In this document: piece by piece, positions 1 to 64,000 of the stretch
Layout: each line of letters opens with the position of its first letter
Position numbering within the stretch: the first letter of the stretch is position 1
Source: Pseudomonas sp. TMP9
Lineage (GTDB): Bacteria; Pseudomonadota; Gammaproteobacteria; Pseudomonadales; Pseudomonadaceae
Direction: 5' to 3'
Assembly (NCBI RefSeq): GCF_037943105.1
Contig: NZ_CP149803.1
Coordinates: forward strand, 3,018,001-3,082,000
Length of the DNA: 64,000 nucleotides
Position numbers and translations under genes: made by a program
Notes under the pieces: model-generated
The model's input: only the letters and a program-made list of their open reading frames with translations
The model's database searches: none
Told to the model about the DNA's origin: nothing

Positions 1-1296
1 TACGACAGCTCGCGCATGGTTGACCTGCTGGGCGAACATCAAGCCCTGGAAATCACCCAAAAAGCGGACGATGCCGACATCATCCTGCTCAACACCTGTT
101 CTATCCGCGAAAGAGCCCAAGACAAAGTGTTCTCGCAACTGGGCCGCTGGCGCGAGCTGAAGCTCGCCAACCCGGACTTGGTGATCGGCGTCGGTGGCTG
201 CGTGGCCAGCCAGGAAGGCGCAGCGATTCTAGGTCGCGCGCCCTACGTGGACGTGGTGTTCGGTCCACAAACCCTGCATCGCCTGCCGGAAATGATCGAC
301 GCCGCGCGCAGCACCAAAGTCGCTCAAGTGGACATCAGCTTCCCCGAGATCGAAAAATTCGACCGCCTGCCCGAACCCCGTGTCGATGGCCCCAGCGCCT
401 ATGTGTCGGTGATGGAAGGCTGCAGCAAGTACTGCACCTTTTGCGTGGTGCCCTACACCCGTGGCGAGGAAGTCAGCCGACCAATGGCCGACGTGCTCAG
501 CGAGATCATGCACCTAGCCGAACACGGCGTGCGTGAGGTTACCCTGCTTGGGCAGAACGTTAACGGCTATCGCGGCGCCACCCATAACGGCGAGATCGCT
601 GACTTTGCCGAACTGCTGTATGCCGTGGCCGCCATCGACGGCATCGACCGTATTCGCTACAGCACCAGCCATCCGCTGGAATTCTCCGATGCATTGATCC
701 AGGCACACGCCGACATCCCTGAGCTGGTGAAATACCTGCACTTGCCGGTGCAATCAGGTTCCGACCGTATTCTTGCGGCGATGAAGCGTAACCACACTGC
801 GCTGGAATACAAATCGCGCATTCGCAAACTGCGCGCCGCCGTGCCGGATATTCTGATCAGCTCCGACTTCATCATTGGCTTCCCCGGCGAAACCGAGAAA
901 GACTTCGAGCAGACCATGAAGCTAGTCGAGGATATCGGTTTCGATTTTTGCTACTCCTTTGTCTACAGCCCGCGCCCCGGCACACCAGCGGCTGACTTGT
1001 CCGACGACACCCCACTGGAGCTGAAGAAACAGCGCCTGGCGTTGTTGCAGCACCGTGTTACCCAGCAAGGCGCCGAAAACAGCCGACGTATGGCCGGTAC
1101 TGTGCAGCGCATTTTGGTCAGCGATTACTCGAAAAAAGACCCCGGCATGCTCCAAGGCCGCACCGAGAGCAATCGCGTGGTTAACTTCCGCAGTGACAAC
1201 CCGCGCTTGATCGGTCAATTTGTCGATGTGCATATCGACCAAGCCATGCCTAACTCGCTGCGTGGCACCCTAGTAGGCGAGACCATCACCCTGTAA
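1..1296 (+). CDS. miaB: tRNA-2-methylthio-N6-dimethylallyladenosine synthase (5' truncated)
   Basis: MiaB is a radical-SAM methylthiotransferase that adds the 2-methylthio group to i6A37 in tRNAs reading UNN codons. The reading frame is open from base 1 (Tyr-Asp-Ser-Ser-Arg precedes the first Met at 16), so about 16 N-terminal codons lie outside the window. Counting from base 1, the N-terminal MTTase domain keeps two of its three cluster cysteines, Cys33 and Cys67. The radical-SAM motif CxxxCxxC is at Cys141, Cys145 and Cys148 in the context [15 protein letters not shown]-like C-terminal segment follows. The gene is first in a plus-strand run with phoH, ybeY, corC and lnt, a common pseudomonad arrangement. 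Identification is firm; only the start is missing. Confidence 0.96.
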
Positions 1297-1386
1297 AAAA
1301 GACGAGCGGCCCGAGCTTCCCCCTTGCGGCCGCGAGCGTTATTCTTCGTTCCATTACCCCAGCCGACTGGCGGCCATCAAACCACC

Positions 1387-2385
1387 TTGAACGCACCCAT
1401 AGAACCACTTCGCTTTATCCTTGAACCCTTCGAGGCTCGCCGCTTCGCTAACCTGTGCGGCCAATTTGATGAGCATTTGCGCCTAATTGAAGCGCGCCTG
1501 GGCATCGAGTTGCGCAACCGCAGCAACCAATTCGAGCTGGTCGGTAGCGCCGATCAGACCCACGCCGCCGAGCAACTGCTGCGTCGCCTTTACCGCGAAA
1601 CCGAAACCACTGAATTGTCGCCCGACATGGTCCACCTGTTTCTGCAGGAATCCGGGATCGAAGCGCTGAGCCAGCCGATCGCTGAACCCAGCATCGCCCT
1701 GCGCACCCGTAAAGGCATGATTCGCCCACGCGGTGCCAATCAGCAGCGCTACGTCAAAGCCATTCTCGATCATGACATCAACTTCGGCATTGGCCCCGCT
1801 GGCACCGGCAAGACGTATTTAGCCGTGGCCTGCGCGGTGGATGCGCTAGAACGCGAGCAGATCCGCCGCATCCTGCTGGTGCGCCCGGCGGTTGAAGCCG
1901 GTGAGAAACTGGGCTTCCTACCCGGCGACCTGTCGCAAAAGATCGACCCCTACCTGCGCCCGCTGTACGACGCGCTTTATGAAATGCTCGGCGTCGAGCA
2001 GGTGGCCAAGCTGATTGAGAAGCAAGTGATCGAAGTCGCGCCGCTGGCCTACATGCGCGGCCGCACGCTGAGTAACAGCTTTATCATCCTCGACGAAAGC
2101 CAGAACACCACGCTTGAGCAGATGAAGATGTTCCTCACCCGCATCGGCTTTGGCTCCACCGCGGTGATCACCGGCGACATCACCCAAGTTGACCTGCCGC
2201 GCGGCACCAAGAGCGGCCTGACCCACGTGATCGAGGTATTGCGTGACGTGCCAGGCATTAGCTTTACCCACTTCAAGCCTAAGGACGTGGTGCGTCACCC
2301 GCTGGTGCAGCGCATCGTCGAGGCCTACGAGCGTTTCGAGGCCAGCCAAGCGCCGTTTGACGCCAAGGCGCAGCGCCATGATTGA
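1387..2385 (+). CDS. ybeZ: PhoH family ATPase (YbeZ)
   Basis: PhoH-like cytoplasmic P-loop ATPase that is usually linked with the endoribonuclease YbeY in RNA and ribosome metabolism. A KH-like N-terminal region is followed by the ATPase domain, with Walker A GPAGTGKT at residues 136-143 and a Walker B region ending LDESQN near residue 230. The frame opens earlier, at a TTG at 1324. I chose the TTG at 1387 because it gives the N-terminus [19 protein letters not shown] that I know from Pseudomonas homologues, giving 332 residues. No strong ribosome binding site decides between them. The stop overlaps the ybeY start by 8 bp, which suggests translational coupling. The exact substrate is unknown. 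Confidence 0.93.
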
Positions 2386-2887
2386 GCTCGACCTGCAAAT
2401 CGCCACCGCCGGCCAACACCCGACCCTTGAACAGTTTCAGCAATGGTGCGCCTTGGGCTTGCGCCAGCGCAGCGCCGATTCCGAGCTGACCATCCGCCTA
2501 GTGGACGACGCTGAAGGCCGCGAGCTGAATCACACCTGGCGGCACAAAGATTACGCGACCAACGTACTCTCCTTTCCTGCTGACCTGCCCGATGAGTTGG
2601 ACGGCATTCCGTTGCTGGATATCCCGCTGCTCGGTGACTTGGTCATCTGCGTGCCAGTGGTCGAGCGTGAAGCGCTGGAGCAAGGCAAACGCCTCGAAGC
2701 CCACTGGGCGCATCTGGTGATCCACGGCTGCCTGCACTTGCTCGGTTTCGACCACATCGACGATGCAGAAGCGCAAGAGATGGAAACGCTGGAACGACAA
2801 TTGCTGGCAGAGTTGGGCCACCCCGACCCATACGCTGATGAAGCTGAACCCCACATTCCACATTCCACACAAAAGGTTCCTGAGTAA
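2378..2887 (+). CDS. ybeY: endoribonuclease YbeY (rRNA maturation factor)
   Basis: YbeY is a single-strand endoribonuclease needed for 16S rRNA 3'-end maturation and 70S quality control. The 169-residue product carries the zinc motif [11 protein letters not shown] near residues 112-122, whose three histidines bind the catalytic metal. The open frame extends upstream to 2243 out of frame with phoH, but the ATG at 2378 begins the family-like MIELDLQ and overlaps the phoH stop. Five bases separate its stop from corC. The C-terminal tail of about 20 residues beyond the core is low in conservation signals. Confidence 0.93.
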
Positions 2888-2892
2888 CCACC

Positions 2893-3735
2893 ATGAGCGA
2901 AGACCGATCGAGCAACGAGCAAACATCCTGGTTTAACCGACTGACCCAGGCGTTTGCTCATGAGCCGAAAAACCGTAAGGAATTGCTGGAAGTGCTGCGC
3001 GAAGCGCACCAGAACAAGCTGCTCGACAGCGAAGCACTGGCCATCGTCGAAGGCGCCATTCAGGTCGCCGATCTGCAGGTTCGCGACATTATGGTGCCGC
3101 GCTCGCAGATGATTAGCATCAAGGCCAACCAGACGCCCAAGGAATTTTTGCCTTCGATCATCGAAGCGGCGCACTCGCGTTATCCCGTGGTCGGTGAAAG
3201 TTTGGATGATGTGGTCGGCATTCTTCTGGCCAAAGACCTGCTGCCCCTGATCCTCTCGGGCGAACAGCCCAACTTCAACATTAAAGACCTGCTCCGCCCG
3301 GCCACCTTTGTGCCTGAGTCCAAGCGCCTTAACGTGTTGTTGCGCGAGTTCCGCGCCAACCATAACCACATGGCCGTGGTTATCGATGAATACGGCGGCG
3401 TTGCAGGTTTAGTGACCATCGAGGATGTGCTGGAGCAGATCGTCGGTGACATTGAAGACGAGCACGATGTTGAGGAAGACAGCTACGTCAAGCCGTTGCC
3501 TTCAGGCGACTTCTTGGTCAAAGCACTGACACCGATCGACAGCTTCAATGAAACCTTCGACACTTCCTTCTCCGATGATGAGTTCGACACCGTCGGCGGC
3601 CTGGTGATGAGTGCGTTTGGCCATTTGCCCAAGCGTAACGAAGTGACCGAGATCGGTGAATTTCGCTTCCGCGTGCTCAACGCAGACAGCCGCCGCATCC
3701 ATCTGCTGCGCTTGAGCCCACTGGAGCGCAGCTAG
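2893..3735 (+). CDS. corC: CorC/HlyC family transporter-associated protein, CBS domains
   Basis: 280-residue soluble protein with two CBS domains (roughly residues 65-190, starting around VRDIMVPRSQM) and a C-terminal CorC/HlyC domain of about 80 residues. The family is linked to magnesium and cobalt homeostasis; family members bind adenosine nucleotides through the CBS pair. The short form without an N-terminal DUF21 membrane domain is the form found upstream of lnt in gamma-proteobacteria. Its transport role is known by association rather than direct catalysis. It sits 5 bp after ybeY and is probably in the same transcript. An 11-bp inverted repeat follows its stop codon. Confidence 0.93.
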   Translation: MSEDRSSNEQTSWFNRLTQAFAHEPKNRKELLEVLREAHQNKLLDSEALAIVEGAIQVADLQVRDIMVPRSQMISIKANQTPKEFLPSIIEAAHSRYPVVGESLDDVVGILLAKDLLPLILSGEQPNFNIKDLLRPATFVPESKRLNVLLREFRANHNHMAVVIDEYGGVAGLVTIEDVLEQIVGDIEDEHDVEEDSYVKPLPSGDFLVKALTPIDSFNETFDTSFSDDEFDTVGGLVMSAFGHLPKRNEVTEIGEFRFRVLNADSRRIHLLRLSPLERS

Positions 3736-3759
3736 CGCCTTTGGCTGGTTGATGCCGCT

Positions 3760-3789
3760 GCTGGCGATCGGTGCGAAACGATCGCCAGC
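3760..3789. other. hairpin between corC and lnt
   Basis: Perfect 11-bp inverted repeat, GCTGGCGATCG at 3760-3770 and CGATCGCCAGC at 3779-3789, with an 8-base loop. It lies 25 bases after the corC stop and 62 bases before the chosen lnt start. No T-tract follows, so it does not look like an ordinary intrinsic terminator. It may be an attenuating, mRNA-processing or protein-binding element. Confidence 0.55.
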
Positions 3790-3851
3790 GTCTTCACATG
3801 CCCTCCCGTGCGCTCTACCCTTGCGTCACCTCATCCAAGGACCTGCATGCA

Positions 3852-5372
3852 ATGCACTGGATAACCCGACCTGGCTGGCCCGGCAACCTGACGGCGCTGT
3901 TTGCGGGCGCCATCACCCCTCTGGCGTTGGCACCTTACGATTTGTGGCCGCTGGCCATTCTCTCCATCGCCCTGTTCTACCTAGGTTTGCGCGACCTGAC
4001 GCCACGCCAAGCAGCGTTGCGCGGCTGGAGTTATGGCTTTGGCCTGTTCGCCGCTGGCACCAGCTGGGTGTATGTAAGCATCCACGATTACGGCGCGGCC
4101 TCACCGCCACTGGCGGTCTTTCTCACCCTGCTGTTTGTCGGCGGCCTCGGTCTGCTGTTCGCCCTTAGCGCATGGCTGTGGGCGCGCTGGCTGCGCCGGG
4201 TTGAAGCACCGCTGGCCGATGCGTTGGCCTTTGCGGCGCTATGGCTGGCGCAAGAGGCTTTCCGTAGCTGGTTTCTCACCGGTTTCCCCTGGCTGTATGC
4301 TGGTTACAGCCAATTAGGCGGGCCGCTGGCGGGGCTGGCACCGCTGGGCGGCGTCTGGCTGCTTTCCTTTACCTTGGCCTTGAGCGCGGCATTGCTGGTT
4401 AACCTTGCGCAACTGCGCACGCGCACGGCATTTCTCGCCATCGGCGTGGCTCTGCTTTGCGCACCATGGGTTGCAGGGCTCGCCCTCAAGGGTCACGCCT
4501 GGACGCAGCCGCTGGGCGAGCCGCTTAGCGTGTCAGCCATGCAAGGCAATATCGAACAGAACATGAAGTGGGACCCCGAGCAGCTCAACGCCCAGCTCGC
4601 GCTGTACCGTGACATGACCTTCAGCGCCAAACCGACAGACCTGATCATCTGGCCGGAAACCGCCGTGCCGGTACTCAAGGACCGCGCCCAAGGCTACTTG
4701 GGCATGATCAATCGTTTCGCCAACGAGCGTAATGCGGCGCTGATTACCGGCGTGCCGATTCGCCAGAGCAACGAGCGCGGCGAGCAGCGCTATTACAACG
4801 GCATCAGCGTGGTCGGCCAGGGTAGCGGCGATTACCTCAAGCAAAAGCTGGTGCCCTTCGGTGAGTACGTGCCGATGCAAGAGCTGCTGCGCGGGTTGAT
4901 CGCCTTCTTCGATTTGCCGATGTCCGACTTTGCCCGCGGCTCCGCCGAGCAAAGCCTGCTGCAGGCCAAGGGCTATTCAATTGCCGCGTTTATTTGCTAC
5001 GAAGTGGTGTATCCGGAGTTCGCCGCAGGCTTGGCCGCGCAAAGCGATCTGCTCCTGACTATCAGCAACGACACTTGGTTTGGCCGTTCTATTGGCCCGC
5101 TGCAGCACCTGCAGATGGCGCAGATGCGCGCCCTGGAAGCCGGGCGCTGGATGATTCGCGCCACCAATAACGGCGTCACCGCGCTGATCGACCCGCAAGG
5201 GCGGATTACCGAACAACTGCCGCAGTTCGAACAAGGCGTGCTGTATGGCCAAGTGCAGCCGATGCAAGGCCTGACGCCCTACCTGTACTGGCGCGGCTGG
5301 CCCATGCTGATCATCTGTCTGCTGCTTTTTTCCTGGGCGTTGCTGGCCAGCCGGATGGCCAAGACGCTTTAA
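3852..5372 (+). CDS. lnt: apolipoprotein N-acyltransferase
   Basis: Lnt adds the third acyl chain to the N-terminal cysteine of lipoproteins in the outer leaflet of the inner membrane. The 506-residue product has six or more hydrophobic N-terminal segments followed by a periplasmic nitrilase-type (CN hydrolase) domain. The catalytic triad is visible as Glu269 (WPETAVP), Lys332 (KLVPFGEY) and Cys382 (CYEVVYPE). A final membrane segment lies near the C-terminus. The frame is open from a GTG at 3771, but that codon is in the loop of the upstream hairpin. The ATG at 3852, beginning MHWITRPGWPG, fits the family length. It is the last gene of the miaB-lnt run and is followed by a REP-like repeat. 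Confidence 0.95.
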   Translation: MHWITRPGWPGNLTALFAGAITPLALAPYDLWPLAILSIALFYLGLRDLTPRQAALRGWSYGFGLFAAGTSWVYVSIHDYGAASPPLAVFLTLLFVGGLGLLFALSAWLWARWLRRVEAPLADALAFAALWLAQEAFRSWFLTGFPWLYAGYSQLGGPLAGLAPLGGVWLLSFTLALSAALLVNLAQLRTRTAFLAIGVALLCAPWVAGLALKGHAWTQPLGEPLSVSAMQGNIEQNMKWDPEQLNAQLALYRDMTFSAKPTDLIIWPETAVPVLKDRAQGYLGMINRFANERNAALITGVPIRQSNERGEQRYYNGISVVGQGSGDYLKQKLVPFGEYVPMQELLRGLIAFFDLPMSDFARGSAEQSLLQAKGYSIAAFICYEVVYPEFAAGLAAQSDLLLTISNDTWFGRSIGPLQHLQMAQMRALEAGRWMIRATNNGVTALIDPQGRITEQLPQFEQGVLYGQVQPMQGLTPYLYWRGWPMLIICLLLFSWALLASRMAKTL

Positions 5373-5416
5373 CGACCCGAGCACTTCCCACCCCACGCGA
5401 CTGGAAACAGTCACTC

Positions 5417-5496
5417 GTAGCCCGGATAAGCCCTGGCGCAATCCGGGTTTACGGGCTCAAGCAGCCCCCGGATGGCGCTGCGCTTATCCGGGCTAC
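5417..5496. repeat. REP-like inverted repeat, copy 1
   Basis: A 14-bp perfect inverted repeat, GTAGCCCGGATAAG at 5417-5430 and CTTATCCGGGCTAC at 5483-5496, brackets an internal segment with further CCGGG and CCCGG blocks. It lies between the convergent lnt and pxpC genes. The same GTAGCCCGGAT core occurs at 21392, 44667 and 44890. Such elements are typical extragenic palindromes of pseudomonads and may also protect or end transcripts. Confidence 0.8.
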
Positions 5497-5570
5497 TGGA
5501 TAGTGGGCCGCGCCTAAATGACTTACCCATAAACGCATGGCCGTCTGCTACACAGTCTTTAAGCAGGCTG

Positions 5571-6473
5571 TTAACGGCCAAAGAATCGGTAAAACTCACG
5601 CAATTCGGCCTGCGCATCGCTGATGCTGATTGGGGTGAAGCGCAGCGGGTGGTGCGCCGGACATTGTGCCAGGCGGCCCTGATCGAGCGGATGCAGCCAA
5701 CCCAGCAACGGGTAACCGCCCATGGTCTGGTGATCGGCTTGAAGGATAATCGGCTGACCGTCCGCTGGCACCTGAATCGCACCACGCGCCACGCCCAGCG
5801 ACCATTGCCGCGCAGGCGGTTGTAACGGCTCACCCAACAGGCGCGCGCCCATGCGGTCGGAGAGCGGGCTGAGCCGCCAGCTCTGGGCAAAAAAACGTTG
5901 CAGTTGGTCCTCAGCAAACTCCGCCGCATCGCCGCCGGTAATCACCCGCAGCAGCGGCGTGCCGCTGTAATGGCCGAGGTATGGCCAAGGCGCGCTGGCG
6001 CGATGGCTGAAGTGCGCTGAGCGGCACGCCAACCAATCGCCAACCTGTAACGCTCGCCCAAAGCCTTCGCGTAACTGCACGCTCACGCTGCCCAGTACCG
6101 GCTCTGCGCAAAAACCACCGGCTACGGCCAGGTAGGCGCGCTGACCACTGCGGGCAAAACCCAGACGCAGGTGCTGACCTTTGCGCAACGGCAGGCGCGT
6201 CCACAGTGACTGCGGCTGATCATCCACACTCAGTGGCATCTGCGCGCCACAGACCGCCACCCAGGTATCGACCTCAGCCTGTAGTTCGACATCGCCCAAG
6301 GCGATTTCCAGCAGCGGCGTACCCCAGGCGTTGTTCAGCAAATGATTGGCCCAGGCGGCCGCGTGCCCATCCAGCGGCCCAGCCGGTGATACGCCAAGAT
6401 GCTGCCAACCGCGCCGCCCGCCATCCTGTAACACGCTCTGCGGCCCCGGTTTGATGACCCGCAGACCGCTCAC
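5571..6473 (-). CDS. pxpC: 5-oxoprolinase subunit PxpC (biotin-dependent carboxyltransferase-like)
   Basis: PxpC (AHS2/KipA family) forms, with PxpB and PxpA, the prokaryotic ATP-dependent 5-oxoprolinase that converts pyroglutamate to glutamate. The 300-residue product begins MSGLRVIKPGPQSVLQDGGR, contains the family block GVSPAGPLD, and shows the DRMGARLLG motif in its second half. Its start overlaps the end of pxpB by 4 bp (ATGA), so the three genes look translationally coupled in the order pxpA, pxpB, pxpC. Older annotations call this an allophanate hydrolase subunit 2; the presence of the YcsF-type pxpA supports oxoprolinase instead. Confidence 0.92.
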   Translation of the reverse strand: MSGLRVIKPGPQSVLQDGGRRGWQHLGVSPAGPLDGHAAAWANHLLNNAWGTPLLEIALGDVELQAEVDTWVAVCGAQMPLSVDDQPQSLWTRLPLRKGQHLRLGFARSGQRAYLAVAGGFCAEPVLGSVSVQLREGFGRALQVGDWLACRSAHFSHRASAPWPYLGHYSGTPLLRVITGGDAAEFAEDQLQRFFAQSWRLSPLSDRMGARLLGEPLQPPARQWSLGVARGAIQVPADGQPIILQADHQTMGGYPLLGWLHPLDQGRLAQCPAHHPLRFTPISISDAQAELREFYRFFGR

Positions 6474-7147
6474 AGCAGGCCCCCTTCTTGGATAAAATCG
6501 TGTTCAGTAATCGAGCGAAAGCGCACACGATCACCCAGCGCCAGCGGGCACGGCGGGCTGTGCGTCACATCAAATAATGGCCAAGGGCAACTGCCGATCA
6601 GGTGCCAGCCACCAGGTGAGCGCTGCGGGTAGATGGCTGTCTGCCGCTCGGCGATTGCCAGGCTGCCGGCGGGCACAGCAGTGCGTGGGCTGGCGCGACG
6701 CGGCAACGCTAAGCGTGCGTCCAGCTCAGCCAGATAAGCAAAGCCTGGGGCAAAACCAATCGCGCCGACACGGTACTCAACCGCTGTGTGCAACTCGATC
6801 ACTTGGGCAATGCTCAATCGGCACAGTTGAGCGACTGCGCCTAGGTCTTCCCCGCCATACCAAATAGGCAGCTCGTGCAGCCGTCCAGCCTCAACCACAT
6901 AAGGTTCTGCCAACCAGCGCTCCAGGATGGGTTTGACGCGCTCAGCCAACTGCAGATGGTCAGTGCGCAGCAGGTCATAGTGCAGCAGCAGGCTGGTCCA
7001 GCCCGGCACCAAATCAGTGAGCACCTCGCCCAACTCAGCACGGATACGCTCAGCCAGCAGGGCGATACGCTGCGGCAGCTGCGCATCTGGCTGTTCGGCC
7101 AGCACCAGCAGCAGCGCTTCGGCACCGGCCGGCTCAAGGCGAATCAT
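6470..7147 (-). CDS. pxpB: 5-oxoprolinase subunit PxpB (KipI family)
   Basis: 225-residue protein of the AHS1/KipI family, the partner of PxpC. Residues around 120-160 carry the conserved TAVEYRVGAIGFAPGFAYL block, and the GGWHLIG-like motif appears as PGGWHLIGSCPWPLFD near the C-terminus. It sits in the middle of the oxoprolinase operon and overlaps both neighbours by 4 bp. In Bacillus the homologue inhibits the sporulation kinase KinA, but in this context the metabolic role with PxpA and PxpC is far more likely. Confidence 0.92.
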   Translation of the reverse strand: MIRLEPAGAEALLLVLAEQPDAQLPQRIALLAERIRAELGEVLTDLVPGWTSLLLHYDLLRTDHLQLAERVKPILERWLAEPYVVEAGRLHELPIWYGGEDLGAVAQLCRLSIAQVIELHTAVEYRVGAIGFAPGFAYLAELDARLALPRRASPRTAVPAGSLAIAERQTAIYPQRSPGGWHLIGSCPWPLFDVTHSPPCPLALGDRVRFRSITEHDFIQEGGLL

Positions 7148-7887
7148 AAGCCGTCCAGAGCGGCCCGCAGACGCCGCAGCACGGCCAAGGACTCGGCGTT
7201 ATCGCCATGCACGCAGAGGCTGTCGGCACGCAGTTGCAGCGGTTTGCAGTCGATATCGGCGAATGGCTGACCCTGCGCAATCGCCAGTGCCTGCTGCAAA
7301 ATCTGCTGCGGATCATGGTGCACCGCGCTGCTCAAACGCCGAGGCGCCAGTTGCCCATCGGCCAGGTAAGCGCGGTCCGCAAAGGCTTCGAACAGCAGCG
7401 GCACATCGGCCGCCGCGGCCAGTTGCATTTCGCGGCGGTTATCGACCAGCGCCAGCACCATCAGCGGTAAGCCGCTGCGATAACGGGCGCAGGCTTCGAG
7501 CACCGCATTAAACAGGCCATCGTCGCGGACCAAATCGTTGTACAGCGCGCCATGGGGTTTAACGTAGGCCAGCTGGGTGCCCGCCGCGCGGCAAAATGCA
7601 TCCAACGCACCCAGCTGATACAGCACCAACGCCGTCACTTCTTCCGGCGAGCAGGCCATATGCCGACGACCAAAGCCTTGTAAATCGGGGTACGCCGGGT
7701 GCGCACCAATACTCACGCCATGCTGCACCGCCAAGGCGACGGTACGTTGCATGGTCAGCGGGTCCGAGGCATGGAAGCCACAGGCTAGGCTGGCTTGATC
7801 AACCAGCGGCATGGCATGGGCATCATCACCCATGCGCCAGACGCCGAAGCTCTCACCCATGTCGCAGTTCAGCAGGATTGTTCTCAT
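7144..7887 (-). CDS. pxpA: 5-oxoprolinase subunit PxpA (LamB/YcsF family)
   Basis: PxpA is the LamB/YcsF-family subunit of 5-oxoprolinase, with a fold related to deacetylase-like (beta/alpha) barrels. The 247-residue product starts MRTILLNCDMGESFG and carries the family signatures ACGFHASDP and KPHGALYND. The frame opens two codons earlier at a GTG (7893), but the ATG at 7887 follows a GGTGGG-like binding site and matches the family. First gene of pxpABC; no oxoproline transporter gene is adjacent. Confidence 0.92.
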   Translation of the reverse strand: MRTILLNCDMGESFGVWRMGDDAHAMPLVDQASLACGFHASDPLTMQRTVALAVQHGVSIGAHPAYPDLQGFGRRHMACSPEEVTALVLYQLGALDAFCRAAGTQLAYVKPHGALYNDLVRDDGLFNAVLEACARYRSGLPLMVLALVDNRREMQLAAAADVPLLFEAFADRAYLADGQLAPRRLSSAVHHDPQQILQQALAIAQGQPFADIDCKPLQLRADSLCVHGDNAESLAVLRRLRAALDGL

Positions 7888-7935
7888 GCCCACCAGCTTA
7901 GTGGCGCATTGCGCCGACGTGAAGCCTGACGCCGC

Positions 7936-8976
7936 TTAATAGACGTCACGACGATAGCGCCCGGCCTCCTGCAGCGTATTAACGCCAGCCTCGCCAAGTA
8001 ACTCGCGCAGCACTGTATCAACGCCTGTGGCCATGCCCGCCAAGCTGCCGCAGACATAGATCGCGGCGCCGCGCGCCAGCCATTCGCGCAGCTGTTCGGC
8101 AGACTCACGCAGACGGTCTTGCACATAAACCTTGTGCGCCTGATCACGCGAGAACGCCAGATCCAGATGCGCAAGCTCGCCACTGGCCAGCCAATGCTGT
8201 AGCTCGGTTTGGCAGTAGAAGTCATGGGCCGCATTGCGCTCGCCGAACAACAACCAGTTGCCGCTATGTCCGAAGGCGATGCGCGCCTTGAGCAGGCTGC
8301 GCAGCCCGGCCAAACCAGTACCATTGCCGATCAGAATCAGCGGGCGGTCATCGTCCGGCACATGGAAGCTGCTGTTACGCCGCACCCGCGCCAGCAGTTG
8401 GCCGTGCACCATCGCGCCCTCAGTCAGCCAGCCGGAACCCAGACCCAGCGCGCCGCTGGCATGCCGCTCTTGGCGCACGATCAACTGCAGTTCACCGTCA
8501 CTGGGCAACGAGGCGATGGAATATTCACGTGCGGCCAGTGGCAGCAGCGTATCCAGCAACGCTTGCGCCTGCAGATCAACCAAGCCTGTGGATGACGCCG
8601 GTAATTGCTTACCGGCTAGGGCCTTTTGCAACGATTGCGCAACGCCATCAAGCGTGACCCTTTGCGCGCCATCCAATCCACGCGCCTGCAACCAGCCCTG
8701 CAGCGCAGCATCAGTGTGACGCGGCAGCACCTCGAGAATATCGCCGGCTGCCCACTCACTGCCCGGCGGCGCTTGCAGGCCGAGCCAGTAGGTCGGTGCG
8801 CCTTGGCTCCCAGGGTTGAGTAACTCGCGGCGAGTCAGCGTCCATCGGCCGTAGGCTGTTTTGCATGCATGCAGTGGCGCAGCGCCAGTCAGCTCACCGA
8901 GCCTGACGCTGCCAACTGGCCAGCGCTGTGGCATCGCCCGCATCCACCTGCACGGCCTCAAACAGGCGTTGCGCAC
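7936..8976 (-). CDS. C-terminal half of a frameshifted PepSY/flavodoxin/FNR reductase
   Basis: This frame encodes the FAD- and NADPH-binding ferredoxin-NADP reductase part of a sulfite-reductase-flavoprotein type enzyme. Visible are the nucleotide-binding segment [17 protein letters not shown], the [18 protein letters not shown] block, KVYVQDRL, and the terminal [15 protein letters not shown] motif. The first ~20 residues of the open frame are not meaningful; real homology starts near [14 protein letters not shown], around 8920. It directly continues the preceding gene (8894-10525) in a different frame. In P. aeruginosa the corresponding protein next to the piuA receptor is, as I remember it, one chain of about 850 residues. 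This half is therefore a fragment of a gene broken by one indel, unless the base call is wrong. Confidence 0.8.
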
Positions 8977-10525
8977 CTTGCTGCGTTAACCAGCCCTGCA
9001 CGCGCTGGGCGAAGCCGCAGAAGTGCTGATATTGGCGATCACCCAAGGCGAGCATGGCGTAACGCAAATGCTCAAGACCCATGGTTTGACCGAGCAGTTT
9101 GCGCTCAAAGCCACGCGCACTGTCGGGGGCGTCGCCCTCGCCAAAGGTGCTGACGACAAACAGCGCGTGATGCGCTTGGCGCAACATCGGCTCAGTGAGT
9201 GTGGCTAAAGGCTGCACGCTCACCGTCAGCCCGACGCTCTGCAGTTGCCCAGCTGTTTGCCACGCTAACCGCTCGGCAAAACCACTTTGGCTGGCAAACC
9301 CGATCAACCAGCTGCCCGCGTGTTCGACGCTCGGCTGCACGGCGCCGCGCGCTTGCAGCATCGCGCGCTTTTTGCGCCGACGGTCGAGGTACAACAACCA
9401 ACCGGTAATGGCGAACAGCGGCATCGCCAGGCTGGCCATAAACATCAGGATGCGTCCGGTCAGGCCGAAGTAGCTGCCCACATGCAAGGCATACACGCTG
9501 CTTAGCAATTGGTCGCCAAATGCCTGTTGTTCGTAGCGTTTATGCCGGCCCGGCGCACCGCTTAAAGGATCGAGCTCCAGCTGATTGAACGCGCGCTCAT
9601 GCGCCGCGCCAATGGGCAAATAGGACACCATGACCGGCTGACCAGCCGCTGTCGGCAGGCGCAGGCTATAAGTCAGCTGAGCACCGGCCTCATGCTGGAA
9701 CGCCGTCCATACCACCGGCAGATTAACCACAGGCAAAGCCCCAACAGGCGGCGGGCCGCCCTTTGCACCACGCTGCTGACCATGCGTCTCAGCGCTGAGC
9801 AGCGCCGTGGCCCCTTCGCGGTACCAGTCGTAGGACCAATACAAGCCCGTCAGCGCAGCCAGTAAATACAGCGCCAGGCACCAGGTGCCGGCCACTGCGT
9901 GCAGATCCCAATTGAAGCTACGGCCTTTGCGCGCCCAGTCCAGCGTCAACCAGGCACGCCAACTGCTGACCTGCCGCGGCCAGCGCAGGTACAGCCCCGA
10001 CAGGCACATAAACAGCAACATCAGGGTGCTGGCCGCTGTGACCTGCTTGCCGTATTCACCCATGGCGAGAAAGCGGTGCAGTTTCAGCATTAAATCGAAG
10101 AAGCCCTGCCCGCGCGGCTCACTCAGCAGCTCAGCACTGCGGGCATCGAAGTAACGCGAAGGGCCGCGACGCTCGCCTGGCTTAGGCGCAAAGAACACCC
10201 GACCAACGCGTTCGCCTTGTCCATCCAGCGACAAACCAATCACCGCCTGCTGGCCCGCCGCCGCAAGCATTGGCACCAGCTGCACAGGCGACAGTGCTGG
10301 GCTGTCGCCCACCTCGCGCTGAAACATCTGCGGGTTAAGCGCATGTATCAGCTCGTCTTGGAACGAGTAGGCCGCACCCGTCACGCCCATCAGGGCCAAC
10401 ACCAAACCGGCAGTGATGCCGAACAACCAATGCAGCTGGAACAGGATTTTCTTTAACACGCGACAGATACCAGGCAGGGGTAGCGGGGCGACGATTTTTA
10501 GGGGTTGCCCATCACCTTGAATCAT
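8894..10525 (-). CDS. N-terminal half of PepSY-TM/flavodoxin reductase (frameshifted)
   Basis: Inner-membrane iron-reductase-like protein. The PepSY_TM part has membrane helices near the start ([20 protein letters not shown]), the middle, and before residue 410. A flavodoxin domain follows from about residue 425, with the FMN loop [13 protein letters not shown] and the [13 protein letters not shown] block. The frame ends abruptly just after SWQRQAR, where the FAD/NADPH domain should begin; that domain continues in another frame downstream. The family normally starts close to a GTG at 10459 ([11 protein letters not shown]), so the first 22 residues may not be translated. It lies downstream of a TonB receptor with a Fur-like site. 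The likely role is reduction of ferric siderophore or ferric iron, if intact. Confidence 0.82.
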
Positions 10526-10571
10526 TTACAACGCTCAGAATTGAGCCGCAGATTGATACGACAAACAGCAG

Positions 10572-10594
10572 AAAACCGCCCAATTGGGCGGTTT
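10572..10594 (-). terminator. intrinsic terminator after the TonB receptor
   Basis: AACCGCCC and GGGCGGTT arms with an AATT loop, followed on the minus strand by TTTTC. It lies 49 bases after the TonB-receptor stop and before the reductase gene, so the two may be separate transcripts or partly attenuated. Confidence 0.7.
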
Positions 10595-10642
10595 GCGGCC
10601 ATATTGCTACTGAGGGCGGCGACTAAGCCGCCGCGTACCTAG

Positions 10643-12793
10643 TCAGAAAGACACATTGGCACTCAAGCCAAAGGCCAGCGGCGAGCCCGGTGTAATGTTG
10701 TTGTTGTTATGCGCCGAGGCGTAATACGCTTCGTTAAGCAGGTTTTCCACGTTCAACTGCAGGCGCAACTGCGGGCTGACAGTGTAGTAAACCGCCGCAT
10801 CGACACGGGTAAAGCTTGGCAGTACCACCTTGTTATCTGACGCAGCGAACACGTCGCTCTGATGGACAACGCCCAGACCAAGACCCCACTGCGGGTTAAA
10901 GTCATAGCGGTTCCAAAGCGAGAAAGAATCGCGCGGCACTTGAGCGATTTCGTTGCCCTCCAAGCCTGGCGTCTGCAGCTCACTGTCTTGATAGGCGTAG
11001 CCGCCTGTCACCTTCCAGGCATCGGTCAGGTTGCCTGTGAGGCCTAACTCCAGCCCGCGCACGCGCTGCCCATCAACCAGAATCGAGCGTGTCGGGTCGC
11101 TCGGGTCAGTGGTGGCGACGTTGCTACGCTCCAGGTTGTACACAGCCACTGTCGCCGCCAAACGCGGGTTAATGTCCCATTTGGCGCCGATCTCGCGGTT
11201 GGTAAACTCCTCAGGTTCCAGCGAGCGGGTGCTGGCAGTCAGCGAAGAAAGCTGCTCACCTGAGCGCGGCACGTAGGCAATGGAGTAGCTAGTATAGAAA
11301 GACAGATTATCCAGCGGCTTGTAGATCAACCCGGCGCGGGGTGAAAACAAATCATCCGAGCTGGACAGCTTGCTGTGTACGCCGCCTTTATAGTCATCAA
11401 GATCGACCCGGAAATTGTCGTACCGCACACCAAGCAACAGCTCCCACTGCGAGTTAAGTTCAATCTGATCTTGCAGGTACAACGCGCTGTTGTTGGCGAC
11501 GCTCTCATTTTCAGCATCGCTGGCGCTGTGATTGAAGACCACCGGCCCTCGATAGAGGCTGTCCTGCAGCGTCACAAACGTATTTTTCTGCGTACCAGCC
11601 GCATTGAAGTAACCCGTTTCGCGGAAATTCTCCGTCACCTGCCGGCTCAACTCTGCGCCAACCAGTAAGGTGTGCTCGAAGCCCAACGCTTGACCGATAA
11701 TGGTCAGGTCCGTCTGGTTGATCAGGTTCTTGCGATCCGTCGCGTTGTTGTAAGCGCCCAACTGCACCCGATTGGTGGTCGCGTTGTAAGCGCCCGATGC
11801 ATAGACGTTTTGATAGAACTTTGAGTAGTCCGCATAGCGGGTCTGGTTGGTCAGCTGCATGCCATTGCCAAAGTCATGGGTAATGCGAGCGTTCAACGCA
11901 TCCACTTCGACAGTAGAGAAACTTTCGTCCGGGCTACCGAAGTACTGGGACTCGTTGACCTTCAGAGGCTTACCAAGGCTGCGACCCGCCTGGGTGAATG
12001 ATGGGATGCCACGATCGACGGTACGGTCATCCTCAAAGTGCTCGTAACCGACTTCGATCATGGTCGACTCATTCAGTGCAAAGCTGGCCGTCGGGTTAAT
12101 CGCCCAGCGTTCCAACTGCCCGTAATCACGGTAACTGTTGGAGTCTTCGAACAGCGCAGTCAGGCGCAACGCTAGACGATCATTAACAGCCTGATTGACG
12201 TCGCCCGTAATCCGCCGATTATCCCAAGAGCCATAGGTAAGCCCGAGTTCATGGCCAGCGGTCCAGTTGGCCTGCTTGGTTACCCGATTAATCAGACCAC
12301 CACTGCCGCCGCGGCCGAAAACCATACCATTCGGGCCTTTCAGCACCTCCACCCGCTCGACGTTGTACAGGTCACGAAAGTACTGCACGTCATCGCGCAT
12401 ACCGTCGACAAAGAAATCCGCAGTGGTGGCATTGCCGCGCAGGATAGGCGCATCACGATGGCCCTCCCCCTGTGCCATTTGCACACCCGGCACGTAGCGC
12501 ACCACATCGGCCATGCCCTGCATGGACTGATCACGAATCTGCTCGTCAGTCACCACACTGATGGCCTGCGGCACATTGCGCAGCAGCGTATCAGTCTTGG
12601 TAGCCGTACGAGTCTTTTGGACACCATAGGCATTACGCTCCTGCACGACCTGCATGGGCTCCAGCGTAATACTGTCCTTTTCAGCCGCGATAAGTGGCTG
12701 TGCCGAAACGAGTAGCAGGCTGGCGGACGCAATAGCACGGCCCAACAAACGACGCTGCCACAGACCGCCCATACCTTTGTCACACTTGCGCAT
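10643..12793 (-). CDS. TonB-dependent siderophore receptor
   Basis: Outer-membrane receptor of 716 residues, likely for a catecholate-type ferric siderophore. The ATG at 12793 follows an AAGGGTG site at good spacing; the frame is open three codons further to a GTG. A signal peptide is visible (MRKCDKGM... hydrophobic stretch ...QPLIA, cut before AEKDS). The plug domain carries the TonB-box region, VPQAISVVTDEQIRDQ and the DGMRDDVQYFRDLYNVERVEVLKGP block. The barrel ends in the usual aromatic residue, ANVSF. A Fur-like box lies 38 bases upstream of the start. Its neighbourhood resembles piuA/piuB of P. aeruginosa, but I cannot name the ligand. Confidence 0.92.
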   Translation of the reverse strand: MRKCDKGMGGLWQRRLLGRAIASASLLLVSAQPLIAAEKDSITLEPMQVVQERNAYGVQKTRTATKTDTLLRNVPQAISVVTDEQIRDQSMQGMADVVRYVPGVQMAQGEGHRDAPILRGNATTADFFVDGMRDDVQYFRDLYNVERVEVLKGPNGMVFGRGGSGGLINRVTKQANWTAGHELGLTYGSWDNRRITGDVNQAVNDRLALRLTALFEDSNSYRDYGQLERWAINPTASFALNESTMIEVGYEHFEDDRTVDRGIPSFTQAGRSLGKPLKVNESQYFGSPDESFSTVEVDALNARITHDFGNGMQLTNQTRYADYSKFYQNVYASGAYNATTNRVQLGAYNNATDRKNLINQTDLTIIGQALGFEHTLLVGAELSRQVTENFRETGYFNAAGTQKNTFVTLQDSLYRGPVVFNHSASDAENESVANNSALYLQDQIELNSQWELLLGVRYDNFRVDLDDYKGGVHSKLSSSDDLFSPRAGLIYKPLDNLSFYTSYSIAYVPRSGEQLSSLTASTRSLEPEEFTNREIGAKWDINPRLAATVAVYNLERSNVATTDPSDPTRSILVDGQRVRGLELGLTGNLTDAWKVTGGYAYQDSELQTPGLEGNEIAQVPRDSFSLWNRYDFNPQWGLGLGVVHQSDVFAASDNKVVLPSFTRVDAAVYYTVSPQLRLQLNVENLLNEAYYASAHNNNNITPGSPLAFGLSANVSF

Positions 12794-12830
12794 GAGAATC
12801 ACCCTTATTTAAAAGAGTGGCGATTCTATT

Positions 12831-12845
12831 CGATAACTATTCTCA
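12831..12845 (-). promoter_or_regulatory. Fur box upstream of the TonB receptor
   Basis: On the minus strand the bases read TGAGAATAGTTATCG, which match 12 of 14 informative positions of the 7-1-7 Fur motif TGATAAT-N-ATTATCA. The site lies 38 bases before the receptor start codon, in an AT-rich stretch suited to a promoter. Iron-dependent repression is inferred from this and from the receptor family. Confidence 0.65.
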
Positions 12846-13103
12846 ATCAATAGTAATTTGCATGTTTATTCGCGTGAATTTCTCGTTAGCTCCGCTTCCC
12901 TCAGCGTGCAATCGCCCCTACTGCCGACCAGACCGCCTCAGGTCGGCCAACTTGGCCGGCGGCGCGAAAGCTGCGCACTTACTCAACGCCGCACCACGGC
13001 GAGTATCGTCATTACCGACCTGTGCAAACAATGAGTGGCCGCTCAAAAATTGCAGCACAAGCCGCCCAACTTGGCGCCAAACACAGGCTGGTTTAAGCAC
13101 TAA
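12846..13103. other. intergenic region, no gene seen
   Basis: About 260 bases between the Fur box and the end of the monooxygenase gene. I see no convincing coding frame. A short GC-rich palindromic stretch (GGTCGGCCAACTTGGCCGGC) is present near 12940-12960, without a T-tract. Confidence 0.5.
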
Positions 13104-14492
13104 TCAGCTGGCTACATCCCTCTTAGGTGTTTCTGCCACAACCGCATAGTCGTGGCTGAGGAAGTGCTCCAGCGAATCATCGAGAATTTCCAGCCACGGG
13201 GCTGGTAATTCGGGGGCGGCAGTCCCGGTGACGGTCGAGGTGTAGCAGTGGTTGCGGTAGCCCATGATGTCGGCCTTTTTGTCCTGCTTCCAGCGCTTGA
13301 ACAACTCGCCTTGGGCCTCGACAGCAAACTCGGGGTAGTCGGTCGGCTGCAACAAATCGCGCACATAAGCGGCTTGGAAGTCGATTTCCGCGCTGGCGTT
13401 TTTCAAGGCTTCTTCGCGGCCCAACCACGCCTGCATGTCCGCCTGCATCGCCGGTGCATCCGGCAAAGGAATTCGCCCCAGCATCACGTCGCGGGCATAC
13501 CAGGCTTGGGCGTCGAACATGTTGAAGGTGAAGTACTGGTCCTGCATACCGAGGTAGATCAACCGTGGGTTGCCCTCCCAGAAGATGCCCTTGTACAGGC
13601 TCTGCGGGTACAGCCGGTTATGGGTTTGCAGGCGCAAGTCGTCCGGCAAGAAGGGGAAGCTGTGCTGGTAGCCGGTGCAGAGAATGATCGCATCCACTGC
13701 TTTGCTGCTGCCGTCATTAAAATGCGCCACGTTGCCATCAAGGCGCTCCAGCAGCGGCACTTCAGTAATGCCGGCGGGCCAGTCGTAACCCATCGGCCTG
13801 GAGCGGTAGCTGAATGTCACCGACTTTGCACCGTATTTGTGGCATTGGGTGCCAATGTCTTCAGCCGAATAACTGCTGCCGACCAGCAGCAAGTCTTTGT
13901 CCTTGAACTCCAGCGCATCGCGGAAGTCGTGAGCATGCAGCACCCGCCCAGGAAAACGCTCGACGCCCGGGAAATATGGCACGTTCGGTGTGGAGAAGTG
14001 CCCAGTGGCGACCACCACGAAATCGAATTCTTCGGTGCAAAGCTGGTCGGTTACGTGGTCCATGACCGTGACGCTGAAGCGTTGCGTCTGTTCATCGAAG
14101 CTGACCCAACGCACGGCTGTTTCAAAGCGGATGTGCTGGCGCACATCGTTGCGCTCAATGCGCCCCATCACGTAGTTCTTCAGCACTTCACGCGGCGGGT
14201 AGGAGGGGATGGCGCGACCAAAGTGCTCATCGAAGGAGTAGTCGGCAAATTCCAGACATTCCTTGGGCCCGTTGGACCACAGGTAACGGTACATGCTGCC
14301 GTGCACCGGCTCACCGTGTTTATCCAGGCCGGTGCGCCAGGTGTAATTCCACATACCGCCGAGGTCACTCTGCTTCTCGAAACAGACGATTTCAGGCATT
14401 GCTTCATGCGCGGCAAGCTGAACGGAAACAAAAGATCGAAGTTGTGCGAGCCCGCTGGGGCCGGCCCCAAGAATAGCGATTTTCAGGGACAA
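13104..14492 (-). CDS. flavin-containing monooxygenase, trimethylamine monooxygenase (Tmm)-like
   Basis: FAD- and NADPH-dependent monooxygenase of 462 residues. The FAD motif GAGPSG is at residues 9-14, the FMO signature appears as FPGRVLHAHDF near residue 180, and the NADPH motif as LLVGSSYSAED near residue 205. Blocks such as WNYTWRTGLDKHGEPVHGSM, SNGPKECLEFADY and FNMFDAQAWYARDV closely resemble marine bacterial Tmm, which oxidises trimethylamine to its N-oxide. The start is a TTG at 14492, preceded by GGAG at 6-base spacing; an upstream TTG at 14504 would overlap that site. It stands alone, upstream of no other methylamine gene. Substrate could be trimethylamine, another amine or a sulfide. 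Confidence 0.88.
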   Translation of the reverse strand: MSLKIAILGAGPSGLAQLRSFVSVQLAAHEAMPEIVCFEKQSDLGGMWNYTWRTGLDKHGEPVHGSMYRYLWSNGPKECLEFADYSFDEHFGRAIPSYPPREVLKNYVMGRIERNDVRQHIRFETAVRWVSFDEQTQRFSVTVMDHVTDQLCTEEFDFVVVATGHFSTPNVPYFPGVERFPGRVLHAHDFRDALEFKDKDLLLVGSSYSAEDIGTQCHKYGAKSVTFSYRSRPMGYDWPAGITEVPLLERLDGNVAHFNDGSSKAVDAIILCTGYQHSFPFLPDDLRLQTHNRLYPQSLYKGIFWEGNPRLIYLGMQDQYFTFNMFDAQAWYARDVMLGRIPLPDAPAMQADMQAWLGREEALKNASAEIDFQAAYVRDLLQPTDYPEFAVEAQGELFKRWKQDKKADIMGYRNHCYTSTVTGTAAPELPAPWLEILDDSLEHFLSHDYAVVAETPKRDVAS

Positions 14493-14730
14493 ACCTTTCT
14501 CCAATTTAGTTGAATGGCCTTTTTACCCTAACGTGCCGCACCGGCATGCTGCAAACCTGATCCCTGAACTTAAAGCCTGATGACTGCTTATTCACTGCAA
14601 AGTCGGATAATCACCAAACCACGCATACGCCCACCCCACGGCGGATGACGAACTTGGCCTGCCGCTGAAAGACCATGAAATATATTCATACACATTGCCA
14701 TTTCAACGACCCTGTAGCGCGGCCTGTAAA

Positions 14731-14757
14731 AAACAAAAAACCGCCCGTAAGCGGTTC
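14731..14757 (-). terminator. intrinsic terminator of speC
   Basis: Minus-strand stem AACCGC/GCGGTT with a 6-base loop, followed by TTTTTTGTTTTTT, 19 bases after the ornithine decarboxylase stop. Confidence 0.8.
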
Positions 14758-14775
14758 TTTGCACAGCACGCGCGA

Positions 14776-15939
14776 TTACAGGTAATACGACTTCAGCGGC
14801 GGAAAGCCATTGAACTCTACCGCGCTGTAGCTGGTGGTGTAAGCACCGGTGGACAACCAATACACACGGTCGCCGATGGCCAGATTCAGCGGCAGGCCGT
14901 ATTTGTAGTTCTCGTACATGATGTCGGCGCTGTCGCAGGTTGGGCCGGCGATGACCACCTCTTCCATCTCGCCCTTCTTCTCGGTGTAGAGGGGGAATTT
15001 GATCGCCTCGCCCATGGTTTCAATCAGGCCGCTGAACATGCCCACATCGACATACACCCAGCGCTCAACGGCGGTGCGCGATTTACGCGCCACCAGCACC
15101 ACTTCACTGACCAAAATGCCGGCGTTGGCGATCAGCGAACGGCCCGGCTCCAAGATGATTTCCGGCAGGTCGTCACCGAAGTCTTCCTTGAGGAAGCGGA
15201 TGATTTCCTCGGCGTACGTTTCCAGGCTGTTGGTACGGGTGATGTAGTTGGCCGGGAAGCCGCCACCCATATTGATCAGCTTAAGCTCGATGCCGTCTTC
15301 TTCCTTCAAGCGCTCGAAGATCACCTTAACCTTGGCAATCGCAGCGTCCCACACCGAGATATCCCGCTGCTGCGAACCGACGTGGAAGGAGATGCCATAA
15401 GGCACCAGACCCAGATCACGGGCCAGGATCAGCAAGTCCATGGCCATGTCAGTCTGGCAGCCGAACTTGCGCGACAGCGGCCAATCGGCCGTGGTCGAAC
15501 CTTCAGTCAGAATGCGTACATAAACCTTCGAGCCCGGCGCGGCCTTGGCAATATTGCGCAGGTCGGCTTCCGAGTCAGTGGCGAACATGCGCACGCCCTT
15601 CTCGAAAAAATAGCGGATGTCTTTGGCTTTCTTAATGGTGTTGCCGTAGCTGATGCGCTCCGGGCCGACGCCACGGCCCATGACCTTATCCAGCTCATAA
15701 ATAGAGGCGATATCGAAGCTGGAGCCTTTTTCCTTGAGCAGGTCGATGATCTCAACGGCCGGGTTGGCCTTAACCGCGTAATACACGCTGGCGAACTCGA
15801 AACCGGCGCGCAGGTCGTCGTAGGCCTGGCTGATAATCGCCGTATCAATCACCACAAACGGGGTTTCTTGCGTGTCGGCGAACGCCTTCATGCGCTGAAA
15901 CGTGGCGGGTGCGTAATAATCTTCGATCTTGATCGACAT
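14776..15939 (-). CDS. speC: ornithine decarboxylase (alanine-racemase-fold, type III)
   Basis: PLP-dependent decarboxylase making putrescine from ornithine, first step of polyamine synthesis. The 387-residue product has the PLP lysine at Lys57 in YYAVKANP, the HVGSQ motif, the glycine-rich phosphate loop INMGGGFPANY, EPGRSL, and the active-site cysteine in GPTCDSADIM. The ATG at 15939 follows GGAGACGAGC, a clear binding site; the frame opens 11 codons earlier without support. Length equals what I remember for P. aeruginosa SpeC. Some members of this family also use lysine. A 620-bp gap with a complex hairpin separates it from the divergent prfC. Confidence 0.92.
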   Translation of the reverse strand: MSIKIEDYYAPATFQRMKAFADTQETPFVVIDTAIISQAYDDLRAGFEFASVYYAVKANPAVEIIDLLKEKGSSFDIASIYELDKVMGRGVGPERISYGNTIKKAKDIRYFFEKGVRMFATDSEADLRNIAKAAPGSKVYVRILTEGSTTADWPLSRKFGCQTDMAMDLLILARDLGLVPYGISFHVGSQQRDISVWDAAIAKVKVIFERLKEEDGIELKLINMGGGFPANYITRTNSLETYAEEIIRFLKEDFGDDLPEIILEPGRSLIANAGILVSEVVLVARKSRTAVERWVYVDVGMFSGLIETMGEAIKFPLYTEKKGEMEEVVIAGPTCDSADIMYENYKYGLPLNLAIGDRVYWLSTGAYTTSYSAVEFNGFPPLKSYYL

Positions 15940-16177
15940 GCTCGTCTCCAAATGGCAAAACCAGAAACACAATGATTCGGGCAGCTAAACCAGGAACAGG
16001 TTCAGCTGCGTTTCAGGGGGTGGCCGCGAACGGCCCAGAACGTCTGATCAGTTTCCCCACTTTGGTTCGCCTACTTCCCAAGGCATGTCGCCGAGAATCA
16101 CTTTCTGACCACGTGAAACGCGATCTCTCGTCGGTTGAATCCGCTCAAGGTCGTCGCGAGCGCAGGTCAGGCAAGGC

Positions 16178-16236
16178 AAAAACCGGCGAGGGCGCGGAGT
16201 TTACGAGCTGTAAATGAGCAGCCCGAGCCGGTTTTT
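16178..16236. other. three-tier structured hairpin in the speC-prfC gap
   Basis: Nested pairing is visible: AAAAACCGGC (16178-16187) with GCCGGTTTTT (16227-16236), then GGGC (16190-16193) with GCCC (16221-16224), then TTTAC (16200-16204) with GTAAA (16210-16214) around a GAGCT loop. The element would end in U5 on either strand. It lies in the 622-bp non-coding region 15940-16561 between divergent speC and prfC. A short open frame across it (15972-16217) looks like a by-product. It may be a structured leader of speC, a small RNA or a bidirectional terminator. Confidence 0.6.
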
Positions 16237-16399
16237 AACGCAGCATGGCCAAGCGCAGCAAACATTGGGCAAATTCTCAGTACTTGAGCCGGATGGATCG
16301 TTGCAGCATGGACGTTCGGGCGCGCACTCTAGGGCTATGAGGGGTTGAGATCAATCAAAAATGCCGTGCTTTTGACCCCCTTTGTCGCCTTATTGATTG

Positions 16400-16426
16400 A
16401 ACGTTTTATATTCAAAACAAAACGTT
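16400..16426. promoter_or_regulatory. inverted repeat AACGTTTT-N11-AAAACGTT
   Basis: Eight-base arms at 16400-16407 and 16419-16426 with an 11-base spacer, in an AT-rich patch between speC and prfC. This could be an operator for either gene. A TATAAT at 16507-16512, 50 bases before prfC, is a plausible -10 element, though no good -35 precedes it. Confidence 0.4.
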
Positions 16427-16561
16427 ATGGAATGCTGCACAACGCGTTAAAAAACCGCCGTTTTACCCCCTGACTACAGGTCGCCGCGCGCAGTGGCGTT
16501 TACCGTTATAATCGCCGCCTTTTTTGACAGACCGACTATTGAGTCGACAGGTTCTCGCACA

Positions 16562-18145
16562 ATGACCCTCCAGGCCGCCGAAGTCGCCAAACGCCGCACG
16601 TTCGCGATCATTTCCCACCCCGACGCCGGTAAAACCACCATTACCGAAAAGCTGCTGCTGATGGGCAAGGCGATTTCAATCGCGGGCACGGTAAAGTCGC
16701 GTAAATCCGACCGCCATGCCACCTCCGACTGGATGGAAATGGAAAAGCAGCGCGGCATCTCAATCACCACCTCGGTGATGCAGTTCCCTTACCGCGATCA
16801 CATGATCAACCTGCTCGACACCCCCGGCCACGAAGACTTCTCGGAAGACACCTACCGCACCCTGACTGCAGTTGACAGCGCCCTGATGGTGCTCGACGGC
16901 GGTAAAGGTGTGGAGCCGCGCACCATCGCCCTGATGGATGTATGCCGCCTACGCGACACGCCCATCGTCAGCTTTATCAACAAACTCGACCGCGATATTC
17001 GCGACCCGATTGAACTGCTCGACGAGATCGAAGCGGTACTGAAAATCAAAGCCGCGCCGATCACCTGGCCGATTGGCTGCTACCGCGACTTCAAGGGTGT
17101 TTACCACCTGGCTGATGACTACATCATCGTTTACACCCCAGGCCACGGCCACGAGCGCACCGATGTAAAAATCATCGAAAAACTCGACTCCGACGAAGCC
17201 CGCGCCCACTTGGGTGATGAGTACGCGCGCTTCACCGAGCAGCTGGAATTGGTGCAGGGCGCTTGCCATGAATTCAACCAGCAAGAGTTTATGGACGGCC
17301 AACTGACCCCGGTATTCTTCGGCACCGCGCTGGGTAACTTCGGCGTCGACCATGTGCTCGATGCCGTGGTCAACTGGGCACCTAAGCCGCTGGCACGGGT
17401 GGCCAATGAGCGTACCGTGGAGCCGGTTGAAGAAAAGTTCGCCGGCTTTGTGTTCAAGATTCAAGCGAACATGGACCCCAAACACCGCGACCGCATCGCC
17501 TTTATGCGCATCTGCTCGGGTAAATACAGCCAGGGCATGAAAATGCGCCATGTGCGCACCGGTAAAGACGTGCGCATCGGCGATGCGCTGACCTTCTTCT
17601 CCAGCGAACGTGAAATGCTCGTAGAAGCCTTCGCCGGCGACATCATCGGCCTGCACAACCACGGCACCATCCAGATCGGCGACACCTTCACCGAAGGCGA
17701 AGCGCTGGGCTTTACCGGCATTCCACACTTCGCGCCGGAGCTGTTCCGCCGTGTGCGCCTGAAAGACCCGCTGAAATCCAAGCAACTGCGCCAAGGCTTG
17801 CAGCAGCTGGCCGAGGAAGGCGCCACTCAGGTGTTCTTCCCCGAGCGCAGCAACGACATCATCCTCGGCGCGGTCGGCGTGCTGCAGTTCGATGTGGTCG
17901 CCAGCCGCCTGAAAGAGGAATACAAGGTCGAGTGCGCTTACGAGCCGATCACCGTGTGGTCAGCGCGCTGGATCGAATGCAGCGACAAGAAGAAACTGGA
18001 GGAATTTTCCAACAAGGCAGTGGAAAACCTTGCTCTCGATGGCGGCGGCCATCTCACCTACCTGGCGCCAACACGGGTTAACCTGGCGTTGATGGAAGAA
18101 CGCTGGCCCGACGTGAAATTCCGCGCGACGCGCGAGCACCATTAA
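16562..18145 (+). CDS. prfC: peptide chain release factor 3
   Basis: RF3 is the class II GTPase that recycles RF1 and RF2 from the ribosome after termination. The 527-residue product has the G1 loop SHPDAGKTT, switch [10 protein letters not shown], and NKLD as G4. Length fits the family. The open frame reaches upstream to 16493, but the ATG at 16562 gives the expected start [17 protein letters not shown]. The gene is monocistronic here; a CCCTCTCCCGC hairpin 38 bases after the stop may act as terminator. Confidence 0.96.
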
Positions 18146-18183
18146 ACCCCGCCACCCCAAAAAAATTACCACCCTCTCTTCAA

Positions 18184-18207
18184 CCCTCTCCCGCCAGCGG
18201 GAGAGGG
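18184..18207. repeat. GAGAGGG-type inverted repeat after prfC
   Basis: Perfect arms CCCTCTCCCGC (18184-18194) and GCGGGAGAGGG (18197-18207) with a 2-base loop. Related copies occur at 18307-18347 and 62648-62684. Confidence 0.75.
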
Positions 18208-18302
18208 AGCTGAAACGCGACAAGCCGTCGATATGCTTCCTATCTCACGTGCGTTGGCGACACGCGATTTTGCGTCATGCATCCCCTACCAAATCGACAC
18301 GA

Positions 18303-18689
18303 TCAACTCCCCTCGCCCGCTTGCGGGAGAGGGGTTGGGGGAGAGGGCCGCTTTTCCTCCACCCACAACCGCAATCCCTCAAGCACAGCATCCGTTTGCA
18401 GCAATACTTCATGGTTCCAGAAACGCAAAACATCAAAACCTTGCGTTCGCAACCAACAATCACGTCGCTCGTCATACACAAATTGCTCGGCGTGCTGACC
18501 GCCGTCCAACTCGATGATCAAGCGCCTCTCCAAGCAAACGAAATCAACAATGTAACGACCTAGCGGCTTTTGCCGCTTGAACTTCAGCCCCATAAAGCGA
18601 TGGGCGCGCAGTTGCTGCCACAAACAACGCTCCGCCTTCGTCATTCCTCGCCGCAACGCTCTGGCACGCTCCCGCAACAGCCTATCCAT
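18303..18689 (-). CDS. DUF559 endonuclease-like protein
   Basis: 128-residue protein of the DUF559 family, which shares the very-short-patch-repair endonuclease fold. Visible are the N-terminal block ARALRRGMTKAERCLWQQLR, the region YIVDFVCLERRLIIELDGGQH with the D...ExD-like acidic residues, and the RD-WLRTQGFDVLRFWN-EV segment. The last 14 or so residues (SPPTPLPQAGEGS) are encoded by the GAGAGGG-type repeat at 18307-18347, and the stop comes just after it. The natural C-terminus was probably shorter or differently placed. It is divergent from tatD. Function is unknown; nuclease activity is only inferred from fold. Confidence 0.85.
   Translation of the reverse strand: MDRLLRERARALRRGMTKAERCLWQQLRAHRFMGLKFKRQKPLGRYIVDFVCLERRLIIELDGGQHAEQFVYDERRDCWLRTQGFDVLRFWNHEVLLQTDAVLEGLRLWVEEKRPSPPTPLPQAGEGS
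18307..18347. repeat. GAGAGGG-type repeat inside the DUF559 3' end
   Basis: CTCCCCTCGCCCGCTTGCGG followed by GAGAGGGG and GGGGGAGAGGG, a copy of the same repeat as at 18184 and 62648. It is read as protein by the DUF559 gene. Confidence 0.75.
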
Positions 18690-18738
18690 AAGCTACCCTG
18701 CTCCCTGCGAAATCCACTGTTTGAAGACACACTAGACC

Positions 18739-19533
18739 ATGCACCTGATAGACACCCACACCCACCTGGACTTCCCCGACTTCGATGCTGATCGCGGCGA
18801 ACTGCTGGCCCGCTGCCGTGCGCGGGGCGTGGAGCGTTTGGTGGTGCTTGGCGTGCATCAGGCTAATTGGCAGCGCGTGTGGGACCTAGTGCTGCCCGAA
18901 GATGGCCTGTACGCCGCCTTCGGCCTGCACCCGGTGTACCTGGATGAACACCAGCCCGCTCACGTGGCTGCGTTAAGCAACTGGCTGAGCCGTTACGCTG
19001 GGCACCCAAAGCTCTGCGCAGTGGGCGAGTTCGGGCTGGACTATTTTCTCGAACAGCTGGACCGCGACCGACAGCAGCAGTTATTCGAGGCACAACTCAA
19101 GCTGGCCATCGAGTTCGAACTACCTGCTCTGCTGCACGTGCGCCGCGCTCATGCGCCGGCCATCGCCACGCTAAAACGCTTCACACCGCCGCGCGGCGGC
19201 ATCATTCATGCGTTTGCCGGCAGCTATGAGCAAGCCTGCGAATACCTCAAACTCGGCTTTAAACTCGGCTTGGGCGGCGCACCGACCTGGCCGCAAGCAC
19301 TGAGGTTACGCAAGGTGGTGGCGCAACTGCCGCTTGATGCCATCGTGCTGGAAACCGATTCGCCGGATATGGCGCCTTCCATGCACCCCAACCAGCGCAA
19401 CAGCCCGGAACACTTGCCCGCTATTTGCGCGGCCCTTGCCGAACTGCGCGGCATCAGCGCCAAGCAATTAGCCCGCGCCAGCAGCCACAATGCCGCCGAA
19501 GTATTTGGCTGGACCGCTGCTACCAACGAATAG
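18739..19533 (+). CDS. tatD: TatD family metal-dependent hydrolase
   Basis: 264-residue TIM-barrel hydrolase of the TatD family, with DNase and 3'-5' exonuclease activity in studied members. Metal ligands are visible: His7 and His9 in DTHTHLD, Glu97 in VGEFGLD, His133 in LLHVRRAH, His157 in IHAFAG and Asp207 in ETDSPDM. All expected residues are present. Its stop is 6 bases from the convergent fmdB stop. It may be one of several TatD paralogues in the genome, so the symbol is given at family level. Confidence 0.88.
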   Translation: MHLIDTHTHLDFPDFDADRGELLARCRARGVERLVVLGVHQANWQRVWDLVLPEDGLYAAFGLHPVYLDEHQPAHVAALSNWLSRYAGHPKLCAVGEFGLDYFLEQLDRDRQQQLFEAQLKLAIEFELPALLHVRRAHAPAIATLKRFTPPRGGIIHAFAGSYEQACEYLKLGFKLGLGGAPTWPQALRLRKVVAQLPLDAIVLETDSPDMAPSMHPNQRNSPEHLPAICAALAELRGISAKQLARASSHNAAEVFGWTAATNE

Positions 19534-19539
19534 CCCTTT

Positions 19540-19887
19540 TTAGTGGCTAATCATCCAGGGCCTTGCGCTGGGCTTGGTCTTAAGCGCATGGGGGTTTGCC
19601 TTGGTGGGTTCCAGGGGTTTGTTCGGGGTGCAGCAACCACAGCCTTTCGGGTGTTTGCGGCTCTGCGCATATTCTTCAACCGTCTGCGGCGCATTGGCGC
19701 TGCGCTCGTTGGCGGCGATGGCCGTGCGTTGACTGCCCGACATGGTCGCCAGGCTCGGTGCAGTGAGAATCACCCGCACACTTTGCCCGTCGCACCAGGG
19801 GCAACTACAGGGTTGGTCTCGCTCGGCCATAGGCCGCAGCTGGGTAAAGTCGCCACAGGTGGCGCAGTCGTATTCATAAATCGGCAT
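19540..19887 (-). CDS. fmdB: FmdB family zinc-ribbon protein
   Basis: 115-residue protein with the FmdB zinc ribbon: MPIYEYDCATCG with Cys8 and Cys11, then Cys29 and Cys32 in CSCPWCDG. A second cysteine cluster (KGCGCC) lies in the tail. The ATG at 19887 follows GAGGAG at good spacing; the frame opens 10 codons earlier without support. In Methylophilus methylotrophus FmdB is encoded with formamidase and is thought to regulate it. Here it follows fmdA by 65 bases, which contain a short CTCTCTC/GAGAGAG hairpin. Role as regulator or accessory factor is inferred from that precedent. Confidence 0.88.
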   Translation of the reverse strand: MPIYEYDCATCGDFTQLRPMAERDQPCSCPWCDGQSVRVILTAPSLATMSGSQRTAIAANERSANAPQTVEEYAQSRKHPKGCGCCTPNKPLEPTKANPHALKTKPSARPWMISH

Positions 19888-19952
19888 GGCAAACTCCTCA
19901 TCAAAAAAGCACAACAACCTCTCTCCCGCGTACGAGAGAGATGTGACAAGGC

Positions 19953-21182
19953 TTACTTATCGGGGGCGATAGGCAAGTCGATGCTGCCGTCGAGGAACTT
20001 GGTCGGGCCGTTGGCGTTGGGGTTGATGTCAAAGTCGAAGATTTCCGTCGGCAGCCACAGGGTGGCGCAAGCATTGGGGATGTCGACGATGCCGCTGATA
20101 TGCCCTTGCACCGGGGCCGAGCCGAGCAGCGCATAACCTTGAGCCGGCGAGTAGCCGAACTTAGTCAGGTAGTTGATGGCATTCAGGCAGGCCTGTTTGT
20201 AGGCGATATTGACGTCGAGGTAATGCTGCTTACCAGCCTCGTCCACCGAGATGCCTTCGAAGATCAGGTAATTTTTGTAGTTCGGCGTGATCGGGCTTGG
20301 CTTGAATACTGGGTTTTTGATCCCGTATTTGGCCATGCCGCCTTTGATCAGCTCGACTTTCATGTGCACCCAGCCGGCCATTTCGATGGCGCCGCAGAAG
20401 GTGATTTCACCGTCGCCCTGGCTGAAGTGCAGGTCACCTACCGACAGACCCGCGCCGTCAACGTAGACCGGGAAGAAGATCTTCGAGCCGCGCGACAAAT
20501 CCTTGATGTCGCAGTTACCGCCATGCTCACGCGGCGGCACGGTGCGCGCGCCGGTCAGTGCAGCCAGGTCGCGGGCCTCGCCTTTCATCTTGCCCATGTG
20601 CGCAGTCGGAGCCATCGGTGGATTGGCCAGCGGCGGCACGCGGTGCGGATCGGTATCGATCAATTCCTGCTCACGCTTGTTCCAGTCGGCGAGCATCTTG
20701 TGATCTGGCAGGCAGCCGATCAGACCGGGGTGGATCAAGCCGGCGAAGTTCACCCCCGGAATATGCCGACTACTGGTGAACATGCCCTTGAAGTCCCAAA
20801 TCGCTTTCTGCGCCATCGGGAAGTGATCGGTCAGGAAGCCGCCACCATTCTGCCGCGAGAAAAAGCCGTTGAAGCCCCACTGCGAGTCAGGCATGGCGCC
20901 AATGTCGAGCAGGTCGACCACCAGCAGGTCGCCGGGCTGAGCGCCGTGCACACCAACCGGGCCGGAGAGGTAATGCACGGTCGACAGGTCAACGTCGCGC
21001 ACGTCACTGGCATCATCGTTGTTCTTGATCGCGCCAGCGGTCCAGTCATAGGTTTCGAGGATGAAATCGTCACCCGGTTTGACCCAGCAGGCCATCGGAA
21101 TATCCGGATGCCAGCGGTTGTGGATCTGCTCGTTGTGCGTGGCAGGTTGATTTAAATCGACCTTGATTAGCGTTTCGGTCAT
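19953..21182 (-). CDS. fmdA: formamidase
   Basis: 409-residue acetamidase/formamidase family enzyme that hydrolyses formamide, and less well other short amides, to formate and ammonia in the cytoplasm. Family blocks seen include HNRWHPDIPMACWVKPGD, GPVGVHGAQPGDLLVVD, HPGLIGCLPD, REHGGNCDIKDL, YVDGAGLSVGDLHFSQGDGE and the C-terminal KFGYSPAQGYALLGSAPVQG. It starts at an ATG after an AGGAG site. It is downstream of urtE but separated by 279 bases containing a REP element and its own inverted-repeat operator candidate at 21271. It probably therefore has its own promoter. The urtABCDE importer upstream would supply amide or urea. Confidence 0.95.
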   Translation of the reverse strand: MTETLIKVDLNQPATHNEQIHNRWHPDIPMACWVKPGDDFILETYDWTAGAIKNNDDASDVRDVDLSTVHYLSGPVGVHGAQPGDLLVVDLLDIGAMPDSQWGFNGFFSRQNGGGFLTDHFPMAQKAIWDFKGMFTSSRHIPGVNFAGLIHPGLIGCLPDHKMLADWNKREQELIDTDPHRVPPLANPPMAPTAHMGKMKGEARDLAALTGARTVPPREHGGNCDIKDLSRGSKIFFPVYVDGAGLSVGDLHFSQGDGEITFCGAIEMAGWVHMKVELIKGGMAKYGIKNPVFKPSPITPNYKNYLIFEGISVDEAGKQHYLDVNIAYKQACLNAINYLTKFGYSPAQGYALLGSAPVQGHISGIVDIPNACATLWLPTEIFDFDINPNANGPTKFLDGSIDLPIAPDK

Positions 21183-21270
21183 GACAAAGCTCCTGGGGCC
21201 ATTGAGGGGAACGTGGCGCCACAGCGCCGGGGTACGGAGCTAGTCTTGAACGACCAAGACAAACGGGAAA

Positions 21271-21286
21271 TACGTCGGATGACGTA
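21271..21286 (-). promoter_or_regulatory. candidate operator upstream of fmdA
   Basis: Inverted repeat TACGTC-GGAT-GACGTA, centred 96 bases before the fmdA start. The same TACGTC-N4-GACGTA palindrome occurs upstream of urtA at 26592-26607. A weak -10 candidate (AAGACT on the minus strand) lies about 32 bases downstream of the centre. A second small palindrome, GTCTTG-N6-CAAGAC, occupies 21243-21260. The site suits a dimeric LuxR-type regulator such as the one encoded at 30144. Confidence 0.65.
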
Positions 21287-21391
21287 TGCCCAGCACGCAT
21301 AAATAAAGGGCGACAGGGCTTTTTGCGGCACAACGAAAAAACGGCCAGCGTATGGAGAACACGCCAGCCGCAAAACAGGGAATCCAAACCG

Positions 21392-21450
21392 TAGCCCGGA
21401 TGTAAGCCGGGGCAGATTCAACATCCGTCCCGGATTGCATCCGGGCTACA
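21392..21450. repeat. REP-like inverted repeat, copy 2
   Basis: GTAGCCCGGATG (21392-21403) and CATCCGGGCTAC (21439-21450) form 12-bp perfect arms with related internal blocks. It lies just downstream of urtE and upstream of fmdA. Confidence 0.8.
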
Positions 21451-21461
21451 TGGGTGCGCCA

Positions 21462-22151
21462 TCACACCGACAGGTAACGGCTGATCGTCGCCTCATCGAC
21501 CTTGTCGCGAGTTTCCTCCACCACGAACTTACCCTTCTCAATCACCAAGAAGCGGTCGGCGATTTCCAGGGTGAAGGACAGCACCTGCTCGGAGACCACA
21601 ATGGTCAGGTCACGCAGGTTACGAATCTCCTTCAGGGTGCGGGCGATGTCTTTGATGATCGATGGCTGAATGCCCTCGGTCGGCTCATCGAGCAGCAGCA
21701 CCTTGGGGTTGGTGGCCAACGCACGGGCGATGGCCAATTGCTGTTGCTGGCCACCGGAGAGGTTGCCGCCCTTGCGTGAGCGCATGTCCTGCAGCACCGG
21801 GAACAGCGCATAAATATCATCCGGCACCTTGCCCTTGGCCGACGCGGGCAAGCCGGTCTGGATGTTTTCCAGCACCGTCATGCTAGGGAAGATCATCCGA
21901 CCCTGGGGTACATAGGCGATGCCGCTTTCCACCCGCTGAAACGTTTCCAGCGTGGAGATATCGCGACCGTCCACACTGATCTGCCCGCCCCACTGCGGCA
22001 GCACACCCATCAGGCTCTTGAACAGGGTGGTTTTACCCATGCCATTACGGCCCATTACCGCGACGATCTCGCGCTTTTCCACATTCAGGCTGAGGTCGTG
22101 GAGGATCTGACTCTGGCCGTAGCCAGAGGCAAGGTTGCTGATCTGGAACAT
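21462..22151 (-). CDS. urtE: urea/amide ABC transporter ATP-binding protein UrtE
   Basis: 229-residue LivF-type ATPase of the urea/short-chain amide importer. Walker A is GRNGMGKTT, the signature LSGGQQQQLAIARAL, and Walker B LLLDEPTEGIQ. The TEGIQPSII sequence is typical of UrtE. The ATG at 22151 gives the family start MFQISNL; 12 further upstream codons are open but unsupported. A 67-base repeat element separates it from urtD although both are in the same direction. Confidence 0.93.
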   Translation of the reverse strand: MFQISNLASGYGQSQILHDLSLNVEKREIVAVMGRNGMGKTTLFKSLMGVLPQWGGQISVDGRDISTLETFQRVESGIAYVPQGRMIFPSMTVLENIQTGLPASAKGKVPDDIYALFPVLQDMRSRKGGNLSGGQQQQLAIARALATNPKVLLLDEPTEGIQPSIIKDIARTLKEIRNLRDLTIVVSEQVLSFTLEIADRFLVIEKGKFVVEETRDKVDEATISRYLSV

Positions 22152-22174
22152 ATGCGTCACTCCAATACAGTCCG

Positions 22175-22241
22175 GTAGGGTGGGCAATGCTTCGCTTGCC
22201 CACCGCAGCGGTGGAAATGCCGGCGGCGATTTCCACCCTAC
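22175..22241. repeat. GTAGGGTGG repeat with alternative hairpins between urtD and urtE
   Basis: GTAGGGTGG (22175-22183) pairs with CCACCCTAC (22233-22241). Two inner stems, TGGGCAA/TTGCCCA (22181-22187, 22196-22202) and GGTGGAAA/TTTCCACC (22210-22217, 22230-22237), overlap the outer arms, so the outer and inner folds partly exclude each other. It looks like a dispersed extragenic repeat inserted within the operon. Confidence 0.7.
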
Positions 22242-22250
22242 AAACAGGGC

Positions 22251-23012
22251 TCAATGCCCCAGATACACCTCAATGACTTTCGGATTGCTCTGCACCGCCT
22301 CCATGCTGCCCTCGGCCAATACCTTGCCCTGGTGCAGCACGGTGACCTTGTGCGCGATGCTCTTAACGAATTCCATGTCGTGCTCAATCACCAACACCGA
22401 ACGGCCCTTGCTGATGCGGTTAAGCAGCTCGGCAGTCTGCGCCCGCTCGTTGACACTCATGCCGGCGACCGGCTCATCGAGCATCAGCAGCGCGGGGTCT
22501 TGCATCAGCAGCATGCCGATCTCCAGCCATTGCTTCTGCCCGTGCGAGAGCAGGTCTGCCTGCAGGTGCAAGTTGTCGGTGAGCATGATCTCGGCGGCGA
22601 TCTGCTCTACCCGTTCGATCACTTCGGCCGTGCGCTTGAAAAACAGCGCGCCCCATACCTTGCGGCCCTTGGGGTAGGACATTTCCAGGTTCTCGAACAC
22701 CGTGAGGTTTTCGTAGATCGAGGGGTTCTGGAACTTGCGGCCAACGCCGGCACGAACGATGTCGAACTCGCGCATCTTGGTCAGTTCGCGGTTCTCGAAC
22801 TGAATGCTGCCGGTGGTGGCTTTGGTCTTACCGCAGATCAGGTCAAGCAAGGTGGTCTTGCCGGCGCCATTGGGGCCAATCACCACACGCACTTCGTTGC
22901 GATCGATATACAGGTTGAGATCATCGACAGCCTTGAACCCATCAAACGATACACTCAGGCCCTCGACAGCCAGCACCGGCTTGGGCATATGAAATCCACT
23001 TGGCTGGCTCAT
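22251..23012 (-). CDS. urtD: urea/amide ABC transporter ATP-binding protein UrtD
   Basis: 253-residue LivG-type ATPase, partner of UrtE. Walker A is GPNGAGKTT, Walker B ALLMLDEPVAGM, and the signature region is the UrtD-typical LSHGQKQWLEIGMLL. The segment FQNPSIYENLTVFENLEMS is also characteristic. Its start overlaps the urtC stop by 4 bp (ATGA). The complex would energise import through UrtB and UrtC at the inner membrane. Confidence 0.94.
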   Translation of the reverse strand: MSQPSGFHMPKPVLAVEGLSVSFDGFKAVDDLNLYIDRNEVRVVIGPNGAGKTTLLDLICGKTKATTGSIQFENRELTKMREFDIVRAGVGRKFQNPSIYENLTVFENLEMSYPKGRKVWGALFFKRTAEVIERVEQIAAEIMLTDNLHLQADLLSHGQKQWLEIGMLLMQDPALLMLDEPVAGMSVNERAQTAELLNRISKGRSVLVIEHDMEFVKSIAHKVTVLHQGKVLAEGSMEAVQSNPKVIEVYLGH

Positions 23013-24181
23013 AGGGTGGTCTCCAGGTTACGTGGTTGACTGCTGGGATCAGGGTTTTCAGGCGGCGTCGTGGGCGTGGCGACTGGGGCAGGTGTGCGCT
23101 TAAGCTTGCCCAGCCATTTGACGCCGTGGCTTTGCCACACGCCGGCGATACCGTTGGGGAAGTACATGACCACGACAATAAACAGACCGCCCATCAGGTA
23201 CAGCCACAGCTCGGGGAAGGTTTCGGAAAAGTAGGTCTTGCCGTAGTTGACCAGCAGCGCGCCCCACACCGCACCAAGCAGCGACATGCGCCCGCCGACC
23301 GCCGCGAAGATCACCATCTCAATCGACGGCACGATGCCGACGAAGCTCGGTGACATAAAGCCCACCTGCAAGGCGAACATCGCCCCACCAATCGCAGAGA
23401 AGGCGGCGGCCACACAGAACACGAAGATCTTGAAGCTGGCCACGTCGTAGCCGGAAAAACGCACGCGCTCTTCCTTGTCACGCATGGCCATCAGCAGCCG
23501 CCCCAACTTGGAGGCGAGGATGAAGCGGCCAATCAGGATGCAGCCGAACAATAGGAAGGCATTGACGAAGTACAGAATCATCTTCGAACTATCGTCGCGG
23601 ATATCCCAGCCCATCAGCGTCTTCAGGTCGGTGATGCCGTTGACCCCGCCGGTGAGGCCCTGCTGACCGATGATCAGCACCGTGAGAATCAGCGCGATGG
23701 CCTGGGTGACGATGGAGAAGTACACATCACCGACGCGGCGTTTGAACATCGCCACGCCGATCACTAATGCCAGGATCACCGGCACTGCTATCACCGCCAG
23801 CAAGGTGAAACCGAAGCTGTGGAACGGCTGCCAGAGCATGGGCAGCTCAGTGATCTGGTTCCAGTCCATAAAGTCTGGAATACCGGGGGTGGACTGAATC
23901 TTGGTGCTTTCCGGGTCGCTGGCTTCAAGCTTGAGGAACATGGCCATGCAGTAACCGCCGAGGCCGAAGAACACGCCCTGGCCGAGACTGAGAATGCCGC
24001 CATAGCCCCAGCACAGCACCAAACCAACGGCGACGAAGGCGTAGGTCAGGTACTTACCCACCATGTTCAGGCGGAAGGCATCCAGCGCCAGTGGAAACAC
24101 CACCAGGATCAGCACGGCCAACACCAGCATGCCAATCGCACCCTGTTTGCCACCGAGAAGTTTATCGAGTGTCGGGTTCAT
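23009..24181 (-). CDS. urtC: urea/amide ABC transporter permease UrtC
   Basis: 390-residue LivM-type permease with about ten hydrophobic segments. Family motifs include LCWGYGGILSLGQGVFFGLGGYCMAMFL near residue 60 and the cytoplasmic EAA-like loop AMRDKEERVRFSGYDVASFK. A proline-rich tail of about 35 residues follows the last helix. It follows urtB by 11 bases and overlaps urtD. The permease forms a heterodimer with UrtB. Confidence 0.94.
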   Translation of the reverse strand: MNPTLDKLLGGKQGAIGMLVLAVLILVVFPLALDAFRLNMVGKYLTYAFVAVGLVLCWGYGGILSLGQGVFFGLGGYCMAMFLKLEASDPESTKIQSTPGIPDFMDWNQITELPMLWQPFHSFGFTLLAVIAVPVILALVIGVAMFKRRVGDVYFSIVTQAIALILTVLIIGQQGLTGGVNGITDLKTLMGWDIRDDSSKMILYFVNAFLLFGCILIGRFILASKLGRLLMAMRDKEERVRFSGYDVASFKIFVFCVAAAFSAIGGAMFALQVGFMSPSFVGIVPSIEMVIFAAVGGRMSLLGAVWGALLVNYGKTYFSETFPELWLYLMGGLFIVVVMYFPNGIAGVWQSHGVKWLGKLKRTPAPVATPTTPPENPDPSSQPRNLETTL

Positions 24182-24192
24182 CAGACGGCTCC

Positions 24193-25110
24193 TTACTTAC
24201 GCACCTTGATGGAGAACAGCCCCTGGGGGCGCATCATCAGAATCAGAATCACCGCAGACAGGGTGAACACTTTGGCCATCGAACCGCTCATGAAGAACTC
24301 CATCAGCGATTGCGCCTGGGCAATGCTGAAGGCAGAAGCGATGGTGCCGAGCAAGCTGGACGCGCCGCCGAACACCACCACCAAGAAGGTGTCAACGATG
24401 TACAGCGAACCTGCCGTTGGCCCAGTCGAACCGATGGTGGTGAACGCTGCACCGGCCACGCCAGCTACACCGCAACCGAGGGCGAAGGTCATGCGGTCGA
24501 CCTTCTTGGTGTTGATCCCCACCGCGCGGCTCATCACCCGGTTCTGCACCGTGGCTCGCACCTGCAAACCCCAGCGCGAGCGGTAGAGCATGATGAAGAT
24601 CATGGCGGTCATGAGGAACGTCAGACCCATAACGAACAGGCCATTGCGCGGAATATCGATGGCCTCGGTGGGGTTCCACGAGCCCATTAGCCAATCCGGC
24701 AAGGTGGCGCTGACTTCACGGGCGCCGAAGATTGAGCGGAAGCCCTGCTGCATCACCAGCGACAGGCCCCAGGTGGCCAGCAAGGTATCCAGCGGGCGCT
24801 GGTAAAGCTTGCTGATCATGGCCCATTCGACGAGCCAGCCAATCGCACCGGCGATAAAAAACGACAGCACGATGGCGAGAAAAAAATAATACGGGCCAAA
24901 AAACGGCGCGTATTGCTCAGTCAAAATCGAAACCACATAGGTGGTGTAGGCGCCGATGGTGAGGAATTCACCGTGGGCCATGTTGATCACACCCATCTGC
25001 CCGAAAATGATTGCCAGCCCCAAGGCCATCAGCAACAGGACGCAGAAAACGGACAAGCCGTTAAAGCCCTGCATAGCCGCGATGGCACCAAACTCCGATA
25101 GCCATTCCAT
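24193..25110 (-). CDS. urtB: urea/amide ABC transporter permease UrtB (short form)
   Basis: 305-residue LivH-type permease. Hydrophobic segments and the loop QNRVMSRAVGINTKKVDRMTFALGCG are typical, as is the early motif FGQMGVINMAHGEFLTIGAY. The ATG at 25110 (MEWLSEFG) is preceded by GCAGGAGACC; the frame opens 20 codons earlier but without support. Many Pseudomonas UrtB proteins carry a long N-terminal periplasmic extension; this one lacks it. That fits FmdE/amide-type transporters better than dedicated urea importers. Confidence 0.93.
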   Translation of the reverse strand: MEWLSEFGAIAAMQGFNGLSVFCVLLLMALGLAIIFGQMGVINMAHGEFLTIGAYTTYVVSILTEQYAPFFGPYYFFLAIVLSFFIAGAIGWLVEWAMISKLYQRPLDTLLATWGLSLVMQQGFRSIFGAREVSATLPDWLMGSWNPTEAIDIPRNGLFVMGLTFLMTAMIFIMLYRSRWGLQVRATVQNRVMSRAVGINTKKVDRMTFALGCGVAGVAGAAFTTIGSTGPTAGSLYIVDTFLVVVFGGASSLLGTIASAFSIAQAQSLMEFFMSGSMAKVFTLSAVILILMMRPQGLFSIKVRK

Positions 25111-25244
25111 GATGATGGTCTCCTGCTGGAATAAAAAAGAAAGGTCAGGCCGGGCTGGCAGCGTCCGCATTCAAGGCGCTCTCTGCCAGTTAGCAGGCGC
25201 ACCCTGATGAGTACGCCTGCTGTTGGATCCGGCCTAAGCCGCTG

Positions 25245-26474
25245 TTACTGGTAGCCCTTAGGGAAAGGGTTTGGCTCGATCAGGTCGGATTCGAAGACCA
25301 CCTTGAACTGGCCATCAGCTTGCACCTGGCCAATGCGGGTCTTGCTCCACAGGTGATGGTTTTCATGAACCTTGACGTAGCCTTCAGGGGCGGTGGTCAG
25401 CTCAATGCCTGGGGAAGCGGCGGCGACCTTGTCGACGTCAAAGCTGCCGGCTTTCTCAACCGCGGCTTTCCACAACCATGGGCCAAGGTAGGCCGCCTGA
25501 GTTACATCGCCGATGACCGAATCCTGGCCGTACTTGGCTTTGAAGGCTTCAACAAACGCGGCGTTGTTGGGGTTGTCGAGGCTCTGGAAGTACTTCATGG
25601 AGGCGTAAAAACCTTCCATATTCTCGCCGCCAATGCCCAGCAATTCGTCCTCAGTCACCGACAAGGTCAGCAGGGTCTGCTTAGCGCTGTTCACGCCAGC
25701 CGCTTTCATCTGCTTGTAGAACGCCACGTTGGAGCCGCCCACTACAGCGGTGAAGACCACGTCAGGCTTCTTCAGCTTGACCTTGTTGATCAACGAACCG
25801 AACTGGGTGTTGCCCAGCGGGTAGTAGTCCTCGCCGACAACCTTGCCACCGAGCACATTCTCGATGTGCTTACGCGCGATCTTCATCGAGGTGCGCGGCC
25901 AGATATAGTCAGAGCCAATCAGGTAAAAGGTTTTGGCTTCCTTCTCTTTAGCGATCCAGTCGAGGCCCGCTAGGATCTGCTGGGTGGCTTCCTGACCGGT
26001 GTAGATGACATTCTTCGACTGCTCCAACCCTTCATAAAAAGTTGGGTAGTAAAGCAAACCGTTTTCTTTCTCGAATATCGGCAGCACCGCTTTGCGTGAG
26101 GCCGAGGTCCAGCAACCAAATACGGCCGCTACCTTGTCGCCAACCAACAGCTTCTTGGCTTTTTCGGCAAAAGTTGGCCAATCGGAAGCGCCGTCTTCCT
26201 GAATGATTTTGATCTGCCGGCCGAGGATGCCGCCACTGGCGTTGATCTGCTCAATGGCCAGACGCTCAGCCTGGATCGAGCCGGTTTCGGAAATAGCCAT
26301 GGTGCCCGTGGCCGAATGCAGCTGGCCAACCGTCACCTCCGTATCGGTGATGGCCAGGCCGGTGGTATTAACGTCCGCCACAGCCATCTGGCTGAACACA
26401 CTGGCCGCCAGCAGCGAGAGCGCCGCAGCACCCAACGCTAGCCGACGAGGGAGAAAGCGAGTTGGTGAATCCAT
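25245..26474 (-). CDS. urtA: urea/short-chain amide ABC transporter substrate-binding protein
   Basis: 409-residue periplasmic binding protein of the UrtA/FmdD/AmiC group. A signal peptide is visible (MDSPTRFLPRRLALGAAALSLLA... ending AVA before DVNTTG). The mature part carries family blocks VGQLHSATGTMAISE, GCWTSASRKAVLPIFEKENGLLYYPTFYEG, IGSDYIWPRTSMKIARKH and VGEDYYPLGNTQF. Two ATGs lie 6 bases apart (26480 and 26474). I chose the second because GGAG is 7 bases before it and only 1-2 bases before the first. A 134-base gap separates it from urtB. The ligand may be urea, formamide or acetamide; the adjacent formamidase favours an amide. Confidence 0.93.
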   Translation of the reverse strand: MDSPTRFLPRRLALGAAALSLLAASVFSQMAVADVNTTGLAITDTEVTVGQLHSATGTMAISETGSIQAERLAIEQINASGGILGRQIKIIQEDGASDWPTFAEKAKKLLVGDKVAAVFGCWTSASRKAVLPIFEKENGLLYYPTFYEGLEQSKNVIYTGQEATQQILAGLDWIAKEKEAKTFYLIGSDYIWPRTSMKIARKHIENVLGGKVVGEDYYPLGNTQFGSLINKVKLKKPDVVFTAVVGGSNVAFYKQMKAAGVNSAKQTLLTLSVTEDELLGIGGENMEGFYASMKYFQSLDNPNNAAFVEAFKAKYGQDSVIGDVTQAAYLGPWLWKAAVEKAGSFDVDKVAAASPGIELTTAPEGYVKVHENHHLWSKTRIGQVQADGQFKVVFESDLIEPNPFPKGYQ

Positions 26475-26565
26475 GGTCATGCTCCTCTGGGTGGTTTTCC
26501 TCCCCGGCTCACCTTGCGGCTGCCAGTTCGGTTCGCCACCAGCATCGTTGCTCACCTCCCAAGGC

Positions 26566-26571
26566 GGTATA
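26566..26571 (-). promoter_or_regulatory. -10 candidate for urtA
   Basis: Minus-strand TATACC, centred 31 bases downstream of the palindrome centre and 92 bases upstream of the start codon. No good -35 is present, as expected for an activator-dependent promoter. Confidence 0.35.
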
Positions 26572-26579
26572 CGCAGGTT

Positions 26580-26608
26580 GACGTAACGGCCTACGTCATC
26601 TGACGTAG
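26580..26608 (-). promoter_or_regulatory. candidate operator upstream of urtA
   Basis: CTACGTCATCTGACGTAG at 26591-26608 has 8-bp perfect arms and contains the TACGTC-N4-GACGTA motif also found before fmdA. An additional GACGTA half-site lies at 26580-26585, 22 bp (two helical turns) from the GACGTA at 26602-26607. The region is shared with the divergent kinase gene, so the site could also act on that promoter. Confidence 0.65.
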
Positions 26609-26764
26609 CGCTTTGCGCCCCATGGCGGTGCAGGATCACGCCCGCAGAGCATGCTCTGACCCCTGATAAGAACCGCGACCGCGCAAGAGCGGCCTATACC
26701 GACTTAGGGCATGGATGTTGCAAATTCATACACCTGTATTAACTGCGACTCAGGAGTCTTTCCC

Positions 26765-29700
26765 GTGCAACCGACCGGCACTCAGCGCATCGTTAAGATC
26801 CGCCGCGACTACAACAGCTGGGTCGCTGACGAAACCATGGAAGACTACGCCCTGAGGTTTACTCCCAAGTCGTTTCGCAAGTGGTCCGAACTGCGCATCG
26901 GTAATACTGCTTTGAGTGCGGTGTCATTTCTTGCATTGGAGGCGATCGGCGGTGCCTTAGCGCTGAGTTACGGCTTCACCAATACGCTGTGGGCCATTCT
27001 CGCGGTGAGCTTGGTGATTTTCCTTACTGGCCTACCGATCAGCTACTACGCCGCCCGTTATGGCGTGGATATGGACCTGCTGACCCGTGGTGCGGGCTTC
27101 GGCTATATGGGCTCGACCATCACCTCGCTCATCTATGCCAGCTTCACCTTTCTATTTTTCGCCCTTGAGGCGGCGATCATGGCCCTGGCCCTAGAGATGT
27201 ATTTCAACATCCCCTTGGCGCTGGCCTATGTGATCTGTTCGGTGATCATCATTCCGCTGGTGGCCTACGGCATTACGCTTATCAACCGATTACAAATGTG
27301 GAGCCAGCCACTTTGGCTGTTTCTGCTGTTTCTGCCCTACGTATTCATCATCAGCAAAAACCCTGAAGCCTTCAGTGAATGGACCACCTTTGCCGGGCGC
27401 GAAGGCGAAGGTGGCGCCTTTAACCTGCTGCATTTCGGCGCGGCATGCACCGTGGCCTTAGCACTGGTCACGCAGATCGGCGAGCAGGTCGACTACCTGC
27501 GTTTCCTGCCAGAAAAAACCTCGCGTAATCGCAAGCGCTGGTGGGCGGCGCTGCTGATGGCCGGTCCCGGCTGGATCATCCCTGGCGCGTTGAAAATGCT
27601 CGCTGGAGCCTTTCTCGCCTTTCTCGCCCTGCAGCATGAAATACCCATGGAGCATGCAGCCGAACCGACGCAGATGTACCTGGTGGCGTTCACCTATGTG
27701 TTCAGCTCGCCTGAGTGGGCGCTGGCGGCCATGGTTCTGTTTGTTATCGTCAGCCAAATCAAGATCAATTTGACTAACGCCTATGCCGGCTCGCTGGCGT
27801 GGTCAAATTTCTTTGCCCGCGTCACCCACAGTCACCCCGGACGTGTGGTGTGGCTGGTGTTCAACGTGGCCATCGCCTTGATTTTGATGGAGCTGGGCGT
27901 GTTTCAGGCGATCGAGGAGGTGCTCGGTCTGTATGCCAATATTGCCATTGCTTGGATCGGTGCAGTGGTCGCCGACTTGGTGATCAATAAACCGCTAGGG
28001 CTGTCACCCAAACACATCGAATTCAAGCGGGCACACCTCTACGACATCAACCCCGTGGGCGTTGGCGCCATGCTGATTGCCTCTTTGTTATCGGTCTTAG
28101 CCCACGCCGGACTATTCGGCCAGCTAGCCCAAGCCGCATCGCCGGTTGTCGCGTTGGGCTCGGCGATGCTATTTGCACCCCTGATTGCCTGGTTGACCGG
28201 TGGCCGTTACTACCTAGCCCGCAGCAGTGACCCGTTACTGCTGTACCCACTCGGCGTCACCACCACTGTGGATTGCGGCCTGTGCAGCAACGCCTTTGAA
28301 ACCGAAGACATGGCCTTCTGTCCGGCTTACAGCACACCCATTTGCTCGCTGTGCTGCTCACTTGATGCCCGTTGTGATGATGCCTGCAAACCACAGGCAC
28401 GTATGTCTGAACAGCTTGACGAGCTTATTCACTGGCTGTTTCCCAGGGTCTCAATTCCACGCTTGCACAGTCGCTTGGCGCAATATCTGGGCCTGCTGAC
28501 TGTACTGATGCTGCTGTTATTCGGTGCCTTAGCGCTGATCTATAGCCAGATCTCCCAAGGCTTGGTGGCGCAATCCCCAGAGGCGCAGGAGACTCTTTAC
28601 CTGGAGTTTCTCAAAGCCTTCCTGACGCTCTCATTGTTCGCCGCTATTCTTGCTTGGTGGGTGGTTTTAACCCGCGAAAGTAGACGTGTGGCGCAAGAAG
28701 AATCCGATCGCCAGACCCAACTGTTGATGCAAGAAATCGAAGCCCACCGGAAAACTGACGAAGCCTTACAGAAAGCCAAGGAAGCCAGTGAGGCGGCTAA
28801 CGCGGCAAAAAGTCGCTATGTCACCGGGTTGTCGCATGAGCTGCGCACGCCGCTCAACAGCATCCTCGGCTACACCCAGATTCTGCAACGTGATGCCGAC
28901 ATGCCCGGGCAGCACAAAGATGCTCTGGGCACCATCTTTCGCAGCGGCTCGCACCTGCTGGCGCTGATCGATGGGCTGCTCGATGTGGCCAAGATTGAGG
29001 CTGGCAAACTCAACCTAGAACCGAGCGAAATCCCCTTTCCAGAATTTATTCACCAGCTTGAACGTATGTTTACCCCGCAGGCCGAAGAAAAGGGCCTGCG
29101 CTTTCGCCTGGACATAAGCGGGCGCATGCCGGCGGTGGTTCGCGGCGATGAAAAGCGCGTACAGCAAATTCTGATCAACCTACTCGGCAATGCGGTGCGC
29201 TTCACTGACAGCGGCGAAGTCTGCCTGCGCGTCAGCTACCTACGCGAAACCGCCAGTTTCGAAATCGTCGACACCGGTATAGGCATCGATCCAGAGCAGA
29301 TGGAGCGGCTCTTTCAACCCTTCGAGCGCGGCGACCTGATGCGCCAAGATAATGGTGTCGGTCTCGGCTTGACCATTACGCGCATGCTGACCTCCTTGAT
29401 GGGCGGTGAACTGTCGGTAAAAAGCGTGTTGCATCAGGGCACCCGCTTTCAGGTCCGCCTGTTCCTCTCCGAGGTGCGGGTGCCTCAAGCGGTGGTGCAT
29501 GTGGAACACGACATTATTGGCTACCAAGGTTCGCGCCGAAGGATCCTCGTGGTGGACGACCACATCGAACACCGCCGCGTACTGGCCGGTATGCTCGAGC
29601 CACTGGGTTTCGAGATTATCCAGGCCGCCAGCGGTCAGGAAGCGATTCGCCAAACGGCCCTGCTTCACCCTGACTTGATCCTGATGGACCTGTCGATGCC

Positions 29701-30163
29701 CTTAATGGATGGCTGGGAAACCAGCCGACTGATACGCCGCAATGCTATGTCCCACGCTCCGATCATCGTGATCTCTGCCAACGCCTTTGCTGATGACCGT
29801 GAACGCAGCGTGGCGTCGGAATGCAACGACTACTTGGCTAAGCCAGTGCACACGCCGGAGTTACTCGAGCGTATCCACAAGCACCTTGCGCTTAAGTGGT
29901 TGCGGCGCTCAACACCACGGCCAAAACCAGCCCCTGCAGTTTCCGTGTTGCCAAGTGCCAGCGATCTCGACGCATTGCGCGAACTTGGAGCTCTTGGCTA
30001 CATCCGAGGCATACAGGAGAAACTCGATGCCATTGATCAGCTAACGCCCGCCAGCGTCAGTTTCACTGCGCCCCTAAGAGCCTTGGTGAAAGGCTACCGC
30101 TTGGACGAATTTAACCGCCAACTCAAGGAGGTCGAGCATCACTATGCAGATCAATCCACCTGA
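26765..30163 (+). CDS. hybrid histidine kinase with N-terminal NCS1-type permease domain
   Basis: Membrane-bound hybrid sensor of 1132 residues. Residues about 30-485 look like an NCS1 (cytosine/purine/allantoin) permease with about twelve hydrophobic segments and a family-like IGEQVDYLRFLP block. A cysteine-rich stretch follows (eight Cys between 504 and 541, including CGLC and CSLCC). Then come two membrane helices (about 572-594 and 616-637), a coiled linker, HisKA with His691 in SHELRTPLN, an ATPase domain (N box near Asn809, DTGIGI at 836), and a receiver with Asp975 and Lys1026. No clear HPt domain follows. The GTG at 26765 has AGGAG 8 bases upstream; an ATG at 26711 lacks this. It is divergent from urtA and overlaps the response regulator gene. 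The signal may be an amide, urea or their flux; this is inference. Confidence 0.9.
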   Translation: MQPTGTQRIVKIRRDYNSWVADETMEDYALRFTPKSFRKWSELRIGNTALSAVSFLALEAIGGALALSYGFTNTLWAILAVSLVIFLTGLPISYYAARYGVDMDLLTRGAGFGYMGSTITSLIYASFTFLFFALEAAIMALALEMYFNIPLALAYVICSVIIIPLVAYGITLINRLQMWSQPLWLFLLFLPYVFIISKNPEAFSEWTTFAGREGEGGAFNLLHFGAACTVALALVTQIGEQVDYLRFLPEKTSRNRKRWWAALLMAGPGWIIPGALKMLAGAFLAFLALQHEIPMEHAAEPTQMYLVAFTYVFSSPEWALAAMVLFVIVSQIKINLTNAYAGSLAWSNFFARVTHSHPGRVVWLVFNVAIALILMELGVFQAIEEVLGLYANIAIAWIGAVVADLVINKPLGLSPKHIEFKRAHLYDINPVGVGAMLIASLLSVLAHAGLFGQLAQAASPVVALGSAMLFAPLIAWLTGGRYYLARSSDPLLLYPLGVTTTVDCGLCSNAFETEDMAFCPAYSTPICSLCCSLDARCDDACKPQARMSEQLDELIHWLFPRVSIPRLHSRLAQYLGLLTVLMLLLFGALALIYSQISQGLVAQSPEAQETLYLEFLKAFLTLSLFAAILAWWVVLTRESRRVAQEESDRQTQLLMQEIEAHRKTDEALQKAKEASEAANAAKSRYVTGLSHELRTPLNSILGYTQILQRDADMPGQHKDALGTIFRSGSHLLALIDGLLDVAKIEAGKLNLEPSEIPFPEFIHQLERMFTPQAEEKGLRFRLDISGRMPAVVRGDEKRVQQILINLLGNAVRFTDSGEVCLRVSYLRETASFEIVDTGIGIDPEQMERLFQPFERGDLMRQDNGVGLGLTITRMLTSLMGGELSVKSVLHQGTRFQVRLFLSEVRVPQAVVHVEHDIIGYQGSRRRILVVDDHIEHRRVLAGMLEPLGFEIIQAASGQEAIRQTALLHPDLILMDLSMPLMDGWETSRLIRRNAMSHAPIIVISANAFADDRERSVASECNDYLAKPVHTPELLERIHKHLALKWLRRSTPRPKPAPAVSVLPSASDLDALRELGALGYIRGIQEKLDAIDQLTPASVSFTAPLRALVKGYRLDEFNRQLKEVEHHYADQST

Positions 30164-30836
30164 CCAAAGTCCCAGCCCAGCAGAGCGCGGGGTGATCCTA
30201 ATCGTCGATGACACACCGGACAACTTGGCCCTGCTCTCTGATGCGCTGGACGAAGTAGGCTATATGGTACTGGTAGCGCTGGATGGCTTGAGCGCCCTAA
30301 GCCGTATCCAGCGCCGACGCCCCGACCTTATTCTGCTGGATGCAATGATGCCCGGGCTGGATGGCTTCGAGACCTGCCAGCGAATCAAGGCTGACCCTGG
30401 CTCCGCTGATATCCCAGTGCTATTCATGACCGCACTGACTGACAGCGAGCATGTGGTCAAAGGCTTCGCGGCCGGCGGCATTGATTACGTAACCAAACCG
30501 ATCAACACCGAGGAAGTACTTGCCCGGGTGGCCTCGCACTTGCGCACCGCACGCATCCTGCAAACAGCACGAGCGGCCAGCCAAGCACAACCGCTGACGC
30601 TCAACGACCAACCAGCCCATGCCATGCTCTCAGCGCGCTTTCAGCTTACCGGGCGCGAAGTAGACGTATTGCGCTGGGTGGCTTGCGGCAAAACCAACCG
30701 AGATATTGGCGATATTCTCGGCCTCAGCCCGCGCACAGTGAACAAACATTTGGAGCACGTTTACATCAAACTCGGGGTCGAAACCCGCACAGCGGCCACC
30801 TCAGTTGCACTCTCAGCGATGGCCGAGCGCGCTTGA
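30144..30836 (+). CDS. LuxR-family response regulator
   Basis: 230-residue regulator with a receiver domain (acidic pair Asp22-Asp23, phosphorylation site Asp66 in LLLDAMMPG, Lys118 in TKPI) and a LuxR/FixJ helix-turn-helix at about residues 165-225 (LTGREVDVLRWVACGKTNRDI...SPRTVNKHLEHVYIKLGV). Its start lies inside the end of the kinase gene (20-bp overlap), so they are almost certainly co-translated partners. Candidate target sites are the TACGTC-N4-GACGTA palindromes before urtA and fmdA. Confidence 0.93.
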   Translation: MQINPPDQSPSPAERGVILIVDDTPDNLALLSDALDEVGYMVLVALDGLSALSRIQRRRPDLILLDAMMPGLDGFETCQRIKADPGSADIPVLFMTALTDSEHVVKGFAAGGIDYVTKPINTEEVLARVASHLRTARILQTARAASQAQPLTLNDQPAHAMLSARFQLTGREVDVLRWVACGKTNRDIGDILGLSPRTVNKHLEHVYIKLGVETRTAATSVALSAMAERA

Positions 30837-30857
30837 ACGAGCTTATGGATCGCGAAT

Positions 30858-30882
30858 AAAAAAGCCCTCCAAGGTGGCGGGC
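30858..30882 (-). terminator. intrinsic terminator of the chemoreceptor gene
   Basis: On the minus strand GCCCGCCACCTTGGAGGGC forms an imperfect stem followed by TTTTTT, 22 bases after the chemoreceptor stop. It may also serve the convergent regulator gene. Confidence 0.7.
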
Positions 30883-30903
30883 TGTATTCAAGTTAAACCT
30901 TTA

Positions 30904-32934
30904 TCAGACGCGGAACGCGCTGATCAGCTGTTTCAACTGTGCCACCGAACCAGACAGCTCGCGACTGGCCTGCTCGGTATGGCTGGCACCTTCGGCGGTG
31001 CGCTCACCCGCCTGGCTGATCTCAACAATGTTCTGGTCGATATCGTGGGCCACGGCCGTTTGCTCTTCGGCGGCCGTGGCGATTTGCTGGTTCTGGTCAA
31101 CAATCATGCCGACTGCGCCGAGGATATTCTCCAGCGCCTGCTGCACCTTGTCAGATTCACTCACCGTGTTGTCTGCCATTTTGTGACTGGAACTCATCGA
31201 CTTAACCGCCGCGCCTACACCGCTTTGCAGCTTAGCGATCATTGCCTCAATCTCTTGGGTGGACTGCTGAGTGCGCTTAGCCAAATTGCGCACCTCATCG
31301 GCGACCACGGCAAAACCGCGCCCCTGCTCACCCGCTCGGGCGGCCTCGATGGCAGCGTTTAGCGCCAGCAAGTTGGTCTGCTCGGCAATGCCCTTAATCA
31401 CATCCAGCACCTGACTGATCGAGGCGCTGTCAGTGGCCAGCTTGTTAATCACCGTCATGGACTGGTCAATTTCCCCAGCTAAACGCTGGATGCTACCCAC
31501 TTGCAACTCAACCAGTGCGCGGCCGCTGACCGTTTCATCATTAACACTCTGCGCGCTGCTCACCGCCGCGGCAGCACTGCTCGCCACTTCCTGAGCGGTT
31601 GCCGACATTTCATTCATGGCCGTGGCCACTTGATCAATCTGCCCGCGCTGGCCCGCTACCGCTTGGTTACTTTCCTCGGAAACCTGCTGCACCCGAACGG
31701 CTTGACGCTCAACTTCAACCACCGTCTGACCGACGCGTTCAATCAACTGGTGAATCTTACTCACCGTTTCATTAAAGACTTGGCCCAGCTCGCCCAGTTC
31801 ATCGCGGCTTTGCGGCTTGAAGCTGACCGTCATGTCGCCGGCAGCCACCTGGTTCATCACCTGACCAAGGCTTTTAAGCGTGGTGCGGATCGACACATAG
31901 AAGCCGCCATACAGATAGAGAATCAGCAGAAAAACCACCAACAGAGCCGCTACCAGCAGCGCCATCTGCACGCGGTTCTCTTCCAAACGCACCTGCAATC
32001 GCTTATCGAGGTACGCCAGCACAGCGCTATTGAGCTCATAGGTTTGCGCCATTGCCGCACTGACGTCGCTGTAGTACTGCGCCCACGGCATGTCCAGCGT
32101 GTCGGCGATTACCACTTTGTCCTCAAACAAGACCGCCATGGTTTTTAACGTATCCAAGCTGCTTGCTGCTTGGCCGGCCAACTCGGTGCGAGCCTGTGGG
32201 CTGGCATTGAGCGTGGCTTGCAAACTCAAACCGTACTCGGCGTGGAGCTTTTCCAAGTCCAACAACAGCTCATCAAAAGTGGTGCTGGATGCGGAGTTAA
32301 GGAAGCCCTGGCCTAACGAGTAGGCACCGATTGCCCGCCCTTCACTCAGCGCCTCAGTGACCTTCGGCGTGGCCACGCTGATCAGCTCAATCATCTGCCG
32401 CACTGAGCCCTGACGGTCTTGGCTCAAACCGGCTTGGCTGGCGATCAGCTTGATAAACACTTGCGAGGAACCCAGCAGTTTTTCCGCTAAGGCGATTTTG
32501 CCTTGCACGGACGACTCGTTTTGCACGGCCGCCAGCTCGGCGATCAGTTCATCGCGCTTGGCATTGAACTCATCAACCTGTTCCGCTTCGCGGACCACCG
32601 CCGCCATGCCCTGCAGCGAGCTGGCAATGGTTTTGTGAAGGGTCGCCGCGCGCGCATCAAGATCACCCGCCTGACCGGACTGGCCGATCACTGAGTTGAT
32701 CTCGCTTAAGTCGACAAAGTCTTCAATGTTGCGCCGCAATGTCAGGCTTTCGCCCAGCAGATCAATGCTCTCAAGCGCCGCCTGAGTGCTGACAAATTGT
32801 CGGTAGGAGTCTCGTACGAGATAGAAATTGGTGACCAGCATGGGCAGAAAAAACAGCACGCTGATCAAACTGAATTTCATGCCGAAACTAAGGCGATTCA
32901 TCAGCACAATGGCCGGATACAACACGGTCTTCAC
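30904..32934 (-). CDS. methyl-accepting chemotaxis protein
   Basis: 676-residue transmembrane chemoreceptor. The first membrane helix is at about residues 18-40, a long helical periplasmic sensor spans about 45-320, and the second helix is around 325-345. HAMP follows ([17 protein letters not shown]), then the signalling domain with the hairpin tip sequence near [21 protein letters not shown] and [16 protein letters not shown]. The ligand-binding domain is a mostly helical bundle I cannot assign to a ligand. No CheR-binding pentapeptide is seen at the C-terminus (ISAFRV). From memory a chemotaxis transducer sits between speC and ampE in P. aeruginosa too. Confidence 0.93.
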
Positions 32935-33153
32935 AGGACGTCTCCAGTTCTAATTATTGTTGTGCCGGTTTACACGTGGGCCGCACAGCTTGGCAGATGG
33001 CACCCTAGGTATACATTACAGCTCGACCTGCGGCATTTGGATTCGCTCGGTAGATAGGCGCAGATTAGCGTGACCAATGTCGCACAACCGCAACCGAGCT
33101 CATACTCATGTATACCCCTTATCGACTTCAACCTCTGTAACTTAAGGTTAACT

Positions 33154-34047
33154 ATGCACACACCTCTAAAGCTGGGCATTGATCTGGGTGGCAGCAAAAT
33201 CGAAATCATCGCCCTCGACAACGGTCGCCAAGTATTACGCCGACGCATGCCGACGCCACAAGGTGATTATCCACAAACCGTCAGCAAGATCGCCGATTTG
33301 GTCGAAGCCTGCGAGCGCGAGCTAGGCTGTCGCGGCAGCGTCGGTGTTGGCATCCCCGGCACACGCTCCCCCGACCATGGCCGTATCAAAAACGCCAACT
33401 CGCAATGCCTGATTGGCCAAGACTTGCAGGGTGATCTTGAGCAGCGCCTGCAACGCCCCGTGCGCCTAGCCAATGACGCCGATTGCTTTGCCCTTTCAGA
33501 GGCCTGTGACGGCGCCGGAGCTGGGGCGGCTAGTGTCTTCGGGGTAATTCTTGGCACCGGCGTCGGTGGCGGACTTGTGGTGAATCGGCAACTGCTCAGC
33601 GGCCCGAATGCCATTGCCGGAGAATGGGGGCATAACCCCCTGCCATGGCGGCGCAGCGAGGACGGCCCAGCCCGGCGTTGCTACTGCGGCCAAGATGACT
33701 GCATCGAAACCTTTTTAAGCGGCCCGGGCTGGGCCGCGCGCAGTGGCCTTGGCATGGCTGCGAGCGCCTTAGTCAGCGCAGCTGAGGCCGGCAATCCAGC
33801 AGCACAACTGGCCTTCACTCGTTATTGCGACCAACTGGCGCGCGGCCTGGCCTCGGTGATTAACCTGATTGACCCGTATGTCATCGTCCTCGGCGGCGGC
33901 CTTTCTAACAGCGCCGCGCTTTACGCTGAAGTTGCGCCATTGCTGCCGCGCTATGTCTTCTCCGACAAGGTCAATACACGCCTGTTACAGGCCCAACATG
34001 GCGACTCCAGCGGTGTGCGCGGTGCTGCATGGCTATGGAGCGAATAG
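33154..34047 (+). CDS. ROK family sugar kinase
   Basis: 297-residue ROK protein that would phosphorylate a hexose, fructose or N-acetylhexosamine. The N-terminal phosphate motif is LGIDLGGSKIEI, the catalytic region LANDADCFALSEA, and the second phosphate loop GTGVGGGLV. The ROK zinc site is intact (GEWGHNP, then CYCGQDDCIETFLSGPG). The ATG at 33154 follows AAGG; the frame opens 28 codons earlier without support. The stop is one base from the convergent ampE stop. No helix-turn-helix is present, so it is a kinase rather than a repressor. Substrate not determinable from context. Confidence 0.88.
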   Translation: MHTPLKLGIDLGGSKIEIIALDNGRQVLRRRMPTPQGDYPQTVSKIADLVEACERELGCRGSVGVGIPGTRSPDHGRIKNANSQCLIGQDLQGDLEQRLQRPVRLANDADCFALSEACDGAGAGAASVFGVILGTGVGGGLVVNRQLLSGPNAIAGEWGHNPLPWRRSEDGPARRCYCGQDDCIETFLSGPGWAARSGLGMAASALVSAAEAGNPAAQLAFTRYCDQLARGLASVINLIDPYVIVLGGGLSNSAALYAEVAPLLPRYVFSDKVNTRLLQAQHGDSSGVRGAAWLWSE

Positions 34048-34048
34048 A

Positions 34049-34885
34049 TCAAATAAGCAGGGTCCACACAGCAAAGCCCGCGTACCAGAACACCGCCGCG
34101 CGCACCAACAATTGCCAGAGACCGTCCAAACTGCTGACCCCAGCCTCGCCAATCACCGGCTCGGGTATCTCGCCAGCGGCGCGCGCCGTGTTAGTCACCA
34201 ACTGCGCGGCGCTGATATCCCAACTGAGCAGCTCATGCAGTAACGTGCGGCTAACCCCAGCAAAGTTACCGACCAAGGCGAAGCTCGCGGCCAACACGCG
34301 CACCGGCAACCAGTCGAACCCGTGGCGCACTTGTGCGGCAGCCTCACGCAAAGCAGGCGCAGTGGCATGCTCGCAGGTCAGGGCAATCAGCCGATAGGCC
34401 AACGCCGCCAAAGGCCCTAACAGCGCGTACCAAAATATCACCGCAAAAAAGCTCTGGTACGCCTGCCAAACCAAATAGCCCTGCACGCTATGCAGCAATG
34501 TGCCTTCGTCATCTGCTTCCAATGCTAAATCGCGTCGGGCAACTAGATACGCCGCCTCAGCATCGCCTCGGCGCCAGCTGTCACGAAACGGCCCAAGCGC
34601 GGCGAGCAAATCACCACGACCCAAGCTGTAAATCACCACCAACAGATGCACTGGCAAAACCAGCCAGCCATAAGCCACAGGTTCTAGCAGCTGCAGAATC
34701 AGCCCTAACCCTAACAGTGGCAGCAGCACCAGCAGCGCCAACGCCAACCAAGGCCGCTCAGCCCAGCGCGGTTTGCTTTCAGTCGTTGCCAAAAAGCGCA
34801 GCCAATGCCCGTCATTTTGAATGCGGTTACGCCAAGCCGAAAACTTTTCGACCCACAGCACCAGCAGTAGCACTAGAAAATTCAT
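34049..34885 (-). CDS. ampE: regulatory signalling modulator AmpE
   Basis: 278-residue inner-membrane protein of the AmpE/CobD-like family, with about four hydrophobic segments (early MNFLVLLLVLWVEKF, then near residues 45-90, 140-165 and 265-278). AmpE is thought to sense or modulate beta-lactamase induction together with AmpD; its mechanism is not settled. It overlaps the ampD stop by 4 bp, so the pair is co-translated. Confidence 0.92.
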   Translation of the reverse strand: MNFLVLLLVLWVEKFSAWRNRIQNDGHWLRFLATTESKPRWAERPWLALALLVLLPLLGLGLILQLLEPVAYGWLVLPVHLLVVIYSLGRGDLLAALGPFRDSWRRGDAEAAYLVARRDLALEADDEGTLLHSVQGYLVWQAYQSFFAVIFWYALLGPLAALAYRLIALTCEHATAPALREAAAQVRHGFDWLPVRVLAASFALVGNFAGVSRTLLHELLSWDISAAQLVTNTARAAGEIPEPVIGEAGVSSLDGLWQLLVRAAVFWYAGFAVWTLLI

Positions 34886-35445
34886 TTCAGCTCCTTGTCT
34901 TGCTGCAATGCCGCACGTAAACGTGTCCAGTCGAATGCTGAGCCGGGGTCAGTCTTACGCCCTGGGGCAATGTCGCTATGCCCGCACATACGCGCCAGGG
35001 TGATGGCTGGATAAGTCGCTTGCAGCTGCTGAACCAACTCGATTAGCGCGACGTACTGTACGCCAGTGAAAGGCAGATCATCGGTACCTTCAAGCTCAAT
35101 GCCTAGGGAAAAATCATTACAGTTTTCCCGCTCGGCAAACCGTGATTGCCCGGCATGCCAAGCGCGCTCATTACAGCCAACAAATTGCGTGACCACGCCA
35201 TCGCGCTCAATATAGAAATGCGCAGACACCTGCAGGTTAGCAATGCCCGCGAAATAGGGATGCTCGGCTGCGTCCAAACGATTCTGAAAAAACGCCTGCA
35301 CCTTACCCGTACCAAACTCACCAGGCGGCAAGCTGATGTTATGAATCACCAACAGCGAAACTTCGCCCAGCGGCCGCTGATTGAAGTTCGGGGACGGGCA
35401 GTGCCGGACGCCATCGCACCAGCCGCTGCAGGGGTCTAGCTGCAT
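34882..35445 (-). CDS. ampD: 1,6-anhydro-N-acetylmuramyl-L-alanine amidase AmpD
   Basis: Cytoplasmic zinc amidase of 187 residues that removes the peptide from anhydro-muropeptides in cell-wall recycling and so keeps ampC uninduced. The zinc ligands are His35 (VIHNIS), His156 (GHSDIAPGRKTDPG) and Asp166, with catalytic Glu117 and Lys164 in place. It is the small cytosolic form, not the periplasmic AmiD type: no signal peptide. First gene of an ampD-ampE pair. Confidence 0.95.
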   Translation of the reverse strand: MQLDPCSGWCDGVRHCPSPNFNQRPLGEVSLLVIHNISLPPGEFGTGKVQAFFQNRLDAAEHPYFAGIANLQVSAHFYIERDGVVTQFVGCNERAWHAGQSRFAERENCNDFSLGIELEGTDDLPFTGVQYVALIELVQQLQATYPAITLARMCGHSDIAPGRKTDPGSAFDWTRLRAALQQDKELK

Positions 35446-35681
35446 AAAAAGCTCCTTGATCAGGCTGCTACTCTAGTGCAGCGCCGCCCCAAGGCCAAGG
35501 GTGAGCCTGAGCAGGCATTGGCCCACATGGCAGAGACGATGCCCACCCAAGCCGGGAAGACACTCTCTGCCCCTCGCCCATAAATGAGCTCGACGCTAAG
35601 CGCGTCAGCATCGCCTGTTAATTCTTACGCTTTGACCAACTGTATACCGCTGCAAACCTCGCAACCAATGCAAGGCCAAAC

Positions 35682-35713
35682 AAAAACGCCGCCGAGGATG
35701 ACCGTCGGCGGCG
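35682..35713 (-). terminator. intrinsic terminator of the first DUF1631 gene
   Basis: Perfect 9-bp stem CGCCGCCGA/TCGGCGGCG (35687-35695, 35705-35713); on the minus strand it is followed by TTTTTG. It lies 24 bases after the DUF1631 stop. Confidence 0.85.
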
Positions 35714-35737
35714 TGGTTGCAACTCAACAGCAAAGCA

Positions 35738-38053
35738 TCAAGTGCCTTTGAGCCTACGCAGGTTGCCAATCACAGATTCCAACGCCCGGTCAAACAGCAG
35801 TGCATCGTCCAACAAACGAATAGCGCTGCGACGGAACTCGACGGCCAAACCCATGCGGGTTTTTTCCAGCACCTTCATGCCGGTACGGTTGACGAAGATG
35901 TACTTGCCGGTCGGTTTGATCACCGCAGCTAACTTGCAGCGCAGTTTGTGCTCTTCATCTTCCTGAAACTCAACCCAACTGCCGACCCGCAGGTTGTCCA
36001 CCTGGATAAGCGCTTCGTCGTCGTCTGGCAGGCTGATTTCCGCTTCAGCGGCGCGCAGCTCACCGGGCGCCAGCAGGATGATTTCTTCAACCACCTCAAT
36101 CATCGCTGGCTCTGTAACGGCTTCTTCAGCGGGCAGGTCTAGCAATGGCAGCTCAATCCCGACTTCCGCCAGCGTCGCCCGTTGCGCCTCATCAAACTCG
36201 ACAAGCACCGGCACATCGGCCTGCAGATTTTCTTCAGGCAAATTGCGCTTAAAGCGCTGGAAGGCTTGCACATGCAGGGCTTCCAGTTGACTGAAAAACT
36301 CACCTGTGGAGAACGGATCAAACGCCGCACTGGCCATGCCTTCACGCAGCGCTTTAAGCAAGCTTGGCACCATCTCAAGCAATTGCATGCGTGCTTCTGG
36401 TTGGTCATGGTGCTCAACACTCCACACCAAGTCATCCATGGTTGCCAACGCGGTCTGCCACTGCGCGGACTCCACGCCATGCTTTAAGCAGGTGAGCATC
36501 AGCACCTTGCTCCAGGCTTCTTGCAGCAAGCGCACCACCACTTCCGGCAGAGTCTTACCGAGCAACCGCTGATTCAACGCCTGCTCCACTTCGCGCCGTG
36601 CTAACGCAGCCTTGGCGCTGCCTTCTTCGGCATCGCGGGTGCGTTGTTCAAGCAGCTCACTGCGGCGGCGCTCATCGCCGGTAAAGGCCAAAAAGTCAGC
36701 CAGCAGTTCAGAGAAAATCAGCGGATCGTCGACAAAGTCATTGAGTAGACGCTGCACAATCTGCTCAATTTTTTGATACAGGCTGTCACGCTGTTCATCG
36801 TCATGCTCACCCCAACCCAAGGCGGCAGAGGCAATTTCATTGAGCAAACGCCGAGCAGGATGACTGCCACGGCTAAAGAAGGTTTTGTCGATCACCGCCA
36901 CTTTTAGCATCGGGATTTGCAAACGGCCGATCAGCGCCTTGAGCGAGTCCGGTAAGGTGCGGTCATCGAGGATGAACTCAAACAGCATCGACACCAGATT
37001 GATAACGTCTTCATCAACCTCACCCACCACGCGCGCCTTACCGGCTTTAGCGCTGGCACGGGTCAGCAAACCTTCAAGCTGCTCACGTAAATCAAAATCA
37101 TCACTCACCTGCGCCGGCGCACGCTGCTGCATGTGCGAGAGCAGGCGCATCAGGTCATTGCTGGAGATCGGCATCGCGTCTGCCGGCCGGTTGCGCCGCG
37201 GGCTTGCTGTGCCGCGTGCTTGCGAAAGCAGCTCCTGCAGCGCACCAAACACCTCCTGCACACCTTCATCAGCAAACTCAGCAGACAATTCAGAAGGCTC
37301 ATCCTGCCCCGCGCCTCGGGCTGAGGCACTCGCACGCGACGGGTTTCGCCGCGCCGGCGCGGATTTGAGCTCAGGCAACACACCCGTAGCGATCAACGCT
37401 TGGTTGGCTTCGGCATACAAATGATCAAGGCCGCTGAGCACGTACTTCTCAAACAGCTTAAGGATGATCAGCTTGACCTTGATCTCCACGCCCAAGCTGC
37501 TGCAAGCATCCAAAAAGAACCCACAGAGGCTGGTTGGGCCAATCGGATTGCTCTTGTCATCCAGTTTCTTGCTGACCATGGCGTTAAAGCGCGTGGTCAG
37601 GTGACTCAGCGCCGTAGCGTCACGGCTCAGCACCTTGGCCACCATGGAATCCAACGCTACAGACTCTTCCAGCGCATCGTTCTGCACCAGCGACAAGGCA
37701 TCAAACGACACCGCATCCAAAGGCGCTGGCTTGCCGATTTCATATTGGTTAAGGGTGGCGAAGGCTTCAAACACCTTCTGCAAAAAGCCGCGCTCGATGT
37801 TTTTACGCTTCAAGCGCAAATCACGCATGGCCTCGAAAAAGGCATTTTGCTCAGCATTGCTGGTGGCGCGGTCGGCCATCTCGAACAGCGTATCGTCGGC
37901 ATTATCAAACAGCGCCTGCAACGCTGTTTTCAGCTGTTGCGCCGCTTTGTCACGCACATTTGTCAGCGCCACAGGCAGTCTTCCTACTGGCGAAGTGGGC
38001 GATTGCTCAGTGCTCACCTTACTCAGGTGCACCACATTCGCATCAGTCTTCAT
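35738..38053 (-). CDS. DUF1631 family protein (paralogue 1)
   Basis: 771-residue soluble, mostly helical protein of the DUF1631 family. Older annotations call it thymidine phosphorylase without support. Shared with the second copy in this window (50399-52807) are the N-terminal LFDN-DDTLFE.AD...NAFFEAMRDLR region, a VDEDVINLVSMLFEFILDD-RTLPDSLK block near residue 340, and a C-terminal beta-rich module (GSWVEFQED...YIFVNRTGMKV). Identity between the copies appears moderate. An Arg/Ser/Ala-rich low-complexity linker lies near residue 230. GGAG precedes the ATG. It is divergent from nadC. Function unknown. Confidence 0.85.
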   Translation of the reverse strand: MKTDANVVHLSKVSTEQSPTSPVGRLPVALTNVRDKAAQQLKTALQALFDNADDTLFEMADRATSNAEQNAFFEAMRDLRLKRKNIERGFLQKVFEAFATLNQYEIGKPAPLDAVSFDALSLVQNDALEESVALDSMVAKVLSRDATALSHLTTRFNAMVSKKLDDKSNPIGPTSLCGFFLDACSSLGVEIKVKLIILKLFEKYVLSGLDHLYAEANQALIATGVLPELKSAPARRNPSRASASARGAGQDEPSELSAEFADEGVQEVFGALQELLSQARGTASPRRNRPADAMPISSNDLMRLLSHMQQRAPAQVSDDFDLREQLEGLLTRASAKAGKARVVGEVDEDVINLVSMLFEFILDDRTLPDSLKALIGRLQIPMLKVAVIDKTFFSRGSHPARRLLNEIASAALGWGEHDDEQRDSLYQKIEQIVQRLLNDFVDDPLIFSELLADFLAFTGDERRRSELLEQRTRDAEEGSAKAALARREVEQALNQRLLGKTLPEVVVRLLQEAWSKVLMLTCLKHGVESAQWQTALATMDDLVWSVEHHDQPEARMQLLEMVPSLLKALREGMASAAFDPFSTGEFFSQLEALHVQAFQRFKRNLPEENLQADVPVLVEFDEAQRATLAEVGIELPLLDLPAEEAVTEPAMIEVVEEIILLAPGELRAAEAEISLPDDDEALIQVDNLRVGSWVEFQEDEEHKLRCKLAAVIKPTGKYIFVNRTGMKVLEKTRMGLAVEFRRSAIRLLDDALLFDRALESVIGNLRRLKGT

Positions 38054-39282
<1,229 letters not shown>

Positions 39283-39309
39283 AACCCTTCCAGAGCAATT
39301 CGCTCAAGC

Positions 39310-40083
39310 CTACCAACCATCTAAGGGTAAATAGAGCCTAGGCATCCCATCAACGAGCGATACAATTACAACCCAATCACTACGCCCACTCACTGTCAAA
39401 GGCAAATATCCAAGATCGCCTTCAGACAACCCAGAAGCGACGAGCGCTTCATCAATAACATTCTGCTTAAGCGGGTGCTTCTTACGCAACTCAGCAAGTG
39501 GAACTGCTAACTTAACCACTTGCTCGCTTTGCGAATCAAAATCAACCCATCGAGCAGGCCTAAAAGCAGGCGGTAAACCATTTAAGGCTAACTTGATACT
39601 ATCAACATAATCACTATCTGACGGAGATGATAATTTAACACCGATCAGCACAGGGCCAGTGAGGCTAAATTTCCGCAAGCTTGGCGGGGCAGAATTTATA
39701 TCTTCGAACTGCACATCAGGGACACTTACAACCTTAAACTGATCTCCTTCAAAGGCCAGAAAAACCGGACGAGCTTCCACGATAGAGAATAAGCCATAGG
39801 CTAACGCCCCAACTTGCAATAAAACGATTAAAGCAATATCAACGTACAACTCAACCCTAGGCTTAGCGGGATTAAAAATCAAAAAAGTCAGCAAAGGACC
39901 GCAAACTACATCCACAGCCACTACCAGAAAAAAAAGCTCTTTCCCTCCTGCCAAGTCTGAGTACGGGAACGGGTACCAAAGACCAAAAACCAATGCCGCG
40001 CAGCACACAGCAACAAAAAGACTCGCCAACAAATGCATACCACTAGCGGCGGCGGCAGAATGAAATCTTGTAATTAAAGCCAC
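39310..40083 (-). CDS. TfpX/TfpZ family type IV pilin accessory protein
   Basis: 257-residue inner-membrane protein with hydrophobic segments near residues 15-40, 48-70 and 80-100, then a soluble domain. The family is encoded directly downstream of certain pilA alleles in P. aeruginosa (groups III and V) and helps assembly of those pilins. The segment YSDLAGGKELFFLVVAVDVVCGPLLTFLIFN is typical. It follows pilA after an intrinsic terminator, so expression may depend on read-through. Base composition is clearly more AT-rich than the surrounding genes, in line with exchange together with the pilin allele. Confidence 0.85.
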   Translation of the reverse strand: MALITRFHSAAAASGMHLLASLFVAVCCAALVFGLWYPFPYSDLAGGKELFFLVVAVDVVCGPLLTFLIFNPAKPRVELYVDIALIVLLQVGALAYGLFSIVEARPVFLAFEGDQFKVVSVPDVQFEDINSAPPSLRKFSLTGPVLIGVKLSSPSDSDYVDSIKLALNGLPPAFRPARWVDFDSQSEQVVKLAVPLAELRKKHPLKQNVIDEALVASGLSEGDLGYLPLTVSGRSDWVVIVSLVDGMPRLYLPLDGW

Positions 40084-40095
40084 ACTCTTACCTCG

Positions 40096-40123
40096 AAAAA
40101 AAAGAGCGCCGAAGCGCTCTTTT
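40096..40123 (-). terminator. intrinsic terminator of pilA
   Basis: Stem AAAGAGCGC/GCGCTCTTT with a CGAA loop, followed by a T-run on the minus strand, 14 bases after the pilA stop. Confidence 0.85.
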
Positions 40124-40136
40124 CACAACAAGCAAA

Positions 40137-40640
40137 TTACTTGCATTCTGCAGGAGCAAAACGCGCTGGCAAAGTACCTGCAGCGGTACCACCAAAACCA
40201 GCGGCGGCAGCACCAGCAGCCATGCAGCGCCAGGAAACAGCTTCAGCTGGTGGCGTAAATGCTGCGGTACCTACAGGCAGAATAGTACCTACAGGAGCGT
40301 TCGGGGTCATGATAATAGTGCCGCCACCAGCAGCAGCAGTTGTTGTTATCGTAATCACGCCAGTAGCCGCAGTGATATTGACGCTAGTCGTGTTACGTGT
40401 GGCAGCAGGGCTGGTGTAGCCGATGTTATAACCAAGAGCATCAGCACCGGGATTGCCAGAAGCCAAAACGTCTGCAACGTTAATCTTGGCGGATGACGCC
40501 AGGTTCAAACCCTCAGTTACACGGGCGCGAGTGGTGTAATCCTGATAAGCCGGAAGTGCAACAGCAGCCAAAATACCGATAATCGCTACAACAATCATCA
40601 GTTCAATCAGGGTAAAGCCTTTCTGCATTTGAGCTTTCAT
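40137..40640 (-). CDS. pilA: type IV major pilin
   Basis: Prepilin of 167 residues with an 8-residue leader (MKAQMQKG) cut before Phe, then the N-methylated helix [22 protein letters not shown] with Glu5 in place. Two C-terminal cysteines (SWRCM and PAECK) can form the usual disulfide loop. The middle is rich in Ala, Thr and Gly with TTTAAAGGG runs. The leader is processed by PilD and the subunit assembled by PilB and PilC, all encoded next to it. An RpoN-type promoter lies 48 bases upstream and GGAG precedes the ATG, consistent with PilS/PilR control. Confidence 0.93.
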
Positions 40641-40687
40641 AGAAGCATCTCCTTAGTGTGTATAGGTCGACGACCTACTTTTGACAA

Positions 40688-40703
40688 TGCAGCTCGCATG
40701 CCA
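40688..40703 (-). promoter_or_regulatory. sigma-54 (RpoN) promoter of pilA
   Basis: Minus strand TGGCATGCGAGCTGCA matches TGGCAC-N5-TTGC with the invariant GG and GC 10 bases apart. The predicted transcript starts about 36 bases before the pilA ATG. P. aeruginosa pilA is known to need RpoN and PilR, both roles being represented in this window by pilS and pilR. Confidence 0.8.
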
Positions 40704-40862
40704 ACTCCAAACACACCGGCAACCTTGGCTCGGGGATAAGCATGCTGACAAGCCACTCTCAAAGCGCCGGCACTAACTGCCATTTTTTGTCACCTACCCG
40801 CTTTGGGTTTGGCACGCCACAATTATCTAGGCTATAAGGCATGCATTGTTATGGAGCCTGTG

Positions 40863-42566
40863 ATGAACGATAGCGTGTCCCTTACCGGCCTGGCCCGGCA
40901 GATGGTGTTAGCAGAACTGCTGGATGAAAAAACCGCGCAACAGGCGCAAGCCCAAGCGCAGCGCAATAAGCTGTCGCTGGTGACCTACCTGGTGCAGAAC
41001 AAGCTGGTGAAGAGCCGAGTATTGGCCGAACTGGCCAGCGAGCAATTTGGTGTGTCCTTTGTTGACCTGAATGCCATCGACAAAGAAAGCCAGCCAAAAG
41101 AGCTGGTAACCGAAAAGCTGATTCGTCAGCACCGCGTCCTGCCGCTGTGGCGGCGGGGCAACAAGCTGTTTGTCGCGGTATCCGACCCCACCAACCACCA
41201 AGCCATCACCGACGTTCAGTTCAGCACCGGGATGAACACCGAGTCGATTCTGGTCGAGGATGACAAACTCGGTGACGCCATCGAGAAATTTTTTGATTCC
41301 ACCGGCAGCGGTATGGAGGACTTGGCAGACGTTGATTTAGACGGCCTAGATGTTGAGGCCGTCAGTGATGACAAGGAAGTTACGGGCGACGGCAACTCCG
41401 CCGATGACGCGCCGGTGGTGCGCTTTGTAAATAAGATGCTGCTCGACGCCATCAAAAAAGGCTCCTCCGACCTGCACTTTGAGCCTTATGAGAAGACCTA
41501 CCGGGTGCGCTTTCGCACCGATGGTATTTTGCAAGAAATCGCCCGCCCACCCATCCAGCTCTCGCCACGCATCTCTGCGCGCTTGAAAGTAATGGCCGGC
41601 TTGGATATTTCCGAGCGGCGCAGGCCGCAGGATGGGCGCATCAAGATGCGCATCTCGAAAACTAAATCCATCGACTTTCGCGTCAGCACCTGCCCAACGC
41701 TGTGGGGCGAAAAGATCGTCATGCGGATTCTCGATTCCGCCAGCGCACAGATGGGCATTGATGCGCTGGGTTATGAAGAGTCGCAAAAAGCGCTTTACAT
41801 GGCCGCACTCAAGCAACCGCAGGGCATGATTTTGGTCACGGGCCCCACCGGCTCCGGCAAAACCGTATCGCTGTACACCGGCTTGAATATTCTCAACACC
41901 ACGGACGTGAATATCTCCACGGCGGAAGACCCTGTGGAGATCAACCTCGAGGGCATTAACCAGGTCAACGTCAACCCCAAGCAGGGCATGGACTTTACCG
42001 CCGCACTGAAATCCTTCCTACGGCAAGACCCGGACATCATCATGGTCGGGGAGATTCGTGACCTGGATACCGCCTCTATTGCCATCAAGGCCGCACAAAC
42101 CGGACACATGGTGATGTCGACCCTGCACACCAACAGCGCCGCAGAAACCCTGACCCGCCTGCGCAATATGGGCGTACCGTCGTTTAACATCGCCACCTCG
42201 GTGAATCTGATCATCGCCCAACGTTTGGCGCGCAAGCTGTGCAGCAGCTGCAAGAAGGAAATCCAGATCCCCCGCGAGGCCCTGTTAGAGGAAGGCTTCC
42301 CGGAAGACAAGATCGGCACCTTTAAAATTTACGAGCCGGTGGGCTGCGAAAATTGCAACGGCGGTTACAAAGGCCGTGTCGGAATTTATGAAGTGGTTAA
42401 AAACACGCCTGCCCTGCAACGGATTATCATGGAAGAAGGCAACTCGATTGATATCTCCATCCAGATGCGCAAAGACGGCTTTAATGACCTGCGAACCTCA
42501 GCCTTGCTGAAGGCCATGCAAGGCGTGACCAGCCTCGCTGAAGTGAACCGAGTGACAAAGGACTAA
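40863..42566 (+). CDS. pilB: type IV pilus extension ATPase PilB
   Basis: 567-residue hexameric ATPase powering pilus extension. An N-terminal MshEN-like domain is followed by the secretion ATPase core: Walker A GPTGSGKT (327-334), Asp box, Walker B DIIMVGEIRD (391-400) and His box STLHTNSA. A tetracysteine zinc site (CSSCKKE and CENCNGG) follows. The ATG at 40863 follows GGAG at 6-base spacing; the frame is open 20 codons further, with an internal ATG at 40851 as alternative. First of pilB-pilC-pilD. Confidence 0.96.
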   Translation: MNDSVSLTGLARQMVLAELLDEKTAQQAQAQAQRNKLSLVTYLVQNKLVKSRVLAELASEQFGVSFVDLNAIDKESQPKELVTEKLIRQHRVLPLWRRGNKLFVAVSDPTNHQAITDVQFSTGMNTESILVEDDKLGDAIEKFFDSTGSGMEDLADVDLDGLDVEAVSDDKEVTGDGNSADDAPVVRFVNKMLLDAIKKGSSDLHFEPYEKTYRVRFRTDGILQEIARPPIQLSPRISARLKVMAGLDISERRRPQDGRIKMRISKTKSIDFRVSTCPTLWGEKIVMRILDSASAQMGIDALGYEESQKALYMAALKQPQGMILVTGPTGSGKTVSLYTGLNILNTTDVNISTAEDPVEINLEGINQVNVNPKQGMDFTAALKSFLRQDPDIIMVGEIRDLDTASIAIKAAQTGHMVMSTLHTNSAAETLTRLRNMGVPSFNIATSVNLIIAQRLARKLCSSCKKEIQIPREALLEEGFPEDKIGTFKIYEPVGCENCNGGYKGRVGIYEVVKNTPALQRIIMEEGNSIDISIQMRKDGFNDLRTSALLKAMQGVTSLAEVNRVTKD

Positions 42567-42569
42567 CTG

Positions 42570-43787
42570 ATGGCTGTTAAAGCACTAAAAACCAGCACCT
42601 TTGCCTGGGAAGGCACCAACAAGCAGGGTGCCAAAATAAAAGGTGAAGTCAGCGGCCAGAACCCCGCCTTGGTCAAAGCGCAGCTGCGTAAGCAGGGCAT
42701 TAACCCAACCAAGGTCCGCAAAAAGTCTGCCTCGCTGTTCAGCGCGGGGAAAAAGATTAAACCCATGGACATTGCGCTGTTTGCCCGGCAAATGGCCACG
42801 ATGATGAAGGCTGGCGTACCGCTGCTGCAGTCCTTTGACATTATTGCCGAGGGTGTGGACAACCCGAACATGCGCAAGCTGGTGGATGACATCAAACAGC
42901 ATGTAGCAGCCGGTAATAGCTTTGCGGCCTCCCTGCGAACTCGACCTGAATATTTTGATGATCTATTTTGCAACTTGGTCGATGCCGGCGAGCAAGCAGG
43001 CGCACTGGAAAACCTACTGGATCGCGTTGCAACCTACAAAGAAAAGACCGAAGCACTCAAGTCAAAAATCAAAAAAGCGATGAATTACCCCATCGCAGTA
43101 GTATTGGTGGCGGTGATTGTGTCGGCTATTTTGCTGATCAAAGTGGTGCCGCAATTCGAGTCGGTATTTGCTAACTTTGGCGCTGAACTGCCGGCCTTTA
43201 CGCAGTTTGTAATCGGTATTTCTCAAGGGCTTCAAAAATGGTGGTTTATCATTCTGGTTGGTTTCTTCGCTGTAGGTTTTACTTTTGTTGAGACCAAGAA
43301 ACGCTCGGAAAAACTCCGTAACTGGCTCGACCGCACGGCACTGAAAGCGCCGATTGTCGGTGACATCATCTACAAGTCATCTGTTGCTCGGTATGCCCGC
43401 ACCCTGGCCACCACCTTCGCCGCCGGTGTGCCGCTGGTAGAAGCGCTGGATTCTGTAGCCGGCGCCACTGGTAATATCGTGTTTAAGAATGCTGTGAATA
43501 AAATCAAGCAAGATGTCAGCGCCGGTATGCAGCTGAACTTCTCCATGCGCAGCACGGCAGTATTCCCTTCAATGGCCATCCAGATGACTGCCATTGGTGA
43601 AGAGTCCGGCGCGCTGGACATGATGCTGGACAAAGTCGCCAGCTATTATGAGGCTGAGGTGGATAACGCTGTGGACGGTTTGACCAGCCTTATGGAACCG
43701 CTGATTATGTCAGTGCTCGGCGTGCTGGTCGGCGGCCTGATCATTGCCATGTACCTGCCTATCTTCCAACTGGGTGCTGTTGTTTAA
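42570..43787 (+). CDS. pilC: type IV pilus inner-membrane platform protein PilC
   Basis: 405-residue polytopic protein with two repeated GspF domains. Each begins in a FARQMATMMKAGVPLLQS or YARTLATTFAAGVPLVEA type sequence, and membrane helices lie near residues 170-195, 215-240 and 375-400. It couples PilB action to pilin insertion. It starts three bases after pilB. Confidence 0.96.
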   Translation: MAVKALKTSTFAWEGTNKQGAKIKGEVSGQNPALVKAQLRKQGINPTKVRKKSASLFSAGKKIKPMDIALFARQMATMMKAGVPLLQSFDIIAEGVDNPNMRKLVDDIKQHVAAGNSFAASLRTRPEYFDDLFCNLVDAGEQAGALENLLDRVATYKEKTEALKSKIKKAMNYPIAVVLVAVIVSAILLIKVVPQFESVFANFGAELPAFTQFVIGISQGLQKWWFIILVGFFAVGFTFVETKKRSEKLRNWLDRTALKAPIVGDIIYKSSVARYARTLATTFAAGVPLVEALDSVAGATGNIVFKNAVNKIKQDVSAGMQLNFSMRSTAVFPSMAIQMTAIGEESGALDMMLDKVASYYEAEVDNAVDGLTSLMEPLIMSVLGVLVGGLIIAMYLPIFQLGAVV

Positions 43788-43790
43788 CTT

Positions 43791-44660
43791 ATGTCCGTCA
43801 TCGACTTTTTGGCCAGCCATGTGCTGGCCTTTGTTTTATGCGCGCTGCTAATCGGCTTGCTGGTCGGCAGCTTCCTCAATGTGGTGATTTATCGCCTGCC
43901 GAAAATGATGCAACGCGATTGGCGCGAGCAGGCCCGTGAGATATTGGAATTACCTGGCGAAACCCAGTCTGAAATATTCAACTTAGTACTGCCTAATTCG
44001 CAGTGCCCACACTGCGCCCACGAAATAAAGCCATGGGAAAATATCCCGGTTATCAGTTATCTGTTTTTGCGCGGCAAATGCGCCAGCTGCAAAGCGCCGA
44101 TCAGCCTGCGATACCCGCTGGTTGAGCTGACCTGCGGTGTGCTATCGGCTTATATCGCCTGGCATTTCGGTTTTACCTGGCAGGCCGGCGCGATGCTGGT
44201 GCTGACTTGGGGTTTGCTGGCGATGAGCTTGATCGATGTTGATCATCAAGTGTTGCCGGACTCATTGGTATTGCCGCTGCTGTGGCTTGGTTTGATTGCC
44301 AATAGCTTTGGTTTGTTTACCAGCTTGGAAAATGCACTCTGGGGCGCGGTTGCGGGTTACCTGAGCTTATGGTCGGTGTATTGGCTGTTTAAGCTGGTGA
44401 CGGGCAAGGAAGGCATGGGTTATGGCGACTTCAAACTACTGGCCATGCTGGGCGCGTGGGGCGGCTGGCAGGTCTTGCCGCTGACCATCCTGCTGTCCTC
44501 AATTGTCGGTGCGGTACTAGGCCTGATTATGCTCCGCCTGCGCAACGCCGAAACCAGCGCGCCCATCCCCTTCGGCCCCTACCTAGCTATAGCCGGCTGG
44601 ATTGCCCTGCTCTGGGGCGAGCAAATCACCACCAGCTACCTGCAGATAGCTGGTTTCTAG
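43791..44660 (+). CDS. pilD: prepilin peptidase / N-methyltransferase
   Basis: 289-residue bifunctional membrane enzyme that cleaves prepilin leaders and methylates the new N-terminus. Zinc-site cysteines are Cys72, Cys75, Cys97 and Cys100, and the catalytic aspartates Asp149 (LIDVDH) and Asp213 (GYGDFK) fall at the positions I remember for P. aeruginosa PilD. It serves pilA and the fimT-type pseudopilins as well as any type II secretion system. Last gene of pilBCD; a duplicated REP element follows. Confidence 0.96.
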   Translation: MSVIDFLASHVLAFVLCALLIGLLVGSFLNVVIYRLPKMMQRDWREQAREILELPGETQSEIFNLVLPNSQCPHCAHEIKPWENIPVISYLFLRGKCASCKAPISLRYPLVELTCGVLSAYIAWHFGFTWQAGAMLVLTWGLLAMSLIDVDHQVLPDSLVLPLLWLGLIANSFGLFTSLENALWGAVAGYLSLWSVYWLFKLVTGKEGMGYGDFKLLAMLGAWGGWQVLPLTILLSSIVGAVLGLIMLRLRNAETSAPIPFGPYLAIAGWIALLWGEQITTSYLQIAGF

Positions 44661-44666
44661 AACGCT

Positions 44667-44792
44667 GTAGCCCGGATGCAATCCGGGGATTGCCTTGCTG
44701 TTTCCCGGATTGCATCCGGGCTACGACTGCGCGGTGCTGACGGATTACGCCTACGGCTAATCCATCCTACGTAATGGGGTGGAGGCGGAGTG
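44667..44792. repeat. 126-bp repeat unit with REP-like palindrome, copy 3
   Basis: A 21-bp perfect inverted repeat (arms 44667-44687 and 44704-44724, core GTAGCCCGGATGCAATCC) is followed by a second hairpin GGATTA...TAATCC and a GTAATGGG tail. The whole unit recurs 97 bases later with about nine mismatches by eye. Confidence 0.85.
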
Positions 44793-44889
44793 CGGATTTG
44801 TAGGATGCAATCGCCGAAGGAGCTTGCGTCGTTTGCCGCGCATATTGGTGGCATGGCGCCGGGCGACGTTGCCTGGACTTTAAAACGCC

Positions 44890-45015
44890 GTAGCCCGGAT
44901 GCAATCCGGGGATTGTCTTGTTATTTCCCGGATTGCATCCGGGCTACGACTGCGCGGCGCTGACGGATTACGCCTGCGGCTAATCCATCCTACGTGATGG
45001 GCTAGTGGCGGAGTG
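44890..45015. repeat. 126-bp repeat unit with REP-like palindrome, copy 4
   Basis: Direct repeat of 44667-44792 in the same orientation. Both lie in the 418-base gap between pilD and coaE. Nothing else is seen in the gap. Confidence 0.85.
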
Positions 45016-45078
45016 TTCGCTTCACTGCTGAATCCGCCCTACAATCGCGCCTTTGAATGACCGACGCGAGCCCGCACC

Positions 45079-45693
45079 TTGAGTACAAAACCCTGGATTC
45101 TTGGCCTTACTGGCGGCATTGGCAGCGGTAAGAGTGCTGTTGCTCAGCACTTTATCGACCTCGGCGTGCATCTGGTCGACGCCGATCATGCTGCGCGCTG
45201 GGTGGTTGAACCTGGCAAGCCAGCGCTGGCAAAAATCGTCGAGCACTTTGGCGCAGAGGTGTTGCAGGCCGATGGCCAACTTGATCGCACAGCATTGCGC
45301 CACAGAGTGTTTGCCGATGCGGCTGAGCGGCGCTGGCTGGAGGCGTTGCTACACCCGCTGATCGGTCAGGAAATCATCCAGTACCTGGCGCGCGCCGAGT
45401 CGCCCTATGCCATTTTGGTGTCGCCGCTGCTGATTGAGTCCGGCCAGTACCGACTGACGCAGCGCATACTGGTGGTGGACGCGCCCGAGCACCTGCAACT
45501 AGAGCGCACCATGGCCCGCGACCAAAGCTCCAGCGATCAAGTGCAGGCTATTCTCCAGGCCCAAGCCAGCCGCGAAGAGCGCCTGCGCCATGCACAGGAT
45601 GTATTGCTTAACGACCAAGGCCTGCACGGACTGCAAGCTGAAGTGGAACGGCTGCACACCTTTTATCTGACATTACGCGGAGGCCAAGCATGA
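45079..45693 (+). CDS. coaE: dephospho-CoA kinase
   Basis: CoaE phosphorylates dephospho-CoA in the last step of coenzyme A synthesis. The 204-residue product has the P-loop [11 protein letters not shown] near its start, then [13 protein letters not shown] and the CoA-binding region PLLIESGQY. The start is a TTG at 45079. The stop overlaps the yacG start by 4 bp. The pilBCD-coaE-yacG order is common in Pseudomonas. Confidence 0.95.
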
Positions 45694-45890
45694 GCACGCC
45701 CACCTTAATCCCTTGCCCGACTTGCAACGCGCCCGTCGAGTGGGGCCCGCAAAGCCCGAGCCGACCCTTCTGCTCGGAACGTTGCAAGCTGGTTGACCTC
45801 GGTGCTTGGGCCTCGGAAGAGCACGCGATTGCCGGCAACCCACTGGAAGACGATCTATTCTCTGGCGAACTACCGCCGCGCGAGCACTAG
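45690..45890 (+). CDS. yacG: DNA gyrase inhibitor YacG
   Basis: 66-residue zinc-finger protein with the four ligands in [10 protein letters not shown] and [15 protein letters not shown]. YacG binds GyrB and inhibits gyrase in E. coli. The acidic C-terminal tail is typical. It is coupled to coaE by an ATGA overlap. Confidence 0.93.
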
Positions 45891-45951
45891 CAGCGCAGAG
45901 CACATGCCTCGTTCGCTGAGCGGCGCCGAAGCCCAACACGGCGCTGCCAAA

Positions 45952-46167
45952 TCAAGGCCGCATAAAGCTGTAATCACGCTCTTCATCCAGATTTTCGGCG
46001 ATGAACTGCAGCTCTGCAGCCAAGTCTGCTGTACTTCGCCCAGCGCGGCTGCGTTCTATCACCGCGCTAAGCAGTGCCCGCAATGCCATGGCTTGATCAA
46101 AGCCCTCCGCGTCGATGCCCTGCAAATTCTGCTCGACTGCATGTCTTGCCCACTGGTGTACGCTCAT
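45952..46167 (-). CDS. conserved small protein, candidate Anr-regulated
   Basis: 71-residue helical protein without motifs I recognise (starts MSVHQWARHAVEQNLQGID, ends ERDYSFMRP). GGAGGGCAGG precedes the ATG. A perfect TTGAT-N4-ATCAA site lies 54 bases upstream of the start. From memory, P. aeruginosa has a small hypothetical gene at the same place after yacG. No function is proposed beyond likely oxygen-responsive expression. Confidence 0.75.
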   Translation of the reverse strand: MSVHQWARHAVEQNLQGIDAEGFDQAMALRALLSAVIERSRAGRSTADLAAELQFIAENLDEERDYSFMRP

Positions 46168-46220
46168 ATCCTGCCCTCCAGACTGATGCGTGAACGATGG
46201 CGCAAAGCAACTGGCCCGGG

Positions 46221-46234
46221 TTGATCTGGATCAA
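46221..46234 (-). promoter_or_regulatory. Anr/FNR box
   Basis: TTGATCTGGATCAA is a perfect TTGAT-N4-ATCAA palindrome, the recognition site of Anr in Pseudomonas. It lies upstream of the 71-residue minus-strand gene and just past the end of the CbiM-like gene. The first is the natural target. Confidence 0.7.
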
Positions 46235-46271
46235 CCCTGATAAGCCAATCGAGGTGCTGAAGGTTGCGCCA

Positions 46272-46961
46272 TCAGCGCTGCGGATCATCATCCTTCCAGG
46301 GCGCGGCGAGATAGCGCGTGCGGTTGAAGGTTTCCAGCCAGTCTGGATAAAACACCACCAACGCCGTCACCAGCATGCCGTTGATAAATGCCTCGGGGAA
46401 AATCACCAGCCAGAGGTAGCCGATAAAATCTTCCAGCCAGGGCGGCATGGGGAATAAGCCATCCATCCACAGCAGGGCGAAGGCCGCAACGATACACAGT
46501 AATGTCGCCAGTGCTGCTGCAAAGAAGCCATTGAAAAAGATGTAAACGAATAGATTGCTCGGTTTTTTCTTCTCAACCCAAAGCGCGCAGGCTTCGGTCA
46601 CCCACACGGGGATCACCACCAACAACACACCATTAATACCCAGCGCAGCAAGGTCATGCTTACCCAGTGCAAGTAAACCCAGCTGGGCGATCAGGCCCAC
46701 CAGCATGGCCAGCGGCCAGTCCAGTAACAAGGTCACGGCCGTCATGCCGATAAAGTGATAAGACAGGCCCGAGTCGAAATCGCGGCGCACCAACCACAGC
46801 ACAAACAACGCGACCGCCGTACCGCCGAGCAAGTGCTGGCGGCGCACATCGCTGGCCAGCTCGACCCATGGGGTTCGCCAGATGGCCCAACACAGCAGCG
46901 GCACATAAATCAGCCAGCCGACTATCTGACTGGTGGAAGACAGCAAGTGTGCGGCGATCAT
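46272..46961 (-). CDS. energy-coupling-factor type permease (CbiM-like)
   Basis: 229-residue membrane protein with about seven hydrophobic segments, resembling CbiM-family S/core components of ECF metal or vitamin importers (blocks SYHFIGMTAVTLLLDWPLAM and LGINGVLLVVIPVWV). It starts MIAAHLLS, with a His close to the N-terminus as metal-binding CbiM proteins have. No CbiN, CbiQ or CbiO partner is encoded near it. It is divergent from the DUF1780 gene. Substrate unknown; nickel or cobalt would be the family-based guess. Confidence 0.75.
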   Translation of the reverse strand: MIAAHLLSSTSQIVGWLIYVPLLCWAIWRTPWVELASDVRRQHLLGGTAVALFVLWLVRRDFDSGLSYHFIGMTAVTLLLDWPLAMLVGLIAQLGLLALGKHDLAALGINGVLLVVIPVWVTEACALWVEKKKPSNLFVYIFFNGFFAAALATLLCIVAAFALLWMDGLFPMPPWLEDFIGYLWLVIFPEAFINGMLVTALVVFYPDWLETFNRTRYLAAPWKDDDPQR

Positions 46962-47105
46962 CTAGAACAACCTCATGCAATCGTGGCAGACGCAACCAGT
47001 CTACAACCGCTGCCACCCCCTCCGCCCAAGCCATCGTTAAAAAGCCTGAAACAAGCCTCGCCGAGGGGTACCAACAAGCCAACCGCGCAGGCTAAGCTGG
47101 GCGGC

Positions 47106-47735
47106 ATGGATGACTCTGATTACCTGCGCCTGCTGACGCACCAAGCCGAACAAGCCAACGCCTTCCTCTCCAATGCCCGTAAATGGGAGCGCGAGCGCTG
47201 GGTTTGCCAGCGCCTGCTGCAGGCCTTGAATGTGAGCCATCGGTTAGATGAGTTCAGCGCCGCTGGCCATGAGCCGCCTGACGTGTTGTTCCGCGACGCC
47301 AGCTTTGAGGTGTTCTTCGTCCTCGACGAGGGCCGCCGTCTAAATGATGAATGGCGCGCGGAAGTGGAGCGGCGGCGCAGCGCGTTTTCCCTCAGCCAGT
47401 TAGTGCGACGTGAAGCTAAGCCCAAGCGCATCGCTGTGGCCGAGTTGCAGCAGCGGCTGACGCCCACCCTGCGCAAGAAAGCTCATAACTACAAGGAGCG
47501 CGGCCTCGACTTGGGCGAGCTGGACCTGCTGGCTTACGTCAACTTGAAACGCGCCGTGCCAGATTTCAACAGCCACTTCCCACCACCGACTGAGTTTCTC
47601 CGGCAGGGCTGGCGGTCGTTGTCGCTGATCGGACCAACGTTTGCTCGCGTGCTCTTCGCCCACACCGACGCGCCAGATTTCTTGCGCAATAACCTCGGCC
47701 GCTCCGTGCTGTTTGATGTGGGTGTCAGCCTATGA
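47106..47735 (+). CDS. DUF1780 family protein
   Basis: 209-residue conserved Pseudomonas protein of unknown function. The frame is open back to 46755, but that stretch overlaps the divergent CbiM-like gene; the ATG at 47106 (MDDSDYLRLL) gives the family start. The segment DVLFRDASFEVFFVLDEGRR and several ExxR blocks suggest a nuclease-like alpha/beta fold, which I cannot confirm. Its stop overlaps the start of the MOSC gene by 4 bp. Confidence 0.83.
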   Translation: MDDSDYLRLLTHQAEQANAFLSNARKWERERWVCQRLLQALNVSHRLDEFSAAGHEPPDVLFRDASFEVFFVLDEGRRLNDEWRAEVERRRSAFSLSQLVRREAKPKRIAVAELQQRLTPTLRKKAHNYKERGLDLGELDLLAYVNLKRAVPDFNSHFPPPTEFLRQGWRSLSLIGPTFARVLFAHTDAPDFLRNNLGRSVLFDVGVSL

Positions 47736-48226
47736 GAGCCCCGCATGAACTGCTGTCGGCTGTACCGCAACAAGGCTGCGTGCGGTGGATTGGCGTTCGC
47801 CCAGCGTCACGCGCGGCGATGCTTGAGTTGGACGCTGTCGAAGTGCGCCGCGAAGCCGGCCTGACAGGCGACCACAGCCGCCCAGGCCCGAGCAATGCCC
47901 GACAAGTCACGTTAATTCAGTGGGAACACTTGGCAGTAATCAGCGCCCTGATGGGCCGCGCGGATGACCAGCCCATCACACCTGCCGAGTTACGCCGCAA
48001 TATCGCGATCAGTGGCATTAACCTGTTCAGCCTTAAGGGCCGGCGCTTTCGCCTCGGCCAGGCGATTCTGGAAACCACAGGTTGGTGCCAACCTTGCGCT
48101 AAGCTGGAAGAGCGCCTTGGCACCGGCACCTTTCAGGCCATGCGCGGCCACGGCGGAATTAACGCACGGGTGCTGCACAGCGGCATTATTCGCCTCAACG
48201 ACACCCTGCGCGTTGAGCCGCTGTAA
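47732..48226 (+). CDS. MOSC domain protein
   Basis: 164-residue MOSC protein, the fold that binds sulfur-carrying molybdenum cofactor. Visible are GLTGDHSRPG near residue 45, RRNIAISGINL in the middle, and the conserved cysteine in TGWCQPCAKLE. It is coupled to DUF1780 by an ATGA overlap, an association I recall from other pseudomonads. Substrate unknown. Confidence 0.87.
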   Translation: MRAPHELLSAVPQQGCVRWIGVRPASRAAMLELDAVEVRREAGLTGDHSRPGPSNARQVTLIQWEHLAVISALMGRADDQPITPAELRRNIAISGINLFSLKGRRFRLGQAILETTGWCQPCAKLEERLGTGTFQAMRGHGGINARVLHSGIIRLNDTLRVEPL

Positions 48227-48287
48227 GCTGCGCAGCTAAAATACGCCTACTCTCAGCCGCTAAGCGGCTCCTTTATTCGAGGCACGC

Positions 48288-48461
48288 ATGTCCAGTCGCC
48301 TGAACCCTGATGATCAAAAACGTGTCGAGCAATACCTCAGCGCTCCGCAACATCAGGTTGAACGCCAGCCGTTCAAGGTGTGGCGGCTGTTGCTGATCAT
48401 CATGCTCACCACGATTAGCTTGGGTCTGCTGAGCCGCCTGCTGAGTCGACTGGTGCTATGA
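48288..48461 (+). CDS. DUF3094 family small membrane protein
   Basis: 57-residue protein: MSSRLNPDDQKRVEQYLS, then a basic linker and one membrane helix (LLLIIMLTTISLGLLSRLL). It fits the DUF3094 family found at this place in Pseudomonas genomes. It was too short for a usual length cut-off but has a start, family-like sequence and membrane anchor. An AGCCGC/GCGGCT hairpin (48255-48269) precedes it and may be a weak terminator of the MOSC gene. Confidence 0.82.
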   Translation: MSSRLNPDDQKRVEQYLSAPQHQVERQPFKVWRLLLIIMLTTISLGLLSRLLSRLVL

Positions 48462-48524
48462 GCTGCTTAGCGCTCGCCCAGAACCACTCACCCTGTTTTC
48501 TTAAAAGCCTTATGAGCGTGTCTG

Positions 48525-49826
48525 ATGCCTCACAAAATCGTAATTGTCGGCGGCGGTGCCGGCGGACTGGAGCTGGCTACCCGCCTGGGTAGAACACTGG
48601 GCAAGCGTGGCCACGCTAAAATCACATTGGTCGATGCCAACCTGACACATATCTGGAAACCGCTGCTGCACGAAGTGGCGGCCGGCTCGCTGAACTCCTC
48701 GGGCGACGAATTGAACTACGTGGCGCAAGCCAAGTGGAATCACTTTGAATTCCAGCTGGGACGGATGTGCGACCTCAACCGCGCGCAACAGCGCGTCAGC
48801 CTATCCGCCACTTTAGATGAGCATGGCCAGGTTTTGGTGCCCGCGCGCGAGTTGAGTTATGACAGCTTGGTCATCGCGGTGGGCAGCACCACCAACGACT
48901 TTGGTACCCCCGGCGCTGCCGAGCATTGCTTGTTTCTTGATACCCGCGAGCAGGCGGAGCGCTTTCACCATCAATTGCTCAATCATTACATGCGCGCCCA
49001 CGCCAGCCAGAGCGAAGCCACCGAGTTGATCGACGTGGCTATCGTCGGTGCCGGCGCCACAGGCGTCGAGCTAGCGGCCGAGTTGCATCATGCCGCGCGC
49101 GAATTGGCCGCCTATGGACTGGACAGTATCAGCCCAAAAAACATGCGCATCACGTTGATCGAGGCTGGCCCGCGCGTGTTGCCGGCATTGCCGGAGCGTA
49201 TCAGCCAACCCGTGCGCAAGACGCTGGAAAAGCTCGGCGTTACCGTACTCACCGACGCAGCCGTCAGCCAGGTAACCCGCGAAGCGTTGCATACCGCGCA
49301 AGGCCAGGTTATCCCAGCCACGCTGAAAGTCTGGGCAGCGGGCATCCGCGCGCCAGACTTTCTCAAGGAGATGGACGGCCTGGAAAGTAATCGCATCAAC
49401 CAGTTACATGTGCGACTGACCCTGCAAACCACCTTGGACGATAACATCTTCGCCTTTGGCGACTGTGCGGCCTGCCCACAACCCGGCAGCGAAGGTCGCA
49501 ACGTACCGCCGCGCGCGCAAGCGGCGCATCAACAGGCCTCCCTGCTGGCTAAATCCCTAAAACTGCATATTGAAGGTAAGCCCCTGACGGAATACCGCTA
49601 CCGCGATTACGGCTCGTTGATTTCGCTGTCGACGTTTTCGGCGGTGGGCAACTTAATGGGTAACCTGACTGGCAGCGTCATGCTTGAAGGCTGGCTGGCC
49701 AGGATGTTCTATGTCTCACTTTATCGCATGCACCAAATCGCACTTTATGGTGTAACCCGCACGTTGCTGATGATACTCGGCGACCGGATTGGCAGAAGCA
49801 CAGAGCCACGCCTGAAACTGCATTAA
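48525..49826 (+). CDS. ndh: type II NADH dehydrogenase
   Basis: 433-residue single-subunit, non-proton-pumping NADH:quinone oxidoreductase attached to the inner membrane. FAD-binding GGGAGGLELA is at the N-terminus, the NADH motif VGAGATGVELAAEL lies near residue 170, and the second FAD block NIFAFGDCAACPQ near residue 310. The C-terminal amphipathic region is typical of the membrane anchor. A strong terminator follows. Confidence 0.94.
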   Translation: MPHKIVIVGGGAGGLELATRLGRTLGKRGHAKITLVDANLTHIWKPLLHEVAAGSLNSSGDELNYVAQAKWNHFEFQLGRMCDLNRAQQRVSLSATLDEHGQVLVPARELSYDSLVIAVGSTTNDFGTPGAAEHCLFLDTREQAERFHHQLLNHYMRAHASQSEATELIDVAIVGAGATGVELAAELHHAARELAAYGLDSISPKNMRITLIEAGPRVLPALPERISQPVRKTLEKLGVTVLTDAAVSQVTREALHTAQGQVIPATLKVWAAGIRAPDFLKEMDGLESNRINQLHVRLTLQTTLDDNIFAFGDCAACPQPGSEGRNVPPRAQAAHQQASLLAKSLKLHIEGKPLTEYRYRDYGSLISLSTFSAVGNLMGNLTGSVMLEGWLARMFYVSLYRMHQIALYGVTRTLLMILGDRIGRSTEPRLKLH

Positions 49827-49896
49827 GGCTCGCGTGGACAAGGCGCTGCCTTGTCCACCGACACCGTGAGCACTGGCCGGATAAAACGCAGGCAAT

Positions 49897-49923
49897 AAAA
49901 AACCCGCACTAGGCGGGTTTTTT
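49897..49923. terminator. bidirectional terminator between ndh and the tRNA cluster
   Basis: AAAAAACCCGC-ACTAG-GCGGGTTTTTT: stem with A-run before and T-run after, so it can end ndh on the plus strand and the tRNA transcript on the minus strand. Confidence 0.9.
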
Positions 49924-49943
49924 ACTTTCAAGCAGACTTGAAA

Positions 49944-50019
49944 TGGTGGGTCGTGTGGGATTCGAACCTACGACCAATTGGTTAAAAGCCAACTGCTCTA
50001 CCAACTGAGCTAACGACCC
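49944..50019 (-). tRNA. tRNA-Lys (anticodon TTT)
   Basis: 76-base cloverleaf on the minus strand: acceptor GGGTCGT/ACGACCC with encoded CCA, D-loop AGCTCAGTTGGTAGAGC, anticodon loop CTTTTAA, and T-loop GGTTCGAATCC. Last of three co-directional tRNAs. Confidence 0.97.
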
Positions 50020-50024
50020 TAAAA

Positions 50025-50101
50025 TGGTCGGGGTAGGGGGATTCGAACTCCCGACATCCTGCTCCCAAAGCAGGCGCGCTACCGGGCTGCGCTATACCCC
50101 G
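50025..50101 (-). tRNA. tRNA-Pro (anticodon TGG)
   Basis: 77-base cloverleaf with acceptor CGGGGTA/TACCCCG and encoded CCA, anticodon stem CCTGC/GCAGG with loop TTTGGGA, and T-loop AGTTCGAATCC. It lies 9 bases after tRNA-Asn and 5 bases before tRNA-Lys, so they share a transcript. Confidence 0.97.
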
Positions 50102-50110
50102 ATGAAAGAT

Positions 50111-50186
50111 TGGCTCCGCGACCAGGACTCGAACCTGGGACCCAATGATTAACAGTCATTTGCTCTACCGACTGAGCTATCGCGGA
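50111..50186 (-). tRNA. tRNA-Asn (anticodon GTT)
   Basis: 76-base cloverleaf with acceptor TCCGCGA/TCGCGGA and encoded CCA, anticodon loop CTGTTAA, and T-loop GGTTCGAGTCC. First tRNA of the cluster. Confidence 0.97.
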
Positions 50187-50253
50187 ACTACTTGCTTCCT
50201 TTCTCAGATATTGGAGCCGCTTGTTAATTCGTTTCCCGTATCTGAGGCGCGCT

Positions 50254-50281
50254 ATTCTACGTTTTCGCGCTCACCTGTCAA
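50254..50281 (-). promoter_or_regulatory. promoter of the tRNA cluster
   Basis: Minus strand TTGACA (50276-50281) and TAGAAT (50254-50259) separated by 16 bases, followed by a GC-rich discriminator AGCGCGCC as in stable-RNA promoters. About 60 bases upstream of tRNA-Asn. Confidence 0.85.
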
Positions 50282-50398
50282 CCCCTTAAATTGCTTTTAG
50301 TACAATGATTTGCAGCGGTATGACAGGCTGCTATATCTTCACACTGTTTGTGTTCACTGCAGGACGCACCAGCCGTAAGGCCTCAGCCAGGAAAGTCG

Positions 50399-52807
50399 AT
50401 GAGTAACCAAGGCACCCCACCAAACCCACCCTCTTCTGCGCAGACACTTGCCAGTCGCGGCATCCAACCGCGCTTCGGTGAGCTGGTGCAAAGCTGCCGC
50501 AAGCTGGTGATGAATCGCTTAGCCGAACAGCTGATTGAGGTCTTCGCTAAAGTCGACGACGAGCTGTTTGAGTGCGCCGAGAAAGCCGAAAATAATCAGG
50601 TGCAAACGCTGTTTTTCGACAACATGCGTGAGATCCGCAAACAGCGCCCTCTTATAGAGCGCAGCTACCACCAACAAATCGCGCAAAGCTTCTCTGACTT
50701 CCTCGACGGTAAGCTCAAGCCGGCTCCAGTCACCAGCACCCTCGACGCCGAGCACATGGCGCTGGTGCAAAACGAGGATTATGAAGAGAGCCTGCAGGTC
50801 ATCAATATGGTCAGCCGGGTTAAGGCCCGTTGCGCACAACCTTTATTTGCTTTGGAGCAGCGCCTGGCATTGCTCAATAACGGGCAAAAGCTCGGTGAGG
50901 ACATTAATCCTTTCGGCCCGCAGATGATTGCTCAGCCGTTTCGGGACGCCCTAGCCCCCTGCCCGTTCCCGCTGCGTATAAAGGTCATCCTCTATACGTT
51001 GTTTGACACCCATGTCATGCAGAGCCTGGACAGCATCTACGCCGCGCTTAATCAGCGCCTGATCGATGCAGGCGTACTGCCCAACCTTAAGTACACCGCG
51101 CAGCGCAACAAGCAACCCGAGCGGCCGAAGACAACAGCCGCCGAGCAAACGGTAGAGCAACAGACTGAGACGGCAGCGCACAGCAACGCACAAAGAACTG
51201 GCAACACCAACAACGGCGCTGCACAGCCGAGCGGACACGCGCACTTCGCCGGGCAGACGGGTTATAGCAGCAATATCGGTAATAGCGAGCCACCCGGCAT
51301 TACTGACCTAAACGGCCCACCACCGAATGACCCATTGGAATTGCTGGGTAATCTCGCCGCTCTGCTGGGCGAACATCGCCAGCGTGATGTGGATGCCCCC
51401 TTACTGGGCGGCACCCGCAGCATTGCCAGCTTTACCCCCCGCGAGGCGACCAGCACCTACAGCGCTTCTGCCCTGCTCGACGCACTCAACCGCATGCAGC
51501 AGCAGTCGGCCAGTGACCTGTCGCAACGCCTGCACAGCCCACAGCAAGTAGAGGGCCTTAAAGCCGATCTGCAGCAGCAACTGGAAGCTCATAGCGAGCT
51601 GCCAGGCCAGCAAAAAGTCTCGGATCAAGAAGCGGATGTAATCGATTTAGTCGGCATGCTCTTCGACTTTATTCTGGACGACGACAACCTGCCCGATAGC
51701 TGTAAAACCACGCTGTCGCATCTGCACACGCCCTACTTAAAGGTGGCGCTGCAGGATAAAGCGCTGTTCACCCAACACCATCACCCCGCACGTCGCCTGC
51801 TCAACAGCATGGCCCAAGCCGGCGTGCTGTATGGCGGTGAAGGTGATGAGCGCGGGTTACTGGCCAAAATGCACTGGGTGGTCGAAGGCGTCATCCATGA
51901 TTTTTCCGGTGATTTGCAGCTGTTTGAAAGCCTGCTGGATGAATTCAATGAATTCGTCACCACGCTCAGGCACAAGGTTGAACTGCGCGAGCGCCGCGCG
52001 GTTGAAGCCGCTAAAGGGCGCGACAAGCTGCTTGGTGCACGCCAGCACGCGGTCGAGGTGATCGCTAACTGCCTGAACAATCGCCAGCCACCGGCCATTA
52101 TCCGTAATTTTCTCGAACTGACTTGGGCCGATGTGCTGGTATTCGTGCTTTTGCGCAATGGTGAGCGCAGCCCTGAATGGCAACGCGACTGCGAGGTGGC
52201 CGAGCAACTGGCTTGGAGTGGCACCGTGCTTGATGAGGCCGGCCGTGAACGCCTGCAAAAGTTGCGCGTGCCGCTGCTTGAAGACATGCGCAAAGGCCTG
52301 GAGTTGCTCGGCGGCTACCACGAAGACGGCATTCGTCGCCTGCTGCAGGACATGGTGGCCTGCCAATATGCCGTGCAGGCCAAACAACCGCAGGTGGCAG
52401 CCAAACTCAAACCTAACCTGCCTGAAAGCCAACTGGCCGCCATGCTGGGTGAAGACGCTGCGCTGGCCACTTTGGCACCGCGCGAAGCAACGCTCTCGGC
52501 GCGGGCGCAGGCTTTGGTCAAAGAACTTGGGCACATTGAGTTCGGCACTTGGTTTGAGTTCGTCACAGGCGAACAGGTGCGCACGCTCAAGCTGTCGTGG
52601 TTCAGCCCAACAACCCGCAATTATATGTTTGTCGACCAAAGTGGCCAGCGCGTGGCGATCAAACCACTCACCCAGTTGGCCAGTGAAATGGAACAAGGGC
52701 TGGCGCGCATCGTGACCCCTGAACGAGGCGCGCCATTAGTGGACCGCGCCCTTACCGCTATTTATCGCGTGCTGCAGCGCTTTACCGGGCGCACCGCTGA
52801 AACCTAA
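50399..52807 (+). CDS. DUF1631 family protein (paralogue 2)
   Basis: 802-residue soluble protein, second DUF1631 copy in this window. It shares with paralogue 1 (35738-38053) the N-terminal helical region (VDDELFECAEKAENNQVQTLFFDNMREIR), the EADVIDLVGMLFDFILDDDNLPDSCK block, the HHPARRLLN motif, and the C-terminal GTWFEF...YMFVDQSGQRV module. A Gln/Asn/Thr-rich linker sits near residues 240-310. The ATG at 50399 follows AGGA at 7 bases; the frame opens 17 codons earlier without support. A PilZ gene follows 15 bases later, which may hint at second-messenger or envelope work. Function unknown. Confidence 0.85.
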   Translation: MSNQGTPPNPPSSAQTLASRGIQPRFGELVQSCRKLVMNRLAEQLIEVFAKVDDELFECAEKAENNQVQTLFFDNMREIRKQRPLIERSYHQQIAQSFSDFLDGKLKPAPVTSTLDAEHMALVQNEDYEESLQVINMVSRVKARCAQPLFALEQRLALLNNGQKLGEDINPFGPQMIAQPFRDALAPCPFPLRIKVILYTLFDTHVMQSLDSIYAALNQRLIDAGVLPNLKYTAQRNKQPERPKTTAAEQTVEQQTETAAHSNAQRTGNTNNGAAQPSGHAHFAGQTGYSSNIGNSEPPGITDLNGPPPNDPLELLGNLAALLGEHRQRDVDAPLLGGTRSIASFTPREATSTYSASALLDALNRMQQQSASDLSQRLHSPQQVEGLKADLQQQLEAHSELPGQQKVSDQEADVIDLVGMLFDFILDDDNLPDSCKTTLSHLHTPYLKVALQDKALFTQHHHPARRLLNSMAQAGVLYGGEGDERGLLAKMHWVVEGVIHDFSGDLQLFESLLDEFNEFVTTLRHKVELRERRAVEAAKGRDKLLGARQHAVEVIANCLNNRQPPAIIRNFLELTWADVLVFVLLRNGERSPEWQRDCEVAEQLAWSGTVLDEAGRERLQKLRVPLLEDMRKGLELLGGYHEDGIRRLLQDMVACQYAVQAKQPQVAAKLKPNLPESQLAAMLGEDAALATLAPREATLSARAQALVKELGHIEFGTWFEFVTGEQVRTLKLSWFSPTTRNYMFVDQSGQRVAIKPLTQLASEMEQGLARIVTPERGAPLVDRALTAIYRVLQRFTGRTAET

Positions 52808-52822
52808 GAATAAGGAATAGCA

Positions 52823-53158
52823 ATGGATGACGAACGTCGTCTGCATAACCGGCATAGCGCCGACCTGCAGCTGGAAGTTTTCGATTTACGCACTGGGCAA
52901 CGCCTAGGCCGCGTCGTCGACCTTTCTGATGATGGTTTTATGCTGTTCAGCGATACGCCACTGCCCGCAGACGAGCTGGTGGAGTGCCGCTTGGTCAGCC
53001 AACAGCCGATTGAGGGCGTGAGCGAAATAACCCTCGGGGCTGACTGCTTGTGGAGCCGCCCGGGGGCTGATGGCCAGCATTGCTGGGCGGGTTTCCATAT
53101 TATTGACCTGGCTGAGGATCAAGCAGCGGCGCTGGACGTGCTGCTTAAGCATCTTTAA
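52823..53158 (+). CDS. PilZ domain protein
   Basis: 111-residue single-domain PilZ protein. The c-di-GMP motifs are present: RLHNRHS (RxxxR) near residues 5-11 and DLSDDG (D/NxSxxG) near residue 33; the fold ends GFHIIDL. It likely binds c-di-GMP. It is 15 bases downstream of the DUF1631 paralogue 2 gene, probably in one operon, so the two products may work together. Confidence 0.86.
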   Translation: MDDERRLHNRHSADLQLEVFDLRTGQRLGRVVDLSDDGFMLFSDTPLPADELVECRLVSQQPIEGVSEITLGADCLWSRPGADGQHCWAGFHIIDLAEDQAAALDVLLKHL

Positions 53159-53446
53159 TCAGGGCAGCAACCAGGCCATGCGCTCGGTGGCCGCTTTTGT
53201 TAAGTGAGGCGGCCAGCGTAGGCTCTACTCGCAAGAGTGAACTGATGGAGTAACTGGGCAATACCTGAGCGGCGTAACCGGTAAAGCAGTGATTGGCCCG
53301 CACAACGTGTGTGAGTTGCGGTGCAGCGGGGCAAGCGGCAATAGGTAGAACGTGACCATGCGCCTAAACCGCCCTACTAATTGCTGCGCCGCACGCGTCA
53401 GGTGACCGCGCCGCATGACTCACGCGCAGACAATTGCATAGCCCCT
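53159..53446. other. intergenic region, nothing seen
   Basis: About 290 bases between the PilZ gene and the clpB terminator. A 63-codon minus-strand frame lacks a binding site and any family-like sequence. No repeat or RNA was recognised. Confidence 0.4.
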
Positions 53447-53487
53447 AAAAAACACCCCGGTTAGCGCGAGTTAAACCGGGGTGTTTT
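53447..53487. terminator. bidirectional terminator after clpB
   Basis: AACACCCCGGTT pairs with AACCGGGGTGTT around a 12-base loop, with A-run before and T-run after. It lies 30 bases beyond the clpB stop. Confidence 0.85.
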
Positions 53488-53516
53488 ATTTAGGGCGCTG
53501 CTGTGGCTAACGCCGT

Positions 53517-56081
53517 TTAGCTAAAAACGATTTCATCGTTCTCAACCGTGCCCGTTACGCAACTGCCGGGGGCGAACTTGCCCGCCAGAATCAACTGGGC
53601 CAGAGGATTTTCAACCCAGCGCTGTAACGCACGCTTAAGCGGACGAGCGCCATAAACCGGGTCGTATCCGACGGCAACCAGCTTATCCAATGCTTCAGTG
53701 GACAACTCCAGGCTCAACTCGCGCTCAGCCAACCGCTCGCGCAGGCGACCTAATTGGATGTGCGCAATACCGGCAATTTGATCACGGGCCAGCGGCTCGA
53801 AGATCACCACCTCATCAATGCGGTTGATAAATTCCGGCCGGAAATGCGTGCCGACTGCGTCCATCACTGCGGCGCGCTGCGCCTCGCGATCACCCACCAA
53901 CTCTTGAATCTGCGCAGAACCCAAGTTGGAGGTCATTACGATCACGGTGTTCTTAAAGTCTACGGTGCGGCCATGGCTGTCCGTCAGGCGACCATCCTCC
54001 AGCACCTGCAGCAGCACGTTAAAGACATCCGGGTGAGCTTTTTCCACCTCATCCAGCAGGATCACCGAATAGGGTTTGCGCCGCACGGCTTCGGTCAGGT
54101 AACCGCCTTCTTCGTAACCCACATAGCCGGGCGGCGCACCGATCAAGCGCGCCACAGAGTGCTTCTCCATAAATTCGGACATATCAATGCGCACCAGCGC
54201 CTCTTCGGTGTCGAAGAGAAACTCAGCCAGCGCCTTACACAGCTCGGTCTTACCTACCCCGGTTGGGCCAAGAAAGAGGAACGAGCCACTCGGCCGGTTC
54301 GGGTCCGACAAGCCCGCACGTGAACGGCGCACGGCATTGGATACCGCAACCACGGCCTCTTCCTGACCGATCACGCGCTCGTGCAACAGGCCCTCCATTT
54401 TCAGCAGCTTGTCGCGCTCACCTTCCAGCATCTTGCTCACGGGGATGCCGGTCCACTTCGACACCACCTCGGCAATCTCTTCCTCAGTGACCTTGCTGCG
54501 CAGCAGTTGATTGTCTTTTTTACCGTGCTGGTCGACCATTTGCAGGCTGCGCTCCAAGTCTGGGATCACCCCATACTGCAATTCGGCCATGCGATTGAGG
54601 TCACCTTTGCGCCGCGCCGCTTCAAGCTCTTGGCGCGACTGCTCGATCTTTTGCTGAATCTGCGCAGAGCCCTGCACCTCGGCTTTTTCCGCTTTCCAGA
54701 TTTCTTCCAAGTCGGCGTATTCGCGCTCTAAACGGGCAATGTCTTCGTTGAGCTTGGCCAAACGCTTTATCGCGGCTTCGTCGTCTTCCTTCTTCAGCGC
54801 TTGCGCTTCCACCTTAAGCTGAATCAAACGGCGCTCAAGACGATCAAGCACTTCGGGCTTGGAGTCGATTTCCATGCGAATACGACTGGCCGCTTCGTCG
54901 ATCAGGTCGATGGCTTTATCTGGCAGCTGGCGGTCAGTGATGTAGCGGTGCGACAGTTTGGCCGCTGCGATAATCGCACCATCAGTAATCGCCACCTTGT
55001 GGTGCACCTCATAGCGCTCCTTTAAGCCGCGCAGGATGGCGATGGTGTCTTCTTCGCTTGGCTCATCGACCAGCACTTTTTGGAAGCGTCGTTCCAACGC
55101 GGCATCTTTCTCGATGTACTGGCGGTACTCATTGAGCGTGGTCGCACCCACGCAGTGCAGCTCGCCACGGGCCAGCGCCGGCTTGAGCATATTGCCGGCA
55201 TCCATCGAGCCCTCGCCTTTACCGGCGCCGACCATGGTGTGCAGCTCGTCGATAAACAGGATGATCCGACCTTCCTGCTTGCCCAACTCATTGAGCACCG
55301 CTTTCAAGCGTTCCTCAAATTCACCACGGAACTTGGCTCCAGCGATCAACGTGCCCATGTCCAGCGATAACACGCGCTTGTCGCGCAGGCCATCCGGCAC
55401 TTCACCATTAACGATGCGCTGGGCTAAGCCCTCAGCAATCGCGGTTTTACCCACGCCCGGCTCACCGATCAGTACCGGGTTGTTCTTGGTGCGGCGCTGC
55501 AACACCTGAATGGTGCGGCGGATTTCATCATCGCGGCCGATCACCGGGTCCAGCTTGCCTTCTTCGGCGCGCTTGGTCAGGTCGACGGTGTACTTATCCA
55601 ACGCTTGGCGATTTTCTTCGACATTAGGGTCATTCACTGCATCGCCGCCGCGCAGGTTGCTCACGGCATTTTCCAATGCTTTACGGCTGACCCCTTGGCC
55701 CAGCAGCAGCTTGCCCAGCTTGGTGCTGTCATCCATCGCGGCCAAGAGCACCAGCTCGCTGGAGATAAACTGATCACCTTTTTGCTGCGACAGACGGTCA
55801 GCCTGATTGAGCAAGCGCGCGAGGTCTTGAGACAGATTGACATCACCGGAGGGGTTCTGGATTTTACCCAGTTGATCCAATTCTTTGCCGAAGGCCTCGC
55901 GCAAGCTGTTGACGTCGAAACCGACCTGCATCAGCAGCGGCTTGATCGAGCCACCCTGCTGCTCAAGCAACGACTGCATCAGGTGCAGCGGCTCAATGGC
56001 GGCATGGTCAAGGCCAACGGCCAACGATTGCGCATCCGAGAGCGCGAGCTGCAACTTGCTGGTTAAACGATCAATGCGCAT
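53517..56081 (-). CDS. clpB: ATP-dependent disaggregase ClpB
   Basis: 854-residue Hsp100 chaperone that reactivates aggregated proteins with DnaK. It has the double N-terminal Clp repeat, AAA1 with Walker A GEPGVGKT, the coiled middle domain (about residues 410-520, with [15 protein letters not shown]), AAA2 with GPTGVGKT, and the GYVGYEEGG pore loop. The ATG at 56081 gives [11 protein letters not shown] as in other ClpB. A sigma-32 type promoter lies 79 bases upstream. Monocistronic. Confidence 0.97.
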
Positions 56082-56159
56082 AAACAATCAACCCTCATGG
56101 TGATGGAAGCAGGCCGGCACACTGAATCGCCCCCAAACAAAAAGCCTGCGTGATGAAGA

Positions 56160-56189
56160 ATAGATGAGGCCAATTGTGCGCGTTTCAAG
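56160..56189 (-). promoter_or_regulatory. sigma-32 heat-shock promoter of clpB
   Basis: Minus strand CTTGAAA (-35, 56183-56189) and CCTCATCT (-10 region, 56160-56169) separated by 13 bases, matching CTTGAAA-N13-15-CCCCATNT at all but one position. Transcript start would be about 70 bases before the ATG. Confidence 0.82.
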
Positions 56190-56253
56190 CCGCGCAGCGT
56201 TGATGAGGATCAGTAAAGCGTAAGCCCGCACAGGGCTGCGCTGGTTTGAAGGC

Positions 56254-56979
56254 TCAGTTGCCGAGCCAGATCAGGCTAGCAAAGCGACCTGTTTGCGCCG
56301 AGCGGCGATAGGAAAAGAAACGCGGGTCAGTGACGGTACAAAAATCACCGCCATAAACGGCTTCGATACCACAGGCAGCCAGACGAATACGCGCCAACTG
56401 GTAAATATCAGCCATGTATTTATCGGCATGGCTACTCGGTTGGAATGCACCTGCCGTTTGTGCATGCTGCGCTACAAAGGCCTCACGCACCTCCGCACCC
56501 ACCTCAAACGCCTGCGGCCCAATCGCCGGCCCTAACCAGACCAACACTTGATCGGCCGGCACCGCCAGCTTAGCCAGCGTCGCTTCCAGCACGCCTGCAG
56601 CTAGGCCACGCCATCCGGCATGAGCCGCCGCAACACGGGTGCCAGCGCGGTCACAAAAGAGCACAGGCAAGCAATCTGCCGTCATTACCGTACAGGCTAT
56701 GTTCGGCTTGTGAGTCCAGCTGGCATCCGCTTCCAGCACGTGCGCAGGGTCAGCCTCAACCACCGCCACACCATGCACTTGCTTCAACCAAGCCGGCTTA
56801 CAGCCCAGCAAGCTGACCAACCGCTGACGGTTTTTGACAACCGCTTTCGGGTCATCGCCAACATGCTCGCCGAGGTTAAAACTGTCGTACGGCGCAGCGC
56901 TGATACCACCACTGCGGGTGGTGACGCAGGTTTTTACTTTGGCCGGCGCAGGCCATTGCGGAGTCAACCAGTCGTGCAT
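56254..56979 (-). CDS. pgeF: peptidoglycan editing factor PgeF (YfiH)
   Basis: 241-residue DUF152/YfiH protein. PgeF removes wrongly inserted residues such as L-Ser from UDP-MurNAc precursors; homologues act as purine nucleoside phosphorylase-like or laccase-like enzymes. Zinc-site blocks are present: QVHG near residue 68, TADCLPVLF near 100 and HAGWRGLA near 120. It starts 32 bases after rluD stops and is probably co-transcribed with it. An adjacent bamD-rluD-pgeF-clpB order is conserved in Pseudomonas. Confidence 0.93.
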   Translation of the reverse strand: MHDWLTPQWPAPAKVKTCVTTRSGGISAAPYDSFNLGEHVGDDPKAVVKNRQRLVSLLGCKPAWLKQVHGVAVVEADPAHVLEADASWTHKPNIACTVMTADCLPVLFCDRAGTRVAAAHAGWRGLAAGVLEATLAKLAVPADQVLVWLGPAIGPQAFEVGAEVREAFVAQHAQTAGAFQPSSHADKYMADIYQLARIRLAACGIEAVYGGDFCTVTDPRFFSYRRSAQTGRFASLIWLGN

Positions 56980-57011
56980 GCTGTCACCCCGCTCTTGTTA
57001 GCCAACTCTTA

Positions 57012-57986
57012 TTAACCAATAAAAGCTTCACGGTCCTGGCGCAGCAGCGTCAGCAACCAAACGAAGTCATCCGGCAATGGCGACTGCCATTTCATCCGCG
57101 CACCCGTAATCGGATGGTCCAACTCCAGGAAACGCGCATGCAAGGCCTGACGCGGAAACTCTTTAAGCGTCTGCACCATGCTTGGATTAGCCGCAGGCGG
57201 AATGCGGAAACGACCGCCGTAGACTGGGTCGCCCACCAACGGATAACCGATATGACTCATGTGCACACGAATCTGGTGAGTACGACCCGTTTCCAGCTTG
57301 ACCCGCACATGGGTATGCGAGCGGTAGCGTTCCAACACGCGGTAGTGGCTGACCGCAGGCTTTCCGCCATCGCTGACGGCCATGCGCTGGCGCTGCGAGG
57401 AACTGCGGCCGATCGGCGCATTGATCTTGCCGCCAGCGGTAATTACACCAATCGAGATGCACTCATAAATACGGCTAACGGTGCGTTTTTGCAGCTGATC
57501 GACCAGGCGGGTCTGCGCTTCGATGGTCTTGGCCACCACCATCAAACCGGTGGTGTCCTTGTCCAAACGATGGACGATACCCGCCCGCGGCACATTAATG
57601 ATGTCGGGGACATGATGCAGCAACGCGTTAAGCAGCGTGCCATCGGCATGCCCGGCAGCCGGGTGCACGACTAAGCCTGCAGGCTTATCGATAACCAGTA
57701 TGAATTCATCTTCGTAGACGATATTCAACGCAATGTCTTGGGCAATCCACTCGCCTTGGGCTTCCTGCTTAGCCTTGAGCGCCAGCAGCGAGCCGCCGTG
57801 GACAATGTCACGCGGACGAAATACACCGCCATCGACGGTCAGTAAACCCTCTTTAATCCAGGCAGACAGGCGCGAGCGCGAGTGCTCGGCGAACAGGAGT
57901 GCGGCGACTTGATCGAGGCGTTGACCGCCCATGTCATAGGGCACCTCGGCGTTCAGTTCAATGATCTGCTTATTAATAGAGGGCAT
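57012..57986 (-). CDS. rluD: 23S rRNA pseudouridine synthase RluD
   Basis: RluA-family pseudouridine synthase that modifies U1911, U1915 and U1917 in helix 69 of 23S rRNA. An N-terminal S4 domain (RLDQVAALLFAEHSRSRLSAWIKEG) precedes the catalytic domain with the Asp of RLDKDTTGLMVVAK and the motif GRTHQIRVHM. I start at the ATG at 57986 (MPSINKQ); an in-frame ATG at 58007 adds seven residues, and an AAAGG just before it makes it possible. Divergent from bamD. Confidence 0.94.
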   Translation of the reverse strand: MPSINKQIIELNAEVPYDMGGQRLDQVAALLFAEHSRSRLSAWIKEGLLTVDGGVFRPRDIVHGGSLLALKAKQEAQGEWIAQDIALNIVYEDEFILVIDKPAGLVVHPAAGHADGTLLNALLHHVPDIINVPRAGIVHRLDKDTTGLMVVAKTIEAQTRLVDQLQKRTVSRIYECISIGVITAGGKINAPIGRSSSQRQRMAVSDGGKPAVSHYRVLERYRSHTHVRVKLETGRTHQIRVHMSHIGYPLVGDPVYGGRFRIPPAANPSMVQTLKEFPRQALHARFLELDHPITGARMKWQSPLPDDFVWLLTLLRQDREAFIG

Positions 57987-58133
57987 GCTCGGCAACGGCG
58001 GGGGCATAGCCTTTGGTTTCGGCTACACGCTTGTGGTTAAATACGGCGTCTTTGCCCCAGGTGTATCGGGGGCGCTCATCATAACAGGACGGCTTTGCTC
58101 AAGACAGCCGCCGTCACAGGGACGCAAGCCGCC

Positions 58134-59117
58134 ATGCAAGTGAAACACCTGCTGCTGATCGTAATCCTCGCCCTCACTGCCGCCTGCTCATCAAAAGAGG
58201 TGGTCGACGAAAACCTGAGCGAGACCGAGCTGTACCAGCAGGCGCAAGCCGACCTGGACAACAATAGCTACACCGCCGCAGTGGCCAAGCTCAAGGCACT
58301 GGAGTCGCGCTACCCGTTCGGGCGCTATGCCGAGCAAGCCCAGCTGGAACTGATTTACGCCTACTACAAAAACGTTGAGCCGGAAGCCGCAAAATCTGCA
58401 GCTGACCGTTTTATTCGCCTGCACCCACAGCACGCCAACGTTGACTACGCCTACTACCTCAAGGGCCTTGCCTCGTTCGACCAAGACCGCGGCCTGATTG
58501 CGCGCTTCGTCCCGCTGGACATGACCAAGCGTGACCCTGGCGCCGCCCGCGACTCTTACAACGAGTTCGCTCAGCTCACCAGCCGTTTCCCCACCAGCCG
58601 TTACTCGCCGGATGCCAAGCAGCGCATGATTTACCTGCGCAACCTGCTGGCCGCCTATGAAATTCATGTGGCGCACTACTACCTGACTCGCAACGCTTAC
58701 GTGGCTGCTGCAAACCGCGGTCGTTATGTGGTGGAAAACTTCCAAGAAACGCCGGCTGTAGGCGATGGCTTGGCCGTTATGACTGAGGCTTATCAGCGCC
58801 TGACCCTGGATGACCTAGCGGCCACCAGCCTGGAAACCCTCAAGCTCAACTACCCGGATCACCCAAGCTTGGTCGACGGTCAGTTCGTGCCCCGCGAAGA
58901 AGAAGCCGACACGCGCTCCTGGATGGCCAAAGCCACATTGGGCCTGATCGAAACCGACACACCGCTGCCACCGGGCGAAACCCGCGCCAGCCAAGACGTG
59001 ATTCGCCAATACGAAGATGCTGAAGAGCAGATCCCAGATGAGCTAAAAGCCGGCGAAGTGCAGCAAGAGTCGAACCGCTCGTGGTTCAGCTACCTGACCT
59101 TTGGCTTATTCGACTAA
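58134..59117 (+). CDS. bamD: outer-membrane assembly lipoprotein BamD
   Basis: 327-residue lipoprotein of the BAM complex that inserts outer-membrane proteins. The signal peptide ends in lipobox LTAAC with Cys18 as the lipidated residue. TPR repeats follow (from [17 protein letters not shown]), with the family block [20 protein letters not shown]. The ATG at 58134 places the signal peptide correctly; 13 upstream codons are open. Older name comL. The C-terminal 60 residues beyond the TPR core are specific to pseudomonads. Confidence 0.95.
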
Positions 59118-59136
59118 ATCATCAATACGCATAAAA

Positions 59137-59164
59137 GAGGGAGGCGATAAAGCCTCCCTTTTTT
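59137..59164 (+). terminator. intrinsic terminator of bamD
   Basis: GGGAGGC-GATAAA-GCCTCCC followed by six T, 20 bases after the bamD stop. Confidence 0.92.
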
Positions 59165-59356
59165 CTGGGGCGCGTTTGGGCTGACGATCAGCGACCTATA
59201 CATGCGGGCAGGTGAATAACGCTTAATTAGAAACATCGCCGCCAAAACTGCTCCTGCTGCCACATAATTCGCCTACATCGTTGGCAACACGTTCAGCGCT
59301 GGGCGCGTGCAGGCGGGTTAGCTAAACTGCCAGCCTACTGATAAGAAGAGATCGCC

Positions 59357-59602
59357 ATGGGCCTGTTCCGCTTACTGTTGTTGGTTGCCATCATCGCTGC
59401 CGCGTTTTGGTTATGGCGGCGTTTTACTCAGCCAACCGCCCCTCGCAGCAACAAACCCACCGACCGCACAAACCCCACGCCGATGGTGCGCTGCGAGCAG
59501 TGCGGCACCCACGTGCCCCGCGACCTGGCGCTGGTTAAAGATGAACGCTGGTTTTGCAGCCAAGCGCACTTAGAGCAAGGCCCACACTCCAGTGGGGACT
59601 GA
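59357..59602 (+). CDS. PP0621-family small membrane-anchored protein
   Basis: 81-residue protein: one N-terminal membrane helix (LFRLLLLVAIIAAAFWLW), a Pro/Thr/Asn-rich linker and a short treble-clef-like zinc site, CEQCGTHVPRDLAL then FCSQAHLEQ. It fits the PP0621 family known upstream of pilS in Pseudomonas. Its end overlaps the pilS start by 11 bp, so the two are coupled. Function unknown; a role in PilS signalling is possible. Confidence 0.82.
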   Translation: MGLFRLLLLVAIIAAAFWLWRRFTQPTAPRSNKPTDRTNPTPMVRCEQCGTHVPRDLALVKDERWFCSQAHLEQGPHSSGD

Positions 59603-61181
59603 GTTCGCCCTCAGCGGGGAACAAAGCTGGCGGGTTTTGCGGCTCTACCACCTGTACCGGCTGATTATCGGCATTACCTTGGTGTTGTTGGTATCCAGCA
59701 ACCTCGACACCGAATTATTGGAAATGGCCCACCCGACGCTGTTTCGTAACGGCAGTTGGTTGTACCTGGTGCTCAACGTTTTAGTCATCGTCACCCTGCG
59801 TCAACCCAAACGTCTGGCGCAGGTGTTTAGCTTGGCGTTGGTGGATGTGGTGCTGCTCTCCGGCCTGTTCTACGCCGCCGGCGGCACGCCCAGCGGCATC
59901 GGCAACTTGTTAATCGTGGCCGTGGCGATCGCCAATATTCTCTTGCGTGGCCGCATCGGCTTGCTGATTGCAGCCGTTGCCGCCATTGGCATGATCTACC
60001 TGACCTTCTACCTCAGCCTCAGCCGGCCAGGCGCTTCCGCCCAATACGTGCAAGTGGGGGCGTTTGGCGCGCTGTGTTTTGCGGCAGCCCTGTTTGTGCA
60101 GGGCCTGACCCGCCGCGTGCAAACCAGCGAACGCTTGGCCGAGCAGCGTGCCGCCGATGTCGCCAACCTAGAAGCGTTGAACGCGTTGATATTGCAGCGC
60201 ATGCGCACCGGCATTCTGGTGCTGGATGAAGTGCATCGCGTGCTGCTGGCCAACCAAGGCGCCAACCACCTACTTGGGCATGCCGACCTAACCGGGAAAA
60301 TCCTTGACCCGCATTGCCCGCAATTGATCAAACGCATGCAGCAGTGGCTATACAACCCAAGCCTGCGCCCTGCCAGCCTGCAAGCCGAACCAGACGGGCG
60401 CGTGTTGCAGCCGAGCTTTATCGCCCTGCAGCGCGGCGAGCGCAAACACACGCTGATTTTCCTAGATGACATCTCGCAAATCGCCCAACAGGCACAGCAA
60501 CTCAAGCTCGCCTCGTTAGGTCGCTTGACGGCCGGCATCGCCCACGAGATTCGCAACCCGCTGGGCGCCATCAGTCACGCCGCGCAGCTGCTGCAAGAGT
60601 CGGAAGAATTAGCCGGGGCAGACCTGCGCTTGGCGCAAATCATTCAAGATCACTCGCAGCGCATGAATATGGTGATCGAGAACGTCCTGCAACTGTCACG
60701 GCGGCGCCAAGCCGAGCCGCAATTGCTCGATTTAAAATACTGGCTGCACCGTTTTGCCAGCGAGTTCCGTACCCGCGCCGCGCCCAACCATACACTGCAC
60801 CTGGAAACCAGCAGCGGTAGCATCCAAACCCGTATGGACCCGCACCAGCTCACCCAAGTACTCAGCAACCTCGTGGAAAATGGCCTGCGCTACAGCGCGC
60901 AAAAGAACAAACAGGGGCAGGTCTGGCTGAAACTGTTCCGCGATCGAGACAGCGAATTACCGGTGCTTGAGGTGCTGGATGACGGCCCAGGGATTGCCGA
61001 CGATCAACTGCATCACATCTTTGAGCCCTTCTACACCACTGAAACCAAAGGCACTGGCCTGGGCCTGTATTTGTCTCGCGAACTGTGCGAGAGCAACCAA
61101 GCCCGCCTCGACTATAAAGTGCGCGAAGGTGGCGGCAGCTGCCTGCGCATCACCTTCGCCCACCCGCGCAAACTGAGCTGA
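59592..61181 (+). CDS. pilS: type IV pilus sensor kinase PilS
   Basis: 529-residue membrane histidine kinase that controls pilA through PilR. Six hydrophobic segments span residues 22-170, a PAS-like domain follows, then HisKA with His318 in AHEIRNPLG, an N box near VENGLRYSA, and DDGPGIAD and GTGLGLYLS motifs. The start is a GTG at 59592. PilS senses pilin levels in the membrane in P. aeruginosa; all elements are present. PilR follows 2 bases after. Confidence 0.94.
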   Translation: MGTEFALSGEQSWRVLRLYHLYRLIIGITLVLLVSSNLDTELLEMAHPTLFRNGSWLYLVLNVLVIVTLRQPKRLAQVFSLALVDVVLLSGLFYAAGGTPSGIGNLLIVAVAIANILLRGRIGLLIAAVAAIGMIYLTFYLSLSRPGASAQYVQVGAFGALCFAAALFVQGLTRRVQTSERLAEQRAADVANLEALNALILQRMRTGILVLDEVHRVLLANQGANHLLGHADLTGKILDPHCPQLIKRMQQWLYNPSLRPASLQAEPDGRVLQPSFIALQRGERKHTLIFLDDISQIAQQAQQLKLASLGRLTAGIAHEIRNPLGAISHAAQLLQESEELAGADLRLAQIIQDHSQRMNMVIENVLQLSRRRQAEPQLLDLKYWLHRFASEFRTRAAPNHTLHLETSSGSIQTRMDPHQLTQVLSNLVENGLRYSAQKNKQGQVWLKLFRDRDSELPVLEVLDDGPGIADDQLHHIFEPFYTTETKGTGLGLYLSRELCESNQARLDYKVREGGGSCLRITFAHPRKLS

Positions 61182-61183
61182 CC

Positions 61184-62521
61184 ATGACCCGCCAGAGAGC
61201 CCTGATCGTCGATGACGAACCCGATATTCGCGAACTCCTGGAAATCACCCTAGGCCGAATGAAAATCGACACCCGCAGCGCACGCAACGTCAAAGAAGCC
61301 CGCGAATGGCTGGCCAAAGAGCCGTTTGATCTGTGCCTGACCGACATGCGCCTGCCCGACGGCACTGGCCTGGAGTTGGTGCAGCACATCTTGCAACGCC
61401 ATCCGCAGGTGCCGGTGGCAATGATCACCGCCTATGGCAGCCTCGACACCGCCATCAACGCCTTAAAAGCCGGCGCATTCGACTTCCTAACCAAGCCCGT
61501 CGACCTCACACGCTTGCGCGAACTTGTCGCCGCCGCTCTGCGCCTGCGCAGCGCCGATGGCGAAGAGCTGCCAGTGGACAGCCGCCTGCTTGGCGAATCG
61601 CCACCGATGAAGACCTTGCGCAAACAAATCCTCAAACTGGCTCGCAGCCAAGCCCCGGTGTATATCAGCGGCGAGTCCGGCAGCGGCAAGGAACTGGTGG
61701 CTCGCCTGATCCACGAACAAGGCTCGCGCGGCGAACAACCGTTTGTGCCGGTCAACTGCGGCGCCATTCCGACCGAGTTGATGGAAAGTGAGTTTTTCGG
61801 CCACAAAAAAGGCAGCTTTACCGGCGCCATCGAAGACAAACAAGGCCTGTTCCAGGCAGCCAATGGCGGCACGCTGTTCCTTGATGAGGTCGCCGATCTG
61901 CCACTGCCGATGCAGGTCAAACTGCTACGCGCCATCCAGGAAAAAGCCGTGCGCACGGTGGGCGGCCAACAGGAAGTCATCGTCGATGTGCGCATCCTCT
62001 GCGCCACCCATAAAGACTTGGCCGCAGAAGTCGCCGCTGAGCGCTTCCGCCAAGACCTTTACTACCGCCTTAACGTCATTGAACTGCGCGTGCCTGCCCT
62101 GCGCGAGCGCCGTGAAGACATCGCCCTACTCGCCGACAGCATGCTCAAGCGCCTGGCCGAAGGCACCGGCATAAGCGCCGCCAAGCTGGATGAAGAGGCA
62201 CTGGAAAAGCTCAAGAGCTACCGCTTCCCCGGCAACGTGCGCGAGCTGGAGAACATGCTCGAGCGTGCCTATACCCTGTGTGAAGACGACCGCATCAGCG
62301 CCAGCGACCTCCGCTTAGCCGATTGCAGCCCCACCAATGAAAGCGGCGAAACCAGCCTCGCACAGGTCGACAATTTAGAAGACCACCTAGAAGCCATCGA
62401 GCGTAAATTGATCATGCAGGCGCTGGAGGAAACCCGCTGGAACCGCACCGCCGCCGCGCAACGCCTAGGCCTAAGCTTCCGCTCGATGCGCTATCGCCTG
62501 AAAAAACTCGGCATTGATTGA
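61184..62521 (+). CDS. pilR: sigma-54 dependent response regulator PilR
   Basis: 445-residue NtrC-type activator of pilA. Receiver domain: acidic Asp10-Asp11, phospho-site Asp54, Lys104. AAA+ domain: Walker A GESGSGKE (163-170), sigma-54 contact loop GSFTGA (210-215, Ser in place of the more common Ala), Walker B LFLDEV (231-236). C-terminal Fis-type helix-turn-helix at about 400-445 (RTAAAQRLGLSFRSMRYRLKKLG). Target promoter of RpoN type is seen upstream of pilA. Confidence 0.95.
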   Translation: MTRQRALIVDDEPDIRELLEITLGRMKIDTRSARNVKEAREWLAKEPFDLCLTDMRLPDGTGLELVQHILQRHPQVPVAMITAYGSLDTAINALKAGAFDFLTKPVDLTRLRELVAAALRLRSADGEELPVDSRLLGESPPMKTLRKQILKLARSQAPVYISGESGSGKELVARLIHEQGSRGEQPFVPVNCGAIPTELMESEFFGHKKGSFTGAIEDKQGLFQAANGGTLFLDEVADLPLPMQVKLLRAIQEKAVRTVGGQQEVIVDVRILCATHKDLAAEVAAERFRQDLYYRLNVIELRVPALRERREDIALLADSMLKRLAEGTGISAAKLDEEALEKLKSYRFPGNVRELENMLERAYTLCEDDRISASDLRLADCSPTNESGETSLAQVDNLEDHLEAIERKLIMQALEETRWNRTAAAQRLGLSFRSMRYRLKKLGID

Positions 62522-62647
62522 GCAGCACCTCTATCCCCTCTCCTCGCTTCACCTGGGAGAAGGCTAAAGAAAGTGTAAACAAGACCACTACAAGCAGTCC
62601 CACTCTGTGTACCTCACACACCGCTCCTGAACCAACAACCGACTAAT

Positions 62648-62684
62648 CCCCTCGCCCCCCTGGGGAGAGGGCTAGGGAGAGGGG
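62648..62684. repeat. GAGAGGG-type repeat at the thiO 3' end
   Basis: CCCCTCGCCCCCCTGGGGAG then AGGGCTAGGGAGAGGGG. The stop codon and last few codons of thiO come from this repeat, as with the DUF559 gene at 18303. A weaker relative lies at about 62534-62565. Confidence 0.7.
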
Positions 62685-63790
62685 CTTAACCTGCCCGCCG
62701 GCGCATAAGGCGCTGGGTCAACAATCGGCTCACGGCCCAGCATTAAGTCCGCCAGTAATTGGCAGGATGCCGGCGCCAACACCAAGCCATTGCGGTAATG
62801 CCCACAATTCAGCCACAACCCGTCATGCCCGGGCACCGGCCCGATAAACGGGATGCCTTCAGGCGAGCCCGGCCGTAAGCCCGCCCAATGCCCCACCACA
62901 TCTGCATCGGCCAGTGCCGGCAACAGCTCAACCGCCGAAGCCTGCAAGCTGGCGAGCGCCTCGCGGGTAGGCGTTTTATCAAAACCTGCATGCTCAAGCG
63001 TGCTGCCAATCAAAATATGGCCGTCACGACGCGGAATCGCATAACGCCCCTTGGCCAGCACCATGGCGGGCAAAAAATCCTCGGCGCACTTGTACAAAAT
63101 CATCTGCCCCTTTACCGGCACCACGGGCAGCTCTATGCCAAGGGTCGCCATCAACTCACCGCTCCAAGCCCCTGCCGCAAGCACCACCTGATCAGCCTGC
63201 ATATCACCCTGCGCGGTGTGCACACCCGTGATACGCCCACCCTCGCGAATAAAACCACTGACCGCACAGTGCTCATGCACGGTGACATTGGGCATCTGCT
63301 GCAGCGCCGCCCGCAACGCTTTAACCAAGCGCGGATTACGCACATTGGCCACATCCGCCATCTGCACCGCCCGGCCAAACCCTTCTGCCAGCGCCGGCAC
63401 TGCACGCCGCACACTCGCTATATCGACGGATTGAAGGGCCCGCCCCTGCCGCTGCGCCCAAGCCAGCGCCTCAGCTTCATCGTCAAGGTCCAGCCAATAA
63501 AGCCCAGTGACATACACCTCAGGATCAATCTGCGTTTGCGCCAATAACTGCTCAGCCAAACGCGGATAAAAATCCTGCGACCAATGCGCCAACGCTGTAA
63601 CAGCAGCGCTGTAACGCCACGGGTAAAGCGGCGAAACAATGCCACCGCCAGCCCAAGAGGATTCTTGGCCAAGACAGCCAGACTCAATCAAAGTTACTTG
63701 GCACCCGGCAACAGCAAGATTACTAGCTGTCAGCAGACCCAACACGCCACCACCCGCAACGATTACATCAAGCAAAACTAAGCGCTCCAT
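62672..63790 (-). CDS. thiO: glycine oxidase ThiO
   Basis: 372-residue FAD-dependent amine oxidase (DAO family) that makes iminoglycine for the thiazole moiety of thiamine. The FAD motif is VAGGGVLGLLTASNLA, followed by GQESSWAGGGIVSPLYPWRY, and VLAAGAWSGEL and the C-terminal GHYRNGLVLAPAS block. The last residues RLSPSP are encoded by a GAGAGGG-type repeat. It lies between pilR and fimT, as I remember for P. aeruginosa. Confidence 0.88.
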   Translation of the reverse strand: MERLVLLDVIVAGGGVLGLLTASNLAVAGCQVTLIESGCLGQESSWAGGGIVSPLYPWRYSAAVTALAHWSQDFYPRLAEQLLAQTQIDPEVYVTGLYWLDLDDEAEALAWAQRQGRALQSVDIASVRRAVPALAEGFGRAVQMADVANVRNPRLVKALRAALQQMPNVTVHEHCAVSGFIREGGRITGVHTAQGDMQADQVVLAAGAWSGELMATLGIELPVVPVKGQMILYKCAEDFLPAMVLAKGRYAIPRRDGHILIGSTLEHAGFDKTPTREALASLQASAVELLPALADADVVGHWAGLRPGSPEGIPFIGPVPGHDGLWLNCGHYRNGLVLAPASCQLLADLMLGREPIVDPAPYAPAGRLSPSP

Positions 63791-63860
63791 CTCAACTGGG
63801 ATAATTCAGATTTTGTTCTACTCTAAAAAACTTCAAGGACAGCCCCATTAGGTACTCAGG

Positions 63861-64000
63861 ATGAGACGCTACAAAATACATGGCTACAGCCTGCTTGAAT
63901 TACTCATTACCCTCGCCCTCCTTGCCCTACTAATGGGTATTGCAACCCCAGCGCTCTCCGTCTGGCACGAGCAGCAAAAATTGCAAAGTCTGCAATCTGA
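63861..64000 (+). CDS. fimT: FimT-like type IV pseudopilin (3' truncated)
   Basis: The first 46 codons are visible: a short leader (MRRYKIHG) then YSLLELLITLALLALLMGIATPAL, a prepilin N-terminus with Glu5 but Tyr instead of Phe at position +1. It would be processed by PilD. Position after thiO and divergent from it suggests fimT of the fimTU-pilVWXY1E minor pilin operon, though fimU or a GspH-type protein cannot be ruled out without the rest. Confidence 0.75.
   Translation, partial: MRRYKIHGYSLLELLITLALLALLMGIATPALSVWHEQQKLQSLQS

Follow-up and report, generated by a model that had tools for sequence, protein, structure and literature searches.

Sensor kinases that carry a transporter domain in the same chain are already known, as the first-pass annotation of this locus pointed out for the SLC5-type CbrA, and an Amt kinase can be added to them. 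In the parts of PMC13022988, PMC7918813 and PMC9100948 on which we draw, CbrA and CrbS/MxtR are SLC5-STAC transporter-fused sensor kinases, and the abstract text of PMC5764959 describes an Amt-fused ammonium sensor kinase from Kuenenia stuttgartiensis. The AmiC/AmiR pair joins a periplasmic-binding-type ligand sensor to an RNA antiterminator, and Pseudomonas veronii Yu15, which grows on formamide, carries a urt-fmdA-fmdB cluster (both from passages of PMC13209695), while passages of PMC13296017 assign to Ectopseudomonas guguanensis G3 a second urt operon accompanied by a hybrid kinase and a LuxR regulator. The permease domain, the cysteine linker and the DNA site discussed below go unmentioned in the passages covered of PMC13209695 and PMC13296017; the main text of the former has no match for "two-component" and a single, unrelated passage for "kinase". 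Our literature search found no NCS1/eight-cysteine sensor class in print. Here we analyze a locus within a 64,000-nucleotide stretch of Pseudomonas sp. TMP9 (the window, in which all positions are counted) that probably encodes a hybrid histidine kinase with a transporter-type receptor at its N terminus, controlling urt and fmdA through a LuxR regulator and its box.

Organization of the locus

The sensor kinase (1132 aa) is encoded on the forward strand at 26765..30163 from a GTG start at 26765; the reading frame can be extended to an ATG at 26711, from which kinase residues are numbered here. Its 3' end overlaps the forward-strand gene of a response regulator (30144..30836) in which a REC domain (PF00072, Asp66) precedes a GerE HTH (PF00196), the composition of a LuxR/NarL-type regulator. 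The reverse strand carries urtA, encoding the substrate-binding protein (25245..26480, start judged near 26474-26480; TIGR03407, 535.4 against a cut-off of 492.75), urtB (24193..25170; TIGR03409), urtC (23009..24181; TIGR03408), urtD (22251..23012; TIGR03411), urtE (21462..22187; TIGR03410), the formamidase gene fmdA (19953..21182; NF045496, 761.5 against a cut-off of 500 bits, and PF03069) and fmdB, encoding a zinc-ribbon protein (19540..19917; TIGR02605 and NF053663). Both the overlap of kinase and regulator and the divergence of this pair from urtABCDE-fmdA-fmdB, as first annotated, are borne out by the coordinates and strands. All five Urt ABC transporter subunits exceed their NCBIfam cut-offs, and the linkage to a formamidase in the window is such that the importer could carry an amide instead of urea.

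A divergent NCS1-like membrane domain

Residues ~38-508 (26822..28234, forward strand) form a multi-helix membrane domain that profile comparison, predicted fold and an intermediate Pfam match place with NCS1 permeases. A PF02133 search with the window kinase returned no match at E<=10, and only 2 of 44 alignment members matched at E<=0.01, while a 48%-identical relative clears the PF02133 cut-off. Because the domain earns no PF02133 score of its own, we class it as NCS1-like, a divergent branch and not an ordinary NCS1 member; with that qualification, the permease that the first-pass annotation had recognized in the N-terminal part stands. The predicted fold also answers the question raised there of NCS1 versus SLC5, as the closest folds to the N-terminal domain are CodB and Mhp1 and SLC5 chains score far lower: CHT1 (Z 23.1), DUR3 (22.2) and SMCT1 (21.5), which we take to be SLC5 proteins, all lie at least 12 Z units under CodB. 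The module is 43-46% identical to a group of stand-alone permeases and only 23-29% identical to the other NCS1-type proteins found, and the polar residues Gln255, Glu258, Gln259, Lys351, Asn353 and Asn356 are identical in all 44 sensors and stand-alone permeases.

CodB and Mhp1 are ~17% identical to the membrane domain, to which the kinase adds a C-terminal cysteine knuckle and signaling domains. NCS1 transporters sandwich their substrate between two aromatic residues, a Trp in TM3 and a Phe or Trp in TM6. By chained alignment, the TM3 aromatic residue of CodB, Trp108, maps to Phe149, still aromatic, and the Thr positions that provide hydroxyls to the CodB Na2 site are occupied by Lys351 and Ile352. 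The TM6 aromatic residue, conserved throughout NCS1 according to the portion of PMC9379551 consulted, is Phe204 in CodB and maps to the invariant Leu252, a mapping that is uncertain since the profile alignment is gapped there and the residue was located by counting backward from the DYxRF/DFxRF motif, which does align. Within the limits of that mapping, the missing aromatic would argue against a stacked nucleobase ligand.

An eight-cysteine linker and the signaling domains

The membrane domain is followed by a linker with the pattern CxxC-x11-C-x7-CxxCC-x5-C-x3-C (residues 522-559; 28274..28387, forward strand). Each of its eight cysteines is kept in 99-100% of 78 members (the window protein, four first-set loci and the non-edge members of locus L143 and later, at >=40% identity), which ranks them with the best-conserved positions of the entire chain. 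The full linker is retained in 239 of the 240 relatives listed for two fused queries (the best 120 of at least 8000 scored for each), and the first four-cysteine set alone in 119 of the 120 listed for a stand-alone query (the best 120 of 4949). A Pfam search of the window protein gave no domain match for the linker, which appears in structure models as a cysteine-rich region of beta strands and short helices; in a binuclear treble-clef or cross-brace zinc finger, the eight metal ligands form two sets that interleave. Because fused relatives keep eight cysteines and stand-alone proteins only the first four, the conservation pattern suggests two metal sites, the second of them tied to signaling.

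A two-helix hydrophobic hairpin follows (residues ~585-656; 28463..28678, forward strand), recognized from predicted secondary structure and sequence and placed in the membrane by inference, and in the predicted structure it continues as one long helix that reaches the phosphoacceptor domain. The remainder has the make-up of a hybrid histidine kinase, with HisKA (28805..29005, phosphoacceptor His709), HATPase_c (29144..29467) and REC (29543..29875, Asp993) domains, all on the forward strand.

Genomic context and stand-alone relatives

To survey the neighborhood of the kinase we used a first set, the best 80 of 339 loci (two titled Gammaproteobacteria MAG), and 75 further members in 73 fetched loci, where L163 has no member and the two-member loci L187 and L188 count twice in neighbor and site counts; the fetched regions left out seven same-genus genomes other than the window's own, and gene presence was called at identity cut-offs of 28-45% and 35% coverage. 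The kinase does not occur mainly away from amide or urea genes: of the 75 members beyond the first set, 66 are accompanied in the fetched flanks by urtA, fmdA, urease or an amidase-like gene, in neighborhoods with urt and fmdA, with urt and ureD/ureC, or with ureC without urt, and urea or short-amide enzymes are the commonest identified metabolic neighbors. None of these genes was found in the fetched flanks of the other nine, seven of which sit on stretches under 16 kb; the remaining two, L195 (with a GGDEF-EAL output) and L196, do not. The co-occurrence with fmdA that the first-pass annotation proposed to survey was recovered as well, with the kinase in 39 of the 40 fmdA-bearing genomes among 398 and, conversely, fmdA in 39 of the 52 kinase genomes; in a set of 57 relatives all nine fmdA genomes fall among the ten with the kinase. 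At 14 of the 80 first-set loci fmdA was not seen. Truncated contigs account for six of the 14, but the other eight loci are full-length and retain urtA and urtE, and fmdA is therefore not obligatory.

Five of six stand-alone permeases inspected lie in urease clusters (Acinetobacter, Klebsiella and L199) or adjoin fmdA (Moraxella osloensis and L187, where the stand-alone copy occupies the usual place of urtABCDE and runs directly into fmdA-fmdB); the sixth, from Streptomyces, has neither a urease cluster nor fmdA nearby. Some sources label relatives as purine-cytosine or allantoin permeases. The permease-cysteine module is elsewhere fused to GGDEF-EAL, PP2C-type or HPt-bearing outputs. We tentatively propose, at somewhat less than even confidence, a large uncatalogued receptor class in which an NCS1-like urea/amide-binding module, of common stock with stand-alone urea/amide permeases such as those of Acinetobacter and Klebsiella urease operons, would have gained a second four-cysteine metal site and then become the input of kinases, hybrid kinases with an HPt domain, GGDEF-EAL proteins and phosphatases of the PP2C type. 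On this view the stand-alone proteins would form an unrecognized urea/amide transporter family within the NCS1 fold family.

A candidate regulator site

An exact palindrome, TACGTCA-N2-TGACGTA, lies between kinase and urtA at 26592..26607 (candidate box 1), with an imperfect copy at 26570..26585 (box 2), 22 bp away from start to start, and a further candidate with one mismatch upstream of fmdA (21271..21286). At no more than one mismatch the site occurs in just these two places in the 3.75-Mb genome, the kinase-urtA gap and upstream of fmdA. Across the 80 loci there are 92 such sites, of which 77 fall in the search window between kinase and urtA, 14 in that at fmdA and one elsewhere, upstream of urtA in L050. 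The exact form was found once each, between kinase and urtA, in seven of the ten kinase genomes among the 57 relatives, and in 1 of the 47 without the kinase. Of the 54 members outside the first set that carry urtA, just 20 have a strong site (at least 13 of 14 positions) upstream of it. Upstream of fmdA the strong site was seen in just 14 of 66 and 5 of 41 cases; a looser form reaches 39 of the 75 members outside the first set. The palindrome common to the two upstream regions supports a common regulon, as judged from sequence, but because the site co-occurs with this type of urtA as well as with the kinase, its assignment to the regulator is not proved.

Discussion

We infer that the ligand is urea, formamide or a similar compound and that the NCS1-like domain itself senses it. 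The domain would bind a small amide or urea, most likely formamide or urea, and the resulting conformational change would pass through a cytoplasmic knuckle holding two metals, probably zinc, and the transmembrane hairpin to the kinase. Phosphate would then be relayed by the REC domain to the LuxR regulator, which would bind the candidate box and switch on urtABCDE for uptake and fmdA for hydrolysis to ammonia and formate.

That the domain still transports amide or urea, with the kinase reporting flux or the transport cycle instead of occupancy, as has been suggested for histidine in CbrA, we regard as unlikely. The domain is complete, with the predicted fold of a whole transporter, it has its invariant residues in common with the stand-alone permeases, and histidine transport has been shown for the CbrA transporter-kinase in the part of PMC7918813 available to us; however, the dedicated ABC importer encoded next door makes a second transporter unneeded, and Lys351 and Ile352 at the CodB Na2 hydroxyl positions (chained alignment) speak against a CodB-like coupling to sodium. 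We give a little less weight again to a regulon that is right with a ligand that is not, a cyanate-, guanidine- or ureide-like nitrogen compound or a general nitrogen signal. The sensor family adjoins urease, FmdA-type formamidase and nitrilase-type amidases, so that the ligand may be shared by all of these enzymes or lie upstream of them, and the purine-cytosine or allantoin names given to relatives lean the same way; yet urea or short-amide enzymes are the metabolic neighbors most often identified, and the change from the TM6 aromatic Phe204 to invariant Leu252, its mapping uncertain, speaks against a stacked nucleobase.

The high conservation of the eight cysteines, and their presence across several output types in the listed fused relatives, would also suit a knuckle that senses metal availability or redox state (for example nickel or zinc, for the pathways of urease and formamidase), the permease being an anchor or minor input. 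This reading is improbable: conservation extends over the whole permease part, at 55-72% identity in members outside the family Pseudomonadaceae, far beyond what an anchor needs, and the recurrence of the first four cysteines in the listed stand-alone relatives looks structural.

With few receptors of the transporter-fused kind investigated so far, the family described here bears on how a transporter fold signals. It offers natural controls, with one cysteine set in stand-alone proteins, two in fusions and several outputs on one input module, and the two boxes and two target genes provide a ready assay. The proposed system predicts a receptor for formamide and urea use across Pseudomonas and further Pseudomonadota, and it points to a substrate for urease-operon permeases now called allantoin or cytosine permease.

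Set beside the described systems, as far as the cited portions of their literature go, the kinase resembles CbrA and CrbS/MxtR in that a single polypeptide controlling nutrient use unites a complete secondary-transporter domain with a small linker domain and a histidine kinase. It differs from them in having an NCS1-like instead of an SLC5 membrane domain, an eight-cysteine linker apparently in place of the four-helix STAC, a hydrophobic hairpin after the linker, a LuxR-type output regulator and urt/fmdA as the target. The Kuenenia kinase likewise uses a kinase-fused transporter domain as receptor for a nitrogen compound, but that domain is Amt and not NCS1, and the portion of the PMC5764959 abstract covered mentions no cysteine linker. 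As with AmiC/AmiR, genes for amide uptake and hydrolysis would be controlled, here by a membrane two-component system instead, and the clusters of Yu15 and G3, as their sources present them, are of the same kind as that of the window.

Kinase, regulator and adjoining cluster

The open reading frames, strands and kinase-regulator overlap reported in the first-pass annotation were reproduced when the ORFs were checked in the window sequence. The kinase (26765-30163, plus strand) most likely starts at GTG 26765; AGGAG lies eight bases 5' of this codon, and translation from it yields the database's 1132-aa protein. With residues numbered from ATG 26711, HisKA spans residues 699-765 with phosphoacceptor His709, HATPase_c residues 812-919 and the kinase REC domain residues 945-1055 with Asp993, and the partner REC-LuxR regulator (30144-30836) carries Asp66. 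UrtA-E, FmdA and FmdB, encoded divergently, passed the NCBIfam cut-offs; residues 11-125 of FmdB (19540-19917) match the NCBIfam RPWMISH domain model. A 27-nt inverted repeat (21391-21449, 85% complementary, arms 5 nt apart) sits between urtE and fmdA, 5' of the fmdA box, and the regulator is followed by a large ORF (30904-32934, minus strand) for a putative methyl-accepting chemotaxis protein, relatives of which also lie close to the cluster in several further loci. The genome is a single 3.75-Mb contig, and among the matches listed the closest relatives judged by the kinase protein are Pseudomonas.

Gene neighbourhood of the sensor

In a first set of loci with sensor relatives, the best 80 of 339 and from named genomes, urtA was found in 79, in all of them divergent from and upstream of the kinase, and at most 800 bp from it in 78; fmdA was found in 66 loci, and the regulator lay directly 3' of the kinase in 79. 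The locus lacking urtA (L004) begins 24 bases ahead of the match, and the locus lacking the regulator (L002) is a cut contig. For 75 members from other genomes, the regulator directly followed the kinase in 67, and at least one of urtA (54), fmdA (41), an amidase-like gene (21) or urease genes (16) lay near 66. Raw genome counts, which ignore kinship, placed the kinase family (at least 53% identity) in 10 of 57 relatives, with fmdA in 9 and urtA of at least 79% identity in the same 9; across the phylum the kinase family occurred in 52, fmdA in 40 and both in 39 of 398 genomes, and the kinase family in 17 of 369 genomes of the class.

UreD comes after urtE in L173, L178, L190 and L197, UreC is present in L182 and L199, a nitrilase-type amidase is present in L150, and on a Klebsiella plasmid urtE is followed by a gene of 335 aa that bears the name formamidase, with a similar sensor divergent from urtA. 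The sensor therefore accompanies unrelated enzymes for urea and short amides. One sensor family is also common to two Urt types, since urtB of the urease-linked clusters L173, L178 and L197 encodes 540-566 aa versus 325 aa in the window and their urtA is merely 36-39% identical. In L150 an AAA (ClpX/ClpB-like) ATPase gene (16804-17874) is flanked by the amidase and fmdA. L231 (K. pneumoniae pKpQIL_pKPN, 4852-14324) holds a sensor relative, urtABCDE and a gene named formamidase; pKpQIL_pKPN is a conjugative plasmid also bearing resistance genes, and among 533 plasmid records in which the stand-alone permease query has a relative, 342 bear the name Klebsiella.

A palindromic candidate site

Alignment of the kinase-urtA interval across 80 loci, window included, revealed TACGTCA-N2-TGACGTA, with an imperfect second copy 22 bp after the first. 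With at most one mismatch, the palindrome occurs twice in the whole own genome, at window 26592-26607 and at 21271-21286, the latter ~90 bases 5' of the fmdA start; with two mismatches allowed, its count there was no higher than in the control. The first-set loci (1.62 Mb) hold 92 sites with at least 13/14 matches, 77 between kinase and urtA, 14 upstream of fmdA and one elsewhere (L050), 84 bases upstream of urtA's first aligned residue. Other genomes gave 31 such counts, distributed 23, 5 and 3, the last three (L188 second count, L211, L212) lying 118-176 bases upstream of that residue. A strong site (at least 13/14) stood at the kinase in just 20 of 54 urtA-bearing members of other genomes, and few fmdA genes had their own (14/66 in the first set, 5/41 in other genomes). 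The looser TACGY-N6-RCGTA fell within upstream windows, which make up ~7-8% of bases, for 198 of 200 sites in the first set and 48 of 54 in other genomes. Six looser sites lay outside; of five inspected (L145, L204, L210, L211 and, via a neighbouring strong site, L212), four were 103-169 bases 5' of the start of the urtA alignment. The exact palindrome occurs in 8 of 57 relatives: seven kinase genomes, each with a single copy between kinase and urtA, and one genome without the kinase (G051). Sites of NarL, which shares its HTH class with the partner regulator, have a 7-2-7 arrangement. The partner REC-LuxR regulator is inferred to bind the candidate palindrome.

Output domains and stand-alone permeases

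In L195 (6852-10526) the permease-Cys module is fused to PAS-GGDEF-EAL, and no urea or amide gene was found inside the fetched flanks. Pfam annotations of its best 120 listed relatives, which describe the neighbourhood of L195 and are no census, gave GGDEF and/or EAL in 59, kinase domains in 50 (some with HPt, PF01627), PF07228 (PP2C/SpoIIE type) in 8 and no annotated output domain in 3. L170 and L207 encode shorter kinases, apparently without REC judging by length and sequence, each followed by a REC-HATPase protein, with fmdA nearby. In a 66-row tree with very long outgroup branches, fused receptors group together (SH-aLRT 99, 46 rows), 14 stand-alone permeases form a separate starred clade, and the L187 stand-alone is placed between the two without resolution.

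This stand-alone permease of L187, which has eight Cys, is encoded divergently from the kinase-regulator pair and leads directly into fmdA-fmdB, as though permease and Urt could stand in for each other. Six stand-alone contexts were inspected: three in urease clusters (Acinetobacter, Klebsiella, L199), two adjoining fmdA (Moraxella osloensis, L187) and one, in Streptomyces, with neither.

Discussion

Beyond the protein parts, fold, Cys sets, gene contexts and palindromic sites, which are established computationally, a mechanism can be proposed in which the NCS1-like domain would bind amide or urea, the Cys sets would hold metal, a signal would pass from the permease domain to the kinase, phosphate would be transferred from kinase to regulator, and the regulator would bind DNA and activate rather than repress.

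In excerpts of the open-licence full-text literature we found neither an NCS1-type receptor kinase nor any account of its Cys linker or of the TACGTCA-N2-TGACGTA site; JGI names some relatives signal transduction histidine kinase/purine-cytosine permease-like protein. The urt-fmdA gene cluster is partly in print already: excerpts describe urt-amiE-fmdA-fmdB in P. veronii, which grows on formamide (PMC13209695), as well as a second urt operon adjoining genes for a LuxR regulator and a hybrid kinase (PMC13296017). Transporter-fused receptors are likewise an already known kind, represented in excerpts by CbrA and relatives (PMC13022988, PMC7918813, PMC9100948) and by Amt-kinase (PMC5764959).
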